Below, piece by piece: positions 1-64,000 of a stretch of DNA of 64,000 nt. The DNA comes from Basidiobolus meristosporus CBS 931.73 (Eukaryota; Basidiobolomycota; Basidiobolomycetes; Basidiobolales; Basidiobolaceae). How positions within the stretch are numbered: position 1 is the stretch's first letter; every line of letters begins with the position of its first letter. Both the position numbers and the translations under genes were made by a program. Below the pieces are notes generated by a model. It did not search any database, was not told the origin of the DNA, and saw only the letters and a program-made list of their open reading frames with translations. The stretch covers positions 1 to 64,000 of the forward strand of contig MCFE01000477.1 of NCBI GenBank assembly GCA_002104905.1, given 5' to 3'.

Positions 1-654
1 TCTCTTCTCTGTCTACAATGGTGGACATGGTGGCAGTGGTAGACAAATTGCCTTTCTCTGCAAGCTCTTGTACCTCAATGGAGTGTGGCTTAAACTGGCT
101 ATTCTTCCAGCTCTTATGAATATATCTGTTATCTCATTTGTAATTATTCTTGTCTACTATGGGATTGAGCCTGTTCTAGACCAACATCTTTGATGGGTGA
201 GAGCTGCATCTTTTTTCTCATGTTTCCCATTACTGGCTTGTGTATACTCATTTTTCTTTTCCTTTTTAATGATCATTACCAAGTCAATCACCAAAACTTT
301 CAGTGAGGGCTTCTTGTATTATGATACATTTTGTCCTTGATAAACACTGTGCTTGACATATGTTTTTGCCTGCTTGTCCCTTGCTGGCACTGTTCTGGTC
401 ACCTGATATTTCTTTGCCACTTGTTTTGAGCTTTCAGCCTTAGTTGTGACTTTAATGATCTTCTGCTTGAATGTTTAAGTTAGACCTGTGAAAAATGGTT
501 TCTGCCATATTTAGAAATGTTCTTAGCATACCGATGTAGGCCCAAATCCATTTGCTGACTTAATTCCAGGATAATGCTCCCAGTAGAGATCAGGTGCATT
601 GTGCTTGACCTTGATTTCCTGATTGTCCCAAGGGATGCCAGTCCTGAGAGGATG

Positions 655-846
655 CTATGCTAGACCTCTAATGGCCTCTTGAATATTAGCCCACTCATCA
701 TCAATACACACTGTGGCTTCACAGAACTTCAATGCCTTTTGATCAATAGGTGTGGGTATATAGAGTACACTGTCCCTCACATGTTGTATATATTTCTCTA
801 AAGGTTTATATTTTGGCCCCCTTGTTGTACTTGAAGGACTGTACAA
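655..846 (-). pseudogene. Gene A fragment of Tnp2-like element copy a
   Basis: A 63-residue open stretch carries the block DDEWANIQEAIRGLA. The same block recurs, with changes, on the plus strand near 17,270-17,330 and 22,620-22,700, always divergent from the transposase-like frame. The function of gene A is unknown. In copy b it is preceded by a coiled-coil-like segment, so a DNA-binding or accessory role beside the transposase is possible but only inferred. Stops flank the fragment, so it is a relic. Confidence 0.5.
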
Positions 847-1248
847 TGTTCCTCCACTGTTAAATTGAGAAATAACTCAATTCTTGGCTGCAACTTTGAG
901 CCATTGGGTTCCTTTGTTGCAGTATAGATACTGAGGTCTCTCCCTGAGACTTTAATTGCTCTTCAAACAATATCAGCTCATCTTGTCACTAGACTACATG
1001 CTGATTTCTCTGGGGCATTGCATCTATCCTATTTGCCACTACACCTAGTTGTAATGTTAATACTATCTAATGAGCCTACAGCATACTTGCTAATACTGGT
1101 AGTTATGATGATGATATGACAGCCATTTGCTAGCCATCCACTGGAGGTAATGCATTAGCTTCATTTTCATATGTCTGAGCAACACAGTCTGATTACAGAA
1201 CAGCAGAGTTCTTGGTTGCCTTACTGGCTTAGAGCTTGAGGAGTTCAT

Positions 1249-3850
1249 ATGATTACCTTCAGCCAGCACACTGTCTACATGGCCTTCTTTGATGAAGCCC
1301 TGCTTGATACACTTGATGTTCAAGCAAACAGTTGTCCAATTATCTTTCAGCAATTGTTTGCAGTGGGGATTGGTTGTGAACCAGATAACGTTGCTTTGGC
1401 TCTTGATAGTACATATATGGAGATGAATCAAGTCAAATGGGCAATAGTATTATATGTATGTGTGTATGGGAGCCGCAGAGTTTGTTATAGTGCTTGCTAT
1501 TGTAGGTCTTTTATTTGTGTAGGTGCAGTGTTTTAAGTCCAAAACTAGCTTGAAGTCCCATGAGTACTGCCAAAAAAGTGGCATGATGGCATTGAGTTGT
1601 TCTGAGTCCAGCTATTTGTCTGATGGACAAGATGCTATGATTCAATGCCATAAGTGTACAGGAAAAGACTAGTAGGCTATTAGAGCACACCTCTTAGCCA
1701 TGTAGTACAGATGGCATAGGATGTATTACAATTGTGATGGCCTGTGCTTTGCCACCCAAATCATATTTGAGTATTCATCAATTACTTCTGTGCCAGCAAT
1801 AGCCTACCATCCTCTGGGTACCTCTATAATGGCACCTCCTCATATATACAACCTTGAGCAAACTGATTTGGGTGTGTTTGTGACACATTTTGACTCCCCA
1901 GACTTCTTGATATGACTTGCAAAGTGATAACTCTGAAGAAGCAGGCTCAATGATGGCCTATCACCCTGCACAACAGTACCCTGAACAAGCCTGGTAAAAT
2001 CTAAAAATGCAATTAGATAAAACTAGTGGAGGAAAATGCCATGGATACTACATGAAGCTAAATGTGCCTAGTAATCTATTTACTGATCAACAATATGATG
2101 TTGTGGCAACAGAAATGATGTACATCCATTAAAAGCAATAATGAGGGTTTGGGGATTTACTGCTACTTTTTGCTCAAGTCATTCTGGATGTAATTTATCA
2201 TGTATAATGTACAAAGACAAAAACATCTTGGATCTGGCAGTATGACAGATATACCATCCTGATGCCAGCGTGTGTTAACAGTTGCATAGCATTCACATTA
2301 GAATATGCTGCCATTGCAAAGGGTCCAATTTGTCAGGAATGCACCACCACAGAATGAAAGCATTGTTTACATTCCAAACATATACCTGTAATATACCCTC
2401 TGAAGTAGCTCATGCAATCCAACAAATATTTTGAAGCATTGAAGTACTGCACACACCATCAATCAAGTGCAAAATTTTCTAATTACTTTGATGACAAGCA
2501 ATGCTATCAATAAAGAAGCAAAGGCCACTAGGAAGGTGTGTTTGACCATGCATTATCCTTGACACTTGATGGGTTCTCACAAACAAGTATTGTGCCAGCA
2601 AATCCTGCTGGCTAATGATTCTGAATTGCTGCCAATCTTACCATATCAGAGCAGACATTGGATAACAGTCCCACTGATACCTAAGTCTTAATCTCTATTC
2701 AACCTGAATAATTACCTGCATCCATTGTTGAATATCTTTTGTAAGCCATCCAGAGGATACTTGCAGATGATTGACATTTCAAAGTGCATATTATTATCTG
2801 CATTACAAATACCTCAGCCATTAGCAAGAGCGCATGCCTATACCAGGCATAATTGACAGTATTACTGTCAAATGTGGTAGACTCAAAGAATTTACTCTGT
2901 GAATAGCAATCATTACCATTTTCCAGACATCAATACTACAGAAATTACCTTGCCACAAGGCAAACTAACAGAAGTCAGCATGTCAATGTAGCAAAGCTGG
3001 CAAGCAGTAAGCCATTGGCTAGTGTATGGAATTAATCAAAAACCAGAGATAATAATGATGGAGGAAATATGTTGGAGCAAAAGTTGTCTACTGGGAGCAG
3101 TTCACTTGGTCTTCAACAATATCCATATACTGATGACCAAGTTGTAAATGGTGCATTTCAAGCTAAGTGATCTCTTTGAGATACCAGGGAAATCCAAGAG
3201 AATTGGCAAGATATTACAGAGTATCAACTACCCAATGTATTTCTTGCAAGCTCTGGCAATATTCATATGCATATGCAACAATACAATTGCAAGGACTGAA
3301 TTAGCTGTATATGAACCTTTTCAAGTGCCCTTCCAGAGTGTACTGGAAGCATTGGGAGTCATATGTTGACATTGTAGGAATGTAGATTCACAGGCAGATC
3401 ACTATTGTAAACCTGATGTGTCAACTAATTTCATGCAAGGAGCTTGTGGCAGGATTTGAGTGGCTTTAATACAAGCATAAATCTGACTGTGTAAATCTCT
3501 GCCACTAGTGGATCCATTCTCCACTCAATCTTGCTTGGTTTGTTGAGAATATTGGACCTTGCCTCACCTTGTGGAAGCTTCCTATAGAGTAGATATGTGA
3601 GAGATGGGAAGATTAGTCAAGTTGCAAGTACTACCATAGACCAACCACATCAAGAATATTACCTTTAAGACAGTCATACATGTGATGAGTGGCACATTGA
3701 CAACAGCCAGGAGGTGAAGGAAAATGCTGAGTACAAATATTCCCTTGGGGGACAGCCAGGAAAAGTAGGAAATTACTGAGGACAGATGTGCGCATGGAGA
3801 TGCCCATGGCTTGGTTATTAAGAAGCTAAGCAGCCCCACTGTGTTAATAA
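1249..3850 (+). pseudogene. Tnp2-like transposase relic (copy a)
   Basis: Several short frames align by eye with the minus-strand transposase relic of copy c. 1,249-1,480 matches the segment with CEPDN/WEPNN near 21,900-22,050. 1,760-1,915 matches the segment near 21,440-21,530. 2,560-2,880 carries the LTLDGFS block. 3,148-3,369 matches about 19,900-20,160 (KRIGKILQ block). Frames are broken by many stops. In known Tnp2 (CACTA/En-Spm type) proteins the DGF block precedes the NLPP and LIPGPK-type blocks, and the order here is the same. The gene is dead. Confidence 0.5.
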
Positions 3851-4035
3851 TCAGTTTACTAATGCAAAGTTAGGTTGGATGCAACATGCACCCAAATCAT
3901 ATTATGACTACTTAACAAAATATGCCAGGTTTCTCCAGGGTACATACCCACTTCTGCATCACTAACTAAAGAATCTTAGAAACAAGAACCAGAGCATACC
4001 TATTGGGGGGACTAGAATCCTGCAGGGAAAAGGAC

Positions 4036-4403
4036 TGTTATGATCTGACGCTTGAATGTTTAAGTTAGATTAGTTTTTAGTCAAATCAATTAGTATATGT
4101 TTAGGTTATCAGTATATCAGTATTATCTATCAAATCAGTAGCTTTAGTCAGCAAATGAATCAGCAGATCCTTATCAGACAGAAATAGATATATTAAGTAG
4201 GATCTTATTGGGTGGGGATGATGCAATCAGATGAGTCATCAGCCACAACCTACATTAGGAAATACAATTAGTCAGCAATTGATCTGGCAAAATGTATATA
4301 AGGAGCTGCTGGAACCTCAATAAAAATCAGTTCAAGTTTTAGTGAATACAATACTAGCTAAACTCCCTATTCCTCTACAACTCTTATACCAAGACTTGTA
4401 ACA
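4036..4403 (+). repeat. 5' LTR of Ty3-type element
   Basis: The LTR is 368 bp, starts TGTTATGAT and ends CTTGTAACA, and matches 9,678-10,046 closely. It has a TATA-like TATATAAG at 4,295 and an AATAAA-type signal near 4,320. A solo copy of the same family lies at 13,603-13,972. Confidence 0.93.
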
Positions 4404-4404
4404 T

Positions 4405-4414
4405 TGGTAGCAGC
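4405..4414 (+). promoter_or_regulatory. Primer-binding site (initiator tRNA-Met type)
   Basis: TGGTAGCAGC lies two bases after the LTR. It is complementary to the TGCTACCA 3' end typical of eukaryotic initiator tRNA-Met. The same motif follows the unrelated LTR at 55,715. Confidence 0.75.
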
Positions 4415-4461
4415 AATAACCAGAAACCTCCCTCCTGAAGAAAGAAGAAACTACCCTCAAG

Positions 4462-6451
4462 ATGTTGGACAATCAAGAATGGAGGAATGCCATGCTGCAA
4501 ATCCTGGCCCAACAGCAACAGTTACTCCAGATCCTCAGCCAACAGCAACAAGGAATGACTACCATGGCTCAGAACCAGCAATGCCCTGTTAAGAGCAACT
4601 TTAGTCTGAAGGTCAACCTGTACCATGGCAGAGTCAATGAAAACCTGGGAACTTGGCTCTTTCATATTGAAGAAGCTTTTAAAGCTAAAGGAATTGCTCC
4701 AGAAAGCAAGTTGCATTGTGCAGCTTCTTACCTGGCAGATGCAGCTTTACAGTGGTACCACAACAAGATCAGGTCAGCCACTATGATGGGATGCTCTACA
4801 AACTCTACCTGGGATGAGTTTGTGTTGGAAATTCAGGATACTTTTGAACCTCCACACCAACAGACACTACTAAGAAAGAAGTTAAAGACACTCAGACAGA
4901 AAGGAATGGTTCAAGAATACATCTATGGGTACAGATGTCTACTTGGACAAATTGAAAGAATGGACCCCCTGGATCAAGTTGAATACTTTATTTATGGGTT
5001 AAAAGAAAGTACTCCCAAGGAAGTGAATTATCAAAGACCTCACACTATCAAAGAAGCCATCAAGATTGCCATTGACTATGACTCAGCTATGTTTGGAGTT
5101 GGGAAGCCTACAGTGACTAATAAGAAAGGTTACAATCATTATGAAAGAAGACAGTCAGAAGCAGTACCAATGGAAATAGACACTATGCAGAAGAATCCTG
5201 CCTTGGAAGAATGTAAGAAGAAAGGACTTTGCTTCAATTGCCACCAGCAAGGACATATTGCAAAGTACTGCCCTCAGAGAAGAAATGGACACCAGCCATC
5301 AAGAACCTTTAACCGTATGGAGGCCATGGAGCATAGTAACATGAAGGATGAACTTGAGCAAGACTCAGAACTCACCTTCCAGGTGACAGAAGAATACCTA
5401 TCCCAGATGACCTCAAATCCAGGAAAGCTATTATACTTGAATAGAGTAATCAATGGAGTACCTGCCAAGATCATGATTGACTCAGGAGCATTGCATGAGT
5501 ACATGTCAGAGCAATTTGCTCTGAAAGCTGGGATCAACTCAGAACCTACCAAATCAACTTCAGTCTCAACAGCTGATGGGAACTCTCACATAATCAACCA
5601 TATTACTCAGCCAGTAAGAATGAAGATTAATGACTATGAAGAAGACCTACAGGCTTATATATTTGGGAACTGCAAGTTTGACCTTGTACTTGGAAAAACC
5701 TGGCTATTTTGTCGTAATACATCAATTAACTGGAGAACCCATGCTACTCAGATCCAAAAAGACAACAAGACCTATGAGCTATTACCTGCCAGGCTGGATT
5801 TTAACTTGGTCAAATCCAGTATGTGTGAGACAAGTGAACTTAGCAAGACCCAGTTCTGTAGAGCACTTAGAAAAGGTACTAAGATGTTCCTCATGGCGGT
5901 ATTACAGGAGGATTCCTGTACCCCGGCACCCCAGCAGGTCCAGAATCTCTTGAAGAAATATTTGGACATGTTTCCAGATGAACTTGTAAGCCTACCACCA
6001 GTCAGAGATGTAGATCATGCCATTGACACAGGTGATAGCCCTCCAGTGAGCAAGACACCTTACAGAATGAGTCCATTGGAATTGGAGGAAATGAAGAGAC
6101 AAATTGATCAGCTATTGGAGCAAGGATACATCGGGCCCAGCAAGTCACCCTGGGGAGCACCAGTGCTTTTTGTGAAAAAGAAGGATGGAACACTTAGGAT
6201 GAGCATTGACTACAGAGCCCTGAACTTAGCTACTGTCAAGAATAAGTACCCCATACCTTGGATTGATGAGCTTTTGGACCAACTTTATGGAGCCACTATT
6301 TTCAGCAAGATTGACCTCATGTCAGGATACAATCAAATTAGGGTGAAACCAGAAGATATTCCTAAGACAGCATTTAGGACCAGATATGGACATTACAAGT
6401 ACTTAGTCATGAGTTTTGGCCTCACTAATGCCCCTGCAACATTCATGACGC
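4462..6451 (+). pseudogene. gag-protease-RT (N-terminal part) of Ty3-type element
   Basis: The open frame starts at ATG 4,462, the first ATG after the PBS in this frame. It begins with a Gln-rich segment. Then follow a gag capsid region, a CCHC zinc knuckle ([14 protein letters not shown]), an aspartic protease active site (IDSGA) and the first RT blocks ([31 protein letters not shown]). The frame runs into the LTR-like insertion at 6,452 and stops a few codons in. The RT catalytic YLDD block lies beyond the insertion. Two overlapping shorter frames in this stretch are shadows. Confidence 0.93.
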
Positions 6452-7521
6452 TGTAGTGGGGTGACAGTGACACCCACTGACAGATGTGCTCATTCCCTTA
6501 TTTTCTACTTCCCTATATCTCTACTACGCTTATTTTAGTTTTATCCCATTTGTCTTACCCAATCAGTACTATCCCATAAGCCGGTTGACTATCACACCTG
6601 CTTACCTTATTGCATAAGTACCCCTCACCTTATGCAAGATTACTAGCTATAACTACTTCTATATTAGGCAAGTACCTGCGCCAGTACCTGTGACACATGA
6701 TCAACCCATGTCACCATACCTACCATTTCCAAACCATATATGGTATCACCATGTTACACAGGTTTCAGAATACTGAATCCTGATTGGTTGGATGTGCTGT
6801 GCCTCTTAGAACCTTCCGGCACCTACTTAGAACATTCTTAGGTCATTCTGATGTCGTTAAGATTTCTATTGATATCCAGAACCTTCTGGAACACCATTAT
6901 TAGTAATAACTTTGCCAGTAAGAAAAGTATATAAGGGAGGCTATCCCTCAACAATAAATCATCATCCCTTTTATCAATATACCGACTTGTTGATTAGTGT
7001 GATCACTGCTACCTGCTGCTACCTGAACTTCCAACCCTAGACCACAGGACACTCCCAAGAAACCGCGCTGACAGCCAACTGACCTTGGAGGCACTACTTG
7101 TGAGGAATACTCAGAGTAGGTATCTTTTATTATATTTGATTCTTTCCCAAGTTTGTTCTTTTACAGGCAAAGACACTTTTCTGTCTTTGTAACTATTGAC
7201 CACAGCTGCATTCTTATCAAGTCCCAGCTGGTGGAGTTTACAGTTGTTTTGACTTTGGAAGCTTTAGTACATTGTCATCTCAAAGGATGCTGAACCCAGC
7301 ACATACTTTTGTTAAGACGCCAACTAACTTGGGGATTGTAGCTCAATAGTTTTCCCTTGACAAGCTTGTGGCTTCATTCCCCTTCACATTAGATTAGAAA
7401 CAGAACCCAAGTATTCCTAGCAAGCTTTTGCCAGAGGTTATTGCACCCAGTGAACATCCCACACACAAAACACTTGAGAAGGGTTGGACGTATCTCTCCC
7501 TTGGACCTATACACCACCACA
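6452..7521 (+). mobile_element. 1,070-bp solo-LTR-like insertion within RT
   Basis: The inserted block starts TGTAGTGGGG, ends CACCACCACA, and is flanked on both sides by ACGC (6,448-6,451 and 7,522-7,525), a 4-bp target duplication. The RT reading frame resumes right after it. Length plus duplication is 1,074 bases, a multiple of three. A second copy, in reverse orientation and with a 734-bp foldback inserted, lies at 26,139-27,946. No coding frame is evident. TG...CA ends, a short duplication and AATAAA-like signals favour a solo LTR of an element whose internal part is not in this window. Confidence 0.8.
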
Positions 7522-9150
7522 ACGCTGATGCAGACTGTCTTTCAGGAGTACTTAGACAGGTTTGTGATAATCTACCTGGATGACATATTGATATACAGCA
7601 AGACAGAAGAGGATCATGTAGTGCACATTGAAAAGGTCTTGAAGAAACTAAGAGAGAACATGCTATATGGCAAGCTAGCCAAGTGTGAATTCTTCAAGGA
7701 ACATGTTGAATACCTGGGACACATAGTGACTAGCACAGGAGTGACCTTAGACCCTAAGAAGGTTGAAGTTATCAGGAATTTGAAGCAGCCCCATAGCATA
7801 TCAGAACTCAGATCCTTCCTTGGAATGGTTTCCTATTATCAGAGATTTGTCAAGTCATTTGCAAGTATTGCAGCCCCTTTAACTGATATCCTCAAGAAAG
7901 ACAATACCTACAAGTGGGACATAGCTTGTGAGACTGCCTTCCAGACACTCAAGAATGAACTTGCTAAGCTGCCAAACCAAAGAATACCAGACTTCAGAAA
8001 AGAGTTCACTCTGTGCACAGATGCTTCAGATTATGCAATTAGTGGAGTGCTGAGCCAAGAACACAAGGGAAAGGACTACCCTGTTGCCTTTGAATCCAAG
8101 AAACTGAACTCAGCAGAACAAAACTATCCAGTCCATGAGAAGGAGATGCTTGCTATAATACACTGTTTGAAGACATGGAGATGCTATATTGAAGGAGTCA
8201 AATGCACTGTGAAGACTGATCATGCCTCCCTCAAGTATATATTTACTCCAAAGGTACTCTCTAGAAGAATGACAAGATGGAGTGAATACATTCAGCAATT
8301 TGACCTGGAGATTGTCTACTGCCCTGGAAAAACCAACACGGTTGCTGACGCCTTATCAAGATTAGATCAAGTTGCACAACTCAACTTGGTGCATGAATCA
8401 GATTGGCCTAGCCTATTACCAAAGTACTTGGAGGACCAAGCCATTCCTAATGAGGTGGATGAAGATATCAAGAAGATAATCCGTGATGAAGCCAGCAAAT
8501 TTGTAGTACAGGATGAAACACTCTACCAAATTGTTGATGGAAGCCCTATTGCCTATTGCCCATATGTTTCTTGCCTGGATTTAATACATAAGCTACACAA
8601 TGGATATGGACATCTTGGGATTGAAGGAACCTATAGCCTTGTGAAAGCCAGAGCATGGTGGCCCAGAATGAAACAAGATATTGAGAAGCTAGTGAAAACA
8701 TGCCCAAACTGCCAAATCAATCAAGGCCAGCCACAAAGAATTGCCAAACTCTTCCCTTTGGAGCCTGTAAGACCATTTGAGAGATGGGAAATTGACTTTA
8801 TTGGAAGACTGCCAACTACCAGGAAATGCAACCGTTGGATCCTAGTAGCAATTGACCATGCCACTAAATGGCCAGTTGCTATAGCTGTACCAATAGCCAG
8901 TGAACAAGAAGTTGCAAGTTTCATTTACCATGAGATCCTGATGAAGTTTGGATGCCCTGTGGAGATCTTATCTGATAGAGGAGCAAACTTTATGGCAAAG
9001 ACATTAGAGGCTTACCTGGAAATGCAGCAGATCAGTCACTTGAAAACCTTGGCATATCACCCCAGAACTAATGGAGTCACTGAGCGGTTTAATGGATTAT
9101 TTGGAAAAATGCTCACCAGTATGCAAATGGAGTTGTCAGTAGATGGATGA
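7522..9150 (+). pseudogene. RT (C-terminal part)-RNase H-integrase of Ty3-type element
   Basis: After the insertion the frame resumes with the RT catalytic block YLDDILIYS. Next are RNase H (TDASDYAISGVL, then HEKEMLAI and KTDHASLKY) and the integrase HHCC finger (H and H in the GYGHLG region, CPNC). The integrase core shows Asp in WEIDFIGRLP, Asp in LSDRGANF and Glu in VTERFNG. All the catalytic acidic residues I can see are kept. The frame ends at 9,150 because of a shift into the next frame, which then continues to 9,667. Confidence 0.92.
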
Positions 9151-9667
9151 GTATATAGACCAAGCACTCTTTGCATGCAGAGTCAGAGTACACAACACCA
9201 CCCAGCAATCACCATTTTACTTAGTGTATGGATGTGAACCAAGGATTCCAGGAGATCTCACACAACCCAAGCTTACAGACACCTTAGAAGATGAACTCAG
9301 TCAGCCAAGTAGACACCAGCAACTGGAACAAAGACGTCAAGAGGCACAGACCAAAGTATCTCAAAGTGCAGAAAAGATGAAGCAGAGATTTGATAAGACT
9401 ATAGCACCAGAAGCATTGACAGTTGGGAACTTTGTATTGCTAAGAAACAACACTTGGAAGAAGTTTGAGCCACAATGGACAGGACCATTCAAGATCATCA
9501 GAGAATGTCCATTTGCAACTTACCAACTGGTGGACAAACAAGGCAATATCCAGGAAGACTTAGTGCATAGGGACAGACTCAAGCTTGCAAGACTTGCTGA
9601 TAATACTGAACCATCAAGATATTGGTATCACAAGAAAAGAGATTCAGGAGAACCCTCTCAACTTTAG
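9143..9667 (+). pseudogene. Integrase C-terminal part, frameshifted
   Basis: This continues the integrase in frame +2 relative to the preceding block, starting around DEYIDQALFACRVR, a stretch that normally follows the core domain without interruption. It includes an integrase C-terminal region with NFVLLRNNTWKKFEPQWTGP, similar to the GPF/Y-type module of Ty3 integrases. A one-base gain or two-base loss near 9,140 explains the break. The stop at 9,665-9,667 lies just before the polypurine tract. Confidence 0.88.
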
Positions 9668-9668
9668 T

Positions 9669-9677
9669 AGGGGAGAA
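9669..9677 (+). promoter_or_regulatory. Polypurine tract
   Basis: AGGGGAGAA directly precedes the 3' LTR, as expected for plus-strand priming. Confidence 0.8.
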
Positions 9678-10046
9678 TGTTATGATATGCCGCTTGAATG
9701 TTTAAGTTAGATCAGTTTTTAGTCAAATCAATTAGTATATGTTTAGGTTATCAGTATATCAGTATTATCTATCAAATCAGTAGCTTTAGTCAGCAAATGA
9801 ATCAAGCAGATCCTTATCAGACAGATAATAGATATATTAAGCAGGATCTTATTGGGTGAGGATGATGCAATCAGATGAGTCATCAGCCACAACCTACATT
9901 AGGAAATACAATTAGTCAGCAATTGATCTGGCAAAATGTATATAAGGAGCTGCTGGAACTTCAATAAAAATCAGTTCAAGTTTAGTGAATACAATACTAG
10001 CTAAACTCCCTATTCCTCTACAACTCTTATACCAAGACTTGTAACA
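9678..10046 (+). repeat. 3' LTR of Ty3-type element
   Basis: The LTR is 369 bp, from TGTTATGATATGCC to CTTGTAACA. It differs from the 5' LTR by a few substitutions and single-base indels. Confidence 0.93.
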
Positions 10047-13000
10047 GCACTATATCATCTAGGTGCCAGAAGTATTTTGCAGATGTTGATTGAATGTTCA
10101 CAGCAAAGGTGGAGGCAATTAAGCATATATTACAAACTGTAAATGCTACTAGTAATACAAGGTATACGGTAACTTTGTAAGAATCACATTGAAAAGCCAC
10201 AGAGTTGATGTAATAGAAGTATGACAATTGGGGTGGGTGTATGTGTAAACAGAGGTTAGTAAGCAGAAGGCCATGGTTTTTTTTGGCTTGAACTAACTGT
10301 GGGACACCTATGATAGTTGTGGGCAAGCAAATAGACCATGGTGACTCTACAATGTAATTTGGAATGTCACAAGGGGAGGTAGTTTGGAAAATTTGTACAG
10401 TGGCACTATACAGTACTAACTGTAGGCCCCCATACAACCATTATAATGCCAGCATATGTCTCCATTGAGGCTGTTGCAATACAGTCAAGTTTTTCCATAA
10501 ATGCAATCACATGTGCTGGCTGGTAGAGTCTGTTCAAATAATGTATGTTGCAATAGGCCCCTCAGGATGCCATTCAAATCCTATCAGAGAACCACCCATG
10601 TACTGTGAAGACAACTTACCTGTTTTAAAGTGTAATAAGCAAAATACTGCCACAATCCTGTCAGATGATCATAAAGAGGGTCAATAATTCCAAGCTGCCT
10701 GCAGTATGAAGGGCTCATTGTGGAATCTTAAAAGCTGATCTGGACTGAATGCACTCTAAGAAACATCATTCATAGGGACACTGTAGTTGCTCCATTGTAC
10801 TTTTCTAGGACATCCCACTCAACTCATGGTTATTAAGAACAAGTAGGTGTAATGGTGTGGCCACCAGTAGTCAGGATTGTTCTTGGATAATTTTGCACTA
10901 TGCGGGACAATCTTGAACACAATGGCAAAATCTGACACAATGAGGTTGGCACAGATGAATGCAGCAACTTGTAATGTTTGTGTAACATGTGCATTTGGAT
11001 ACTACTATTGTGCTAGGTAAATATGGTATTTGGATATATTTGTTGCATGCAAATGGAAATAAAAGCATTTCACAATATAACCTATACTGACACCACCACT
11101 TTGGCTACCATTTCTCCAATTGAATGACCTCACAGTGGTTGATTGGTCTAGGGGTATCTTGAAGCAGTGAGCACCCAATTGGCCCATTGACCATTATAGA
11201 GACTACCTGATTAGCCATTAAATATACCATTTAGCCAATTGATCAAGTATATTGCTGAATTTAGTGATTGGACAAGGTGTCATAGCAAGCACACAATCAA
11301 TTGGGTAGCTACATAATAGATCAAATGGCTGCACTGGTGTTACAAGTGATGTATAAACATGTAGGGTGCTTAATGATGGGGATTCTGTATCTAATGTGGG
11401 ATCCCTTGAAATTACATTTATCAAAAGTAGGTGATCATTAATGTGGATGGTATGATTGGGGTTGCAAAAAAAGTGTGCTGTATGGACTCTAGCAATTGAT
11501 AGCAATTCAATGCAATTTCCTTATCTTGTGCCAATTTTTTTGTCACAGATTGTACTATTGAAGCATTTAGTAGTCAATCACTTTTCACACCTAAGTTACT
11601 TTCCTGCTGACTATTATCTTGGCTGCATGTGTACTTGTAGTAACAATTTTGCCTCTTAATTGATTGGTGCATTGCTGTAGCTTGGCTAAATTATTTTGCT
11701 CCATATGATATCATGAAACCACTCTGAAGTGACATGTGCTGATGCATCCTTTCACTTGCCAAAGGCTCCTGTAGTGGGGGCACTTTCAGTGAGTCTTTGT
11801 TGGTCAGCTCTCCAGAATTCACATACTGTTGGTCAGGTGTTACAGCATGCACAAGCTCAGCATGATGTGTTGTCATCACCCTTAGCTGAGTCCAATGTGA
11901 TGCTATATGTATGTGTAACTTGGCCCACTCAAGTGGAATTGTGCCTGATTGAGCAGTTTGGCAAGTTCTGGTAGTCTTTCTATGAGCTGCGCATGCTGAC
12001 CCACTGCACATTAACTTGGTGGGTGACACTCTAATCAAGGACACTGGCATGTATTGAATTGATGTGCAGCAGCATACTGGTATTGCAAGGCTTGGTAAAG
12101 ACCCTAGCAAGGTGTGCTGAATAATCTTGACACAGTGACCTGCAGCCTATGTTCCTCTACCAATGCTCACCTCTTCATTCCTCAGGGTATTCAGTTACCC
12201 TCTGTCTAATACCCTGGAACTATTGCCTTGATCAGTCCTGTGTATATTGCTTTTGGAATCCACTTAGATCTACCAACATATGATGCAGTATATTAGTCAT
12301 CTGAAGCAAATACTCATTCAAAATCTCCATAATTCCCATAGTTAAGGCACAAACCAACATATCTGGTCTGTGCTGCACAAATTGCATGCATAATTGTTTA
12401 CACACAGCTTGCTTATTGAGTCCCCTTACTCATAACTGAATCTTGATATCAATACTTGTCTCTATATATCTTCTTACATACATCAGCTGATATCTTGATC
12501 TAGTACTCATGCCACAGCTTTCTAATAGAACTCTTCCATCTCTGCCAACTCCCTGAGGTATCTAGCTCAGCTGGATTATTGAGTAGTGACAAAATATCTG
12601 TATGAAGGCTCATCACAGACACTTGAGCAGTACTAAATTCATTTGGTAAGAACTCAAATAGATCCAACATTGCTTTTACAATTCAGACTGTCCCTGTAAA
12701 CTGGTGCAAGAATTTTGAGAATTGGTATAAGGGCCATAGTGACAGATTTGGATATTTATACTGTAATATATGGGCATTAACCTGTGTCTATATAGAGCAT
12801 ATATGAAAACTAATGTGATTGTTGAATTTTCCATATATTGCTCATGATGCATCTTGGATTGCATTGATATGAATCAGATTGAATCAGTTGCAGATTTTAA
12901 ATTTGATCATAGACTGTGGATAATTCAGTAATAAATCACTGAGTCCTTGTTAAGGATGATTTTTGCCACAAAATGATGAGATATATGGTCATTGATAAAA

Positions 13001-13602
13001 ATTTTATCATAATGCTTGGGAAATTAGGTATATTAGGGTGATTGCTCCATCTCTGTTGACCATATTCTGCCTCAGTCATTCTCCAACTATAATATGACTT
13101 AGTGTTGAGCCACGTGTTCTGTATCAGGAGTATTTTAGATACCTTCCTAGTGAGGTTGAACAGACCTTCTACAGGCCAGAGTCATTTTTATTCTGGCAAA
13201 TACTGAGCACACTCCCCACTTGAAATAATATGGTCCTGCAGGTGGATCAAACTAGGATCAGCCATCAGGATCCTGCAATGAGTCCATCATAATGCCAGCA
13301 GCTTGGAACTTTTGACCATCTTCACAATCATATGATGAGATTGTAGCAGCTTTTTGTTAATTCTACTGCCAATTAAAGTTAATGCATGACAATGTTTGAG
13401 AGGCCTTTTGACAAGATTTGCATGGGAATCTAGTGGCTTTAATGCATTCTACAAGTATTTGAGCAAGGCTGAATGGCCAATACATTCCAATTCCCTTATA
13501 ATACAAGGAACTTGACTATGTTTGGATGGCCTGATTGCAAACCTTTGCTGGCAGCATAATGGTGGTACAGTGGCCTATAGCTAGTTCTGCATAGTGCTAT
13601 TG
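10047..13602. other. AT-rich, CpG-poor interval without a supported gene
   Basis: No frame longer than about 140 codons and none with a recognisable motif. About 10,235-10,480 repeats at 32,616-32,800. Part of it (near 10,240-10,300) also appears in reverse orientation near 14,100. The rest is probably old transposon sequence that I could not assign. Confidence 0.6.
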
Positions 13603-13972
13603 TGCTATCATATACCACTTAAATGTTTGAGTTAGATTAGTTTTTAGGCATATCAATTAGCTATATGTTTAGCCTATCAGTATATCAGTGATATCTATCA
13701 AATCAGTAGCATTAGTCAGCAAATGAATCAGTAGATTGTTATCAGACAGCTATAGATATATATTAAGCAGGATTTTACTGGGTGATGATGATGTAATCAA
13801 ATGAGTCATGAGCCACAACCTATGTTAGGAAATACAATTAGTCAGCAATTGATCTGGCAAAATATATGTAAGGAGCTGCTGGGAGCTCAATAAAAATCAG
13901 CTCAAATTTGGTGAATACAATACTAGCTTAACTCCCTCTTCCTCTACAACTCTTTTACCAAGACTTGTAACA
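13603..13972 (+). repeat. Solo LTR of the Ty3-type family
   Basis: This 370-bp copy of the LTR at 4,036 is visibly more diverged. It is flanked by ATTG on both sides (13,599-13,602 and 13,973-13,976). The perfect 4-bp target duplication shows that the family makes 4-bp duplications and that this is a clean solo LTR left by LTR-LTR recombination. Confidence 0.9.
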
Positions 13973-14400
13973 ATTGTACCAATGTACCAAATGATATTTT
14001 TGTTTTCTTCTCCCCTTGCACTATTTATATATTCCACTGTAGGATGGCCCAACTTCATTTGCTATCCCACTACCCACTTGGGGATTCCATTTATAGTTTG
14101 AATCAAAAAAAAATATGGCCTTCTGCTTACTAACCTCTGCATACCTGCATACCCACTGCATTTGACACATTGCTATTACCTCAAGTCTATGGCTTTTTAG
14201 CTTGGTACTTGCATAGCTGCTATATGCCTTATATTACCAGTAACATTCATATCTTGCAAACATATGCTTTGCTGTCAACACTTTGCCATGAACAACTCAT
14301 GAATACCAGCTAAGAGTTTCTTATTGTTTAGCCAATATATTCCCTCTCCCTGCTGAAATCCATTCCCCATTTTGGGTGTGCTCTGTCACTTGATTGTGTA
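13973..14400. other. Interval without a gene; shares repeat with 10.2 kb
   Basis: The stretch near 14,090-14,150 is the reverse complement of about 10,235-10,300. Nothing else is recognised. Confidence 0.5.
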
Positions 14401-14402
14401 AA

Positions 14403-15272
14403 TTACATATTGAATGGTATAAAAACTGTCTTGTGACCAAGAGAAACCTGGCACACTTGGGCAAATTTGTGCTTATAAAAATTTGTTGCTTGTTTGTTCA
14501 AATTCATAAAAATCACATTTGTGATGGACTTGAAGGTAATAGTCTTGATGAGATTGGTATATGGTAGTACCTGCCACTTGGCTTGTCTTCCTATCACTCC
14601 ACTCATCTGCTCCATAGGAAATTCCTAAAAGGCCAAGCAAGGCCCAATATTTCCAGACACCAAGTAAGGTGGAGTAGAGAATAATAATGTGTGTGTTTTA
14701 TAGGTGAATCTCTGGGATCTTGCACATTCAACAGCAATACCAACCATTGTGTCACAAATAGCCAGCTATCTTGCTGATGGCTGGGGTATCTTCAATGCAG
14801 ATAATAATATACACTTTGATATGATAGCTGTTGGGTAGGATACCACTGGAAAGCATACAACATTCATCCAGCAATGGATACCAGTAGCTGTCCAGTTTGG
14901 ACTGTATTTAGGCTCAGCTACTTGTGAGACTACTTTCAGATTACTGCTCTGATACATAGGATAGGCAGCAGATTCAAGTTGATGAGAATTAGTGCCCAGC
15001 AGGACTTGCAGGTAAATTACTTGCTTAATTAGAGTCCATCCAGTGTTAATGCAGAGGCATGATCATACATATCTTCAAAGTAGCCCTTGTTTGTTAGTTG
15101 CTCATATTGTTTGCCATCAAATGTATCAAAAATGCTTGCACCTGATTAATACTGAGTGTAGTACTTTCTAACTTCACAATCTTTGTTGGACTGCATGAGC
15201 TTCTTTAAACAGGGTATCACTGGAATATACTTGCAATGGAAATAGTGTTTTCCCCCTATGCTGGTGGATTCT
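14403..15272 (-). pseudogene. Tnp2-like transposase relic, 3' part (copy b)
   Basis: Short minus-strand frames match copy c. About 14,403-14,615 corresponds to the segment at 19,613-19,804 (MEQM block). 14,766-14,957 corresponds to the segment ending LEIPQPSAR near 20,480-20,560. 15,146-15,272 corresponds to the segment with GGKH and YIPVIP near 20,930-20,990. The frames are short and broken. Confidence 0.5.
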
Positions 15273-16403
15273 TGCTTTGAAGAACAAATAATCCAGACCC
15301 TGACAAGCAATCCACCCAAGAAAGTTATTTCATACAGAACACGCAGTAGCCAACACATCTTTTGAACTACAGCTCATTTGAAGTAGTACTTAAGGAGTTA
15401 TGACCAAAAGAGTCCCATTATTATATAAACTAGGTCTCTATTGCTAGGACTACTATGGTGACTTTGATTGTGTGTGAATTTTGAGCCAGCCAAGTCATAT
15501 CATGTGATATTCTCACAGGTGCTGCGCCTATGTCCAATCTGCGCCACTGCAAAATTTTAGCTTTGTATCATGTGTATTACTTGCGCAATTGCCCAAAACC
15601 TTTGATCCTTCAGATGTTTCATATATATGACTTCCCCAGCTGAAAAGTAAAAAGAGAGCCTCTCTTTCCAGAATCTCCACACGTCAATTACAAGTTTAAA
15701 GGTTATAAGACTTCCCCTACACCACTTGCACTGCTGAGTATTCTGACTTTGATTGGTACTACATCAGTAAAGAGACTGCAAGCTTACTATGAAATCCAAT
15801 ATAAGCATCCTTACTTAAAGAACTACCACTCTTCTATTGGAAAGTCCTCTCTAAAGCAGACCCCTGTACTCTAAAGACATTCCTTTAGACACCCCCTTAG
15901 ATACCCCTTTAAGAAACCCCTTTACTCTAAAGAAACTCCCTTACTCTAAAGAAGCCCCTTTAGGCACCCCTTGAGTGTAAAGTCCACTTCAGAGGCCACC
16001 ACAAGAAGCCCCTTTACTCTAAAGACATCCCTTTAGGTCAAAAGACCCCTTTAGAGACTTCTACAACACACCCCTTTAGGTTAATAGGGAGTTCAGAATA
16101 TCCATATTAGGACATATTTTATTGGAAAGGAAAGTGACTTTCAAATAAGGAAAAGCCACTATAAAAGTAAATAAGCCCATTAGTTGACAGAAGATCAGAA
16201 CACTGCTGTAGAAGTGAGAAACACTGCCTATAGTATATTTTGAGCCTAAGATTGAGGATATTAGTGATAGTTATATCTTCTATTGGTATATCAAACTCCC
16301 AATAAGTTATTTCAGTATTAGCATACTGGAAGTTGTGGTGTATAGTTGATTAGCCTCTACATTGTAGAACAAGCCCCAAACTAATCATTATACAACACAA
16401 CAA
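15273..16403 (-). repeat. About 1.1-kb inverted arm, left
   Basis: This block is the diverged reverse complement of 17,748-18,811. Ends approximate TGCTTTGAAG and CAACACAACA. Within it, 15,850-16,085 is a run of short units around CCCCTTTACTCTAAAG. It may be a solo LTR or other insertion, since TG...CA ends are possible, but no target duplication was established. Confidence 0.65.
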
Positions 16404-16462
16404 CTCATGTGAATTTAATACAGTCTTGTATTTGAGACATTGCACCTGCATGAATATAAAAT

Positions 16463-16760
16463 TCAATGATGACCTGCCATAGTAAACATCAAAAATAAAG
16501 TTATGGCACCAAATACACACATATATGTTGCACTATTTCCCCTTTGGTTAGGCTCACTTTGAAATATATGCCACAAAAAAATAAAGCAAAGTTGTCTGGT
16601 TCCCAACCAAACCCACCGCTGATGGCAGCAGAAGTATGGCTGGATAACCACTTGCTTTGACATTCAGTGCAACAAGCAGTGCTACATCCAAAAAAGACCA
16701 TGTTGACACTGTGCCTACTGAAGGTAATAATGCAGACTCCTCAGGCTCTCAGTTAAGTAG
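16463..16760 (-). pseudogene. Tnp2-like transposase relic, 5' part (copy b)
   Basis: A pair of short minus-strand frames matches copy c at 21,830-22,150, including the WEPDN/WEPNN-type block. The same segment is on the plus strand in copy a at 1,249-1,480. It is separated from the 3' part by the left 1.1-kb arm. Confidence 0.45.
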
Positions 16761-16903
16761 GTAACTAAGAACCTCTGTGGAGCCACAAGCTGACCATTAT
16801 GCTCAGCAGATGAGAATGTAGCAAATGCAGTACCCTTGGTTGAAGACCAGCAAGCAGCCATCATAATATCACCACCACCCATATTAGCAAGTATGTTGTC
16901 AGC

Positions 16904-17740
16904 TCATACCAAAACATAAATGCAACAATTAGGTGCATTGGCTGATAGGATAGATGCAATGGCCCACAAAAATCTGGAAATAGTCCAGAAACAGGATGAG
17001 CAGATAATATGCGTAGAGCAAGCAATATCCCAGGTAGAGAAAGCAGTATCTTTGCTGCAAAGAAGGAACTCAAGTAGCTCAATGTCACAGCCAAGAATTG
17101 AGCCATTTCCCAATGTAACAGCATAGGAACACCATATGGTCTTTGAAGCACAACAACAGTGCCCAAAGATAAAGCCTGCAGAAAAACCTACCACAGTGTG
17201 GGAGGGATACATTGTGGTGTTTATACCAAAGCCTAAAATCAAAAGATATTGAAGATCTGTGAAGCTGTTGAGTGCAATAATGATGAGTGGGCTAATATTC
17301 AAGAGACTGTCAGAAGTCTAGCACACCATCACGTTAAGCCCAGCATACTATGGGACCATCAGTAACTCACAACCAAGCAGAATGGACTTGACTTGTTCCA
17401 TGAACAATATCTTAGATTTAAACTGGCAAACAGATTTTGGGCCTGCATTGGTATGCTAAGAAAATATCTCAAGAATAGCAGAAGCTATCAAGGACAGGAA
17501 GAACAAGGGTGCCATGGCTAAAATCCAGCAGCATCCTCAAGAGCCTGTTGCAAGCAGGGCTTAAAGCTCCAGACAAGTATCAAAGAGATGTCAGGTAGCT
17601 GGAAGAGTGCCCATTAGGCACAAGCAGGCAGGCACAGATGCACCTGCATAAGATTAATCAAGGAAAGAGTGTGTTAGCACTCAAGAAGCACTTGGTAAAG
17701 AAGTAGGTGAAGGACCTGGCAGTGATAAAGGAAAAGGTAA
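16904..17740 (+). pseudogene. Gene A relic with coiled-coil segment (copy b)
   Basis: Positions 16,920-17,126 encode 68 residues with heptad-like spacing (LADRIDAMAHKNLEIV, then VEQAISQVEKAVSLL) that suggest a coiled coil. After a break, a segment similar to DEWANIQETVRSLAHH follows near 17,280-17,330. The same order occurs in copy c at 22,250-22,790. It reads divergently from the transposase relic. Function is unknown. Longer minus-strand frames over the same bases (16,861-17,302) are probably shadows. Confidence 0.45.
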
Positions 17741-17747
17741 AACAAAT

Positions 17748-18811
17748 TGTTGTGTTGTATTATGATTAATTTGGGGCTTGTTCCACAATGTAGAGGCTGA
17801 TCAGCTATATGCAACAACTTCCAGAATGTTAGTACAGAAATAGTTTATTGGGAGTTTGATATACCAATAGAAGATAAAACTTTCACTAATATCCTCATCT
17901 TAGTGCATAATATACTATAGGCAGTGATTCTCACTTCTACAGCAGTGATCTGATCTTCTGTCAACTGTTGGGCTTATTTACCTTCATAGTTGCTTTTCCT
18001 TTTTTGGAAGTCAAGTTCCCTTCTGAGAAAATATTTCCTGATATGGAAATTCTGACCTACCCTTTAACCTAAAGAGGTGTGCTGTGGAAGTCTCTAAAGG
18101 GGTCTTTTAAGTAAAGGGGCTTCTTGAAGTGGTCTCTAAAGTGAACCTTACACTTAAGGGGTGCCTAAAGGGGCTATTTTAGAGTAAAGGGTTTCTCAAA
18201 GGGGTCTCCAAAGGGGTCTTAGAGCAAAGGGGTCTCTTAGAGAGTACTTTTCTGACAGAAAGGTGGCAGTTTTTTTGGAGAACTTAGATTGGATTCTTGT
18301 GAGCTTTGCAGTCTATTTACTGATGTAGTACTGATCAAAGTCAGAATACTCAACTGTGCAAGTGATGCAGGGGAAGTCTTATAACCTTTAAACTTGTAAT
18401 CATAGTGTGGAGATTCTGGAATGAGAGACTCTCCTTTATTTTTCAGTTGGGGAGGTCATATATATGAAAATTCTGAAGGATCAAAGCTTTTGGGCAGTTG
18501 CCCAAGCAATACATATGATACAAAGCTAAAATTTTGCATTGGTGCAGATTGAACATAGGCACAGCACCTGTGAGAACTTCACATGATTTGATTGGCTGGT
18601 TCAGAAGTTACACACAGTCAAAGTCACCACAGTAATTCTAGCAATAGAGGCCTAGTATACATGATAATTGGACTCTTTTGATAATAACTACTTAAGTACT
18701 GCTTCAAATGGGCTGTAATACAAAACATAAGTCGGCTACTGAGTGTTATGCATGACATAATATTCTTGGGTGGATTTCCTATCAGGGTCTAGAGAATATG
18801 TCCTTCAAAGC
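17748..18811 (+). repeat. About 1.1-kb inverted arm, right
   Basis: Reverse-complement partner of 15,273-16,403, with the same internal run of CTTTAGAGTAAAGGGG-type units (about 18,060-18,250). Compared with copy c, it interrupts gene A after the block that ends near 17,740. The homology resumes near 18,950. The arms share sequence up to TTCAAAGC and diverge immediately beyond. Confidence 0.65.
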
Positions 18812-18939
18812 TGGAAATCTTGAATATGTTAATTGTGTGTTACAATTGCAAAAAGCAAATTAGAGGAATGAGTGCAATATTGGTTTTGGGATATATAGTA
18901 ATGGAATACATTCCATTATCACAGAATAATGCCTACCCA

Positions 18940-19560
18940 AGGCTGAGACAGGGAAGAATGCAAAAAAACTGCAGTTCTTGGCAATTAATGCCACAAGCCC
19001 ACAGCAGACTGAATCCTGTTATACCCAAGAAGAATTACCAACAAGAAAACAGCTATTTTAGCAAGAATTGGAAGGGTAGCCAGTTGAGCTACACTCCAGC
19101 AAGGTAGATGAGTTTACAGAAAAACAATTTGTCTACTACAGCCTCCATATCCTCCATTGTTGACAGAGTGGAGTTCCCACTGACAGACAAGGCTACAATG
19201 TCAAGAACTCAAAAGACTATCACAGTGCCTGAGGGGTTGGAATTAATGATAGTGTAGTGTATACGGACTTTTATAGGTCAATACAATTGGCAATAGAGGT
19301 ACAACTGAAGTTTCAATGGAAATAAATCAATTTGTATGCTTGAAAAGTAAGAGAAACAATTGAGTCAGGAAATAAGGAGTGTGCAAAAGAGGCAATTGCC
19401 AATCAATGCATACAAATGTAGAAGGTGATACAGTGTCTGGGATCAGAAAGTGAGCAAATTGGCAGGGAACCAATTAAAAGCCACTTATATATAGTTGTGA
19501 TGAAAAATTTTGACTGTGTTTTTTGTAAAATCTGGCATGCAATTATTTTTCAACAGTCTC
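18940..19560 (+). pseudogene. Gene A relic, 3' part (copy b)
   Basis: Homology to copy c (23,120-23,430 and the sequence after the foldback at 24,510) resumes here, including the stretch with TASMSSIVD-like coding in copy c. Frames are broken and no function is assigned. Confidence 0.4.
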
Positions 19561-19649
19561 TGGATGGTGTCCTGACAGGATCAGTACCTCTTAGTCACAG
19601 GACTTTAGATTTTTAATGTCCTTTTGATAGGATCATTACAATGATTCTC

Positions 19650-22152
19650 ATAGGGCATGGTAGTACTGGCAACTTGACTTGTTCTCCCATCTCCCCACAC
19701 ATCTGCTCCATAGGAAACTCCCAAAAGGTGAAGCAAGGTCCAATATGCTCAATACACCAAGCAAGATGAAGTAGCCAAGGGATACAGTGGCAGCAGTGAT
19801 CCATGCATTCAGCTTTATGTTTTTATTATAGCCCCTCAAGTCCCATTGCAAACTTTGGCACAAAAGCTGTATATGGGTTAAGATAACATTGGTGATTGGC
19901 TTCTAGAGAAATATTCCTACAATATCCACATAAGGCTCCCAATGCTTCCAATATACTCTGGGTAGGAAAGGCTTCAGAAGGCCACTTGAATAAGTACATT
20001 TCCAATACATCCAGTACTTGCACTTGTATTGTTACATGTGCATATGAATGTTGATAGGAGCCTGTGATAGGTACTTAGGGTAGCGGATGCCCTGTAATAT
20101 CTTGCCAATTCTTTCAAGTTTCTCCAGCATCTCAAAGGGTACATTTAGCTTGAAATGCCGCATTTACAACTTGGTCAGTAGTATAGGGATATTGTTGAAA
20201 AGGAAATATATTGCTCCCAGTGGAAAGCTGTTCCTCTAATAGACACCCACTATCTTCAGTATTTCCAGTTTCCAGTTAACTACAAATCCCTGGCTGATAG
20301 CTTATAGCTAGCTAACTTTGCTGCAATTGCTTGCTGACTTCTGTACATTCTCTCCACTGAAAGAAGATCTTGTTAGTGTTGGTACTTGGATGATAATAAT
20401 GTGTGCGAGTTATGCAGTAAGTCCCTGGATCTCACACATCCAACAGCAATACCATTCATTGTGCCCAGAAAAGCTAGCTATCTTGCTGATGGCTGTGGTA
20501 TCTCCAATGCAGAAAATAATATGCGCTTTTCATGACAGCCATTTACTGTTATCCAGCTGGAAAGCATATAAAATTTATTCAGCAATGGATACAGGTAGCT
20601 ATTGAGGTTGGATGGCAATTTTGGCTCAGGTAGCAGTAAGACTACCATCAGATTTCTGCTCTAATACTGTAAGACTGGTGGCAAATTCATGTTGATGAGA
20701 ATCAGTGCACAGCAGGATTTGCTGGTAGAGTACTTGTTTAATGAGAATCCATCAAGTGCCAAGGTAAAGGCATGGTCATACATACCTTCAAAGTAGCCAT
20801 TACTTCTGAGCTGTTTGTAAAGTTTGCCGTCAAATATGTTGAATAGGTTTGCACTTAATTGATACTGAATGCAGTACTTTATAGCTTCACAATATTTGCT
20901 GGACTACATGAGCTTCTTTAGATTGGGTATGACTGGAATATATCCAGAGCAAGAACAATGTTTTCCCCCAATGGTTGTGGATTCCTGACAAGCTGGTCCC
21001 CTTGCAAAAGTGGCACTTACTGATGTGAATGCCATTCAGGTATTAGCACATGCTGGTATCAGGACAGTCTTTGGGTCATATGTTGCCAGCCTCATGATGG
21101 TTGTCCATTTATACCATGTACATGGTAAGTTGCATCCCAGGATGATTTTGACAAGAAGTATTAGTAAGTCCTCAAAGCCCTCATTACTGATATTAGTAGA
21201 ACCACACCACTTCTCTAGCCACAACATCACATCATTCACCAGTAGATGGATTACTGGGCTCACTTGACTCCATAAAGTTTCCTTGGCATTTTTTTCAATG
21301 GGCGTTGCTTCATTGCATAATGGGATCTTGCCAGGCTCATGCAGGGTACTCTTCTTAGGGCAGATAGGCTCACAATCCATCAGTGAGCCTGCTTCTTCAT
21401 AGCTGTCACTCTGTGTGCCAAATTTAGATGGCTGGAGTGAGCCAAGAGGTGTCACAAACTCACCTGACTCAGTTTGTGCAAGGTGACAAGTGCTGCTAGG
21501 TGACATTATTGAGGTATTAATTGGCCAGCACAATATTGTTAGTACAGTGGTGGCTGGTGAATGCTCAAATATGACTTGTGTAGCAAAACACTGGCTGTGA
21601 TCCTTGTAATACCTGCTACACTGTTTGCATGCTTCATGGTTGAGAGGCTTGCTACAATAGCCACATGGTCTTTTTCTTGTCTCTTACAATGATCCATCAA
21701 AGTAGTCTTGCTCATGGGACAAACACTATAACACTCAACAAAGTAATGCTAGTAAATCTGTGTGTCAATATTCATGTGGATATAAGACAGTCTTGTATTT
21801 GAGGCATTGCACCTACATGAATGTAAGATTCAATGATGACCCACCACAGTAAGCATTAAAAATAAAGCTGTGGCACCACATACACATGTATATGTAATAC
21901 CTTTCCCCCTTGGGTTTGACTCACTTGCATATATATGCAGCCAAAAAATAAAGCAAAGTTGTTGGGTTCCCAACCAAACACACAACTGACAGCAGCAGAA
22001 AAACTGCTTGACAATTGCTTGCTTTGACACTCAGTGCAACAAGCAGGGCTACAGCCAAAAAAGGCCTTATGGACAGTGTGCCAGTGAAGGTAACAATGCA
22101 GACTCCTCAGGCTTTCAGTCAAGTAGGCAATTGGGAATCTCTGCTGACCCAC
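19650..22152 (-). pseudogene. Tnp2-like transposase relic (copy c)
   Basis: Conceptual reading of the minus strand from about 20,880 to 20,440 gives, in order: an IFDGKLY segment, LALDGFSLNKY, ILINMNLPP, RNLMVVLLLPEPKLPSNLN, and an ALEIPQPSARYLAFLGTMNG-like stretch. In known Tnp2 proteins the matching blocks are a DGF motif, NLPP, an LIPGPK-type block, then a DFPA-like stretch before a CxxC motif. Upstream, the largest remaining open piece is 165 residues (21,036-21,533). At least one internal stop (after QY, near 20,675) breaks the conserved block, so it is not functional. Confidence 0.6.
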
Positions 22153-22246
22153 AAGCTGCTTGTAATGCTGAGGCGGATGAGAATTGTAACAAAAGCAGTA
22201 CCTTCTGTTGAAGACCTGTAAGTGGTCATCATAATATCACCATCAC

Positions 22247-23700
22247 CTATATTAGAAAGTATGTTGTAAGCTCATACTGATGCATTGATGAGGCAATTAG
22301 GTGCAGTGACTGATAGGATAGATGCAATGGCCCAGAGAAATCAGGAAATAGTCCAGAAACTGGATGAGTAGATAAAAGGTGTAGAGCAATCAATAGATCA
22401 GGTAGGGAAAGCAATATCTTTGCTGCAAAGAAGGAACTCAAGTAGCTCAATGTCACAGCCAAGAATTGAGTTATTTCACAATGTGACAGCATAGAAACAC
22501 TGCACAGTCTTTGAGGCACAACAGCAGTACCCAATGATAAAACCCACAGAAAACGTATTGCTGCATGGGAGGGAGAAAATGTAGTGTTTATGCAAAGCCT
22601 AAAAATCAAAAGACATTAAAGATCTGTAAAACTGGGGACTGCAATGATGAAGAGTGCACTAATTTTCAAGAGGATGTAAGAAGTCTAGCACACCAACACC
22701 TTAAGGCCAGCATACCATGGGACCATCAGGAACTGAAGGCCAAGCAGAATCCACTTGACTTGCTCCATAAGCATTATTGGGGATTAAAATGAGCAAACTG
22801 AGTTTGGGTCAGCATTGGTTTGCCAAGGAAGTATCTCAAGAATAGCTGAAACTTTCAAAGGCAGAAGATCCAGGGATCAATGGCTAAAAACCAGCAGTTT
22901 CCTCAAGAGCCTGTTATAAGCAGGGCCAAAAGTTCCAAACAAACATCAAAGAGACATCAGATAGCTGGAAGAGTGCCAATAAGGGAAAAGCAGGCAGACA
23001 TAGATGCAGCAGGACAATATTTACCAAGGGCCAAGTGCAGTTCTATTCAAGAAGCACTCAGTCAAAGTAGCAGTGAAGGTCCTGGTGGTGATAAAAGCTA
23101 GCAGCTACCTCAGGAGTGCATCACACCATGGGCTGCAATCTCAATATTAATGCCATAAGCCCACAACAGACTGAATACCATCATAGCCAAGAAGAGTTAC
23201 CAACAAGAAAATAGCTGTTTTCATAATGGTTGGAAGTGCAGCCGGTTGAGCTACACTCCAGTGAGGTGGATGAGTTTGCAGAGAAACAAAATTTGTTTAC
23301 CACAGCCTCCATGTCCTCAATTGTTGACATAGTGGAGATCCCACTGACAGACAAAGTAACAATGTCAAGAACTCAAAAGGTTATCACAATGCCTGCAGTG
23401 GGATTCTGGAACATTCATAGGCACATCAAGAGGTTACAGCATTTCTTCAATAGCAGTGCTCAAGAAAATGCACTTCAATATTGTATGGATTTATTATAAA
23501 GACTGGCAGATGAGGTGCTAGACCTTCCAGTGCTGGCTGAAGACCAGGATGTATGGGAACCAGTGAATGAACAGTAGCATTAAGCTGTAGTGCCCCTGCC
23601 AAAGTTATGGGAACAGAGAGTTGAGGCTGAAGTACCTATTGAATGGTGGATTTTAATGGAGTAACCTGATGAGTGTGGGGTTGGTCTTAATGTTAGTGTA
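22247..23700 (+). pseudogene. Gene A relic (copy c)
   Basis: Open pieces at 22,565-22,792, 22,880-23,101 and 23,230-23,499 are homologous to pieces of copies a and b. They are hydrophilic and Gln/Ser-rich, without a motif I recognise. The consistent divergent placement beside the transposase suggests a second transposon-encoded protein, by analogy with two-protein CACTA elements. That is inference. Confidence 0.45.
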
Positions 23701-23775
23701 GGGTATAGGGGCTTGAATAGATCAATATAATTGGCGATTGAGGCACAACTGAAGTTTCAATGGAAATAAATCAAT

Positions 23776-24509
23776 AGACTTGTTCCGTTGGATAGTGCCA
23801 CATTGAGCCATGAGTGCCAAATGATGCCATAGTGTGCCAGAGTGGTCAAGTGAGCCTATACTTGGCCACAGAGTGTGAAACATAGCTCTGCATCTTCATG
23901 TAAAGCAGCCCCTGTGTTTCACCCATTGCGCAGGAGATAATCCATTTTTTGACCTTTTTTTGTGGATCAATGTAGCTAAGGATGTGTAAGAGCACAGGAG
24001 AGCTGAAGATATGCATCTGGAACTCAATACCCATGGCACTGTGAATCTAGCTCCTGTAGCTTGTATCATGTCACAAAAATGAATGGCACTATCTTGGTCC
24101 ACTGGTACTATCTGGCACTATATTTAAATATTAGCCCTAAAGTAAGATCTATACAAAGCACTTATAGTGCCAGATAGTACCAGTGGACCAAGATAGTGCC
24201 ATTCATTTTTGTGACATGATACAAGCTACAGGAGCTAGATTCAGAGTGCCATGGGTATTGAGTACCAGATGCCTATCTTCAATCTGCTTGTGCTCTAACA
24301 CATCCTGCACAACATTGATCCAAAAAAAAAGGTCAAAAAATGGATTTTCTCCAACACATTGGGTGAAACACAGGGGCCGCTTTGCATGAAGATGCAGAGC
24401 TATGTTTCACACTCTGTGGCCAGGTATAGGCTCACTTGACCTCTCTGGCACACTATGGCATCATTTGGCACTCATGGCTCAATGCGGCACTATCCAACGG
24501 AACAAGTCT
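23776..24509. mobile_element. 734-bp foldback element, copy 1
   Basis: The element is almost one palindrome: arms 23,776-24,122 and 24,163-24,509 (347 bp each) around a 40-bp loop. It starts AGACTTGTTCCG and ends CGGAACAAGTCT. AAT flanks it on both sides (23,773-23,775 and 24,510-24,512), a 3-bp target duplication. The related unoccupied site in copy b at about 19,330 shows a single AAT. Mirror-image reading frames on both strands (for example 23,896-24,102 and 24,183-24,389) result from the palindrome and are not genes. A 3-bp duplication fits PIF/Harbinger- or CACTA-type mobilisation. Confidence 0.9.
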
Positions 24510-24865
24510 AATATGTATGCATGAGAAGTAAGAGAAATGGTTGAGTCAGGAAGTAAGGAGTGCTAAAAAGAGGCAATCACCAATCAATGCACACAAATGT
24601 AGGAGGTGGTAGAGTGTCCAGGATTCAAAAGTGAGAGAGTTTGCAGAGAACAGATCAAAAGCCACTTTTGTATTGTTGTGATGAAATATTTTGATCAAGT
24701 TTTTGTGAAATTTCAGGTGCAATTGTTTTTTGATGGTCTTTGCACAGTATCCTGATGGGATCAATACCTCTTAGTCACAGGACTTAGAATCTGTGACAGC
24801 TTTTTGACAGGATCATCACAATAACTTTTCATAGGGGTCTTCAAGACAAAATACAAGGCTGATGA

Positions 24866-25213
24866 TGTTGTAATATCAATTTGTCACCTAGATACTCATG
24901 CTAGCTTAGTAACATAGATCTTATTCTTTGATTAGCATTCCATCCTGACCAAATTCCTTGTCAGGATTTACCTAAAATATTTTCACTGAATTATCAGGTA
25001 CCCAGATTGTGAACTTTCTCTAAGTTGTCCAAAAGCCCCCAAACTTTGCACACATATTCTTGGGACCTTTCTTGACAAGCTTTACATGCATGTTTACTTT
25101 ACTTTATCATAAAAATAAATACCATACTTTTGAGCAATAAATTTGCAAGCAAATAACATGTAAACTTTGTGGTTCTCAACATCACTTCCAATACTCCTCA
25201 CAATATTGCAACA
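24866..25213 (+). repeat. Solo copia-family LTR inside RT
   Basis: The LTR runs from TGTTGTAATATC to ATTGCAACA, 348 bp, the same family as 28,416-28,764 but more diverged. GATGA precedes and GATGG follows, a 5-bp target duplication with one mismatch. RT coding sequence is found on both sides (AAGGCTGATGA before, GGTACAGTTGAAAG after). Confidence 0.82.
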
Positions 25214-26138
25214 GATGGTACAGTTGAAAGATGCCAAGAAAGACTTGTGGCCAAAGAATACTCCCCAACATAAGGACTTGACTATATTAAGATCTTTGCA
25301 CCAGCTGCCAAGCTTAGTTTCATCAGATTAATATTGGCTATTGCAGCCAAATACAAGCTTTTCATTGATCCAATAGATGTATAAACTGCATTTTTGAGTG
25401 GAGAACTTGATGAGGGTGTGCATATAAGTCTGCCTGCTGGGTTTGTGCACTAGATAACCCCACTTGGTCTGCAAGCTTAAAAGATCTCTATCTGGTCTTA
25501 AGCAATCACCCAGAGCCTGGAATTCCAAGATGGACTCTCATTTGGAATCATTGAGTTTCCAAAGCAGTAATGCTGACTATAGTATCTACCATCAGCCAGA
25601 TAGAGCAAATCCAGCTCCATTTGCACTATATATGGACAATCTTACTACAGCCACCAATAACCAAAAAACTTTGGAAGAGACTAAATGCAGCTTATCTACA
25701 AAGTACAAGACATCTAATCTAGGACACCTCAGTTACTACTTTGGGATAGAATTCTCCATTGACAAAAGTATGCCAACTATTACTCTAAGCTGATCCAAGC
25801 ATATTCAAGATGTACTAAAGAAGTACCAAATGGAAGACTGTAAACCAGCAGCTACTCCAATGGAGTCAAACCTCAACTAAATCAAGAGAGCTTGGTGCCA
25901 TCTGAAAGCCTTGAGTTTCCTTATCAATCTATGGGTGATGCTCTGATGTACATCAAGCTTGAAAATGTCCAGATATCTCATATTCAGCTGAAGTTGTCAG
26001 CCAATGTGATTGGAACAATGGATCAGATCATATTGCAGCAGTTAAGCGGATTTTTAGATACCTGAAAGGAACTGCTGATATCTGCTTAAGATACACTCAT
26101 AAGGATTCAGAACAGGGTCTTGTGGGATACTCTGACAT
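25214..26138 (+). pseudogene. Copia reverse transcriptase fragment
   Basis: Pieces of copia RT are readable: ILAIAAKYKLF, an altered AFLSGELDEG, a KRSLSGLKQSPRAWN block, and the catalytic region reading ALYMDNL where the intact motif is YVDDL. The second catalytic Asp is therefore Asn. Several stops also break the frame. The copy at 29,938-30,723 shows the intact LYVDDLIIA version. Confidence 0.82.
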
Positions 26139-27946
26139 TGTGGTGGTGTATAAGTCCAAGGGAGAGATACATCCAACACTTCTCAAGTGTTTTGTGTGTG
26201 GGGTGTTCACTGGGTGCAATAACCTCTGGCAAAAGCTTGCTAGGAATACTTGGGTTCTGTCTCTAATCTAATGTGATGGGGAATAAAGCCACAAGCTTGT
26301 CAAGGGAAAACTGTTGAGCTATAATCCCCAACTTAGTTGGTGTATTAACAAAAGTTTATGCTGAGTTCAGCATCCTTTGAGATGACAATGTACTAAAGCT
26401 TCCAAAGTCAAAATAACTGTAAACTCCACCAGCAGGGACTTGATAAGAATGCAGCTGTGGTCAATAGTTACAAAGACAGAAAATTATCTTTGCCTGTACA
26501 AGAACAAACTTGGGAAAGAATCAAATATAATAATAGATACCTACTCTGAGTATTCCTCACAAGTAGTGCCTCCAAGGTCAGTTGGCTGTCAGCACGGTTT
26601 CCTGGGAGTGTCCTGTGGTCTGGGGTTGGAAGTTCAGGTAGTAGCAGGTAGCAGTGATCACACTAATCAACAAGTTGGTATATTGATAAAAGGGATGATG
26701 ATTTATTATTGAGGGATAGCCTCTCTTATATACTTTTCTTACTAGCTAAGTGATTACTAATCATGGTGTTCCAGAAGGTTAGGGGTGTCAATAGAAATCT
26801 TAATGACATCAGAATGACCTAAGAATGTTCTATGTAGGTGCTGGAAGGTTCTAAGAGGCACAGCACATCCAACCAATCAGAAATCAGTACTCCAAAACCT
26901 GTGTAACATAGGGATACTATATATGGTATGGAAATGGTAGGGATGGTGACACAGGTTGATCATGTGTCACAGGTACTGGCATGGGTACTTGCCTAATATA
27001 GAAGCACTTATAGCTGGTAATCTTACATAAAGTGAGGGATGGCTTATTTGATAAGGTAAGCAGGTGTGATAGTCAACTGGCCTATGGGATAGTAGACTTG
27101 TTCCGTTGGATAGTGCCACATTGAGCCATGAGTGCCAAATGATGCCATAGTGTGCCAGGGAGGCTAAGTGAACCTATACTTGGCCACAGAGTGTGAAACA
27201 TAGATCTGCATCTTCATGCAAAGCAGCCCCTGTGTTTCACCAATGGTGTTGGAGAAAATCCATTTTTTGACCTTTTTTTTTACATCAATGTTGTGCAGGA
27301 TGTGTAAGAGCACAAAAGGATTGAAAATATGCATTTGGTACTCAATACCCATGGCACTCTGAATCTAGCTCCTGTGGCTTGTAGCATGTCACAACAATGC
27401 ATGGCACTATCTTGGTCCAATGGTACTATCTGGCACTATATTTAAATATTAGCCCTAAAGTAAGATCAATATAAAGCACTTATAGTGCCAGATAGTACCA
27501 TTGGACCAAGATAGTGCCATGCATTGTTGTGACATGCTACAAGCCACAGGAGCTAGATTCAGAGTGCCACGGGTATTGAGAACCTGATGCATGTGTTTGG
27601 TTCTTCTGTGTTCTTACACATCCTGCACAACATTGATCCACAAAAAAACATCAAAAAATGGATTTTCTCCTGCATCATAGGTGAAACACAGGGGCTGCTT
27701 TGCATGAAGATGCAGATCTATGTTTCACACTCTGTGGCCCAGTATAGGCTCATTTGGCCTCTCTGGCACACTATGGCATCATTTGGCCCTCATGGCTCAA
27801 TGTGGCACTATCCAACGGAACAAGTCTAGTACTGATCAGGTAAGACAAATGGGATAAAACTAAAATAAGTGTAGTAGAGATATAGGGAAGTAGACAATAT
27901 GGGAATGAGCACATCTGTCAGTGGGTGTCACTGTCACCACACTACA
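26139..27946 (-). mobile_element. 1,070-bp LTR-like element, copy 2, carrying foldback copy 2
   Basis: This is the reverse complement of 6,452-7,521, from TGTGGTGGTG to CACACTACA. It is split by the foldback at 27,094-27,827. Removing the foldback and one AGT leaves 1,071 bp, matching the first copy. At least six CpG sites of the first copy read TpG or CpA here. It separates copia RT from RNase H. A clean target duplication was not identified. Confidence 0.8.
27094..27827. mobile_element. 734-bp foldback element, copy 2
   Basis: Same length and same 347-40-347 palindromic layout as copy 1. AGT flanks both sides (27,091-27,093 and 27,828-27,830). The corresponding unoccupied site in the first LTR-like copy (near 6,565-6,575) has a single AGT on the appropriate strand. 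This is an independent confirmation of the 3-bp duplication. Confidence 0.92.
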
Positions 27947-28415
27947 ATGTAGACTGGGGACAAAACTTAGAAGTCAGAAGATCTATTACAGGAAACACCT
28001 TTCTTTACTGTAAAGGAGCAATTTCATGTAGTTCAAGAAAGCAACCAACTGCAGCACTTTCCACCACACAGGCACAGCATATGGCAGTCTATGCGGATAC
28101 AAAACTAGCAATGTGGCTAAGAAAGCTTTTTAAAGATTTAGACTTATGTCAAAAAGTGTCTATGGCTTAATTTTAAGATTATCATGGATGCATGCAATTA
28201 GGTAGAAATCCAACTTTTCATGCCAGAACTAAGCACATAGATATTAGACATCATTTCATATGTGAAGCTATAGAGAATAACTTAGTTGGCTTAGTTTACT
28301 GTCCTACAGATGAAATGATTGCAGACATATTTACCAAACCATAAGCTAGAGACAAGTTTGAATATCTTGAGTCAAAATTAGGACTAGTCAGTATGAGCAT
28401 TTAGCTGAGTGGGAG
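27947..28415 (+). pseudogene. Copia RNase H fragment
   Basis: Readable copia RNase H blocks: NVDWGQNLEVRRSITG, TFLYCKGA, SSRKQPTAALSTTQAQ and a KLAMWLRKLF stretch. The open piece ends at 28,170, and decayed 3' sequence continues to the LTR. The usual acidic residue in the TTQAE block reads Gln. Confidence 0.8.
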
Positions 28416-28764
28416 TGTTGTAAAAGTTTGTAATTCCACCTAAATACTCACCTAACTTAGTCACTTAAATCATCACCCTCAAATCATAGAGAATACTGAC
28501 CAAATTCCTTGTTGGGATATACTTCAAATATTTTCACCAAAATACCAGGTACCCAGAACATGAAAATTCTCAAAGTTGTCCAAACAGCCCCAAACTTTGC
28601 ACACATGTTCTTGGGACCTTTCGTAACCTATTCTTTGTGTTTGTAATGCCAAGACCAGGTAAAAGTATTAATACTACTTTTACATTCAATAAATCATTAA
28701 GTGAAAACCACATAATCTACTTGTCCTCCCAATCACTTCCAATATCTCCAAGACTCTTACAACA
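28416..28764 (+). repeat. Copia-family LTR shared by two element bodies
   Basis: 349 bp from TGTTGTAAAAG to CTCTTACAACA. It lies between the 3' end of one copia body (polypurine-like GAGTGGGAG to its left) and the 5' end of another (gag start at 28,796). It therefore acts as the 3' LTR of one and the 5' LTR of the next, as expected after unequal LTR recombination. Confidence 0.88.
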
Positions 28765-28795
28765 GGTTATGCGCCCAAGCTGTCACTCTCTGCAA

Positions 28796-28890
28796 TGTCT
28801 ACTACTGCTATTACTGGAATTTTTCCCTCTGCTGAAAAGTTGGATGAATCTAACTACCAAGTGTGGAAGGTGAAGATGAAGATGGTTGAA
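28796..28890 (+). pseudogene. Copia gag N-terminus, truncated
   Basis: MSTTAITGIFPSAEKLD-type start with a downstream NYQVWKVKMKM stretch, which resembles the KLDGSNYxxWKxKM beginning of copia gag. A related start (MSTTAITRI) occurs on the minus strand at 32,237. The frame runs directly into integrase sequence through a deletion. Confidence 0.7.
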
Positions 28891-29487
28891 GTTGGTGGAG
28901 AGAGAAATTGGTGAAAAAATCAAGAAAATACACACTGAAAATGGTGCAGAATATACCTCAAAACTCTTCATCCACTTCTATAAAATTCACGAGATAAAGC
29001 AAGAGACCACTGTACCATACTCCCCACAGCACAATGAAGTAGCAGATTGTGTAAACAGCTCAACAACTGATATGGCCAGATCTATGATCCATGATCAAAT
29101 GTTTCCTATGATTTTTGGGCAGAATCAGTTGCCACTGCTGTATACCTTAAAAATAGGAGTTATAACAGAGTACTGAGTGCTTCTACTCCATTTGAAGCAT
29201 GGTATGGGTACAGACCAAGTGCAGAACATCTAATGATAATTGAGTGTACAGTATATGTTAAGAAACTGCACAGAAATCAGTCAAAATTTGAGCCAAAATA
29301 TGTAAAATGCATATTTTTGGGTTACTGCAATGCAAGTAAAGCATACAGACTCTACAATACCAAAGCAAAGAGGCTAATCAAGTCCAGGGATGTGTTGTTT
29401 GATGAAAATTCAAAACTTTCACAGAAAATGACATCAGATGATGACAAAAATTTGATCTTAAGCCCAACAATAGTCAGGATTGAATAA
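28891..29487 (+). pseudogene. Copia integrase fragment
   Basis: Carries an ENGAEYTSK block (the usual DNGxEF region) and VPYSPQHNEVADCVN, where the usual catalytic Glu region NGVAERxN is altered. A downstream piece (29,233-29,487) has KCIFLGYCNASKAYRLYN and SRDVLFDE, typical of the integrase-to-RT connector. Stops separate the pieces. Confidence 0.8.
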
Positions 29488-30992
29488 GAGCAAAACAATG
29501 AAAGCTTTTCACTCTGGAGGACTCTACAACTGTGGTTCAGCCTGAATCAGTGTCCAGGAATATCTCAGAAGTGATTATACGAGTATCAAATGCCAGGTGA
29601 TCCAATTGGACAAGAAATAGCCCAAATTACTATATTGATGAGGGTACAAACTTAGCCTATGCCTATTCAGTCCATATTGATGAGCCCCAGACTGTAAATG
29701 ATGCCCTAAATAGCACTCAGACAAAGTTTTGGAGATCTGCAACGGCTGAGGAATATCAGGCCCTGATAGAAATCAAACTTGGGACTTGGTCAAATTACCA
29801 ATCAACCAAATATCAATTGGATGCAGATGGGTGTTTGAGACAAAAATCAAGGCTGATAGTACAGTTGAAAGATACAAAGCAACACTTGTGGCCAAAGGAT
29901 ATTCCAAGCAAAAGGACTTGACTCTACTGAGTCCTTTATGCTGGTAGACAAGTTTAATTCCATCGGATTAATATTGGCTATTGCAGCCAAATACAAGTTT
30001 TTTATACATCAAATGGATCTAAAAACTGCATTTTTGAATGGAGAACTTGATAAGGATGTGTATATGGACCAGCCTGATGGTTTTGTTGACCAAGGGAATC
30101 CCCATTTGGTCTGCAAGCTTAAAAAATCTCTGTATGGTCTCAAACAATCATTGAGAGCCTGGAATTGCAAGATAGATTCTTATTTGGAATCTTTGGGTTT
30201 CAAAAGGAGTAATGCTGACTATAGTATATACTATAATCCAGATAGAGCAAGTCTAGTTCTATTAGCTCTCTATGTGGATGATCTTATTATAGCCACCAAT
30301 AACCTAGCAACATTGGAAGAGACTAAATCTAGACTATCTCAGGAGTTCAAGATGTCCAATCTAGGAGAACTCAGTTACTACTTAGGGAGTACGTTCTCCA
30401 TAGACAGGAGTACCCAGACTATCACCCTCAGCCAATCCAAGTATATTCAAGATATACTTAAGAAGTACCAAATGGAAGACTGTAAACTGGCTGCTACCCC
30501 AATGGAGACAAACTGTAACTTGGTCAAAACTCAACCAAGTCAAGAGAGCTTGGCACTATCTGAAAGCCTTGAGCTTCATTATCAATCTATGGTTGACACT
30601 CTGATGTATAATATGCTTCAGACATGTCCAGATATCACATATTCAGTGGGAGTTGTCAGCCAATATAATCAGGTCTATGGATCTGATTATATTGCAGCAG
30701 TTGAGTGGATTTTAGATACCTGAAAGGAACAGCTGATGTCTGCTTAAGGTACTCTTATAAAGATTCAGAGCAGGATCTTGTGGGATACTTTGATGTAGAC
30801 TGGGGACAAAACTTAGAAGACAGAAGATCCAACACAGGATACAGCTTTCTTTACTGTAAAGGAGCAAATTCATGTAGTTCAAGAAAGCATCCAACTGTGG
30901 CACTTTCCACCACACAGGCAGAGCCTATGGCAGCCTGTGAGGCTACAAAACAAGTAATGTGGTTAAGAAATTTTTTTAAAGACTTAGACTGA
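29488..30992 (+). pseudogene. Copia reverse transcriptase and RNase H
   Basis: RT is open over 29,938-30,723 with AFLNGELDKDVYMDQPDGF, KKSLYGLKQSLRAWN and the intact catalytic LYVDDLIIA. RNase H continues in a different frame at 30,705-30,992 (YFDVDWGQNLEDRRSNTG, TTQAEPMAACEATKQ). A frameshift lies at about 30,715 and a further stop near 30,990. It is the least decayed copia RT in the window. Confidence 0.87.
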
Positions 30993-31261
30993 TGTCAAAA
31001 AGTGCCTATGGCTTAATATTATGATAATCAAGGATGCAGACAATTAGGTAGAAATCCAACTTTCCATATTAGCACTAAGCACATAGATATTAGATATCAG
31101 TTTATATGTGAAGCTATAGGGAATGACTTAGCTAGCTTAGTTTACTGTCCTATTGATGAGATGATTGCAGACACATATACCAAATCATTAGCTAGAGACA
31201 GGTTTGATTATCTTAGGTCAAAATTAGGACTAGTCAGTATGAGCATTTAATTGAATTGGAG

Positions 31262-31609
31262 TGCTGTAGAATTTGCAATTCCACCTAAATATTCACCACA
31301 CTTAGGCACTTCAATTATTACCTACAAACTTTAGGGAATACTGACTAAATTCCTTGTTGGAACTCACTTGGAATATTTTCACCAGAAACATCCAGTACCC
31401 AGAGCATTATAATTCTCAAAGTTTTACAAGCAGCCCCCAGCTTGGCACAAATGCTCTGGGGAACATCCTGAGCATTTCTATGAGCTTTTAGTGCCAAGAT
31501 CATGTAAAAGTATAAATACCACTTTTCCATTCAATAAGGCATTAAGTGAAAGCCACATTACCTCCTTGTTCTCCCAATCACTTCCAATATCTCCAAGACT
31601 CTTACAACA
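31262..31609 (+). repeat. 3' LTR of copia element
   Basis: 348 bp from TGCTGTAGAATTTGC to CTCTTACAACA, preceded by a purine-rich GGAG. It is clearly related to 28,416-28,764 but with many substitutions. Confidence 0.86.
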
Positions 31610-31951
31610 TGTAATAGTTATTAGTTTCACCATGATATCAACCAAATTTAGTCACTTTGCTGATTACCTAAAAGTCTTGGAGAGTTCCAGTCAAATCCCA
31701 TGTTGGGATTTACTTGGAACATTTTAACCAAATTATCAGATACTCAGAAGATGAGATTTTTAAAGCTGCCAATATAGCTTAACACTTTGCACATGTGGTA
31801 TTGGGACCTTTCCAAACATTTTCTGTGTGGTTTTTGCTATAACCATGAGATAGTATAATGACTAATACTATATTTGATAAGTCATAAGGTGAAAACCACA
31901 TAATCTACTTGTTCTTCCAATCAGTTCCAATATCTCCATGACTCTGACAAT
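31610..31951 (+). repeat. Diverged copia-family LTR
   Basis: Starts TGTAATAG immediately after the previous LTR and ends near GACTCTGACAAT. Internal blocks (CCATGTTGGGATTTACTTGG, CCACATAATCTACTTGTTC) match the family. The join is direct, so it is probably a remnant of a further tandem recombination. Confidence 0.75.
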
Positions 31952-32615
31952 AGTGGGTTTTGAGAGACTTGAAATTCAACTGATATTGTGACAGTACACA
32001 GCTGGCCTTTGCTAAAAAAAATTTCATAACAAGACATATGCAGTGGGAGGCACTTTGTTCTTTCTTCTGATATCTTAGGGCTCCTTCTCTAGCACCTTGA
32101 TGAGTGTACTCCTCTCCCACAACAATTTCCCAAAAACCACTTTCCTGTATCTTTGCCCTCACCTTCTAGACTTGATGGCAAGATCCATCCAACTACACAG
32201 CAGAGTGAAGAATTCTAGTAATAGCAGTGGTTGACATCCCAGTGAGGGTCAGCTTGGGGCTTACATCTGGCAGTAAGAGTTTAAGCAATATTGAAAGGGA
32301 ATGGAAGAACAAGCAAATAATATGGTTTTGACTAAAGGATTTACTGAAAGTATAAAGGGTATTTACACTCTTCCATGGTGTTGGCAAAACAAACCCATGA
32401 AAGAGATTTAGAAAGGTCCCAAGCGAATTATGCAAAGCTTAGAGCTGTTTAAACAACCTTGAGATTTTTGGGATTGGGGTACCTGGAGTTTTGATGAAAA
32501 TATTCCAAGTAAATCCCAACAAGGAATTTGGGCAGAATTCTCTAAGATCTGTAGACTATGATCTAAGCGACTAAGTTGGGTGAATATTTTGGTGCGATTA
32601 CGAATTTTTACAACA
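31952..32615 (-). mobile_element. Copia LTR-gag remnant, reverse orientation
   Basis: On the minus strand, an LTR of the same family runs from 32,615 (TGTTGTAAAAAT) to about 32,270. A short leader and a gag start at ATG 32,237 follow, then decayed gag to about 31,952. The gag piece has an EIVVGEEYTHQGAREGALRYQ-like stretch (open piece 31,905-32,162), similar in position to the conserved gag region after the first tryptophan. The rest of the element is missing. Confidence 0.75.
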
Positions 32616-33052
32616 GAATACCCATGGTAGTAGTGGGTAAGCAAATAAAGAGGCTTGATTCTACAGTGGAATCTAGGAATGGCACAAGGGGAGGTAGAAA
32701 AATGCAATACCATTTGGTAAATTGGTACGGTAGCATTACACAGGACTAGCTGTAGGCTGCCATACTGCCATGATAATGCCAACAGAGGTCTGCATCAAGG
32801 CCACCCCGGTGAGCCTGAATCGACCAAGAAGCCACTGGGTGATAGACGGTTGGGGTTGGATTTTTGTCGAGAGATGGGAGCGGATTGGGAGCGAACATGC
32901 ATCGAGGTAGGACGGCCAAACCTGTACCGCAAGCGAAACAACCTTGCTCAAGACATCCCACACGTAGGAGAAACCACCACCACCCGAAACGCGTTTCAAT
33001 CCGGGGGGAAGTGAGGAGTGATCGGGGGTGAAACTGCGTTGGGGATCCACCA
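32616..33052. other. Compartment border and upstream region of the PLA2-like gene
   Basis: 32,616-32,800 repeats the sequence at about 10,290-10,480 and is CpG-poor. From about 32,795 the base composition changes abruptly and CpG becomes common. Long overlapping minus-strand frames at 32,736-33,254 carry no recognisable motif and look like shadows. Confidence 0.6.
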
Positions 33053-33059
33053 TATAAAT
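33053..33059 (+). promoter_or_regulatory. TATA box of PLA2-like gene
   Basis: TATAAAT, 41 bases before the start codon at 33,100. Similar spacing occurs before other genes in this window. Confidence 0.65.
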
Positions 33060-33099
33060 CGGGGCCCGCCAGCACCACCTCACCACCATCTCTGCAAAC

Positions 33100-33525
33100 A
33101 TGAGACTAGCAGGACTGATTACGCTTGCGTCGTGGTTGGTGGGCTCCGGGGTGACCGGGCAGATCCCCAGCTCGTGTCCCGCCCGCGCCCCGACCAACAG
33201 GTTCCTGAAGAAGGCGGGATGCCCGTGGATCCGGCAGGGGGACAACGGGACCATCGGGAGCTGCTGCGAGGAAAAGGACTCCTGCTACAGTAACTGTAAC
33301 AAGAAGAAGAACGAGTGCGACGAGGAGTTTCGGGGATGCATGCTGGACCTATGCATCAACGAGTTTGTCCCCGCGAACCCCGAGTGGGGAGATACCACGA
33401 AATGTCTGGATTACTGGAACCAGCTGGACGCCGCCGGGGCCCGCAGATGGCGTTTGCACAGGGCGGAAGATTTCTCCTGCCAGGCATACGAGAGAGCCCG
33501 CAAGTCGGGTCGTTGTACCACCTGA
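33100..33525 (+). CDS. Secreted phospholipase A2-like protein, catalytic His replaced by Lys
   Basis: This encodes 141 residues. Residues 1-20 form a signal peptide (basic start, hydrophobic run, then VTG). The mature part is rich in Cys and contains C55-C56-E-E-K59-D60-S-C-Y, followed by regularly spaced Cys up to residue 85. This closely resembles the CCxxHDxCY active-site and calcium region of secreted phospholipase A2, especially group XII-like spacing with CDEEFxxC after it. In active enzymes the residue before Asp is the catalytic His; here it is Lys. The protein may therefore have lost lipase activity and act as a binder or secreted ligand; that is inference. An AATAAA signal (33,536-33,541) lies 10 bases after the stop. 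It is the first gene after the transposon compartment. Confidence 0.75.
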   Translation: MRLAGLITLASWLVGSGVTGQIPSSCPARAPTNRFLKKAGCPWIRQGDNGTIGSCCEEKDSCYSNCNKKKNECDEEFRGCMLDLCINEFVPANPEWGDTTKCLDYWNQLDAAGARRWRLHRAEDFSCQAYERARKSGRCTT

Positions 33526-33766
33526 TCTCGCGAAAAATAAATGTTGATTCACCATCCACGAGGTTCTCCGAGGGTTTATTACAGCGAATGATTAGAGGAT
33601 GGAGTGGGGTGGAGTGGAGTGGCTGGGTAATAGGGCCAACTAAAAGGGGGGAGTCTCTCTAGGATGCGGCCTTCTTTACAACTTGTGAGCATCGAAGTAA
33701 TATTTAGCAACGCCTAATTACAGAAATGAACAGGATTGGAGGTATCGGTTCTAGGGAGAAGTGGGC
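33526..33766. other. Convergent intergenic gap
   Basis: 240 bases between the stop codons of two convergent genes. It holds an AATAAA signal for the plus-strand gene and a short GGAGTGGGGTGGAGTGGAG direct-repeat tract near 33,600. Nothing else seen. Confidence 0.6.
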
Positions 33767-35316
33767 TCAGGGCAGCTGCCGGATAATGTTCACCAGGTAG
33801 TCCTTTTCCTCGATAAACTGTTCGTCGTCTAATTCTTGTCGTCAGTGGATCTGCCAATGGCGAGGGCACGTGGTTGGAATAGGCTTACCGTTACGACCGT
33901 TGCTGAGACTGCTCAGGTAGACGATCAGCTTCTCCTGGTTCTTCTTCAGGATCTCGGCGACCGGGTGCGTTTTGTTGGGGTTTGCCACGAAGATCTAGAG
34001 GGGATGGTAAGTAACAGGATGGACAAGAGAGGTAGGGGCCTTTCATCATCACCTTGAATACATGGTACGCCTCGATCTGGATGTTTTTACTGGGATCGCG
34101 CAAAAGGTTCATGATCATCTTCAGGTTCTCGGAATATCCAATGAACTTGGTCATCACCTGGAAATTCGCTCGGTTCAGCAGGATCTCCGAGAGAAGCTAT
34201 GGATTCCGGTTAGTGAGGTGGGCTTGTGTACCGGAAGCAAGATCTGGCGCCTACCTTGAGTGATTGCCGTTTAGTCACATAGTTAGGAGACATTAATAAT
34301 CCATTATAGTTGTCAAAGAACTGGTGGGTGACTGGTTAGTGGGTGTCGTGACCATGAACAGTTTCGATTTCCTCACTTTATCGTAATCTTTGATCAAGAA
34401 GGCGGGGGTTAACTCTTTGTGGCGGGTCAGGATGTCCTAAAGAAGCAGTCGATGTTAGGGGAGTTGGGGACGACGCCACCACGGGAATTATTCTCAATTA
34501 CCTTGAAGGTGGAGAAAGCATCGCTAGAGATGTCAAATGTATCCGACTCGATGTACTTGAAGAACTTGTAGAACTCTGGACTTTCGAGCAATCCTTTGGC
34601 CAAGGGTGGGTATTTGGCACAGTCCCTGAGGATGGAGCCACAGCATAGGGCTATCTCGGGGTTGCCATAACTATCCAGTGAAGCTGGTTAATCATCCGCC
34701 CAAAATCTGCATCCTCAACTACGTAGTTACTCACCCGTGCAGTATGGCAAAGAGCGTGTGAGATTTCTCAGAAAGATAATCCACTGTGGGGTGTCTGCTA
34801 GCGATTTGCCGACGAAGAAGCATACCGAAGATGCTCACCACGTCCTTTCTGGTCTGGATTCCCGGTTTAGTGAGGAGTACCATGGGCATCTGGACCCTTT
34901 CTTGTTGAACACATACCTCAAACTCGAGTGCAGGCAGCTTCATCACAAGTAACTGTAGCAATTCAACCTTGTATATCTCCTGAGCAAGCTGAGCAACTAG
35001 ATGCAGGGTGTCATCTCGCTGAATAGGACAGCCTGCATGAAGGAAACACAGACATACCATCATCTCCACCAAGCATCGCTTTCATCAGTTGGACATTCCT
35101 GGTGATCTCCTCGGTAGCCTGCAATACAAACCGGTTAAGTAAACCCCTTGAAGGTTAACTCCACTTCTGCACGCCAAAGCGAACGAAAAGTGGGAGGTTC
35201 TCGAGGGATAGACATACTCTTTTCCATTCCGGTCCGTCGATTCTATACAACGCATCCTTCACCCCGCGAACCACGTCCTGAGGGGTCTTGTTTTTGGATT
35301 TAAAGAAAAAGCTCAT
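33767..35316 (-). CDS. HYM1: Mo25/Hym1 (CAB39) family scaffold protein, ten exons
   Basis: Spliced product is 333 residues, against 341 for human MO25. Exons on the minus strand: 35316-35218, 35118-35058, 35032-34917, 34853-34735, 34670-34502, 34436-34377, 34320-34255, 34196-34053, 33994-33889, 33828-33767. All introns are GT-AG, most with GTATGT, GTGAGT or GTAAG-type donors, and exon lengths sum to 1,002. Family blocks in order: [15 protein letters not shown] start, [75 protein letters not shown], and [20 protein letters not shown] followed by YHVFK. Mo25 proteins are helical-repeat scaffolds that activate STE20-type kinases. In yeast the homologue works in the RAM network of cell separation and polarity. 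Confidence 0.95.
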
Positions 35317-36007
35317 GTCAATAAGGACCGGTTAACAAAGAGTGGGTGGGGGAATGGCTTTCGGGACTTTGTATCCCTGACGATGTAACAGTAGCGTCCT
35401 TAAAATCCCCTCGGGCCAATCAGCTGCGAGTGGGTTGAAATGAATAAACAAACCACTGAGTGCCTGGTGGGATTCGGAGTGGTTGCCAAATATCTTGCCA
35501 TAGTGGTCAAATGCGTGCGTGGGAGATCTCGATATTTCTCTGGCCGGGAATCCTCATATGTGCGATGTTTTGTTTATCACGCCGCCATTTGGATTGGATC
35601 AAATTGGATGGGGAACGCGCATACCAACGATTGGCACAACGCTTCATTCGTGTTGATTGTTGGCTGATTGAGTGCTTTCTGCCACGGTGGCTAAATATTA
35701 TGATTGGGAGTATGTTTATTTCAGACTAAATGCACCTTGTTTCTTCCAGGGTCGTGTGACCTTTCTCCTTCCACTGGAATGGCACATCTTTGCTGATTCT
35801 ACCTATAGATTAGCTCATAAAAGGATATTTAATTTAATCCGCTTCCTCTTCCATCAGCCCAAATGAGCAGTAGTTATGACGCTCCTTGTAGGGGCAATGA
35901 ATGGTCTTCACAACAACAGCTCTATGCCCATCAATTACCCATGACTGTTATTATTCTGCCTATGTTACTGATCCCATCAGCAAGCATAGGAAAGATCAAC
36001 CTTATGG
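35317..36007. other. Divergent intergenic region
   Basis: About 700 bases between divergent start codons at 35,316 and 36,089. Several short open frames (60-90 codons) lack motifs or splice-consistent extension. It presumably contains both promoters. Confidence 0.5.
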
Positions 36008-36033
36008 CACGTGACCCAATCGGTGGCTATAAA
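36008..36033 (+). promoter_or_regulatory. E-box, CCAAT box and TATA box before the small gene
   Basis: CACGTG at 36,008, CCAAT at 36,016 and TATAAA at 36,028. The start codon follows at 36,089, a normal distance for this window. Confidence 0.6.
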
Positions 36034-36088
36034 TTTACGATAATTGCGGGATTTCAAGCAACCCTGACCCCTCCTCTCACCCCTTGTG

Positions 36089-36337
36089 ATGAACCAACCC
36101 ACAACCAACACCAATGATAGTCACGAATTGGTCCGATTTCTTCAGAGCATTGAATCGTAAGTACATCACAGTGGAATAACTCTGTGTTCCAGGGTACAAA
36201 CTGATTCCCCCCTCTCGGATAGATTGTCGGAGGAAATCTTGGATGAAATACTTGTTGAATGTACCAACGAACTTTACACCGCGTCCGATTCACTTGTAGA
36301 GAAGATTTTCAAGGAGGAGTTCCTAACGGAGGGCTAG
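36089..36337 (+). CDS. Small two-exon protein of unknown function (70 aa)
   Basis: Exon 1 is 36089-36156, ending GAATC before a GTAAGT donor. Exon 2 is 36193-36337, following CCAG. The 36-base intron is short but keeps the frame exactly, giving 70 residues. The product is acidic: a Thr/Asn-rich start, then HELVRFLQSIES, then LSEEILDEILVECTNELYT and VEKIFKEEFLTEG, which look helical and may form a helical hairpin. No signal peptide or membrane segment. I do not recognise a family. Support comes from the core promoter motifs directly upstream, the consensus splice sites and the codon-like pattern through the junction. Confidence 0.6.
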
Positions 36338-37308
36338 CTTTCTCTCAATTGGAAGCCCGAATTCTTGGTTGACACTGCATTGTAGCTTGTATATTAGAAG
36401 GGAGCTCCTCAAGCTAGTTTGATAGACTGAGTGGCAGCTTTGGCTCCTGGACATAGATAATACGCATATTCCACGAGTGTTCTATTCATCTACTTGGTGT
36501 GTTGGTTTCTATTCTATTATCCTCCCACTTGAGTTCACGTCTATTTGGCTTTCTGTATTCTAAACCAAACAACACATCTCAACATTTTAAGAAGGCAATC
36601 ACTTCAAGGGAGTTTACAACGTCGCGAAGTTTCCTACACCATTAGTCATCCCCAACAAGATCTCTAGAGATCAATCCACCTCAGCCAAGCCTTCTTCAGC
36701 TTCCTTGACCACGTTCGATCGATGTCACATATACCAACAATACACAATCCTCAAGTGAAACTACAACCTTCTTTTAGTATTACGAGCCCCAGTGGTTTTT
36801 ATAGGAATCGGAGGGGAATCAGGGGGAATCGAGGTGAATGGTTATCCCAGACGATAGAATAGAAATTGGTCATTTGATAACAGATAATCATTCCGCACTT
36901 CGCATTACACATAAGCCATGGCACACCAAGCATTCTCGTTCTGATCGCATCATTCGTCTATGATGGGTGGGAAAGTTACACGGTAACTAGACAAACATCG
37001 AACCACTAACCCAAATTTCCAATGGCTATTCTATAGATAGGATGCATGCCATACCGCTTCATACACCTGTTGGCGATGATAATCACTAGACTCGATCAGA
37101 ATAATCCTGGAATAAGCCAGACGCCATTCCCACTGGCTGATTAAACTGTTCATCAGTTGGAACACCCGATAATCAGGAGAGGCTTATATGGTAAAGAGCA
37201 ATAACTAATTCATCTCTGAAATGTGACTCAAGCTGATGAAACGTTGAGATTCCCTAGGAAAAAATCTGGAAAATTTCTGGCCATTTTTACTCAGTGGAAT
37301 AGGAAATC
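36338..37308. other. Intergenic region without a supported gene
   Basis: About 1 kb with no long open frame on either strand. Contains the 3' end of the small gene and the promoter of the first glycine decarboxylase copy. Nothing else recognised. Confidence 0.55.
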
Positions 37309-37430
37309 TATATATTATCTTTGGCGAGGGTGGAGTGTACTCATTAGCTTCTAACGACATACTTTCAAGTAAGTGTATTTCGCGTCGAATCCTTCTCATC
37401 TGCGCCAGGAATTTACCCTTTTGTTTCCAG
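37309..37430 (+). promoter_or_regulatory. TATA-like box and probable 5' UTR intron of P-protein copy 1
   Basis: TATATATT at 37,309. A GTAAGT donor at 37,369 and a TTTCCAG acceptor ending at 37,430 define a 62-base intron just before the ATG at 37,439. Copy 2 has no such intron. Confidence 0.5.
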
Positions 37431-37438
37431 GTTTTAGT

Positions 37439-40400
37439 ATGGCTTCCCACATCCGTATGGCCACTCGCCTTTTGGCTTCTCGCTCTACTTTTGCTTTGAA
37501 GTCTCTCTCTACCCCTTTGGTCGTTAGAGCTCTTCCCAAGCCTGCCTTCGCTCCTCGTTTCGCTTCCCGATTGGTCCACACTGCCAAGGCTCCTTCCAAG
37601 GATGTCTTCACTCCTTTGGACTCCTTCCCTCGCCGCCACAACGGCTCCGGTGATCAGGCCATCGGTGAGATGCTCAAGACCGTTGGTGTCAAGTCCATTG
37701 ATGATCTCATTGCCAAGACTGTCCCCTCCTCCATCCGTACCGGCAAGGCTCTGGCCTTGGATAACGGTTTCCCCGAGAGAGAGTTGCTCAAGCGCTTGAA
37801 GGACATTGCATCCAAGAACAAGGTGTACCGCTCCTACATCGGTATGGGCTACACCGACACCGTCGTCCCCAACGTGATCCTCAGAAACATCATGGAGAAC
37901 CCTGGGTGGTACACCCAATACACCCCCTACCAAGCCGAGATTGCCCAAGGTCGTCTCGAGTCCTTGCTCAACTACCAAACCATGGTCACCGACTTGACCG
38001 GCATGGAGATCGCCAACGCCTCCTTGCTCGATGAGGGCACTGCCGCCGGTGAGGCCATGGTCATGTGCTACGCCGCCAGCAGAAACAAGAAGAAGACGTT
38101 CTTCGTCGACGAGAACTGCCACCCTCAGACCAATCGAGGTGATGAAGACCCGTGCCGAAGGTTTCGGCATCAACGTCGTCGTCGGAAACTACAAGACCTT
38201 CGACTTTGAGGCCGCCAAGAACGAAGTCTCCGGTGTGTTGATCCAGTACCCCGCCAACGACGGCATCGTCATTGACTACAAGGAGTTCACCGACAGAATC
38301 CACGGCCTCGGTGGTCAAGTCGTCTGCGCCACCGACCTCCTCGCACTCACCATGCTCAAGCCCCCTGGCGAGTTCGGAGCCGACATCGTCTTGGGTAACA
38401 GCCAACGCTTCGGTGTTCCCCTCGGTTATGGCGGCCCACACGCCGCCTTCTTCGCCTGTACCAAGGACAACGCCAGAAGAATGCCCGGAAGAATCGTCGG
38501 TGTCTCCAAGGATGCCGCCGGCAAGAAGGCCCTTCGCTTGGCCCTCCAAACCCGTGAGCAACACATTCGTCGTGAGAAGGCCACCTCCAACATCTGCACC
38601 GCTCAGGCTTTGTTGGCCAACATGGCCGCCATGTACGCCGTCTACCACGGACCTGAGGGCGTCAAGCAGATTGCCCAAAGAATCCACAACTTCACCAGCA
38701 TCCTCTCCGCTGGAGTCCGTCGCGCTGGCCACACCATCCAGAACGAGACCTTCTTCGACACCCTCACCATCAAGGTGAACGGTGGCTCCGAGGGTGTCAT
38801 CAAGAAGGCCCTCGACAACGGAATCAATCTCCGCCGCATCGATGAGGCCACCGTTGGTATCACCCTGGACGAGACCGTCACCCGCAAGGACTTGGAGGAC
38901 CTCTTGACGGTGTTCTCCGCTGATGGCTCCGTCCCTGACGTTGCCGTTCTCGCCGCCGAGGCCGGGGTCAGCGAGGGCAAGCCAGCCCAGAACTTCCCTA
39001 GCTCTCTTGCCCGTACGTCCAAGTACTTGGAGCACGACATCTTCAACAAGTATCACTCCGAGACCGACATGCTCCGCTACATCCACCACTTGCAGTCCAA
39101 GGACCTCTCGCTCACTCACTCCATGATCCCCCTCGGATCCTGCACCATGAAGCTGAACGCCACCACCGAGATGATCCCAGTCACCTGGCCCGAGTTCGGC
39201 AACATCCATCCATTCGCCCCCGCTGACCAGGTCGAGGGTTACAAGATCATGCTCGACGAGCTCGCCGAGGATCTTGCCGTGGTGACCGGTTTCGACGAGG
39301 TCTCGCTTCAGCCCAACAGCGGTGCCCAGGGTGAGTATGCTGGTCTCCGTACCATCAAGGCCTACCACGAGTCCCGCGGGGAGGGTCAGCGTGATGTTTG
39401 CTTGATCCCCATCTCCGCCCACGGCACCAACCCTGCCTCCGCCGCCATGGCCGGCATGAAGGTCGTCATCGTCAACTGCAAGCCCAACGGCAACTTGGAT
39501 CTCGATGACCTCAAGGCCAAGGCCGAGAAGCACAAGGAGAAGCTGGCCGCTGTGATGGTCACCTACCCGTCCACCTTCGGTGTGTTCGAGGACGGGATCA
39601 AGGATTTGTGTGAGATCATCCACACCAACGGCGGTCAGGTCTACATGGACGGTGCCAACATGAACGCCCAGATTGGCATCTGCTCTCCTGGTGACATCGG
39701 AGCCGATGTTTGCCACTTGAACTTGCACAAGACCTTCTGCATTCCTCACGGTGGCGGTGGACCAGGCATGGGCCCCATCGGTGTCAAGTCTCACTTGGCC
39801 CCCTTCCTCCCTGGCCATCCTTTGGTCAAGACGGGTGGTGACAAGGCCATCGGGCCCATCTCCGCCGCTCCCTTCGGCTCCTCCAGCATCCTTCCCATCT
39901 CCTGGGCGTATGTCAAGCTGATGGGAGCCAAGGGTATCACCGAGGCCACCCACCAAGCCATCCTCAACGCCAACTACATGAGAAGCCGCCTCGAGAACCA
40001 CTACAAGGTCCTCTACACCAACGAGAACGGCATGTGCGCTCACGAGTTCATCCTCGACATCCGTCCATTCGGGGAGACTGCTGGCATCGAGGCCATCGAT
40101 GTCGCCAAGAGACTCCAGGATTACGGATTCCACTCGCCCACCATGTCCTGGCCCGTCGCCAACACCCTCATGATCGAGCCCACCGAGTCCGAGTCCAAGG
40201 CCGAGTTGGACCGCTTCTGCGACGCCATGATCTCCATCCGTGAGGAAATCCGTGCTGTCGAGGAGGGCAAGCAGCCCAAGGTCGACAACGTCCTCAAGAA
40301 CTCCCCTCACCCTCTCGACCGTCTCATGGCCAACGAGTGGACCCATCCTTACTCTCGTGAGCAAGCGGCCTACCCCAAGGCCTGGTTGAAGGAGCGCAAG

Positions 40401-40487
40401 TTCTGGCCCACCGTTTCCAGAATCGACGACGCCTACGGTGACCGTAACCTCATCTGCTCCTGCCCACCAGTCAGCGATTACGAGTAA
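37439..40487 (+). pseudogene. GCV2: Glycine decarboxylase P protein, copy 1, with one-base frameshift
   Basis: This copy encodes the PLP-dependent P protein of the mitochondrial glycine cleavage system, which decarboxylates glycine and passes aminomethyl to the H protein. It is nearly identical to the inverted copy at 41,976-45,023 except in the transit peptide. One extra C in CAGACCAATCG (38,130/38,131; copy 2 reads CAGACAATCG) shifts the frame, so translation from 37,439 stops at 38,209 after about 256 residues. The remaining frame to 40,487 is fully open and keeps the PLP lysine (NLHKTF, about residue 764 in copy 2 numbering) and the glycine-rich loop after it. With no other lesion, this is either a very recent pseudogene or a base-call error. 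Confidence 0.9.
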
Positions 40488-40991
40488 GCTGGCCGGTCGG
40501 TCTCACGTAATAGACACATGGTAATCGGATGACACGAAGACAAATACCATAACGACGACGACACATTCCTCGGAACATTAATCATTACATCACAATATGA
40601 CAATTTATTGTACAGAAACGAACATTCATCCCATCAAGGTCAATAAAACCCATTTATCCCGCATCCACGCTCATGACACCTAACAAATGGGTCGATTTTC
40701 TAAGATTTACAACAGAGTGATGCCATCAGTGAATCCACTTCGAGGCAATGGGACGTGGATCAATTGGCTCATGCCAGGTGAGAGCAATATATTTAGCGAA
40801 TCTCGGATCCATCAGGTTTTGCGATTTGGAACTGATCGTCCCCTTGCGGAAATCCAACCTCAGACCAATCCCTATCCTGGTCCTGATCCTGGCCATCCCA
40901 TTGGTTACTCTGACGTCAAGATGGTTCTGGAACAGAATACGGCTGATGCCAAGGAATTTGGAACTAAACCATAATCGTGGCTTTGGAGGAC
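40488..40991. other. Intergenic region, P-protein copy 1 to synaptobrevin
   Basis: About 500 bases. One open frame (40,687-40,974) has no recognisable motif and precedes the synaptobrevin promoter. A CRE-like TGACGTCA occurs near 40,910. Confidence 0.5.
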
Positions 40992-40998
40992 TATATAA
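40992..40998 (+). promoter_or_regulatory. TATA box of synaptobrevin gene
   Basis: TATATAA, 41 bases before the first base of the split start codon. Confidence 0.65.
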
Positions 40999-41038
40999 GC
41001 GGTCGAAGGGATGCCGAGTGACACGAAATCTCCTCAAC

Positions 41039-41662
41039 ATGTAAGTGTACCCTTCTCCCTTCACCGATCAGCTACCTCCTTGGGACTAACTTGGACATTT
41101 TCAGGTCATACGATCCCAGTGTTTCTCTCAATGACGGCCATCAGTACGATCCGACCTCGACCTCCACGCCCACCTACAACTCCAATCCCCGGGTCGACCA
41201 CGATCGAACGAAGCTCGTGCAGAAGCAAGTGGACGAGGTAGTCAACATCATGCAGGACAACATCAACAGCGTCCTCGATCGGGGCGAGAAAATGGAGAAC
41301 CTGAACTCCAAAGCGAGTAAGTACCGTCATTCGGGATGATCCGTCCCGCGGCATATCACTTACCCATATCCTAGGTGACCTGGAAATGGGCTCGAGGCAG
41401 TTCAAGCGCGGGGCCCACGGTGTACGTAAGAAGATGTGGTGGAAGAACATGAAGATGCGGTTCGCCATTTTGGCAGTCATCCTTCTGATCTTGTTGTGCA
41501 TCATAGGTAAGTGGCGGATCGGCGGATTTGGATTCGTGGCCACCGGATGTATCTAACTCCTTGATAGTTCCAATTATAGTGAAGTCCAAGTCCAACCATA
41601 CTTCCGCACCCTCCCCATCGCCGACACTCACCCCTACTCCTTCTCCCTCACCGACTGCCTAA
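41039..41662 (+). CDS. SNC1: Synaptobrevin/VAMP-type v-SNARE with start codon split by an intron
   Basis: Exons: 41039-41040 (only AT of the start codon), 41105-41316, 41375-41506, 41568-41662. Donors are GTAAGT in all three introns. The 146-residue product has a polar N-terminus, a SNARE helix (about residues 38-97) with the central Arg in INSVLDRGEKMENLNSKA, a basic-aromatic KKMWWKNMKMR linker, a single C-terminal membrane anchor (AILAVILLILLCIIVPIIV), and an unusual luminal tail of about 25 residues rich in Ser, Pro and Thr. v-SNAREs of this family drive fusion of exocytic vesicles with the plasma membrane. It sits in the loop between the two inverted P-protein genes. An upstream ATG at 41,011 is out of frame. 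Confidence 0.93.
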
Positions 41663-41975
41663 CCTATTCTCATGTATATTCACCATGTACCCTATTGACT
41701 CCTGTACTGTCTGTTTTTACACTAATAACAAGCCTATATTATGACATCAGCATGATGATCCCACGGATGATTAATGGCCACTTTCCCCCGAACAGTACCA
41801 ACTGCACTTGGAGAGATCCGATTGGTCGGGAGTCTAACAGTCCTCATTCAGAGAGCTATTTTATTAACTGCTTGGTAACAGTGCATGAGTGGTTGATGGT
41901 AAGCATGCGCGCATGAATAATGGTTGGAAAGGTGCAATGATGGGATTATGATTAGGATGCTGGATACATTCGGGA
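41663..41975. other. Convergent gap between synaptobrevin and P-protein copy 2
   Basis: 313 bases with no gene. Homology between the two P-protein copies does not extend into it. Confidence 0.6.
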
Positions 41976-44900
41976 TTACTCGTAGTCACTGACTGGTGGG
42001 CAGGAGCAGATGAGGTTACGGTCACCGTAGGCGTCGTCGATTCTGGAAACGGTGGGCCAGAACTTGCGCTCCTTCAACCAGGCCTTGGGGTAGGCCGCTT
42101 GCTCACGAGAGTAAGGATGGGTCCACTCGTTGGCCATGAGACGGTCGAGAGGGTGAGGGGAGTTCTTGAGGACGTTGTCGACCTTGGGCTGCTTGCCCTC
42201 CTCGACAGCACGGATTTCCTCACGGATGGAGATCATGGCGTCACAGAAGCGGTCCAACTCGGCCTTGGACTCGGACTCGGTGGGCTCGATCATGAGGGTG
42301 TTAGCAACGGGCCAGGACATGGTGGGCGAGTGGAATCCGTAATCCTGGAGTCTTTTGGCGACATCGATGGCCTCGATGCCAGCGGTCTCTCCGAATGGAC
42401 GGATGTCGAGGATGAACTCGTGAGCGCACATGCCGTTCTCGTTGGTGTAGAGGACCTTGTAGTGGTTCTCGAGGCGGCTTCTCATGTAGTTGGCGTTGAG
42501 GATGGCTTGGTGGGTGGCCTCGGTGATACCCTTGGCTCCCATCAGCTTGACATACGCCCAGGAGATGGGAAGGATGCTGGAGGAGCCGAAGGGAGCGGCG
42601 GAGATGGGCCCGATGGCCTTGTCACCACCCGTCTTGACCAAAGGATGGCCAGGGAGGAAGGGGGCCAAGTGAGACTTGACACCGATGGGGCCCATGCCTG
42701 GTCCACCGCCACCGTGAGGAATGCAGAAGGTCTTGTGCAAGTTCAAGTGGCAAACATCGGCTCCGATGTCACCAGGAGAGCAGATGCCAATCTGGGCGTT
42801 CATGTTGGCACCGTCCATGTAGACCTGACCGCCGTTGGTGTGGATGATCTCACACAAATCCTTGATCCCGTCCTCGAACACACCGAAGGTGGACGGGTAG
42901 GTGACCATCACAGCGGCCAGCTTCTCCTTGTGCTTCTCGGCCTTGGCCTTGAGGTCATCAAGATCCAAGTTGCCGTTGGGCTTGCAGTTGACGATGACGA
43001 CCTTCATGCCGGCCATGGCGGCGGAGGCAGGGTTGGTGCCGTGGGCGGAGATGGGGATCAAGCAAACATCACGCTGACCCTCCCCGCGGGACTCGTGGTA
43101 GGCCTTGATGGTACGGAGACCAGCATACTCACCCTGGGCACCGCTGTTGGGCTGAAGCGAGACCTCGTCGAAACCGGTCACCACGGCAAGATCCTCGGCG
43201 AGCTCGTCGAGCATGATCTTGTAACCCTCGACCTGGTCAGCGGGGGCGAATGGATGGATGCTGCCGAACTCGGGCCAGGTGACTGGGATCATCTCGGTGG
43301 TGGCGTTCAGCTTCATGGTGCAGGATCCGAGGGGGATCATGGAGTGAGTGAGCGAGAGGTCCTTGGACTGCAAGTGGTGGATGTAGCGGAGCATGTCGGT
43401 CTCGGAGTGATACTTGTTGAAGATGTCGTGCTCCAAGTACTTGGACGTACGGGCAAGAGAGCTAGGGAAGTTCTGGGCTGGCTTGCCCTCGCTGACCCCG
43501 GCCTCGGCGGCGAGAACGGCAACGTCAGGGACGGGGCCATCAGCGGAGAACACCGTCAAGAGGTCCTCCAAATCCTTGCGGGTGACGGTCTCGTCCAGGG
43601 TGATACCGACGGTGGCCTCATCGATGCGGCGGAGATTGATTCCGTTGTCGAGGGCCTTCTTGATGACACCCTCGGAGCCACCGTTCACCTTGATGGTGAG
43701 GGTGTCGAAGAAGGTCTCGTTCTGGATGGTGTGGCCAGCGCGACGGACTCCAGCGGAGAGGATGCTGGTGAAGTTGTGGATTCTTTGGGCAATCTGCTTG
43801 ACGCCCTCAGGTCCGTGGTAGACGGCGTACATGGCGGCCATGTTGGCCAACAAAGCCTGAGCGGTACAGATGTTGGAGGTGGCCTTCTCACGACGAATGT
43901 GTTGCTCACGGGTTTGGAGGGCCAAGCGGAGGGCCTTCTTGCCGGCGGCATCCTTGGAGACACCGACGATTCTTCCGGGCATTCTTCTGGCGTTGTCCTT
44001 GGTACAGGCGAAGAAGGCGGCGTGTGGGCCGCCATAACCGAGGGGAACACCGAAGCGTTGGCTGTTACCCAAGACGATGTCGGCTCCGAACTCGCCAGGG
44101 GGCTTGAGCATGGTGAGTGCGAGGAGGTCGGTGGCGCAGACGACTTGACCACCGAGGCCGTGGATTCTGTCGGTGAACTCCTTGTAGTCAATGACGATGC
44201 CGTCGTTGGCGGGGTACTGGATCAACACACCGGAGACTTCGTTCTTGGCGGCCTCAAAGTCGAAGGTCTTGTAGTTTCCGACGACAACGTTGATGCCGAA
44301 ACCTTCGGCACGGGTCTTCATCACCTCGATTGTCTGAGGGTGGCAGTTCTCGTCGACGAAGAACGTCTTCTTCTTGTTTCTGCTGGCGGCGTAGCACATG
44401 ACCATGGCCTCACCGGCGGCAGTGCCCTCATCGAGCAAGGAGGCGTTGGCGATCTCCATGCCGGTCAAGTCGGTGACCATGGTTTGGTAGTTGAGCAAGG
44501 ACTCGAGACGACCTTGGGCAATCTCGGCTTGGTAGGGGGTGTATTGGGTGTACCACCCAGGGTTCTCCATGATGTTTCTGAGGATCACGTTGGGGACGAC
44601 GGTGTCGGTGTAGCCCATACCGATGTAGGAGCGGTACACCTTGTTCTTGGATGCAATGTCCTTCAAGCGCTTGAGCAACTCTCTCTCGGGGAAACCGTTA
44701 TCCAAGGCCAGAGCCTTGCCGGTACGGATGGAGGAGGGGACAGTCTTGGCAATGAGATCATCAATGGACTTGACACCAACGGTCTTGAGCATCTCACCGA
44801 TGGCCTGATCACCGGAGCCGTTGTGGCGGCGAGGGAAGGAGTCCAAAGGAGTGAAGACGTCCTTGGAAGGAGCCTTAGCGGAGTGGACGAATCTGTAGAC

Positions 44901-45023
44901 GAAACGAGGGGCGATAGTGGGTTTCGGCAGAGCTCTAACGACCAAAGGGGTAGAGAGAGACTTCAAAGCAAAAGTAGAGCGAGAAGCCAAAAGACGAGTA
45001 GCAGCGCGCATTTGGAAAACCAT
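41976..45023 (-). CDS. GCV2: Glycine decarboxylase (P protein), mitochondrial, copy 2, intact
   Basis: Single-exon gene, 1,015 residues, normal length for the eukaryotic P protein. Residues 1 to about 50 are a Ser/Arg/Ala-rich mitochondrial transit peptide. Two homologous PLP-type halves follow (about 60-480 and 500-980). The PLP lysine is at about 764 in [20 protein letters not shown]. It catalyses the decarboxylation step of glycine cleavage, feeding one-carbon units to folate. The gene is in tail-to-tail inversion with copy 1, and the sequence match ends exactly at the TAA stop. Codon use is strongly C-ending, as in highly expressed genes, which creates a long meaningless antisense open frame. 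The start at 45,023 fits the TATA box 66 bases upstream. Confidence 0.97.
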
Positions 45024-45088
45024 TTTTGTAATTTGTTATGAAATGTGAAACCTCCCAAGCACGACCCTAACACCACCCGGTAGACTCG

Positions 45089-45096
45089 TATTTATA
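45089..45096 (-). promoter_or_regulatory. TATA box of P-protein copy 2
   Basis: TATAAATA on the minus strand, 66 bases before the start codon. Confidence 0.7.
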
Positions 45097-45878
45097 CCCA
45101 AGTCGGAAATCAAGCAATGCAGCACGTTGGGTGACATCCAGTAGCACTTGGAGAATCCATGATCGTATCACCTGGGCCTTAAGTTTAGTGAGATTGTCCA
45201 CAAGACATGTAAACTTAGTAACGAATAGATTATCAATAGATATCGACTAGTAGATAATCGAAAAAAGTGGATTTGATTTCAAGGTCACATCGCCAGAATT
45301 TGGATCTACTTATCATCTTACGCCTCATTTAAGGAAATCTTTAGGAATGCACAACAGGATTAATGAACGGTGATATATAGATCTCCCCATTGTCTCGATG
45401 GTCCCACTTGAAAAGGCCGGCTGATTCGGAGGCATTTCGTCAAGTGACGATCTGCCATATCGGCTTCCGCACAGATCGGCAATCAGGAAATTGTTACACA
45501 CCCTTAGTGATAAGAATCCAGACGCGAAAAAAAAGCGGTCTAGGGCATAAACACCGAATCAAAAACGTCAGGCTGTAGATAGGATGCCTACCTCGTTACC
45601 AGTAACCCAGACGCAAACGGGTTGTTAAATCCACTACAGCTTTTCTCACATGACTTGCCTACTGGTGTGGTGTATCTTCAGATCGTGGGATGAGCTTGCT
45701 CGATTAAGATATGTGGCTCTATGTTGTTGTGCTTTTTGTGAGCAGATTTGGAAGAAACTATGACAACGAACGCTACAAAGTCGGATGGCGATGAATCACT
45801 TCCCTCCACTGACACTGACGTGTCGTTTGTATCAAGAGTGGAGCTATGCGGTGCTGGACGGCTGCTTGTCGAATCCTT
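45097..45878. other. Intergenic region without a supported gene
   Basis: About 780 bases. Only short frames are present, without motifs. It presumably holds upstream elements of divergent promoters. Confidence 0.55.
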
Positions 45879-45886
45879 TATATATT
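45879..45886 (+). promoter_or_regulatory. TATA-like box of the small CBM19 gene
   Basis: TATATATT, 73 bases before the ATG at 45,959. Confidence 0.5.
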
Positions 45887-45958
45887 CCCAGTAGTCCATC
45901 ATTCAGCGACTGATCCTATATTTCCCGTAGTTCGCTGTTCAACAACTGATCATATAGA

Positions 45959-46252
45959 ATGCTTCTTGGTATCAAAATCTTCGCCCTCGTCGCCGCTCTG
46001 GCTACCGTATTCGCTGACCCTGGGGATCTTCCTTTGTGTGATGCAGTCACAGTCACTTCCACCATTTTCGTGACAGCCAATCAGCCCAAGCCCACCGAAG
46101 GGCCCTGTCAACATGGTGTCTACAGCTGTGTCAGCTCTGGCAAATCGGTGGACTACACAATTTGCGCGCACGGCACCCAGATCGTCAGTTCTTGTGCGCC
46201 AGGCACTGTCTGTAAGAATGCTGGCGATTCCGTTGTATGCGATTGGCCTTGA
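45959..46252 (+). CDS. Small secreted CBM19-like protein (97 aa)
   Basis: A signal peptide (MLLGIKIFALVAALATVFA) is followed almost directly by a single Cys-rich module of about 75 residues: VTSTIFVT, then CQHGVYSCVSSGKSVDYTIC, HGTQIVSSCAPGTVCKN and a VVCDW end. The module matches the C-terminal domains of the two following genes. It resembles CBM19, a chitin-binding module at the C-terminus of some fungal chitinases. There is no catalytic domain, so a chitin-binding or wall-associated role is likely but inferred. AATAAA follows near 46,305. It is the first of three tandem genes of this type on the plus strand. Confidence 0.78.
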   Translation: MLLGIKIFALVAALATVFADPGDLPLCDAVTVTSTIFVTANQPKPTEGPCQHGVYSCVSSGKSVDYTICAHGTQIVSSCAPGTVCKNAGDSVVCDWP

Positions 46253-46788
46253 AGACGTAGCTTCTTGTTTAACAAATGATTTAATTCCATAGTAGCAGCA
46301 CGGAGAATAAACAAAATTTAAAGTAATCTGCTCCGCTCGACCCGTTGTATCGGCTCGCATGGTTTATATACTTATTTGGATATATACCTCGGAAATTGGC
46401 CAGATTCGGCTCGCAAATGCTAGGTCAGATTAAATTCTCGAATCCAGATTTCAATTATACCATGAATGCCAAATCGATTGCGCAACGCTATTTCTTTGGC
46501 ATGATTTTCAGATGTCAATGGACGAATCAAGCCCAATCCAAGCATGCACATATCAGATAAATCGATTTCATGTAGCTGGATTGATCTCTGAAGCTTTCGC
46601 CATCCCACGTAAACGACAGTATCCATCTTCGTTCTTGGATAGGTAATTCGCGCGCTGTTCTATACCGAGTACTGCTCTAACCTACACAATGATGATTGGC
46701 CAGCGTGGCCTTGTCTAGAATTGCAATGCCGTGGTCCCGATCAGCTACTTCGCGAATGCCAAGAAACCCATTCTTTGCACAGCAATTC
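46253..46788. other. Intergenic region
   Basis: About 540 bases with 3' signals of the upstream gene and the promoter of the next. No supported gene. Confidence 0.55.
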
Positions 46789-46797
46789 GTATATATA
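46789..46797 (+). promoter_or_regulatory. TATA-like box
   Basis: A TATATATA run about 50 bases before the ATG at 46,842. Confidence 0.6.
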
Positions 46798-46841
46798 CTT
46801 CGCCTAGCAACCGCAGAATAGCCATCAGAACATCAAGCAAA

Positions 46842-47849
46842 ATGCATTTCGCCACTAGAATTTTAGCTACCGCCGCTGCTGCCATGGCAGTTGTATCCGC
46901 TTCTGACTTCTTCCCCTTCGAGTATCCTAGTGATTGCATCACTTCGTGCTCGTTGCAGGCTGGCAAGAAATGCTGGTCTTCCTACACTCAAGATGAGTCT
47001 GATCCCAATTTCATCCAATCCTTCTCTTGCCTTTGCGACTCCAGTAATCCTGGCAATGGAAACTTCATGATGGACAGTCTAAAATGTCTTACCGCAAACA
47101 AGTGTGAAGAGAAGGATATCATGGCCTCTATGGCACTCCAAGGTCCTATCTGTGAATGGTACAACCAACACAAGAATGACCCTAAGCCTACCACCACCGA
47201 GAAGCCTGAACCCACTACTACCGAGAAGCCTGAACCTACCACTACCGAGAAGCCTGAACCTACCACTACCGAGAAGCCTGAACCTACCACTACCGAGAAG
47301 CCCGAGCCCACTACTACCGAGAAGCCTGAACCTACCACTACCGAGAAGCCCGAGCCCACTACTACTGAAAAGCCCGAGCCAACCACTACTGAGGAGCCTG
47401 AAACTTCTACTACCGAGAAGCCTGAACCCACCACTACCGAGAAGCCTGAATCTACTAATACCGATAAGCCTGAGTCCACTACCGCCGATAAGCCCGAATC
47501 TACTACTACCGAGAAGCCTGAGCCCACTACTACTGAAAAGCCCGAACCTACCACCACTGAGAAGCCTGTTGAAACCACCACTTCTGTTGAATCTGCTGAA
47601 ACCCCAAAACCCACTACCACTACTCTTCCCTCCTGTGAGCCAGTGACCGTCACCACCACTGTGTACGTCACTGATGATGCCCCCAAGCCCACAGACACTA
47701 CCTGCGAGCACGGTGCCTACCAATGTGTTGACTCTGGTAAATCTGGAGATTTCACCGTTTGTGTTCACGGTAGCAAGGTCGCCAACTCTTGTGCCCCCGG
47801 TACCGTCTGCAAAAACTATGCAGGCTCCATTGTCTGTGACTGGGCTTAA
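46842..47849 (+). CDS. Secreted CFEM-like, Thr/Pro-repeat, CBM19-like protein (335 aa)
   Basis: I chose ATG 46,842 because it directly precedes a clear signal peptide (MHFATRILATAAAAMAVVSA). The upstream in-frame extension covers the promoter. Residues 21-105 contain eight Cys (CITSC, KKCW, SCLC, KCL, NKC, PIC) spaced much like a CFEM domain. Residues about 117-244 are tandem 8-residue units of the type KPEPTTTE, a likely O-mannosylated stalk. Residues 264-335 form a CBM19-like module ending CDWA. The layout suggests a wall protein that binds chitin through its C-terminus and presents the N-terminal domain on a mucin-like stalk. No GPI signal is apparent. It is paralogous to the gene at 48,600. 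Confidence 0.85.
   Translation: MHFATRILATAAAAMAVVSASDFFPFEYPSDCITSCSLQAGKKCWSSYTQDESDPNFIQSFSCLCDSSNPGNGNFMMDSLKCLTANKCEEKDIMASMALQGPICEWYNQHKNDPKPTTTEKPEPTTTEKPEPTTTEKPEPTTTEKPEPTTTEKPEPTTTEKPEPTTTEKPEPTTTEKPEPTTTEEPETSTTEKPEPTTTEKPESTNTDKPESTTADKPESTTTEKPEPTTTEKPEPTTTEKPVETTTSVESAETPKPTTTTLPSCEPVTVTTTVYVTDDAPKPTDTTCEHGAYQCVDSGKSGDFTVCVHGSKVANSCAPGTVCKNYAGSIVCDWA
47191..47575 (+). repeat. 24-bp coding minisatellite
   Basis: About 16 units of a 24-bp repeat encoding KPEPTTTE variants (Ser, Asn, Asp and Ala substitutions in the last third). Synonymous differences between units suggest repeated unequal exchange. Confidence 0.9.
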
Positions 47850-48546
47850 GCCTCGCATATAAAACCATTCAAATAAACGTGATCCAACTGAGTTCTCCAA
47901 TGCCAAATCGCCTCTAAGCAAGGCAATCAATTCTCACGCGCTGAAATCCAACCTAATTGCCTCAATGGCGGGATATAGCTGGATGCCTTTGCACGATCTC
48001 GAAGTGGCATCGAGGTATGCTGATCCAGATGTAAAGATCCGATTTGTGAATGCCAAAGATAGCCGTCAAATAAAATTTCCCGCTATTGTTAGCATATTCA
48101 GATTTGGGCTTCGTCTAGGTACATGGCGCATCAAGAAAGTCAGTAAGGTATCCTATCGGGTGGCTGGGTCATTTTACTTACACCGGCTTATGCTAGCGAT
48201 TATCTGACTTGGGTACTTGACTTCACCACCAGGAGTACTGGATATGATTGCTTAACTAAAATTAAATCAGTCAGTTGCGGCATAATAGACCGTTTCGGTT
48301 CCGTGGCATGGTCTCGTACTAGACGCTCAAAACGGTTGGCTCCTTCCAGAGTCTGGTTTTCTGTGGGCGTCTGTCCGAACAAATAAGTCCAGCTTCCATT
48401 TAGGTCGTACGTTGCAGTTTTTCTCCGTTCCAGAATCGGTACTGAGAGTGTCCAGCATTTTGTATGGGGACCGAATTGAGGATATGCTTCCAGAGCGTCA
48501 CTGTAAGTTGCACTTGCGACGAACCATTCTTGGCAGTGGTGTGTTG
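47850..48546. other. Intergenic region
   Basis: About 700 bases between tandem paralogues. AATAAA lies near 47,872. Open frames of 80-127 codons have no motifs and are regarded as chance. Confidence 0.55.
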
Positions 48547-48553
48547 TATATAA
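48547..48553 (+). promoter_or_regulatory. TATA box of second CFEM-like/CBM19-like gene
   Basis: TATATAA, 47 bases before ATG 48,600. Confidence 0.65.
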
Positions 48554-48599
48554 ACCCCATGCTTCCATGGGCAAGGTCAGCATCTAACAGTTTAGAAAA

Positions 48600-49916
48600 A
48601 TGTATTTCGCTACCAAGATTTTGGCCACAGCCGCTGCTGCCATGGCAGTTGTATCCGCTTCGGACTTCTTCCCCTTCGAGTATCCTAGTGAATGCATCAC
48701 TTCATGCTCGCTGCAAGCTGGCAAAAAGTGTTGGCCTTCCTACACCCAGGATGAGTCTGATCCCAACTTCATCCAATCCTTCTCTTGCCTTTGCGACTCC
48801 AGTAATCCTGGTCATGGAAACTTCATGATGGACAGTCTAAAATGTCTTACCGCAAACAAGTGTGAGCAGAAGGACATTATGGCCTCTATGGCACTCCAAG
48901 GCCCTATTTGTAAATGGTATAACCAACATAAGAATGATCCAAAGCCTACAGAGAAGCCTGAACCCACAACTACTGAGAAGCCCGAACCCACAACCACTGA
49001 GAAGCCCGAACCCACAACCACTGAGAAGCCCGAGCCTACAACCACTGAGAAGCCCGAGCCTACAACCACTGAGAAGCCCGAGCCTACTACCACCGAGAAG
49101 CCTGAACCCACAACCACTGAGAAGCCCGAGCCTACTACCACTGAGAAGCCCGAGCCTACGACCACCGAGAAGCCTGAACCCACAACCACCGAGAAGCCTG
49201 AACCCACAACCACTGAGAAGCCCGAGCCTACTACCACTGAGAAGCCCGAGCCTACTACCACTGAGAAGCCTGAATCCACTACCACTGAGAAGCCCGAGCC
49301 TACTACCACTGAGAAGCCCGAGCCTACTACCACTGAGAAGCCTGAATCCACTACCACTGAGAAGCCCGAGCCTACTACCACTGAGAAGCCTGAATCCACT
49401 ACCACTGAGAAGCCCGAACCTACTAGCACCGAAGAGCCTGATTGTACAACAGAGAAACCCGAGCCTACTACCACTGAGAAGCCTGAGTCCACTACCACTT
49501 CTGAAAAGCCCGAGTCCACCACCACTGAGAAGCCGAAGCCTACTACTACAAACAAGCCCAAGCCTACCGGCACCGAAGAGCCTGATTGTACAACAGAGAA
49601 ACCCGAGCCTACTACCACTGAGAAGCCTAAGCCCACTACCACTGAAGAGCCTGAGTGCACCACGGAGAAGCCTAACCCTACTTCAACCGTACTCCCCACC
49701 TGCGAGCCAGTTACCGTGACGACCACCGTCTACATCACCACCACCAATCCTGAGCCTACGAGCGCTTCATGTGAGCATGGCACCTACGAGTGCGTAGATT
49801 CCGGCAAGTCCAGAGATTTCACAGTCTGCCTCTATGGCAAGAAGGTCAGAAACTCCTGCTCCACCGGGACCGTGTGTAAGAGCTATGCAGGCTCCATCGT
49901 CTGCGACTGGGAATGA
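48600..49916 (+). CDS. Secreted CFEM-like, Thr/Pro-repeat, CBM19-like protein (438 aa)
   Basis: Paralogue of the gene at 46,842. It has the same signal peptide type (ILATAAAAMAVVSA), the same eight-Cys N-terminal domain with a few substitutions, a much longer repeat stalk (about residues 118-358) and a CBM19-like C-terminus (about 365-438) ending CDWE. The 3' part of the stalk is less regular and includes EEPDCTTEKPEP units that bring in extra Cys, so the stalk may be cross-linked. The N- and C-terminal domains have diverged moderately, while the repeat number differs about two-fold. Likely a surface-exposed, chitin-associated wall protein; the exact role is unknown. Confidence 0.86.
   Translation: MYFATKILATAAAAMAVVSASDFFPFEYPSECITSCSLQAGKKCWPSYTQDESDPNFIQSFSCLCDSSNPGHGNFMMDSLKCLTANKCEQKDIMASMALQGPICKWYNQHKNDPKPTEKPEPTTTEKPEPTTTEKPEPTTTEKPEPTTTEKPEPTTTEKPEPTTTEKPEPTTTEKPEPTTTEKPEPTTTEKPEPTTTEKPEPTTTEKPEPTTTEKPEPTTTEKPESTTTEKPEPTTTEKPEPTTTEKPESTTTEKPEPTTTEKPESTTTEKPEPTSTEEPDCTTEKPEPTTTEKPESTTTSEKPESTTTEKPKPTTTNKPKPTGTEEPDCTTEKPEPTTTEKPKPTTTEEPECTTEKPNPTSTVLPTCEPVTVTTTVYITTTNPEPTSASCEHGTYECVDSGKSRDFTVCLYGKKVRNSCSTGTVCKSYAGSIVCDWE
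48951..49674 (+). repeat. 24-bp coding minisatellite, expanded
   Basis: About 28-30 units encoding KPEPTTTE variants. The 5' two-thirds are nearly uniform. The 3' third has degenerate units and two copies of an EEPDCTTEKPEP insert. Confidence 0.9.
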
Positions 49917-51304
49917 GCGATTTAGGGGATGTTGAGAATAGTATAAATATCCAAGGAAATTTTTATCAATAAACGATTCGATACTGCTTTGTAAATCGTG
50001 GTGGTCCATGGGCTCGCTCATGCGTCAAGAGAAGAACCGTAAGATCCCTGCACAACCACCCCTGGAGTAGCGGTCGCATACGGCACGCATGTGTGAAAGA
50101 TTTGCACAGGAATTCCCTAGAACGGGACATGAATGAGAGTGGGAAAACCCAAAAATTCCCTTCCCGAAATTGAGTGAATTTCGGTGAATTTCGGTGAATT
50201 TCCCATATTTGGCAAGGGCAATCAGGCCTAATAATATCACTGTGTTGATTGTATGAAGGTTTGGGCGGACATGAATCATCTTCTAGATGCAATCACTAGG
50301 GGCTACATAGCAAGCCCTGCCTTCTTGTACATCTGCCCAGGATTTCGTCGTATTCTGGAGTGCAAGATACCAACCAGGTTGCTGCACTCACCTTCCATCG
50401 CTGTTGGAAAATCCCAGCAATAATTATTCCACGGTCACTTCAATGACCCCAACGCATGTTAGGGCAACTTCTCACCTGCAACCAATGAATCTCCTCCACC
50501 TACTCCCAACAAGGTTCTGAAGTGAAGAATGCACCACTCCTCCATTAATGCAAGCAAGCGCTGGCCAGGAAAACTCCGTGGCCCTGGTAAGCCGGCCGTA
50601 TCTGCTGCAAACCTTGGTGGTTCCAAACTGCTTTGAAATTGATCTTGTATCGAGCTCTTCTCCCACCAGTGTCCTTCGGGGAAACCTCTATCGTATCCAT
50701 CCAATACTCGCCTGTGACTTCTGTTTAGGCTTCGGCAATGCGGCCAATCTATACCAAGTTGATTCAAGTTAATCAAAATCTAGTGTCAGAGTTGTCGTGG
50801 CTGTAGCCAGTAAGGAGGTGGTGACTGGGACATCTTTCCACATGAATTTCGCTCGACCATTTCTCCAGCAGAACGAAACGCTTGGCAAAACCGAGCGGTG
50901 ATTTCCAATGGAATAAGGGGCTTGATGCTGGGGAATGCCAAATCCCCCCTCACATTGGTTGGCAAAAAGCTCACAGCTAACACTGCAATGCAACATCCAC
51001 AGAACATACGATTCTCTTATGTTTCACCAATCGGGATCTACTACGTTGCTATTTGCAGGAAATCAACTGATTAATTGGCGGGAAGGATTGGGAAATTTTG
51101 ATAGGTACTTGGCTCGTATCATTGGATCAAGGCATCCCACTGAAACTCGATCACATGTTGCCCACAACCAGTATATTTAACTCAAATGAAGTACTCTTGA
51201 CCTGGACCCCAACAATCATCCATTTAGATAAGACAATCCGTGCTTTATCAAGGATTGACTACTCTCCATCTCTCGTCCGTTCTCTCCCTTCACTTCTCTT
51301 CACC
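49917..51304. other. Intergenic region without a supported gene
   Basis: About 1.4 kb. AATAAA for the upstream gene lies near 49,968. Three tandem copies of TGAATTTCGG are at about 50,173-50,200. A TATATTTAA at about 51,172 probably serves the kinase gene. Frames here (up to 108 codons) lack motifs. Confidence 0.55.
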
Positions 51305-52357
51305 ATGGCCGGTCAACTAGTGTCCCTTGCTGATCTAGAGCATTTCATCGATCACGAAATACCCAACCTCGATTATATCGTGCACCACGATACTTTAATC
51401 CCTTCTTCTCTGAAGGTTGTACTGACCATCTTCCCCGAATGGAAGGAAGCGGACCTAACTTTCACCCAGTGCAAGGATGGTATCACCAACAAACTAGTCC
51501 GCTGCGACCACTCCAGTGGACAGTCGGTGCTAATCCGTGCCTACGGAAAGAAATCCGAGGTGCTAATCGACCGTAAGCAGGAGCTTATCAACCTAACTGG
51601 ACTGGCGAAACTTGGCCTTTGCCCACCATTGTACGGCCGGTTCAAGAACGGGTTCATTTACGGGTATATCGCCGGACAGGTGTATTCCCTGGATATGATG
51701 TCTGACTTCAAAACCTCCCTCCTAGTTGCCGAGAAATTGGCCACCTGGCATAAGGTGAACATCGCTGGGGATCACTCACCCAAGCTATTCAAAACGTTGA
51801 GAAGATGGCTTCACGACGTACCCACCGAGTACGAAAACCCTGAGGCCAACCGAGTCTTTCAGAAACACTTCGATCTTTCTGCGCTGAACGAGGAGCTGAA
51901 CAGCTTGGAAGAGAAACTGAGCCAGCTGAACGCCCCGGTTGTGTTCAGTCACAATGACTTGCTATCGGCCAACCTAATCTATCAGCCAGATAGAAATGAG
52001 TGTGCCTTCATCGATTATGAATACGGATCCTACAGCTTCCGTGGCTTCGACATCGGAAACCACTTCGCCGAGTACGCAGGCTTCGAATGTGACTACTCAC
52101 GGTACCCAACTAGAGAGTATCAGAAGGTGTGGCTAAGAAAGTATCTTGAGTCCGCCCAAGAACACAGCCCTAGTGAGGAAGAGGTGGAGAGCCTGTATAG
52201 AGAGGTGAATCAGTTCGCACTGGCCTCACACATCTACTGGGGCCTCTGGGCACTGGTTCAAGCACAACTCTCGGATATTGATTTTGATTATATGAGTTAT
52301 GCTGTGCTGCGATTCAACGAGTACTACCGGAAGAAAGAAGAGTTTTTGGCTTTGTAG
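51305..52357 (+). CDS. EKI1: Ethanolamine/choline kinase
   Basis: 350 residues, single exon. I place the start at 51,305 (CACCATGG context), about 130 bases after a TATATTTAA box. The open frame extends 69 codons upstream, but that stretch looks like promoter and 5' UTR. Key motifs: an N-lobe TFTQCKDGITNKLVRC with the family glycine-turn and Asn-Lys, the Brenner-type catalytic loop FSHNDLLSANLIY (His about 216), and the choline-kinase motif FIDYEYGSYSFRGFDIGNHF (metal-binding Asp about 237). It phosphorylates ethanolamine and/or choline with ATP, the first step of the CDP-ethanolamine (Kennedy) pathway in the cytosol. Sequence features lean toward ethanolamine kinase, but substrate choice cannot be decided here. 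Confidence 0.93.
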   Translation: MAGQLVSLADLEHFIDHEIPNLDYIVHHDTLIPSSLKVVLTIFPEWKEADLTFTQCKDGITNKLVRCDHSSGQSVLIRAYGKKSEVLIDRKQELINLTGLAKLGLCPPLYGRFKNGFIYGYIAGQVYSLDMMSDFKTSLLVAEKLATWHKVNIAGDHSPKLFKTLRRWLHDVPTEYENPEANRVFQKHFDLSALNEELNSLEEKLSQLNAPVVFSHNDLLSANLIYQPDRNECAFIDYEYGSYSFRGFDIGNHFAEYAGFECDYSRYPTREYQKVWLRKYLESAQEHSPSEEEVESLYREVNQFALASHIYWGLWALVQAQLSDIDFDYMSYAVLRFNEYYRKKEEFLAL

Positions 52358-53400
52358 TTTATTCCATTATTGTGCCTATACCAATCAGTATTACTCGGAA
52401 GCGAACTTCCCCCCCCCCGAACCCCACAACATCATCTATTGACCCTCTTGTGCCTAGAATAATTCAGCATAACTATACACTCCCTTCTGACTTGTATCAA
52501 CAAAATTTTTAGTACACACATCTAATCACCTCAATATAAATTTATTCTATTCTAATCACCTCAATATAAATTTATTCTATTCCACCCATTTCCTGTTTCG
52601 CTTTCACTTCCACTTCCAACTAGAGCAGGCTGTGTGACAAGCGTTGAGGGATTCTGATTCGTTGAGAGGGGGGTCATTTCCGTCGGAACGAATTCGCCCC
52701 ATCCCATAATCTCATGGTAGGTGAGATTTTTGGTATATACTCGATCTCGTGTCCAAGGAAAAATCAGAATCAATGCTTGATAGCAGTTTCATTGGAACCA
52801 CGGAAATTCCAGGAATTCTTTCCCGGACTGACTTCCTACGGTACCTCAACTGTGTTAGCTAGATCGATGATGCCGCATCCACACCGATATTACAGGTTGT
52901 TGTTTCCCCACTGTAAGTTGGTACTATTTGCGGATCACATTTCCTTTTTATTTGAAATCTGAAAAAGTAATTCTAATTACCCAACTACTGCTTATTAAGT
53001 GTGTTTGTCGTTGGGTACTGCACTGATGACGATAATGCATCAAGCCAGTGTCAATAATCTAGATTAACAATTGTTCAATGAGAAGCAATGTCTAGCAGGA
53101 TAAGGCATCCACTCTTTAATGTTACATGATACAGCAGGCTGCATCTAGCGAAAAGATTCATGCTAGTCTGTCCAACTAGTACTAGAGATAGTTTAGTTTC
53201 GTCTTTCACCAACTTACCAAATCAACTAGTTACCCGCCAATAAGATTCCGGACTGGACTGTCCGAACCAATAGTGCTTACTGAATATACCAAATTCCAAT
53301 CGAACCGGAACCATGAGGCCTGGACCAAAGGTAATTCTGCGATGGAATCGATCCACCAAATCCTTGGTAAAGTTGGCATCGAAGCCACAGATGTATGAAA
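52358..53400. other. Intergenic region with a 30-bp tandem duplication
   Basis: About 1 kb. A perfect 30-bp direct tandem duplication occupies 52,521-52,550 and 52,551-52,580 and contains AATATAAATT. A nine-base C run lies near 52,410. No supported gene. From about 53,312 the sequence is shared with 60,837 onward. Confidence 0.6.
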
Positions 53401-53407
53401 TATAAAT
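53401..53407 (+). promoter_or_regulatory. TATA box of CAP gene 1
   Basis: TATAAAT, 55 bases before ATG 53,456. It is conserved in the second copy at 60,923. Confidence 0.7.
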
Positions 53408-53455
53408 CCCTCGGAACTCCCTCCTCCATGTCTAACCATACAACACTCTACTGCA

Positions 53456-53929
53456 ATGAAGCTTCTATCTCTAATCGTGACTGCCTTCACTTTCGCCGGG
53501 GTAGCCTTCGCCTTTGACCCGAACACTCTCCTCGCACTCGTGAATCAGCAACGAGCTCTGGTCGGCGCCCCGGCTCTCACCATCGACCCAAGACTCACCT
53601 TGGCTGCCGAAAGACACACTCTGTATCAGGTCACCGTGCATGAGATGACCCATGACGAGCCGAACACGACACTGGGTCAGAGAATCAGTGCCACAGGCTA
53701 CCCATGGAGCAACATTGGGGAGAATGTTGCAGCGGGGTATGGGGATGCGGTATCGGTGATGAACGCCTGGATGAACTCGCCAGAGCATCGCCGCAACATA
53801 TTGGACCCCATATTCACCCAGACTGGCATCGCCTACGACCCCCAAGGCAGCTACTGGACTCAGGACTTCGGCCGGCCTATGATGATGCGCAAAAGGTCAC
53901 CGAAATTTGTTGGAAGAAGAAAGCAATGA
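53456..53929 (+). CDS. CAP/SCP (PR-1-like) secreted protein, copy 1
   Basis: 157 residues. Signal peptide residues 1-19 (MKLLSLIVTAFTFAGVAFA). The CAP domain covers about 25-145: LLALVNQQRALVGAP, LTLAAERHTLYQ, HEMTHDEPN, the GENVAAGYGDAVSVMNAWM block, SPEHRRNILDP, and YWTQDFG. These are the usual CAP signature positions, including His and Glu of the putative metal-binding pocket. A basic tail (RKRSP...GRRKQ) follows. CAP proteins are secreted, and in fungi some bind sterols or fatty acids and act in host interaction; the role here is unknown. The product differs from copy 2 by two residues (Ser/Gly in RISATG, Arg/Ser near the C-terminus). Confidence 0.93.
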   Translation: MKLLSLIVTAFTFAGVAFAFDPNTLLALVNQQRALVGAPALTIDPRLTLAAERHTLYQVTVHEMTHDEPNTTLGQRISATGYPWSNIGENVAAGYGDAVSVMNAWMNSPEHRRNILDPIFTQTGIAYDPQGSYWTQDFGRPMMMRKRSPKFVGRRKQ

Positions 53930-54010
53930 AGAGTGGGATCGATAGCAATATATACCCATTATATACCCACCATATACCCATACACTAACAGCATAGAGGA
54001 TAGAGATAAA
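53930..54010 (+). repeat. TATACCCA short repeats and poly(A) signal
   Basis: Three or four units of the TATACCCA type directly follow the CAP stop. AATAAA follows near 54,007. The relic at 54,600 has the same tract. Confidence 0.6.
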
Positions 54011-54283
54011 TAAAGAAGACCTGGCCATTAAGTCTACTCTGCTACGAAGGGCAAGCAGTAGTGGTGCTTGTTGACTCCATACCATGTGTGTCATGATTTG
54101 TGAATATTGCATTGCTCTAGCATTCTGTATCGTAGATTAGGTTCCCTGAGAGGTTCCTCGAGATAAAGCTAGCATCTCCACTTACCAAATTGGACCAAAT
54201 CATAAATGGCTGCCATCAACCCTCGCCAATGACCGTTGAATTCCAATAATCGGTACCAGTACTAGGTTTCTGGACCTTGGTAT

Positions 54284-54680
54284 AGTTTTCAGAGAAGCTA
54301 CAGATGAAATATCAATGCCATAGAATTCCCTCCTCCACGTCTAATCATGCAATACTTCAATACAACACTAGACCAGAGACCCAGCGTAACATTGGAGAGA
54401 ATGCTGGTATCTATTATCATTCCCTCATTCAATATCCAATTGCTTCTAAATTACCAAGTATTCATTTATTGCTGGCTTATTATTTCAAATCAAACCACAG
54501 GAGTGCTTGATATCCTGAATGGTATAACGACCTACCTACCAAAGGAGAACCACTTGTTAACTCCAAACCACACTGATGAAAGCAATGAAGAGCGGGATCG
54601 AAAACAATATATACCCACTATATACCCTTCATATACCCAGCATATATCCATATATGTGCAATACAGAGCGAGGTTGCAAA
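54284..54680 (+). pseudogene. Decayed third CAP gene copy
   Basis: The promoter-like stretch (CTACAGATG, CCCTCCTCCACGTCTAATC) at about 54,298-54,350 matches that of the two intact CAP genes. A piece near 54,390-54,410 matches the ATTGGGGAGAATG part of the CAP domain. From about 54,580 it matches the 3' end (GAAAGCAATGAAGAGCGGG and the TATACCCA tract). The coding part between is mostly deleted and frameless. It lies about 400 bases downstream of copy 1 in the same orientation, so it is a dead tandem duplicate. Confidence 0.72.
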
Positions 54681-55247
54681 GAATAGAAGCGAGCATACAA
54701 GAAAGCAACTAGAAATGTTTACCCAAAATATATCCACTCACTCACCGTATAGAGTTATGCACTACCAACCAGAAATCAATAAACGACCATACAACCCTAG
54801 TTCCATCAGAAAACAGCCGAAATTTCAACAGGCCAAGCAAAGAGTGGGGATTTGACCAACTAAGGGAGCAATTCTCTCCGGGATTCACAGTGAGGAAGGT
54901 ATTCCACTTCCGGACTGCAACGGGTCTTTGCAAAAAACTACTTCGTTAAGTAAACTCGGCCTGCGTAACACTAAAACTGAGTCCATGATACGATGTTACG
55001 TTCCTAAAGTCAACTTTCAGGATTTGCTACTCGATAATTCTCAAAGTCCGTCTAAAAAGTTGACCTTCTTCAACTCTTGGGCTACGAACCTCCCCAGCAG
55101 TGAATCGTAGCTGTCCAAATGAATAAACCCCTTTGGGGCTTCTTTCTCTTTTTTTATTGATAGTAAAATATGCAACAATATTTCATCAGTGATTCCACTA
55201 GCTTGAGTCTGTCTTACTATTGTATATCTTTAAGTGTGTTTCCACGT
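54681..55247. other. Intergenic region
   Basis: About 570 bases, with no frame that I can support as a gene. Confidence 0.5.
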
Positions 55248-55715
55248 TGTTACGAAATAAAAATATACTACCGTAGAAACAGCCCACGTAAAGAAGAATC
55301 CATGCACGTACAATTATGAAACTTGGCAGCAATGCAGCATCACCAATTCCAAAGACATGTACCAGGTTTCAAAAGCACACTGTCACTACTTGTGACACAA
55401 CCAAACTATTAACAAACACTTTATTTACTCCAAAACTACTTTGACCCGTAACATAAAATTTACACCATATATAGCCAAGTGACTAAACCTTAATGCTACA
55501 AAGTTTCAAAGACAGAGCTTAACTAGTGGCCAAGATACAAGCGATCGGAAATCATGCTACGATCCCACGCAAGCCCACAAGATAGTGTTTCAAACTAATA
55601 ACTATAAAAAGTGAACACTTACCTTTAATAAAGGCAGTCGATTTTCACAGTCCGAAATCGGTCGAATCAACCAATCAGAGTTTATCACTCCGATCTGCGT
55701 TTTTAGGACATAACA
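55248..55715 (+). repeat. Probable 5' LTR of a second Ty3-type element
   Basis: The 3' end is firm: ACATAACA is followed after two bases by the primer-binding motif at 55,718. The 5' end is placed at TGTTACG, giving 468 bp with TGTTA/TAACA terminal inverted repeats. TATAAAA near 55,603 and AATAAA near 55,629 fit an LTR promoter and polyadenylation signal. No second copy is in the window. Confidence 0.6.
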
Positions 55716-55717
55716 TT

Positions 55718-55727
55718 TGGTAGCAGC
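55718..55727 (+). promoter_or_regulatory. Primer-binding site (initiator tRNA-Met type)
   Basis: TGGTAGCAGC, identical to the site of the element at 4,405. Confidence 0.75.
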
Positions 55728-55762
55728 GATACATTATCACTGGTAGAAGTCATTAAGAAAAC

Positions 55763-57211
55763 ATGCCCACAGATGAATCTACTACTTGGCAACACACCTT
55801 GGAAGGTATCCTTCAGGCACAGCTAACACTGTGTACCGAAATGAAGAACCAAATGAACAGGCAAGATGCCAGAATCCCTATACATCTAAATAGTTATAGT
55901 GGTAAAACTGGAGAGAATATAACTGCCTGGATTGTACAAGTGGAACAGGTGTTCCAAGCAAAGAATGTCACGGATGACAACAAGAAAATAGCCATCATAG
56001 GAAGTTACTTACAAGGCAGAGCTCAATCATGGTACCAAGGGAAGTTACTACAAGCAAATGCAAGCAACACTTGTGCTTTCCCCAGTTGGGACTCCTTTAA
56101 AACCGAAATCAGAAGCTTCTTCCTCCCCCCAAACTTTCAAGGAACGCTAAGAATTGAGCTAGAAAATCTCAAACAGAAAAATAGTGTATTGGAGTATGTA
56201 CAAAACTTCAAGAACATCCTTGCACAAGTTCTAGAAATGGCAGAAGGAGATAAGATACACTACTTCTTAAAAGGTCTCAAGGGAAGAACAAAAGCAGAAG
56301 TAAGCTACAAGTTCCCCACAACCATAGAAGCAGCAATACACTATGCCATTACCTATGACTCTATACGGGCGACCAATCCACACTTTTACCAGACATCCTC
56401 CCAGAAGAATCAGCACAACCGGCCAGACCACTCGCAGAATACCTCCGAAGGCCCCACTCCCATGGAATTAGACCACATACAGCAGACAGAAGACCCTAGC
56501 AGCTCAAAAACACGGTACAGGTGTCACTACTGTAGAAAACCTGGTCACTTCATCAAAGATTGTAGAAAAAGACAAAGAAATCAGAAAGAAAAATATGAAG
56601 GAACTGCCCGTAAGGACCCACCAGAGCACTCCCAAGCAAATCTAATGGATCAGCCAGGCGCACTGGGAAGCTATGACCATGACTACATCCAAGCTAATGA
56701 AACCTTATATTTGGCCAAGTCAATGACAGCACAAACACAAAACCAATCCACTCCGCTAGTATATCTACCAGTAAAGATAAAAGGAAGATTATACACAGCC
56801 CTTGTGGACTCGGGTGCTACTCACACTTACATTGCCCAAAGAATAGTTAAGGAACTGCAACTCAGGACCACAAGAATCCCTCCTAAAGCAACCACCATAG
56901 CCAACCGAAGCACCATATCCATAGAAGAACAATGTTCAGAACTCCTGGTGGAACTAGGCAACCTTCAAGAAACCTTACAACCATTAGTCTTCCCTCAAGC
57001 CAACTTTGACCTAATATTGGGCAAACCCTGGCATTGGAAACATAATCCCCAGATAGACTGGCGCACAAATGAAGTGCAGACTATTGTAAGACCTACGAAG
57101 AGCCTGCTTAGCGCAGTGGTAGCGCGTCAGTCTCGTAAACTGAAGGTCGCCAGTTCAATCCTGGCAGTAGGCAATTTTTCTTTCCAAATTGAATGTCGAC
57201 CCTTGATATAG
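55763..57211 (+). pseudogene. gag-protease of a truncated Ty3-type element, fused to a tRNA gene
   Basis: The open frame encodes a gag capsid region (about residues 30-220), a CCHC knuckle (CHYCRKPGHFIKDC), and an aspartic protease (LVDSGATHTYIA; then FDLILGKPW). Recognisable sequence stops at about 57,091. The frame then reads through the tRNA-Thr gene and stops at 57,211. RT, RNase H, integrase and a full 3' LTR are all missing. The last 15 bases before the tRNA-proximal CCTA (CAGACTATTGTAAGA) nearly equal the 3' end of the small element at 59,641-59,865 (CAGACTATTGTAACA). Unlike the left compartment, CpG is retained here. Confidence 0.88.
57102..57173 (+). tRNA. tRNA-Thr(CGT), copy 1
   Basis: 72 nt. 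Acceptor stem GCCTGCT/AGTAGGC (one G-U pair), D stem GCGC/GCGC, anticodon stem TCAGT/ACTGA with loop CTCGTAA (anticodon CGT, reads ACG), T stem GCCAG/CTGGC with loop TTCAATC. T5 terminator at 57,175. No intron. Identical to the copy at 60,437. About 45 bases of 3' flank are also similar. Confidence 0.95.
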
Positions 57212-58567
57212 TTGGCTATGCCTGAATTTTCGTATCCGAAAGCTCACTCCAAAAGTGAAGAACGCGGGAAAGGTGTGTTAGTAGAGTCCCCATTTTTATC
57301 TTCAACTGCATCGAAGTTGCATTTACTAAATCACCAGGCACGCTATGATGTACAGAAGTCAGACACTGGTACAAGCTTGCTTTGTGGGACGAAAACCAAT
57401 TCCAACCAGACGATCCATTTTTTTTGATGAAAAATTTTCACCCTGGAAAGTATAAATACGGCACTTGTGGGTGGGTGATTCCTCACGACTGTACTTTACA
57501 GGATTATGTATATAGTACATTCCCAGTCTATGTTTCCCAACAAAGACACTAATACCAAGCTGGTAGATGAGATGTAGTGCGCTGTCCGTAAAGGGAAGTG
57601 TGAGTAGCGACCGATCGGTCCTTCGGGACCATAGGACCTACTCAGTTGATGAACTTGCCGGTTGATTATTCCAACAGCCTGGCGAGGACGGTTTGCACAT
57701 TCTGACAGCTTGTTATTACTCATTTCCCATTCAATACCTCGACATTCAAATATACCAAAAGAATATGCCTTGTCTATAGCGCATATGGATGCAATGCAAT
57801 ATCAATGGAACCTTTATTGATGCGGTGAACACAGGACTAGATGTTGCTACAAAGTCCTCAGTTGATATATAACGAGCTGAATTGGCAATTTTGATTGCAC
57901 ATCAGGAATAGTTGGTGCTATACCTTAATACAAGGAAAACGCAGAAAGGCAAGGTCCGGAAGTTTTAAGCGGCCAATGCAGCCTCATAGTTTTAAAGAGA
58001 CGTTATATATGTTAATAGCTTCGCAGGTTATCACATAGACACAATGTGGTAGTTTAAGTGTTGTGGCTGCTACCTGGAAGTACATCCAAGCTGATATTTT
58101 CGTTAGTGTTGTTCTACCGTTTGTATGGGATGATTTTGATATACTTCCTTCTGGTCAATGATCTATATCACAACTCGCTTATTCGTCTTGTAGAAACAAG
58201 GTGATATATATTTGTGAGGGCTGGTTACCCAGCTCCCCCTATTTGAGGTTTCCTCAGTCTAATACTCTACCTCAGTTAGGTTTTAACTTCGTAGCAATAT
58301 GTTATATTCTGGTCCGTCAAATATTTAAAAGGGACCTGTTTATTGCAAGTTGCTTCGTTCATTTATACTTTTGACATGTTTGATAGTCATATTATTTTAT
58401 CCTAAAGCAGTGCGGCTTTGTTATTCTCATCGAGTCGTGGTAGTGCTAAATTTGTGTGGTACTGGACCCTTATCTAGATGGTTATATGGCGTTGTCTCAG
58501 ATTATCCTTCATGTGATCTGTGCATGTTTCGCTTCTAAGCTTTGATGCATGTTTATCTTTGAACAAC
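57174..58567. other. Interval without a supported gene
   Basis: About 1.4 kb. Contains a perfect GGTCC-TTCG-GGACC hairpin at 57,617-57,630 and TATAAATA near 57,452. No open frame above 75 codons. The stretch near 58,070-58,110 weakly resembles part of the LTR at 59,871. Confidence 0.5.
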
Positions 58568-58795
58568 TGTTATGATATTCAGGTCCGGTTCTCTCACTTT
58601 TGTGGTGTAACAAGGTCTGTCTTTATTTTTAGCGCTGGATCTGCTTTGAACACAATTCCCGATTGCTTGCATAGACTATTGTCTCAAGTTTGCCCAACAG
58701 TGAGCATATATTGAAACATCATCACACGGTGACATGACTATATATGTCGTGATCATCTGTATGTTCTGGTCGGCTTTCAGGCTATTGTAGTAACA
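58568..58795 (+). mobile_element. Short TG...CA element A (about 228 bp) upstream of tRNA-Leu
   Basis: Starts TGTTATGATATTCAGG and ends GTAGTAACA. Similar along its whole length to elements at 58,801, 59,641 and 60,199 (reverse). Target duplication is unclear (CAAC before; CAAC recurs two bases inside the presumed end). It may be a solo LTR or a small non-autonomous LTR element. Confidence 0.75.
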
Positions 58796-58800
58796 ACAAT

Positions 58801-59026
58801 TGTTATGAAATCCAGGCCAGTTCCCGTCCTTCTGTTTGGTGTAACAAGGTCTGTCCTTTATTTTAGCGTAGGATCTACTTTTTATACATTTCTCGATCAT
58901 TTGCATACAACTTGTCTTACTTTAGCCCATCTGTCTTTGATCATCTTTGATGATTTTTGGTGTTGACGCATCTCTATATGCGACAACTTGCTGCCTGTTC
59001 TGGTCGGGATTCAGACTTTCATAACA
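58801..59026 (+). mobile_element. Short TG...CA element B (226 bp) upstream of tRNA-Leu
   Basis: Ends TGTTATGAAA and TTTCATAACA form a 10-bp terminal inverted repeat. CAAT flanks both sides (58,797-58,800 and 59,027-59,030), a 4-bp target duplication. The right copy occupies -9 to -6 of the mature tRNA-Leu gene. Confidence 0.88.
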
Positions 59027-59035
59027 CAATAAATT

Positions 59036-59117
59036 GGTGAGATGGCCGAGTGGTCTAAGGCGCTGCGTTCAGGTCGCAGTCTCTCCGGAGGCGTGGGTTC
59101 GAACCCCACTCTCATCA
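59036..59117 (+). tRNA. tRNA-Leu(CAG)
   Basis: 82 nt with the long variable arm of a class II tRNA. Acceptor GGTGAGA/TCTCATC (one G-U), anticodon stem CTGCG/CGCAG with loop TTCAGGT (anticodon CAG, reads CTG), T arm GTGGG-TTCGAAC-CCCAC. TTTT terminator at about 59,122. Its presence shows CTG is read as Leu here. Confidence 0.95.
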
Positions 59118-59126
59118 TAATCTTTT

Positions 59127-59640
59127 GGTTGAACGATGATGTATTTTGGGTTGTGTAGCTATTGTATTTGCCCTGCTCTAATGATAAGGACCGGTGTATC
59201 TTCCAATTGATGCATAGGATGAAAGCATGTAATGTATATAGTCCTGATATACACAAATATTAAATTTTGATCACCCACTTGAATACAAAGCGCAATGATA
59301 CCGTTTTGCACTTAAGACAGTTCATCTATATCTACATGAAATATAGTAGCTCTTATTGTTTGTATTTTATGATTGCTAGCCTGAATATTGCCGAATGCCT
59401 ATGTCGTGGTTAGGTCATCAGCATCTTCAAACCATCACAGCCGGAGACCTACCCCAGAACCATCCGTCGAGTATTACTAAAATTGGGCAAAATGGCTAAG
59501 ACATGCATATAGCAAATGTAGTTCACCAAAGTATAAATTAGCAAAACACGTTAGAAAATAAAGTAGTTTTTCCTTCCGGCCTCGACCTTTGAACACCAAT
59601 CTCTGGCTAGCACCCTTGGCAGTACATACTACGACACCTA
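59127..59640. other. Interval without a supported gene
   Basis: About 500 bases. No gene. It ends with CCTA, the left target duplication of element C. Confidence 0.5.
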
Positions 59641-59865
59641 TGTTATGATACTCAGGTCCGGTTCTCCTAGTTTTCTGGTGTAACAAGGTCTGTCTTTATT
59701 TTTAGCGCTGGATCTGCTTTGAACATAATTCCCGATTGCTTGCATAGACTGTTGTCTTAAGTTTGCCCAACAGCAAGCATATATTGAAACATCATCACAC
59801 GGTGACATTACTATATATGTCGTGATCATCTGTATGTTCCGGTCAGCTTTCAGACTATTGTAACA
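59641..59865 (+). mobile_element. Short TG...CA element C (225 bp)
   Basis: TGTTATGATACTCAGG to CTATTGTAACA, closest to element A. CCTA on both sides (59,637-59,640 and 59,866-59,869). When the later insertions E and D are removed, this target lies at -10 to -7 of tRNA-Thr copy 2. Confidence 0.88.
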
Positions 59866-59870
59866 CCTAC

Positions 59871-60196
59871 TGTTACGTACTTAAAGAGTAATGTTCTTTA
59901 GAGAGTACAAAACTAGATAACGTGTAGGTTATCTTGTAGATTCGACAGGGTAGTGTAAGAATATCTCTTAAAAGGTTAGAGTGGTGACTTTGTAGAAATA
60001 TATTCAAGCTAATATTCGTTTCTACTACGCTTTTCTGCTTATAACCCAAAAACTTCCCTTTATTTGATTGCTTGTTTGGTATTTATACCTTATTGTGAGT
60101 CTGGTGATTTGTCTTTGATTTGCTTTTCCCTGGCTACTAAGTCGTCTTTGTATGCGTTGATATCACTTAACATCAACTGACTCCTTACTCTGTAAC
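59871..60196 (+). mobile_element. Solo LTR E (326 bp)
   Basis: TGTTACGTAC to CTCTGTAACA with TGTTAC/GTAACA inverted ends. The left flank is CTAC (59,867-59,870). The right flank becomes CTAC once element D and its CACT duplication are removed, placing the target at -9 to -6 of tRNA-Thr copy 2. A different family from A-D. It has no coding sequence. Confidence 0.82.
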
Positions 60197-60198
60197 AC

Positions 60199-60425
60199 TT
60201 GTTATGAAAGTCTGAATCCCGACCAGAACAAGCAGCAAGTTGTCGCATATAGAGATGCGTCAACACCAAAAATCATCAAAGATGATCAAAGACTGATGGG
60301 CTAAAGGAAGACAAGTTGTATGCAAATGATCGAGAAATGTATAAAAAGTAGATCCTACGCTAAAATAAAGGAGAGACCTTGTTACACCAAACAGAAGGAC
60401 AGCAACTGGCCTGGATTTCATAACA
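60199..60425 (-). mobile_element. Short TG...CA element D (227 bp), reverse orientation
   Basis: Reverse complement of element B along its length. CACT on both sides (60,195-60,198 and 60,426-60,429). The left duplicate overlaps the last two bases of LTR E, so D inserted at the E/flank junction after E. Confidence 0.88.
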
Positions 60426-60436
60426 CACTACCAAGA

Positions 60437-60508
60437 GCCTGCTTAGCGCAGTGGTAGCGCGTCAGTCTCGTAAACTGAAGGTCGCCAGTTCAATCCTGGC
60501 AGTAGGCA
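60437..60508 (+). tRNA. tRNA-Thr(CGT), copy 2
   Basis: Identical 72-nt gene to copy 1 with the same immediate 5' context (CCTACCAAGA here, CCTACGAAGA there) and a T8 terminator at 60,510. Confidence 0.95.
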
Positions 60509-60922
60509 ATTTTTTTTACCAAATTGAATGTCGACCCTAGATATCGATGGTAATACCAAATCACGCACACTTATTTAGCAAATGACAGTAACATCCGTAA
60601 CCAATAGATGCTAACTACAGAGTAAACTGCCTGCGCTGATAAATTAACCAGTTGTCCGAGTGAAGTGGGATTAGTCGCAATCCAAATATGGGAAAGATCT
60701 AACCAGGAATTTCATTTTGGTCTTCCAATTCACTGAAGTTCCCTTGGACTGGAGGGTGCTAGCCAATACACTTACAAGGTATGCTGATTCGACTGTTCCA
60801 ATGATAAGGAGAACTTCCCCGCCTTCAAGGACCAGAAGGCCTGGACCGGGGGTAAATTCTGCGATGGAATCGATCCACCAAATCCTTGGTAAAGTTGGCA
60901 TCGAAGCCACAGATGTATGAAA
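60509..60922. other. Intergenic region upstream of CAP gene 2
   Basis: About 410 bases. From 60,837 the sequence is shared with the promoter of CAP gene 1. Confidence 0.6.
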
Positions 60923-60929
60923 TATAAAT
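60923..60929 (+). promoter_or_regulatory. TATA box of CAP gene 2
   Basis: TATAAAT, 55 bases before ATG 60,978, conserved with CAP gene 1. Confidence 0.7.
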
Positions 60930-60977
60930 CCCTCGGAACTCCCTCCTCCATGTCTAACCATACAACACTCTACCGCA

Positions 60978-61451
60978 ATGAAGCTTCTATCTCTAATCGT
61001 GACTGCCTTCACTTTCGCCGGGGTAGCCTTCGCCTTTGACCCGAACACTCTCCTCGCACTCGTGAATCAGCAACGAGCTCTGGTCGGCGCCCCGGCTCTC
61101 ACCATCGACCCAAGACTCACCTTGGCTGCCGAAAGACACACTCTGTATCAGGTCACCGTGCATGAGATGACCCATGACGAGCCGAACACGACACTGGGTC
61201 AGAGAATCGGTGCCACAGGCTACCCCTGGAGCAACATTGGGGAGAATGTTGCAGCGGGGTATGGGGATGCGGTATCGGTGATGAACGCCTGGATGAACTC
61301 CCCAGAGCATCGCCGCAACATATTGGACCCCATCTTCACCCAGACTGGCATCGCCTACGACCCCCAAGGCAGCTACTGGACTCAGGACTTCGGCCGGCCT
61401 ATGATGATGCGCAAAAGGTCACCGAAATTTGTTGGAAGCAGAAAGCAATGA
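60978..61451 (+). CDS. CAP/SCP (PR-1-like) secreted protein, copy 2
   Basis: 157 residues, differing from copy 1 at two positions (Gly for Ser before ATG in RIGATG, Ser for Arg in GSRKQ). The signal peptide and all CAP blocks are kept. The duplicated unit runs from about 60,837 to the stop codon and covers promoter and coding region. The 3' flanks differ after about ten bases. Copies 1 and 2 are in the same orientation about 7.5 kb apart, with the tRNA/retroelement zone between them. Confidence 0.93.
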   Translation: MKLLSLIVTAFTFAGVAFAFDPNTLLALVNQQRALVGAPALTIDPRLTLAAERHTLYQVTVHEMTHDEPNTTLGQRIGATGYPWSNIGENVAAGYGDAVSVMNAWMNSPEHRRNILDPIFTQTGIAYDPQGSYWTQDFGRPMMMRKRSPKFVGSRKQ

Positions 61452-62530
61452 AGTGAGACATCGGTCCAATCCAATAGAAATGCATACCCACTATATACCC
61501 CATACCGATCGAGTAGCGCAATACCGTAGTAAATAGAAATCTAAATCATTTAATAAACGAGTGAGATCAGCAAGCACGGGCAATTTCTCTTGAATACCAC
61601 ACCCCAGTGCTGGCATCATTAAAAGGACCTTCTATGTTCACAATGTCCATGTTGGAAGCGCAGAGGCCACTTTAGAGAGGATAAGACAAACAAGACCCTT
61701 TTCAGTTTACACCAAAAGCATATTAAGAAACAGTGGTAGATAAGTAGCTCCACAGAGGGCAGATGGCCAGTTTAGTATGCAAAACTGGCTTACCATTGAT
61801 CAGAAGTACACCAAGTCCATCAATCCCGTATGATTGCCTATAAATGTTCATTGGTGGCATCAGCATTAATGGCAATTCCTTACACCTATCCACTACTTGA
61901 TTCAGTAACAATACAATGTCTAAATAGACAAATTCCCAGGTAAAGAAATACTTATAGGAACGTCCTAGTCATAAGAAAACGAAGATCACTGTGATAAGAA
62001 TGGTGCAGTGGTGTGCTAAAATTTTCAAGACAGCAGTTACAAATCGAAGAACTAAAATCACTGCAATGGTGGCAACATAACTGAAAACAATATCAAACAT
62101 ATACAATATTGCATTGTCAGTTGGCACTTTTGCACCAAGGCCTAGCAACCTTCCACTCATTACCAATAGGTCAGACCCATACTTGTGAGTGAAATGTTAA
62201 CTCAGCCTCCATTCAAAACGAAAGCAATTTAACGTTAATATAAGTGAAATGATCCAGCTAATGTGCATTGCATCTGACAGACTATTCAGCATAGCTTTTG
62301 GTACCAGTATATTATTGTAATACATATCATGCTTTACCGTTAGTAAGGAGTACATTGTTGTGTTGCTCATTTCTATTCTTTGCGGTGCTACCAGGATACC
62401 TTGATGCACTATGCAGGATATGCGCTTCGCAACGAATACTTGGCTGTGGGAATTGAAAGAGTACACAGCATAAATACTACATGAAGCTTTATTAGGGTAG
62501 TATCATTTACAAGGACGAAACAATTACGCA
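61452..62530. other. Interval with unassigned short frames
   Basis: Minus-strand frames at 61,723-61,911, 61,969-62,166 and 62,197-62,466 are short. The middle one contains a hydrophobic run (SYVATIAVILVLRFV) and could be part of a decayed membrane-protein gene. I could not join them with convincing splice sites. AATAAA for CAP gene 2 lies near 61,551. Confidence 0.35.
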
Positions 62531-62782
62531 TCAGTATCCAACCTTTTTGGTTGACAGTGCAAATACGTGAGCATGGCCTTTGATGCCTTTTTGGTAGGGA
62601 TGGACGTCATAGACCTCTTTAGCTGTAGGGAACTCTACGTAGGCAATCTCTTTGGTGGGATCAAGATCCACCGAGGTGATGTAAATTCGAACATCACCAC
62701 CATTAGTTGCAGCCAATCCATTGATTACAGTGTAGCACGCCACCTTACTGCTTTTATCAGCATTGTGGGCCGCAGGAAGCAT
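62531..62782 (-). CDS. Unrecognised open frame, possibly an exon
   Basis: 83 codons reading ACYTVINGLAATNGGDVRIY, a SVDLDPTKEIAYVEFPTAKE stretch and a HPYQKGIKGHAHVFAL stretch. The composition looks protein-like, with beta-strand-type alternation and more CpG than the left compartment, but I recognise no family. Another minus-strand piece with protein-like composition lies at 62,916-63,173. They might be parts of one intron-containing or decayed gene. Confidence 0.3.
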   Translation of the reverse strand: MLPAAHNADKSSKVACYTVINGLAATNGGDVRIYITSVDLDPTKEIAYVEFPTAKEVYDVHPYQKGIKGHAHVFALSTKKVGY

Positions 62783-63138
62783 TGAAGGAATATGAAGACA
62801 TACGTTGATCCATCAGAATATGGGCGTGAAACTGCTAGGCTTGATCAAATCAATGAGCTAGACTTTCGATACAGTAAGGGTAAAGTAGGGGTGAATCTAG
62901 CGCGTTTCAATCAGGTTATGCCTGTTCCACGTTCCACTCCTTGTTCCTGGTGTTGGACTTGGAGTGGAAGACGACCTTATCGTTGTTGCGCCTGGTCCGC
63001 TTCAGGATCTTCTCCATGGGCCTGTTCTCTGTGATATCAATGGTGTGGTACCCGATGTTGGTAAACCGCCCCCTTTTAACAGACAACCCACTAAAGATCA
63101 GAGGATTACTTTGCTTGTAGCCCGTAGTTGAGTGGGAG

Positions 63139-63706
63139 TGTTGTAAATTTTGTTCACCTAGACCATATCTCACAGGATTTACTATTTCGCAGTTAACTTC
63201 CTCTTAGGGCCTTACTTGACAGCACCCTCATAAGAATATCCAACCCCATGTTTCTTGCCAAATGTTGTAGTTATTTTGGAGATGATGGAAGTGGCTGGGA
63301 GAGCATTAGATTGTAATTTTTATCTAATTGTGTATTGAATGTGTGATATCTATACTTGGAGGTGACCTGGGCAGCTCTGAGAAGTCCCAAAAACATGTAT
63401 GCAAAGTCCGGTGACCTTCAGGCAACAAATTGCATTCTTGTATCCTTGTACTTGACCCTAAGAGAAAAAAATTAAGAAAAGGCCAGCAGAATGCTGTTGT
63501 AATATCAGCTGAATTTCAAGTTTTTCAAAGCTGTCAATTCTCAATATCTTAGGTACTAACTGTGGGGTAAACAAGCTGATATAGTTGACCAAGGAGACTA
63601 GGCTGTCATGCATTACTACCAAACTTTGTAATCAGCTGCTCACCACTTCCACCAAAAATTGCAACTGAAAACTTAAAGGGGATTCACCAGCTGTATACCA
63701 GCAAAA
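63139..63706 (+). mobile_element. Copia-type remnant
   Basis: GAGTGGGAG followed by TGTTGTAAATTTTG at 63,139 looks like a copia 3' end joined to the start of an LTR, but the LTR match is lost within a few bases. From about 63,250 to 63,660 the sequence resembles decayed copia gag (compare GTAATATCAGCTGAATTTCA with the gag relic near 31,960 on the minus strand). CpG becomes rare again. Confidence 0.5.
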
Positions 63707-63903
63707 TGTTGTAAAATTTGCAATTACACCTAAATATCCACCCAACTCAGTCACTTAGATCATTACCTACAAATATTAGAGAATTCTGACCAAATTCCTT
63801 GTTGGAATTTACTTGGAATATTTTCACCACTGTATCAGGTACCCAAAACATGACATTTACTAAATTGTCCAAACAGCCACAAACATTGCACACATGCTCT
63901 TGG
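63707..63903 (+). repeat. Copia-family LTR, truncated
   Basis: Starts TGTTGTAAAATTTGC and matches the first 197 bp of the family LTR up to ACATGCTCTTGG, where the next LTR begins. Confidence 0.85.
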
Positions 63904-64000
63904 TGTTGTAAAAATTTATATTTCCACCTAAATATTCACCTAACTTAGTCACTTAGATCATTACCTTCATATCCTAGAGAATACTGACCAAAATCCTTGT
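63904..64000 (+). repeat. Copia-family LTR, continuing past the window end
   Basis: Starts TGTTGTAAAAATTTA inside the previous LTR and matches the family start through CAAAATCCTTGT at the window end. An element may continue to the right. Confidence 0.85.

Follow-up and report, generated by a model that had tools for sequence, protein, structure and literature searches.

Integration of Ty3-like elements at RNA polymerase III (Pol III) genes has been described in ascomycete yeasts and in dictyostelids (PMC5911963). For Ty3 of Saccharomyces cerevisiae, whose LTRs are known as sigma, the published account gives a 5-bp target-site duplication and a vestigial chromodomain that touches TFIIIB (PMC8632968); this domain is a main contact in the Ty3 structure. 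Tj1 of Schizosaccharomyces japonicus is described as self-primed and as inserting 5–11 bp ahead of the mature tRNA, and also near 5S genes, in a fixed orientation, directed the same way as the target gene; the authors of that work stated in 2015 that they knew of no further wild-type LTR element whose orientation is fixed (PMC4600332). DGLT-A of Dictyostelium is reported to be a Ty3/gypsy element that lacks a chromodomain, has an integrase tail of 32 residues and a primer site 2 bp after the LTR, inserts before tRNA genes, and has relatives without targeting (PMC5006619); a review table gives its insertion window as 13–33 bp (PMC5911963). The same review lists Ylt1, Tyl3 and Tyl6 of Yarrowia lipolytica and beta/Tca8 of Candida albicans as Ty3/gypsy elements close to the tRNA start, and TRE5 of Dictyostelium as lying upstream of tRNA genes and transcribed in the direction opposite to them (PMC5911963).

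Here, we describe two stacks of solo LTRs before tRNA genes of Basidiobolus meristosporus CBS 931.73, located in a window of 64,000 nucleotides (the whole stretch of contig MCFE01000477.1 that was analyzed). We regard them as very probably the product of repeated, independent integrations of several Ty3/gypsy families docking on the Pol III initiation complex. The insertion positions, the duplications at part of the sites, the stacking order, the parent elements with their Ty3-related integrases, a single 5S hit, and 20 sampled stretches with a related family, F, in which no tRNA occurs are all read directly from the DNA. Ty3 is among the closest known systems, sharing the Ty3/gypsy type, the short LTRs, and a site of insertion at the Pol III start before tRNAs. 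The Yarrowia and Candida elements, which we liken by the review's description, all belong to Ascomycota.

Three solo LTRs, designated J, A, and B, are stacked before a tRNA-Leu (CAG) gene in the region 58,300–59,117. The gene itself occupies 59,036–59,117 on the plus strand (Rfam, 55.6 bits; also called by ARAGORN); tRNA starts are taken from Rfam throughout, and ARAGORN places this one a base earlier. The innermost LTR, B (58,801–59,026, minus strand, 226 bp, family B), is flanked by two copies of CAAT at 58,797–58,800 and 59,027–59,030, the latter at −9 to −6 of the gene, as the original prediction had it. Its parent was directed away from tRNA-Leu, the strand being read from a full-length copy in which gag and integrase are encoded on the strand opposite the LTR query. 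Solo LTR A (58,568–58,795, 228 bp, family A) probably derives from a minus-strand parent, because the family A LTRs C1168_50485 and C428, both at tRNA genes, have the internal edge of B, CTACCAAA; no clean duplication was found around A, which has CAAC on its left and a disturbed right end. Directly before A lies the outermost LTR, J (58,300–58,565, unstranded, 266 bp, TGTTATATT..TTTGAACA), detected via its 91% likeness to the LTR at L133, which lies 12 bp before a different tRNA-Thr gene, and with 16 matches genome-wide.

The second stack (59,398–60,508) consists of four solo LTRs, K, C, E, and D, before copy 2 of a tRNA-Thr (CGT) gene at 60,437–60,508 (plus strand, Rfam 69.9 bits). The outermost, K (59,402–59,636, unstranded, 235 bp, TGTCGTGG..TACGACA), directly precedes C, has a 74% relative 11 bp upstream of another tRNA-Thr (L128), and gives 10 matches genome-wide. 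Its left duplication, CCTA, is at 59,398–59,401, and the CCTA at 59,637–59,640 serves both as its right duplication and as the left duplication of C (59,641–59,865, minus strand, 225 bp, family A). The right CCTA of C (59,866–59,869, −10 to −7 of tRNA-Thr) overlaps, within CCTAC at 59,866–59,870, the left CTAC (59,867–59,870) of E (59,871–60,197, minus strand, 327 bp, family E); the right CTAC, at −9 to −6, is split by D into CT and AC. The parent of E was directed away from tRNA-Thr, as read from the C21 copy, in which gag and integrase are opposite to the LTR query strand. Solo LTR D (60,200–60,425, plus strand, family B), which is 97% identical to B and inverted relative to it, had a parent directed toward tRNA-Thr and lies between two copies of CACT, at 60,196–60,199, the first two bases of which also close E, and at 60,426–60,429, that is, −11 to −8 of the gene. 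The positions originally given for the duplications of C, D, and E are thus confirmed.

The observation is nevertheless larger than the original prediction of five insertions of two families: there are seven insertions, J and K having been missed, and they fall into five families, namely A with C (94%), B with D (97%), E, and J and K, which have no similarity to the other LTRs at an E value of 1e-3. The B/D family is ~75% like A across the first ~130 bp.

The insertion distance was followed over part of the tRNA genes and part of the LTR lists of the genome, and the peak that had been anticipated over many tRNA families was found. Among 50 scored tRNA genes at loci chosen by their LTRs, an A, B, or E LTR ends 7–14 bp before the mature tRNA in 45 and 9–12 bp before it in 39, with nine anticodons under the 9–12 bp peak (Leu-CAG, Thr-CGT, Arg-CCT, Arg-TCG, Gly-CCC, Pro-CGG, Pro-AGG, Pro-TGG, and Lys-CTT). 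This set excludes a partial tRNA in L007 (37.7 bits), two tRNAs truncated where the stretch ends (L048, L052), copy 1 of tRNA-Thr in the window, and the overlapping loci L001, L002, L039, L055, and L058. By chance, a random LTR end would fall in the 14-bp window before a tRNA with p = 0.0006, taking all 3,931 first-look tRNA candidates of the genome as real; 63 of these were scored with the Rfam tRNA profile. Counted from the LTR side, 44 of 90 scored A/B/E pieces end no more than 20 bp from a tRNA 5' end, 12 abut such a proximal LTR, and nine are assigned by rule as the distal LTR of an element of this kind. For the other 25, no recognized Pol III gene is adjacent by the script's rule, and the flanks of at least four of these contain tRNA fragments or a B box resembling that of a tRNA. 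Pieces with both <60% coverage and <180 bp are left out of this count, and a short family A piece, C1045_13537, is included among the 50 genes and is not counted as proximal in the 90-piece set.

A sample drawn from the tRNA side comprised genes at which no LTR had been recorded before: 20 of the 24 remaining near-identical tRNA-Thr genes and 20 of the 29 remaining listed tRNA-Leu genes. An LTR of family A, B, E, G, J, or K was present at 12 (8/20 tRNA-Thr and 4/20 tRNA-Leu; family G was defined on one of these eight, L138), and all 12 end 9–12 bp away when the match is extrapolated to the LTR end; at the other 28, none of the six families was found. Thirty loci selected by tRNA score (235 tRNA entries, with repeats) contain no A, B, or E LTR, which counts against every tRNA gene being hit; family G is found in five of them, in three cases within 10 bp of a tRNA.

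Duplications across the LTR chain were sought at 44 loci. The predicted length of 4 bp held at 12 of the 13 loci where a duplication can be read, in contrast to the 5 bp of Ty3, while one locus (C592, TAGCT) has 5 bp; the remaining 31 comprise stacks, full-length edges, and sites where none is shown. At three loci, the flanks joined across a solo B LTR match an uninterrupted paralogous tRNA-Arg gene, as expected of an empty site: C743_42320 against L048 (95% over 216 bp), and C231 and C824, duplicates of each other, against L053 (95% over 129 bp). Five of the eight joined-flank matches (C1050, C913, C926_5603, C986 and, in part, their relatives) were discarded as empty sites, since the matched stretches carry LTRs.

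Parent elements, which the original prediction had proposed to look for, were found, and by sequence they are Ty3/gypsy elements of two lineages, one comprising B and G and primed by initiator tRNA-Met, the other represented by E and primed by tRNA-Ile. They have the TG..CA LTRs (TGTTA..TAACA in B, E, and G), primer-binding site, short target duplication, and integrase downstream of RT-RNase H of Metaviridae, with a polypurine tract seen in B (GAAGAAGGGGAAAA at the 3' LTR, read on the other strand). The order of domains is evident from the RT-RNase H pieces preceding the integrase pieces (P0003 before P0002 in E, P0004 before P0001 in B) and from RNase H and integrase together in P0181 of G. 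MITEs and SINEs were rejected, as LTR pairs flank gag-pol. The primer sites of B, G, and F match initiator tRNA-Met over 10, 12, and 10 nt, respectively, and that of E matches tRNA-Ile-AAT over 18 nt. The primer of Ty3 is itself of the initiator tRNA-Met type. Like DGLT-A, B has its primer site 2 bp after the LTR and has an apparently non-targeting relative, F; DGLT-A differs in its amoebozoan host, its 13–33 bp window, and its primer tRNA, which is not identified in the cited account and is identified here.

All three integrases contain the H2C2 zinc-binding and rve core domains (PF17921 and PF00665, over cut-off) and a GPY/F module (WMGPF in B, WEGPY in E, and WVGPF in G), and match the Ty3 intasome chain 7q5b with E values of 5.6e-29 (B), 1.4e-23 (E), and 2.9e-49 (G). 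Unlike Ty3, the match ends before the chromodomain, at chain residues 1432, 1444, and 1444, leaving 45, 23, and 28 residues in B, E, and G. No Pfam chromodomain family was found in B, G, or E at E values up to 1; the search was by sequence, and Ty3's own chromodomain is divergent. The proposal of a Ty3-like targeting system in another fungus is thus borne out in position and in the related integrases, and it departs from Ty3 in the lack of a detected chromodomain and in the one predominant orientation of E.

Family E proximal LTRs are directed away from the tRNA gene in 27 of 27 cases (22 collapsed sites), and stacked ones in seven of eight, with one (C477) directed toward it; B and G occur in both orientations. 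The near-fixed orientation of E, insertion close before tRNAs, and the G LTR next to a 5S gene recall Tj1. However, Tj1 points the same way as its target, whereas E is reversed and has a tRNA-Ile primer site in place of self-priming, and B and G go both ways. The direction of E is that described for TRE5, although TRE5 is a non-LTR element without integrase that inserts 44–54 bp upstream.

One G LTR, a single case, lies 6 bp before a 5S rRNA gene, and the integration target is therefore probably the Pol III start complex. Several G copies have no tRNA in the flanks read (both sides for C16; the side read for C1306, C1, C197, and C216). We propose that the integration complex docks on the Pol III initiation complex, most likely through TFIIIB (TBP-Brf1), and cuts the DNA at roughly the Pol III start, 7–14 bp before the mature RNA, with a stagger of about 4 bp; the start is judged from the distance to the mature RNA end. 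Recombination between the two LTRs would then remove the body and leave one LTR. As the tRNA gene would keep its internal promoter, presumably still be transcribed, and remain a target, the next element would enter the same few bases, and the stack would grow outward.

Copies seen in a genome are always integrations filtered by selection, and the targeted families are small (39, 40, 76, and 65 first-look candidates for A, B, E, and G; 40 each of E and G were scored). Untargeted integration, with selection later sparing only the copies that do no harm in the gap ahead of a tRNA gene, could therefore be imagined, but we consider it improbable. Family F, whose integrase shares 51% identity with that of B across 309 aligned positions, persists in this genome as well; it has 2,294 first-look candidates (40 scored), and no tRNA was found in 20 sampled stretches. 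The spread without Pol III excess that would speak against the original prediction thus describes sampled F copies and not A, B, E, or G. The copy of F in the window (4,036–10,046, plus strand, LTRs 4,036–4,403 and 9,678–10,046, frames interrupted) likewise has no tRNA nearby. Insertions elsewhere are evidently tolerated. Moreover, of nine B and E LTR pairs, five are identical (three B and two E), all already at tRNA genes, which leaves little time for selection, and selection acting on a non-coding gap would be expected to give a broader peak than the one at 9–12 bp.

We find it very hard to believe that a single old insertion was copied many times together with its tRNA gene. Plain duplicates do occur among the loci (C102 twice, C356/C40/C1238, C1168/C1045, and C231/C824), and tRNA-Thr copies 1 and 2 share 130 bp at 93%, but collapsing by flanks still leaves 35 sites from the 45 genes, differing in tRNA species, 4-bp duplication, and LTR family, and with B in both orientations. 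Recognition of a DNA motif instead of the Pol III machinery would also fix the position relative to the gene, but is scarcely credible given that the readable duplications (CAAT, CACT, CCTA, CTAC, CAGT, CGAG, GAAG, ATCG, ACCA, ACAG, and GTTA) have by eye no obvious common motif, that insertion at a 5S gene occurs in a comparable position, and that later insertions reuse the spot when the upstream DNA is already LTR. Selection alone, segmental duplication alone, and motif targeting were accordingly rejected, and the reading as repeated docking on the Pol III initiation complex is supported.

As far as our literature searches show, the host group, the use of one site by two lineages in one genome, and the orientation bias of E are new. 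Basidiobolus lies far outside Ascomycota, and six LTR families (A, B, E, G, J, and K) and two integrase lineages are found at one spot, which argues that the Pol III niche has been reached repeatedly, and perhaps easily. More tentatively, and with slightly less than even confidence, we suggest that in this one early-diverging fungus the Met-primed and Ile-primed lineages each use the Pol III start without a chromodomain, that the E intasome is nearly locked in orientation with its 5' LTR toward the tRNA (the mirror image of Tj1) while B and G dock either way, and that the far more numerous F lost the tether or never had it. If so, a new tether to the Pol III complex that needs no chromodomain could be located by setting the integrases of B, G, and F side by side. 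Within this one genome, related integrases with targeting (B and G) can be contrasted with one apparently without it (F), which makes directly testable what part of a chromodomain-less integrase finds the complex, and the orientation bias of E informs how the intasome is held. Homologs of the E integrase are distant (best 37%), and relatives of B occur in Rhizopus, Lichtheimia, and Amoeboaphelidium records.

In the window, part of a contig of 68,474 bases, the tRNA-Leu(CAG) gene at 59036 is preceded by three consecutive long terminal repeats (LTRs) in the order J-A-B, and upstream of the second tRNA-Thr(CGT) copy at 60437 lie four, in the order K-C-E-D, C belonging to family A and D to family B. 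The original prediction of stacked insertions before two tRNA genes is thus borne out, whereas its count of five is not, since the stacks hold three and four LTRs and J and K had been overlooked. The target duplications it named are correct in the window sequence (CAAT at -9/-6, CACT at -11/-8, CTAC at -9/-6 and CCTA at -10/-7). The duplication of K is CCTA as well, so two elements used the identical four bases. J directly adjoins A on its outer side. Relatives of J and K are found next to other tRNA genes elsewhere in the genome, and no parent element was found for either. The interval from tRNA-Thr copy 1 to the stacks contains a U3 snoRNA gene (57485-57710; Rfam 66.7 bits).

The A, B and E LTRs were searched across the genome (89.0 Mb, 1,311 contigs) and the surroundings of the matches were read; for E, the best 40 of 76 candidates were scored. 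Rather than showing no excess at Pol III genes, the outcome that would have spoken against targeting, 44 of the 90 LTR pieces among the matches listed end no more than 20 bp away from the 5' end of a tRNA. Another 12 abut an LTR that itself ends at a tRNA, 9 are assigned by rule as the distal LTR of a tRNA-adjacent element, and 25 were left unplaced by the script; tRNA pieces flank three of these 25 and a tRNA-like B box a fourth. One B copy (C878, 23833) sits in a stack behind an LTR of a further family, G, which adjoins tRNA-Leu. The proposed plot of insertion distance gives a narrow peak upstream of many kinds of tRNA: in the LTR-chosen loci, 45 of 50 Rfam-scored tRNA genes, all 50 above the Rfam cut-off, carry an A, B or E LTR 7 to 14 bp upstream (one gene at 7 bp, one at 8, six at 9, 14 at 10, ten at 11, nine at 12, three at 13 and one at 14). 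Merging likely duplicates leaves 35 sites and the same peak. The target genes are Leu-CAG, Thr-CGT, Arg-CCT, Arg-TCG, Gly-CCC, Pro-CGG, Pro-AGG, Pro-TGG and Lys-CTT, and truncated tRNA copies are present too (L007, C946). At three of 44 loci (C743, C231, C824), the flanks joined across solo LTRs match uninterrupted paralogous tRNA-Arg loci.

The control was F, a related Ty3/gypsy family with an element at 4036-10046, for which the best 40 of 2,294 first-look candidates genome-wide were scored. No tRNA occurs in 20 stretches around F copies (12 LTRs with ~137 bp on each side and the 8 outer flanks of four pairs), a sample of best matches (98%). For single LTRs in it, the sequence on one side may belong to the interior of the element, and a tRNA lying beyond a stacked LTR would go unseen.

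Both target genes are dispersed with differing flanks, tRNA-Leu(CAG) with 107 first-look candidates, the best 40 of which were scored, and tRNA-Thr(CGT) with at least 29 near-identical copies. Starting from 20 genes of each, with known LTR carriers removed and ~330 bp upstream read, an LTR of families A, B, E, G, J or K was found before eight Thr and four Leu genes, ending 9-12 bp from the gene in all 12 (at L150 with the match extrapolated); in the remaining 28 of the 40, none of these families occurs in the stretch read. Family G, with an LTR of 310 bp, came to light in this set and was defined on one of the eight Thr loci, so that match is a self-match. Family G adds Ile-AAT, Gly-GCC and an intron-bearing tRNA (Asp-GTC by ARAGORN) to the targets, and one G LTR lies 6 bp upstream of a 5S rRNA gene. 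Thirty loci picked purely for the score of their tRNAs, most of them repeated arrays, yielded no A, B or E LTR, and G is present in five, in three of them 9-10 bp from a tRNA. Among 235 array entries read, just Lys-CTT, Pro-AGG and Pro-TGG of the nine anticodons targeted by A, B and E are represented. The arrays (L010-L038; C964, C1258, C615, C426 and others) are tandem, with ~nine tRNAs per 3 kb in repeated units of roughly 4.0-5.5 kb, and some contigs carrying them also carry G element pairs. Flanks of several G copies lack a tRNA (C16 on both sides; C1306, C1, C197 and C216 on the one side read). Past the G LTRs at L175 (C791) and L178 (C439), at a distance of ~7-10 bp, stand sequences that contain B-box-like matches, with A boxes discernible by eye; called by neither ARAGORN nor Rfam, these sequences are possibly decayed or intron-bearing tRNA genes.

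Element strands were assigned from copies carrying gag and integrase. All 27 E LTRs proximal to a tRNA point away from it (22 of 22 sites after collapsing; two-sided p = 5e-7), as do seven of eight stacked E LTRs, the exception being C477. Orientation is mixed for B (10 away and 5 toward; 8 and 3 as sites) and for G and its relatives (6 away and 9 toward over 15 sites, by manual reading), and the bias of E is therefore not forced by the site. The orientation of Tj1 is likewise fixed, but in the opposite direction to that of E (PMC4600332).

Full-length parents, which the original prediction had called for together with their integrase, exist for B, E and G, and their integrases match the Ty3 integrase of 7q5b. 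Among the matches listed, LTR spacing is 4,421-4,423 bp in four B pairs and 3,471-4,345 bp in three more, 4,775-4,776 bp in E pairs and mostly ~5,068 bp in G pairs. Five of nine B and E LTR pairs are identical and the remainder are 94.7-97.8% alike, so activity has been partly recent. Reading frames are broken in some of the parent copies read; in C508, the B copy is interrupted by an in-frame stop past its gag-protease part, and its RT-RNase H and integrase lie in different frames. B, G and F have in common a primer site for initiator tRNA-Met (10, 12 and 10 nt), and that of E corresponds to tRNA-Ile(AAT) over 18 nt. In an integrase tree of 45 rows, B is sister to G (99/91), F (its row 43% filled) falls near them with weak support, and a 100/100 branch separates E; B and E share 42% identity in RT and 28% in integrase. 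Judged by tree, primer sites and divergence, Pol III targeting has arisen, or was kept, in two lineages.

At such an insertion distance, what tRNA and 5S genes have in common is the Pol III initiation complex. Promoters of tRNA genes are internal, so each insertion should leave the gene intact and still targetable, and LTRs would pile up, which would explain the stacks. Ty3 contacts TBP through the C-terminal domain of its integrase and Brf1 through a vestigial chromodomain (PMC8632968). Aligned to 7q5b, the Ty3 match in B, E and G ends short of the chromodomain with 45, 23 and 28 residues left, and Pfam finds no chromodomain in them at E up to 1; the tether is therefore probably to be sought in the C-terminal domain, the short tail or elsewhere. 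Targeting by a chromodomain-less element has a precedent in DGLT-A of Dictyostelium (PMC5006619).

The stacks are real, and the predicted Ty3-like targeting in another fungus holds for behaviour and Ty3/gypsy membership; the elements are distinct from Ty3 itself. A 2018 review lists Pol III-targeted Ty3-like elements for Ascomycota and dictyostelids (PMC5911963). Titles and abstract openings in the open-licence literature yielded no report of Pol III targeting in Basidiobolus, Mucoromycota, Entomophthorales or early-diverging fungi, and the parts covered of the Entomophthora muscae genome paper treat a Ty3 expansion with no mention of tRNA targeting. As far as this literature goes, the host group, the sharing of one spot by several families and the orientation bias of E opposite to Tj1 are new.

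In the region 55249-57173, a truncated Ty3-like gag-protease frame (55757-57092) precedes tRNA-Thr copy 1, with a primer site of the kind described above, TTTGGTAGCAGCG, at ~55715. Frame and gene join within 20 bp (57077-57096) that are identical at 19 of 20 positions to the LTR-A end and flank of copy 2 (59851-59870), a match suggestive of joining mediated by homology. Elsewhere in the window, two glycine dehydrogenase (P subunit) genes lie in opposite orientations within 8 kb (37373-45035), the left copy in two frames split near 38,000-38,200. Two adjoining secreted-protein-like genes (46719-49916) carry long PEPTTTEK repeats of unequal length, for which TRF counts 16 and 29 copies of a 24-bp unit.
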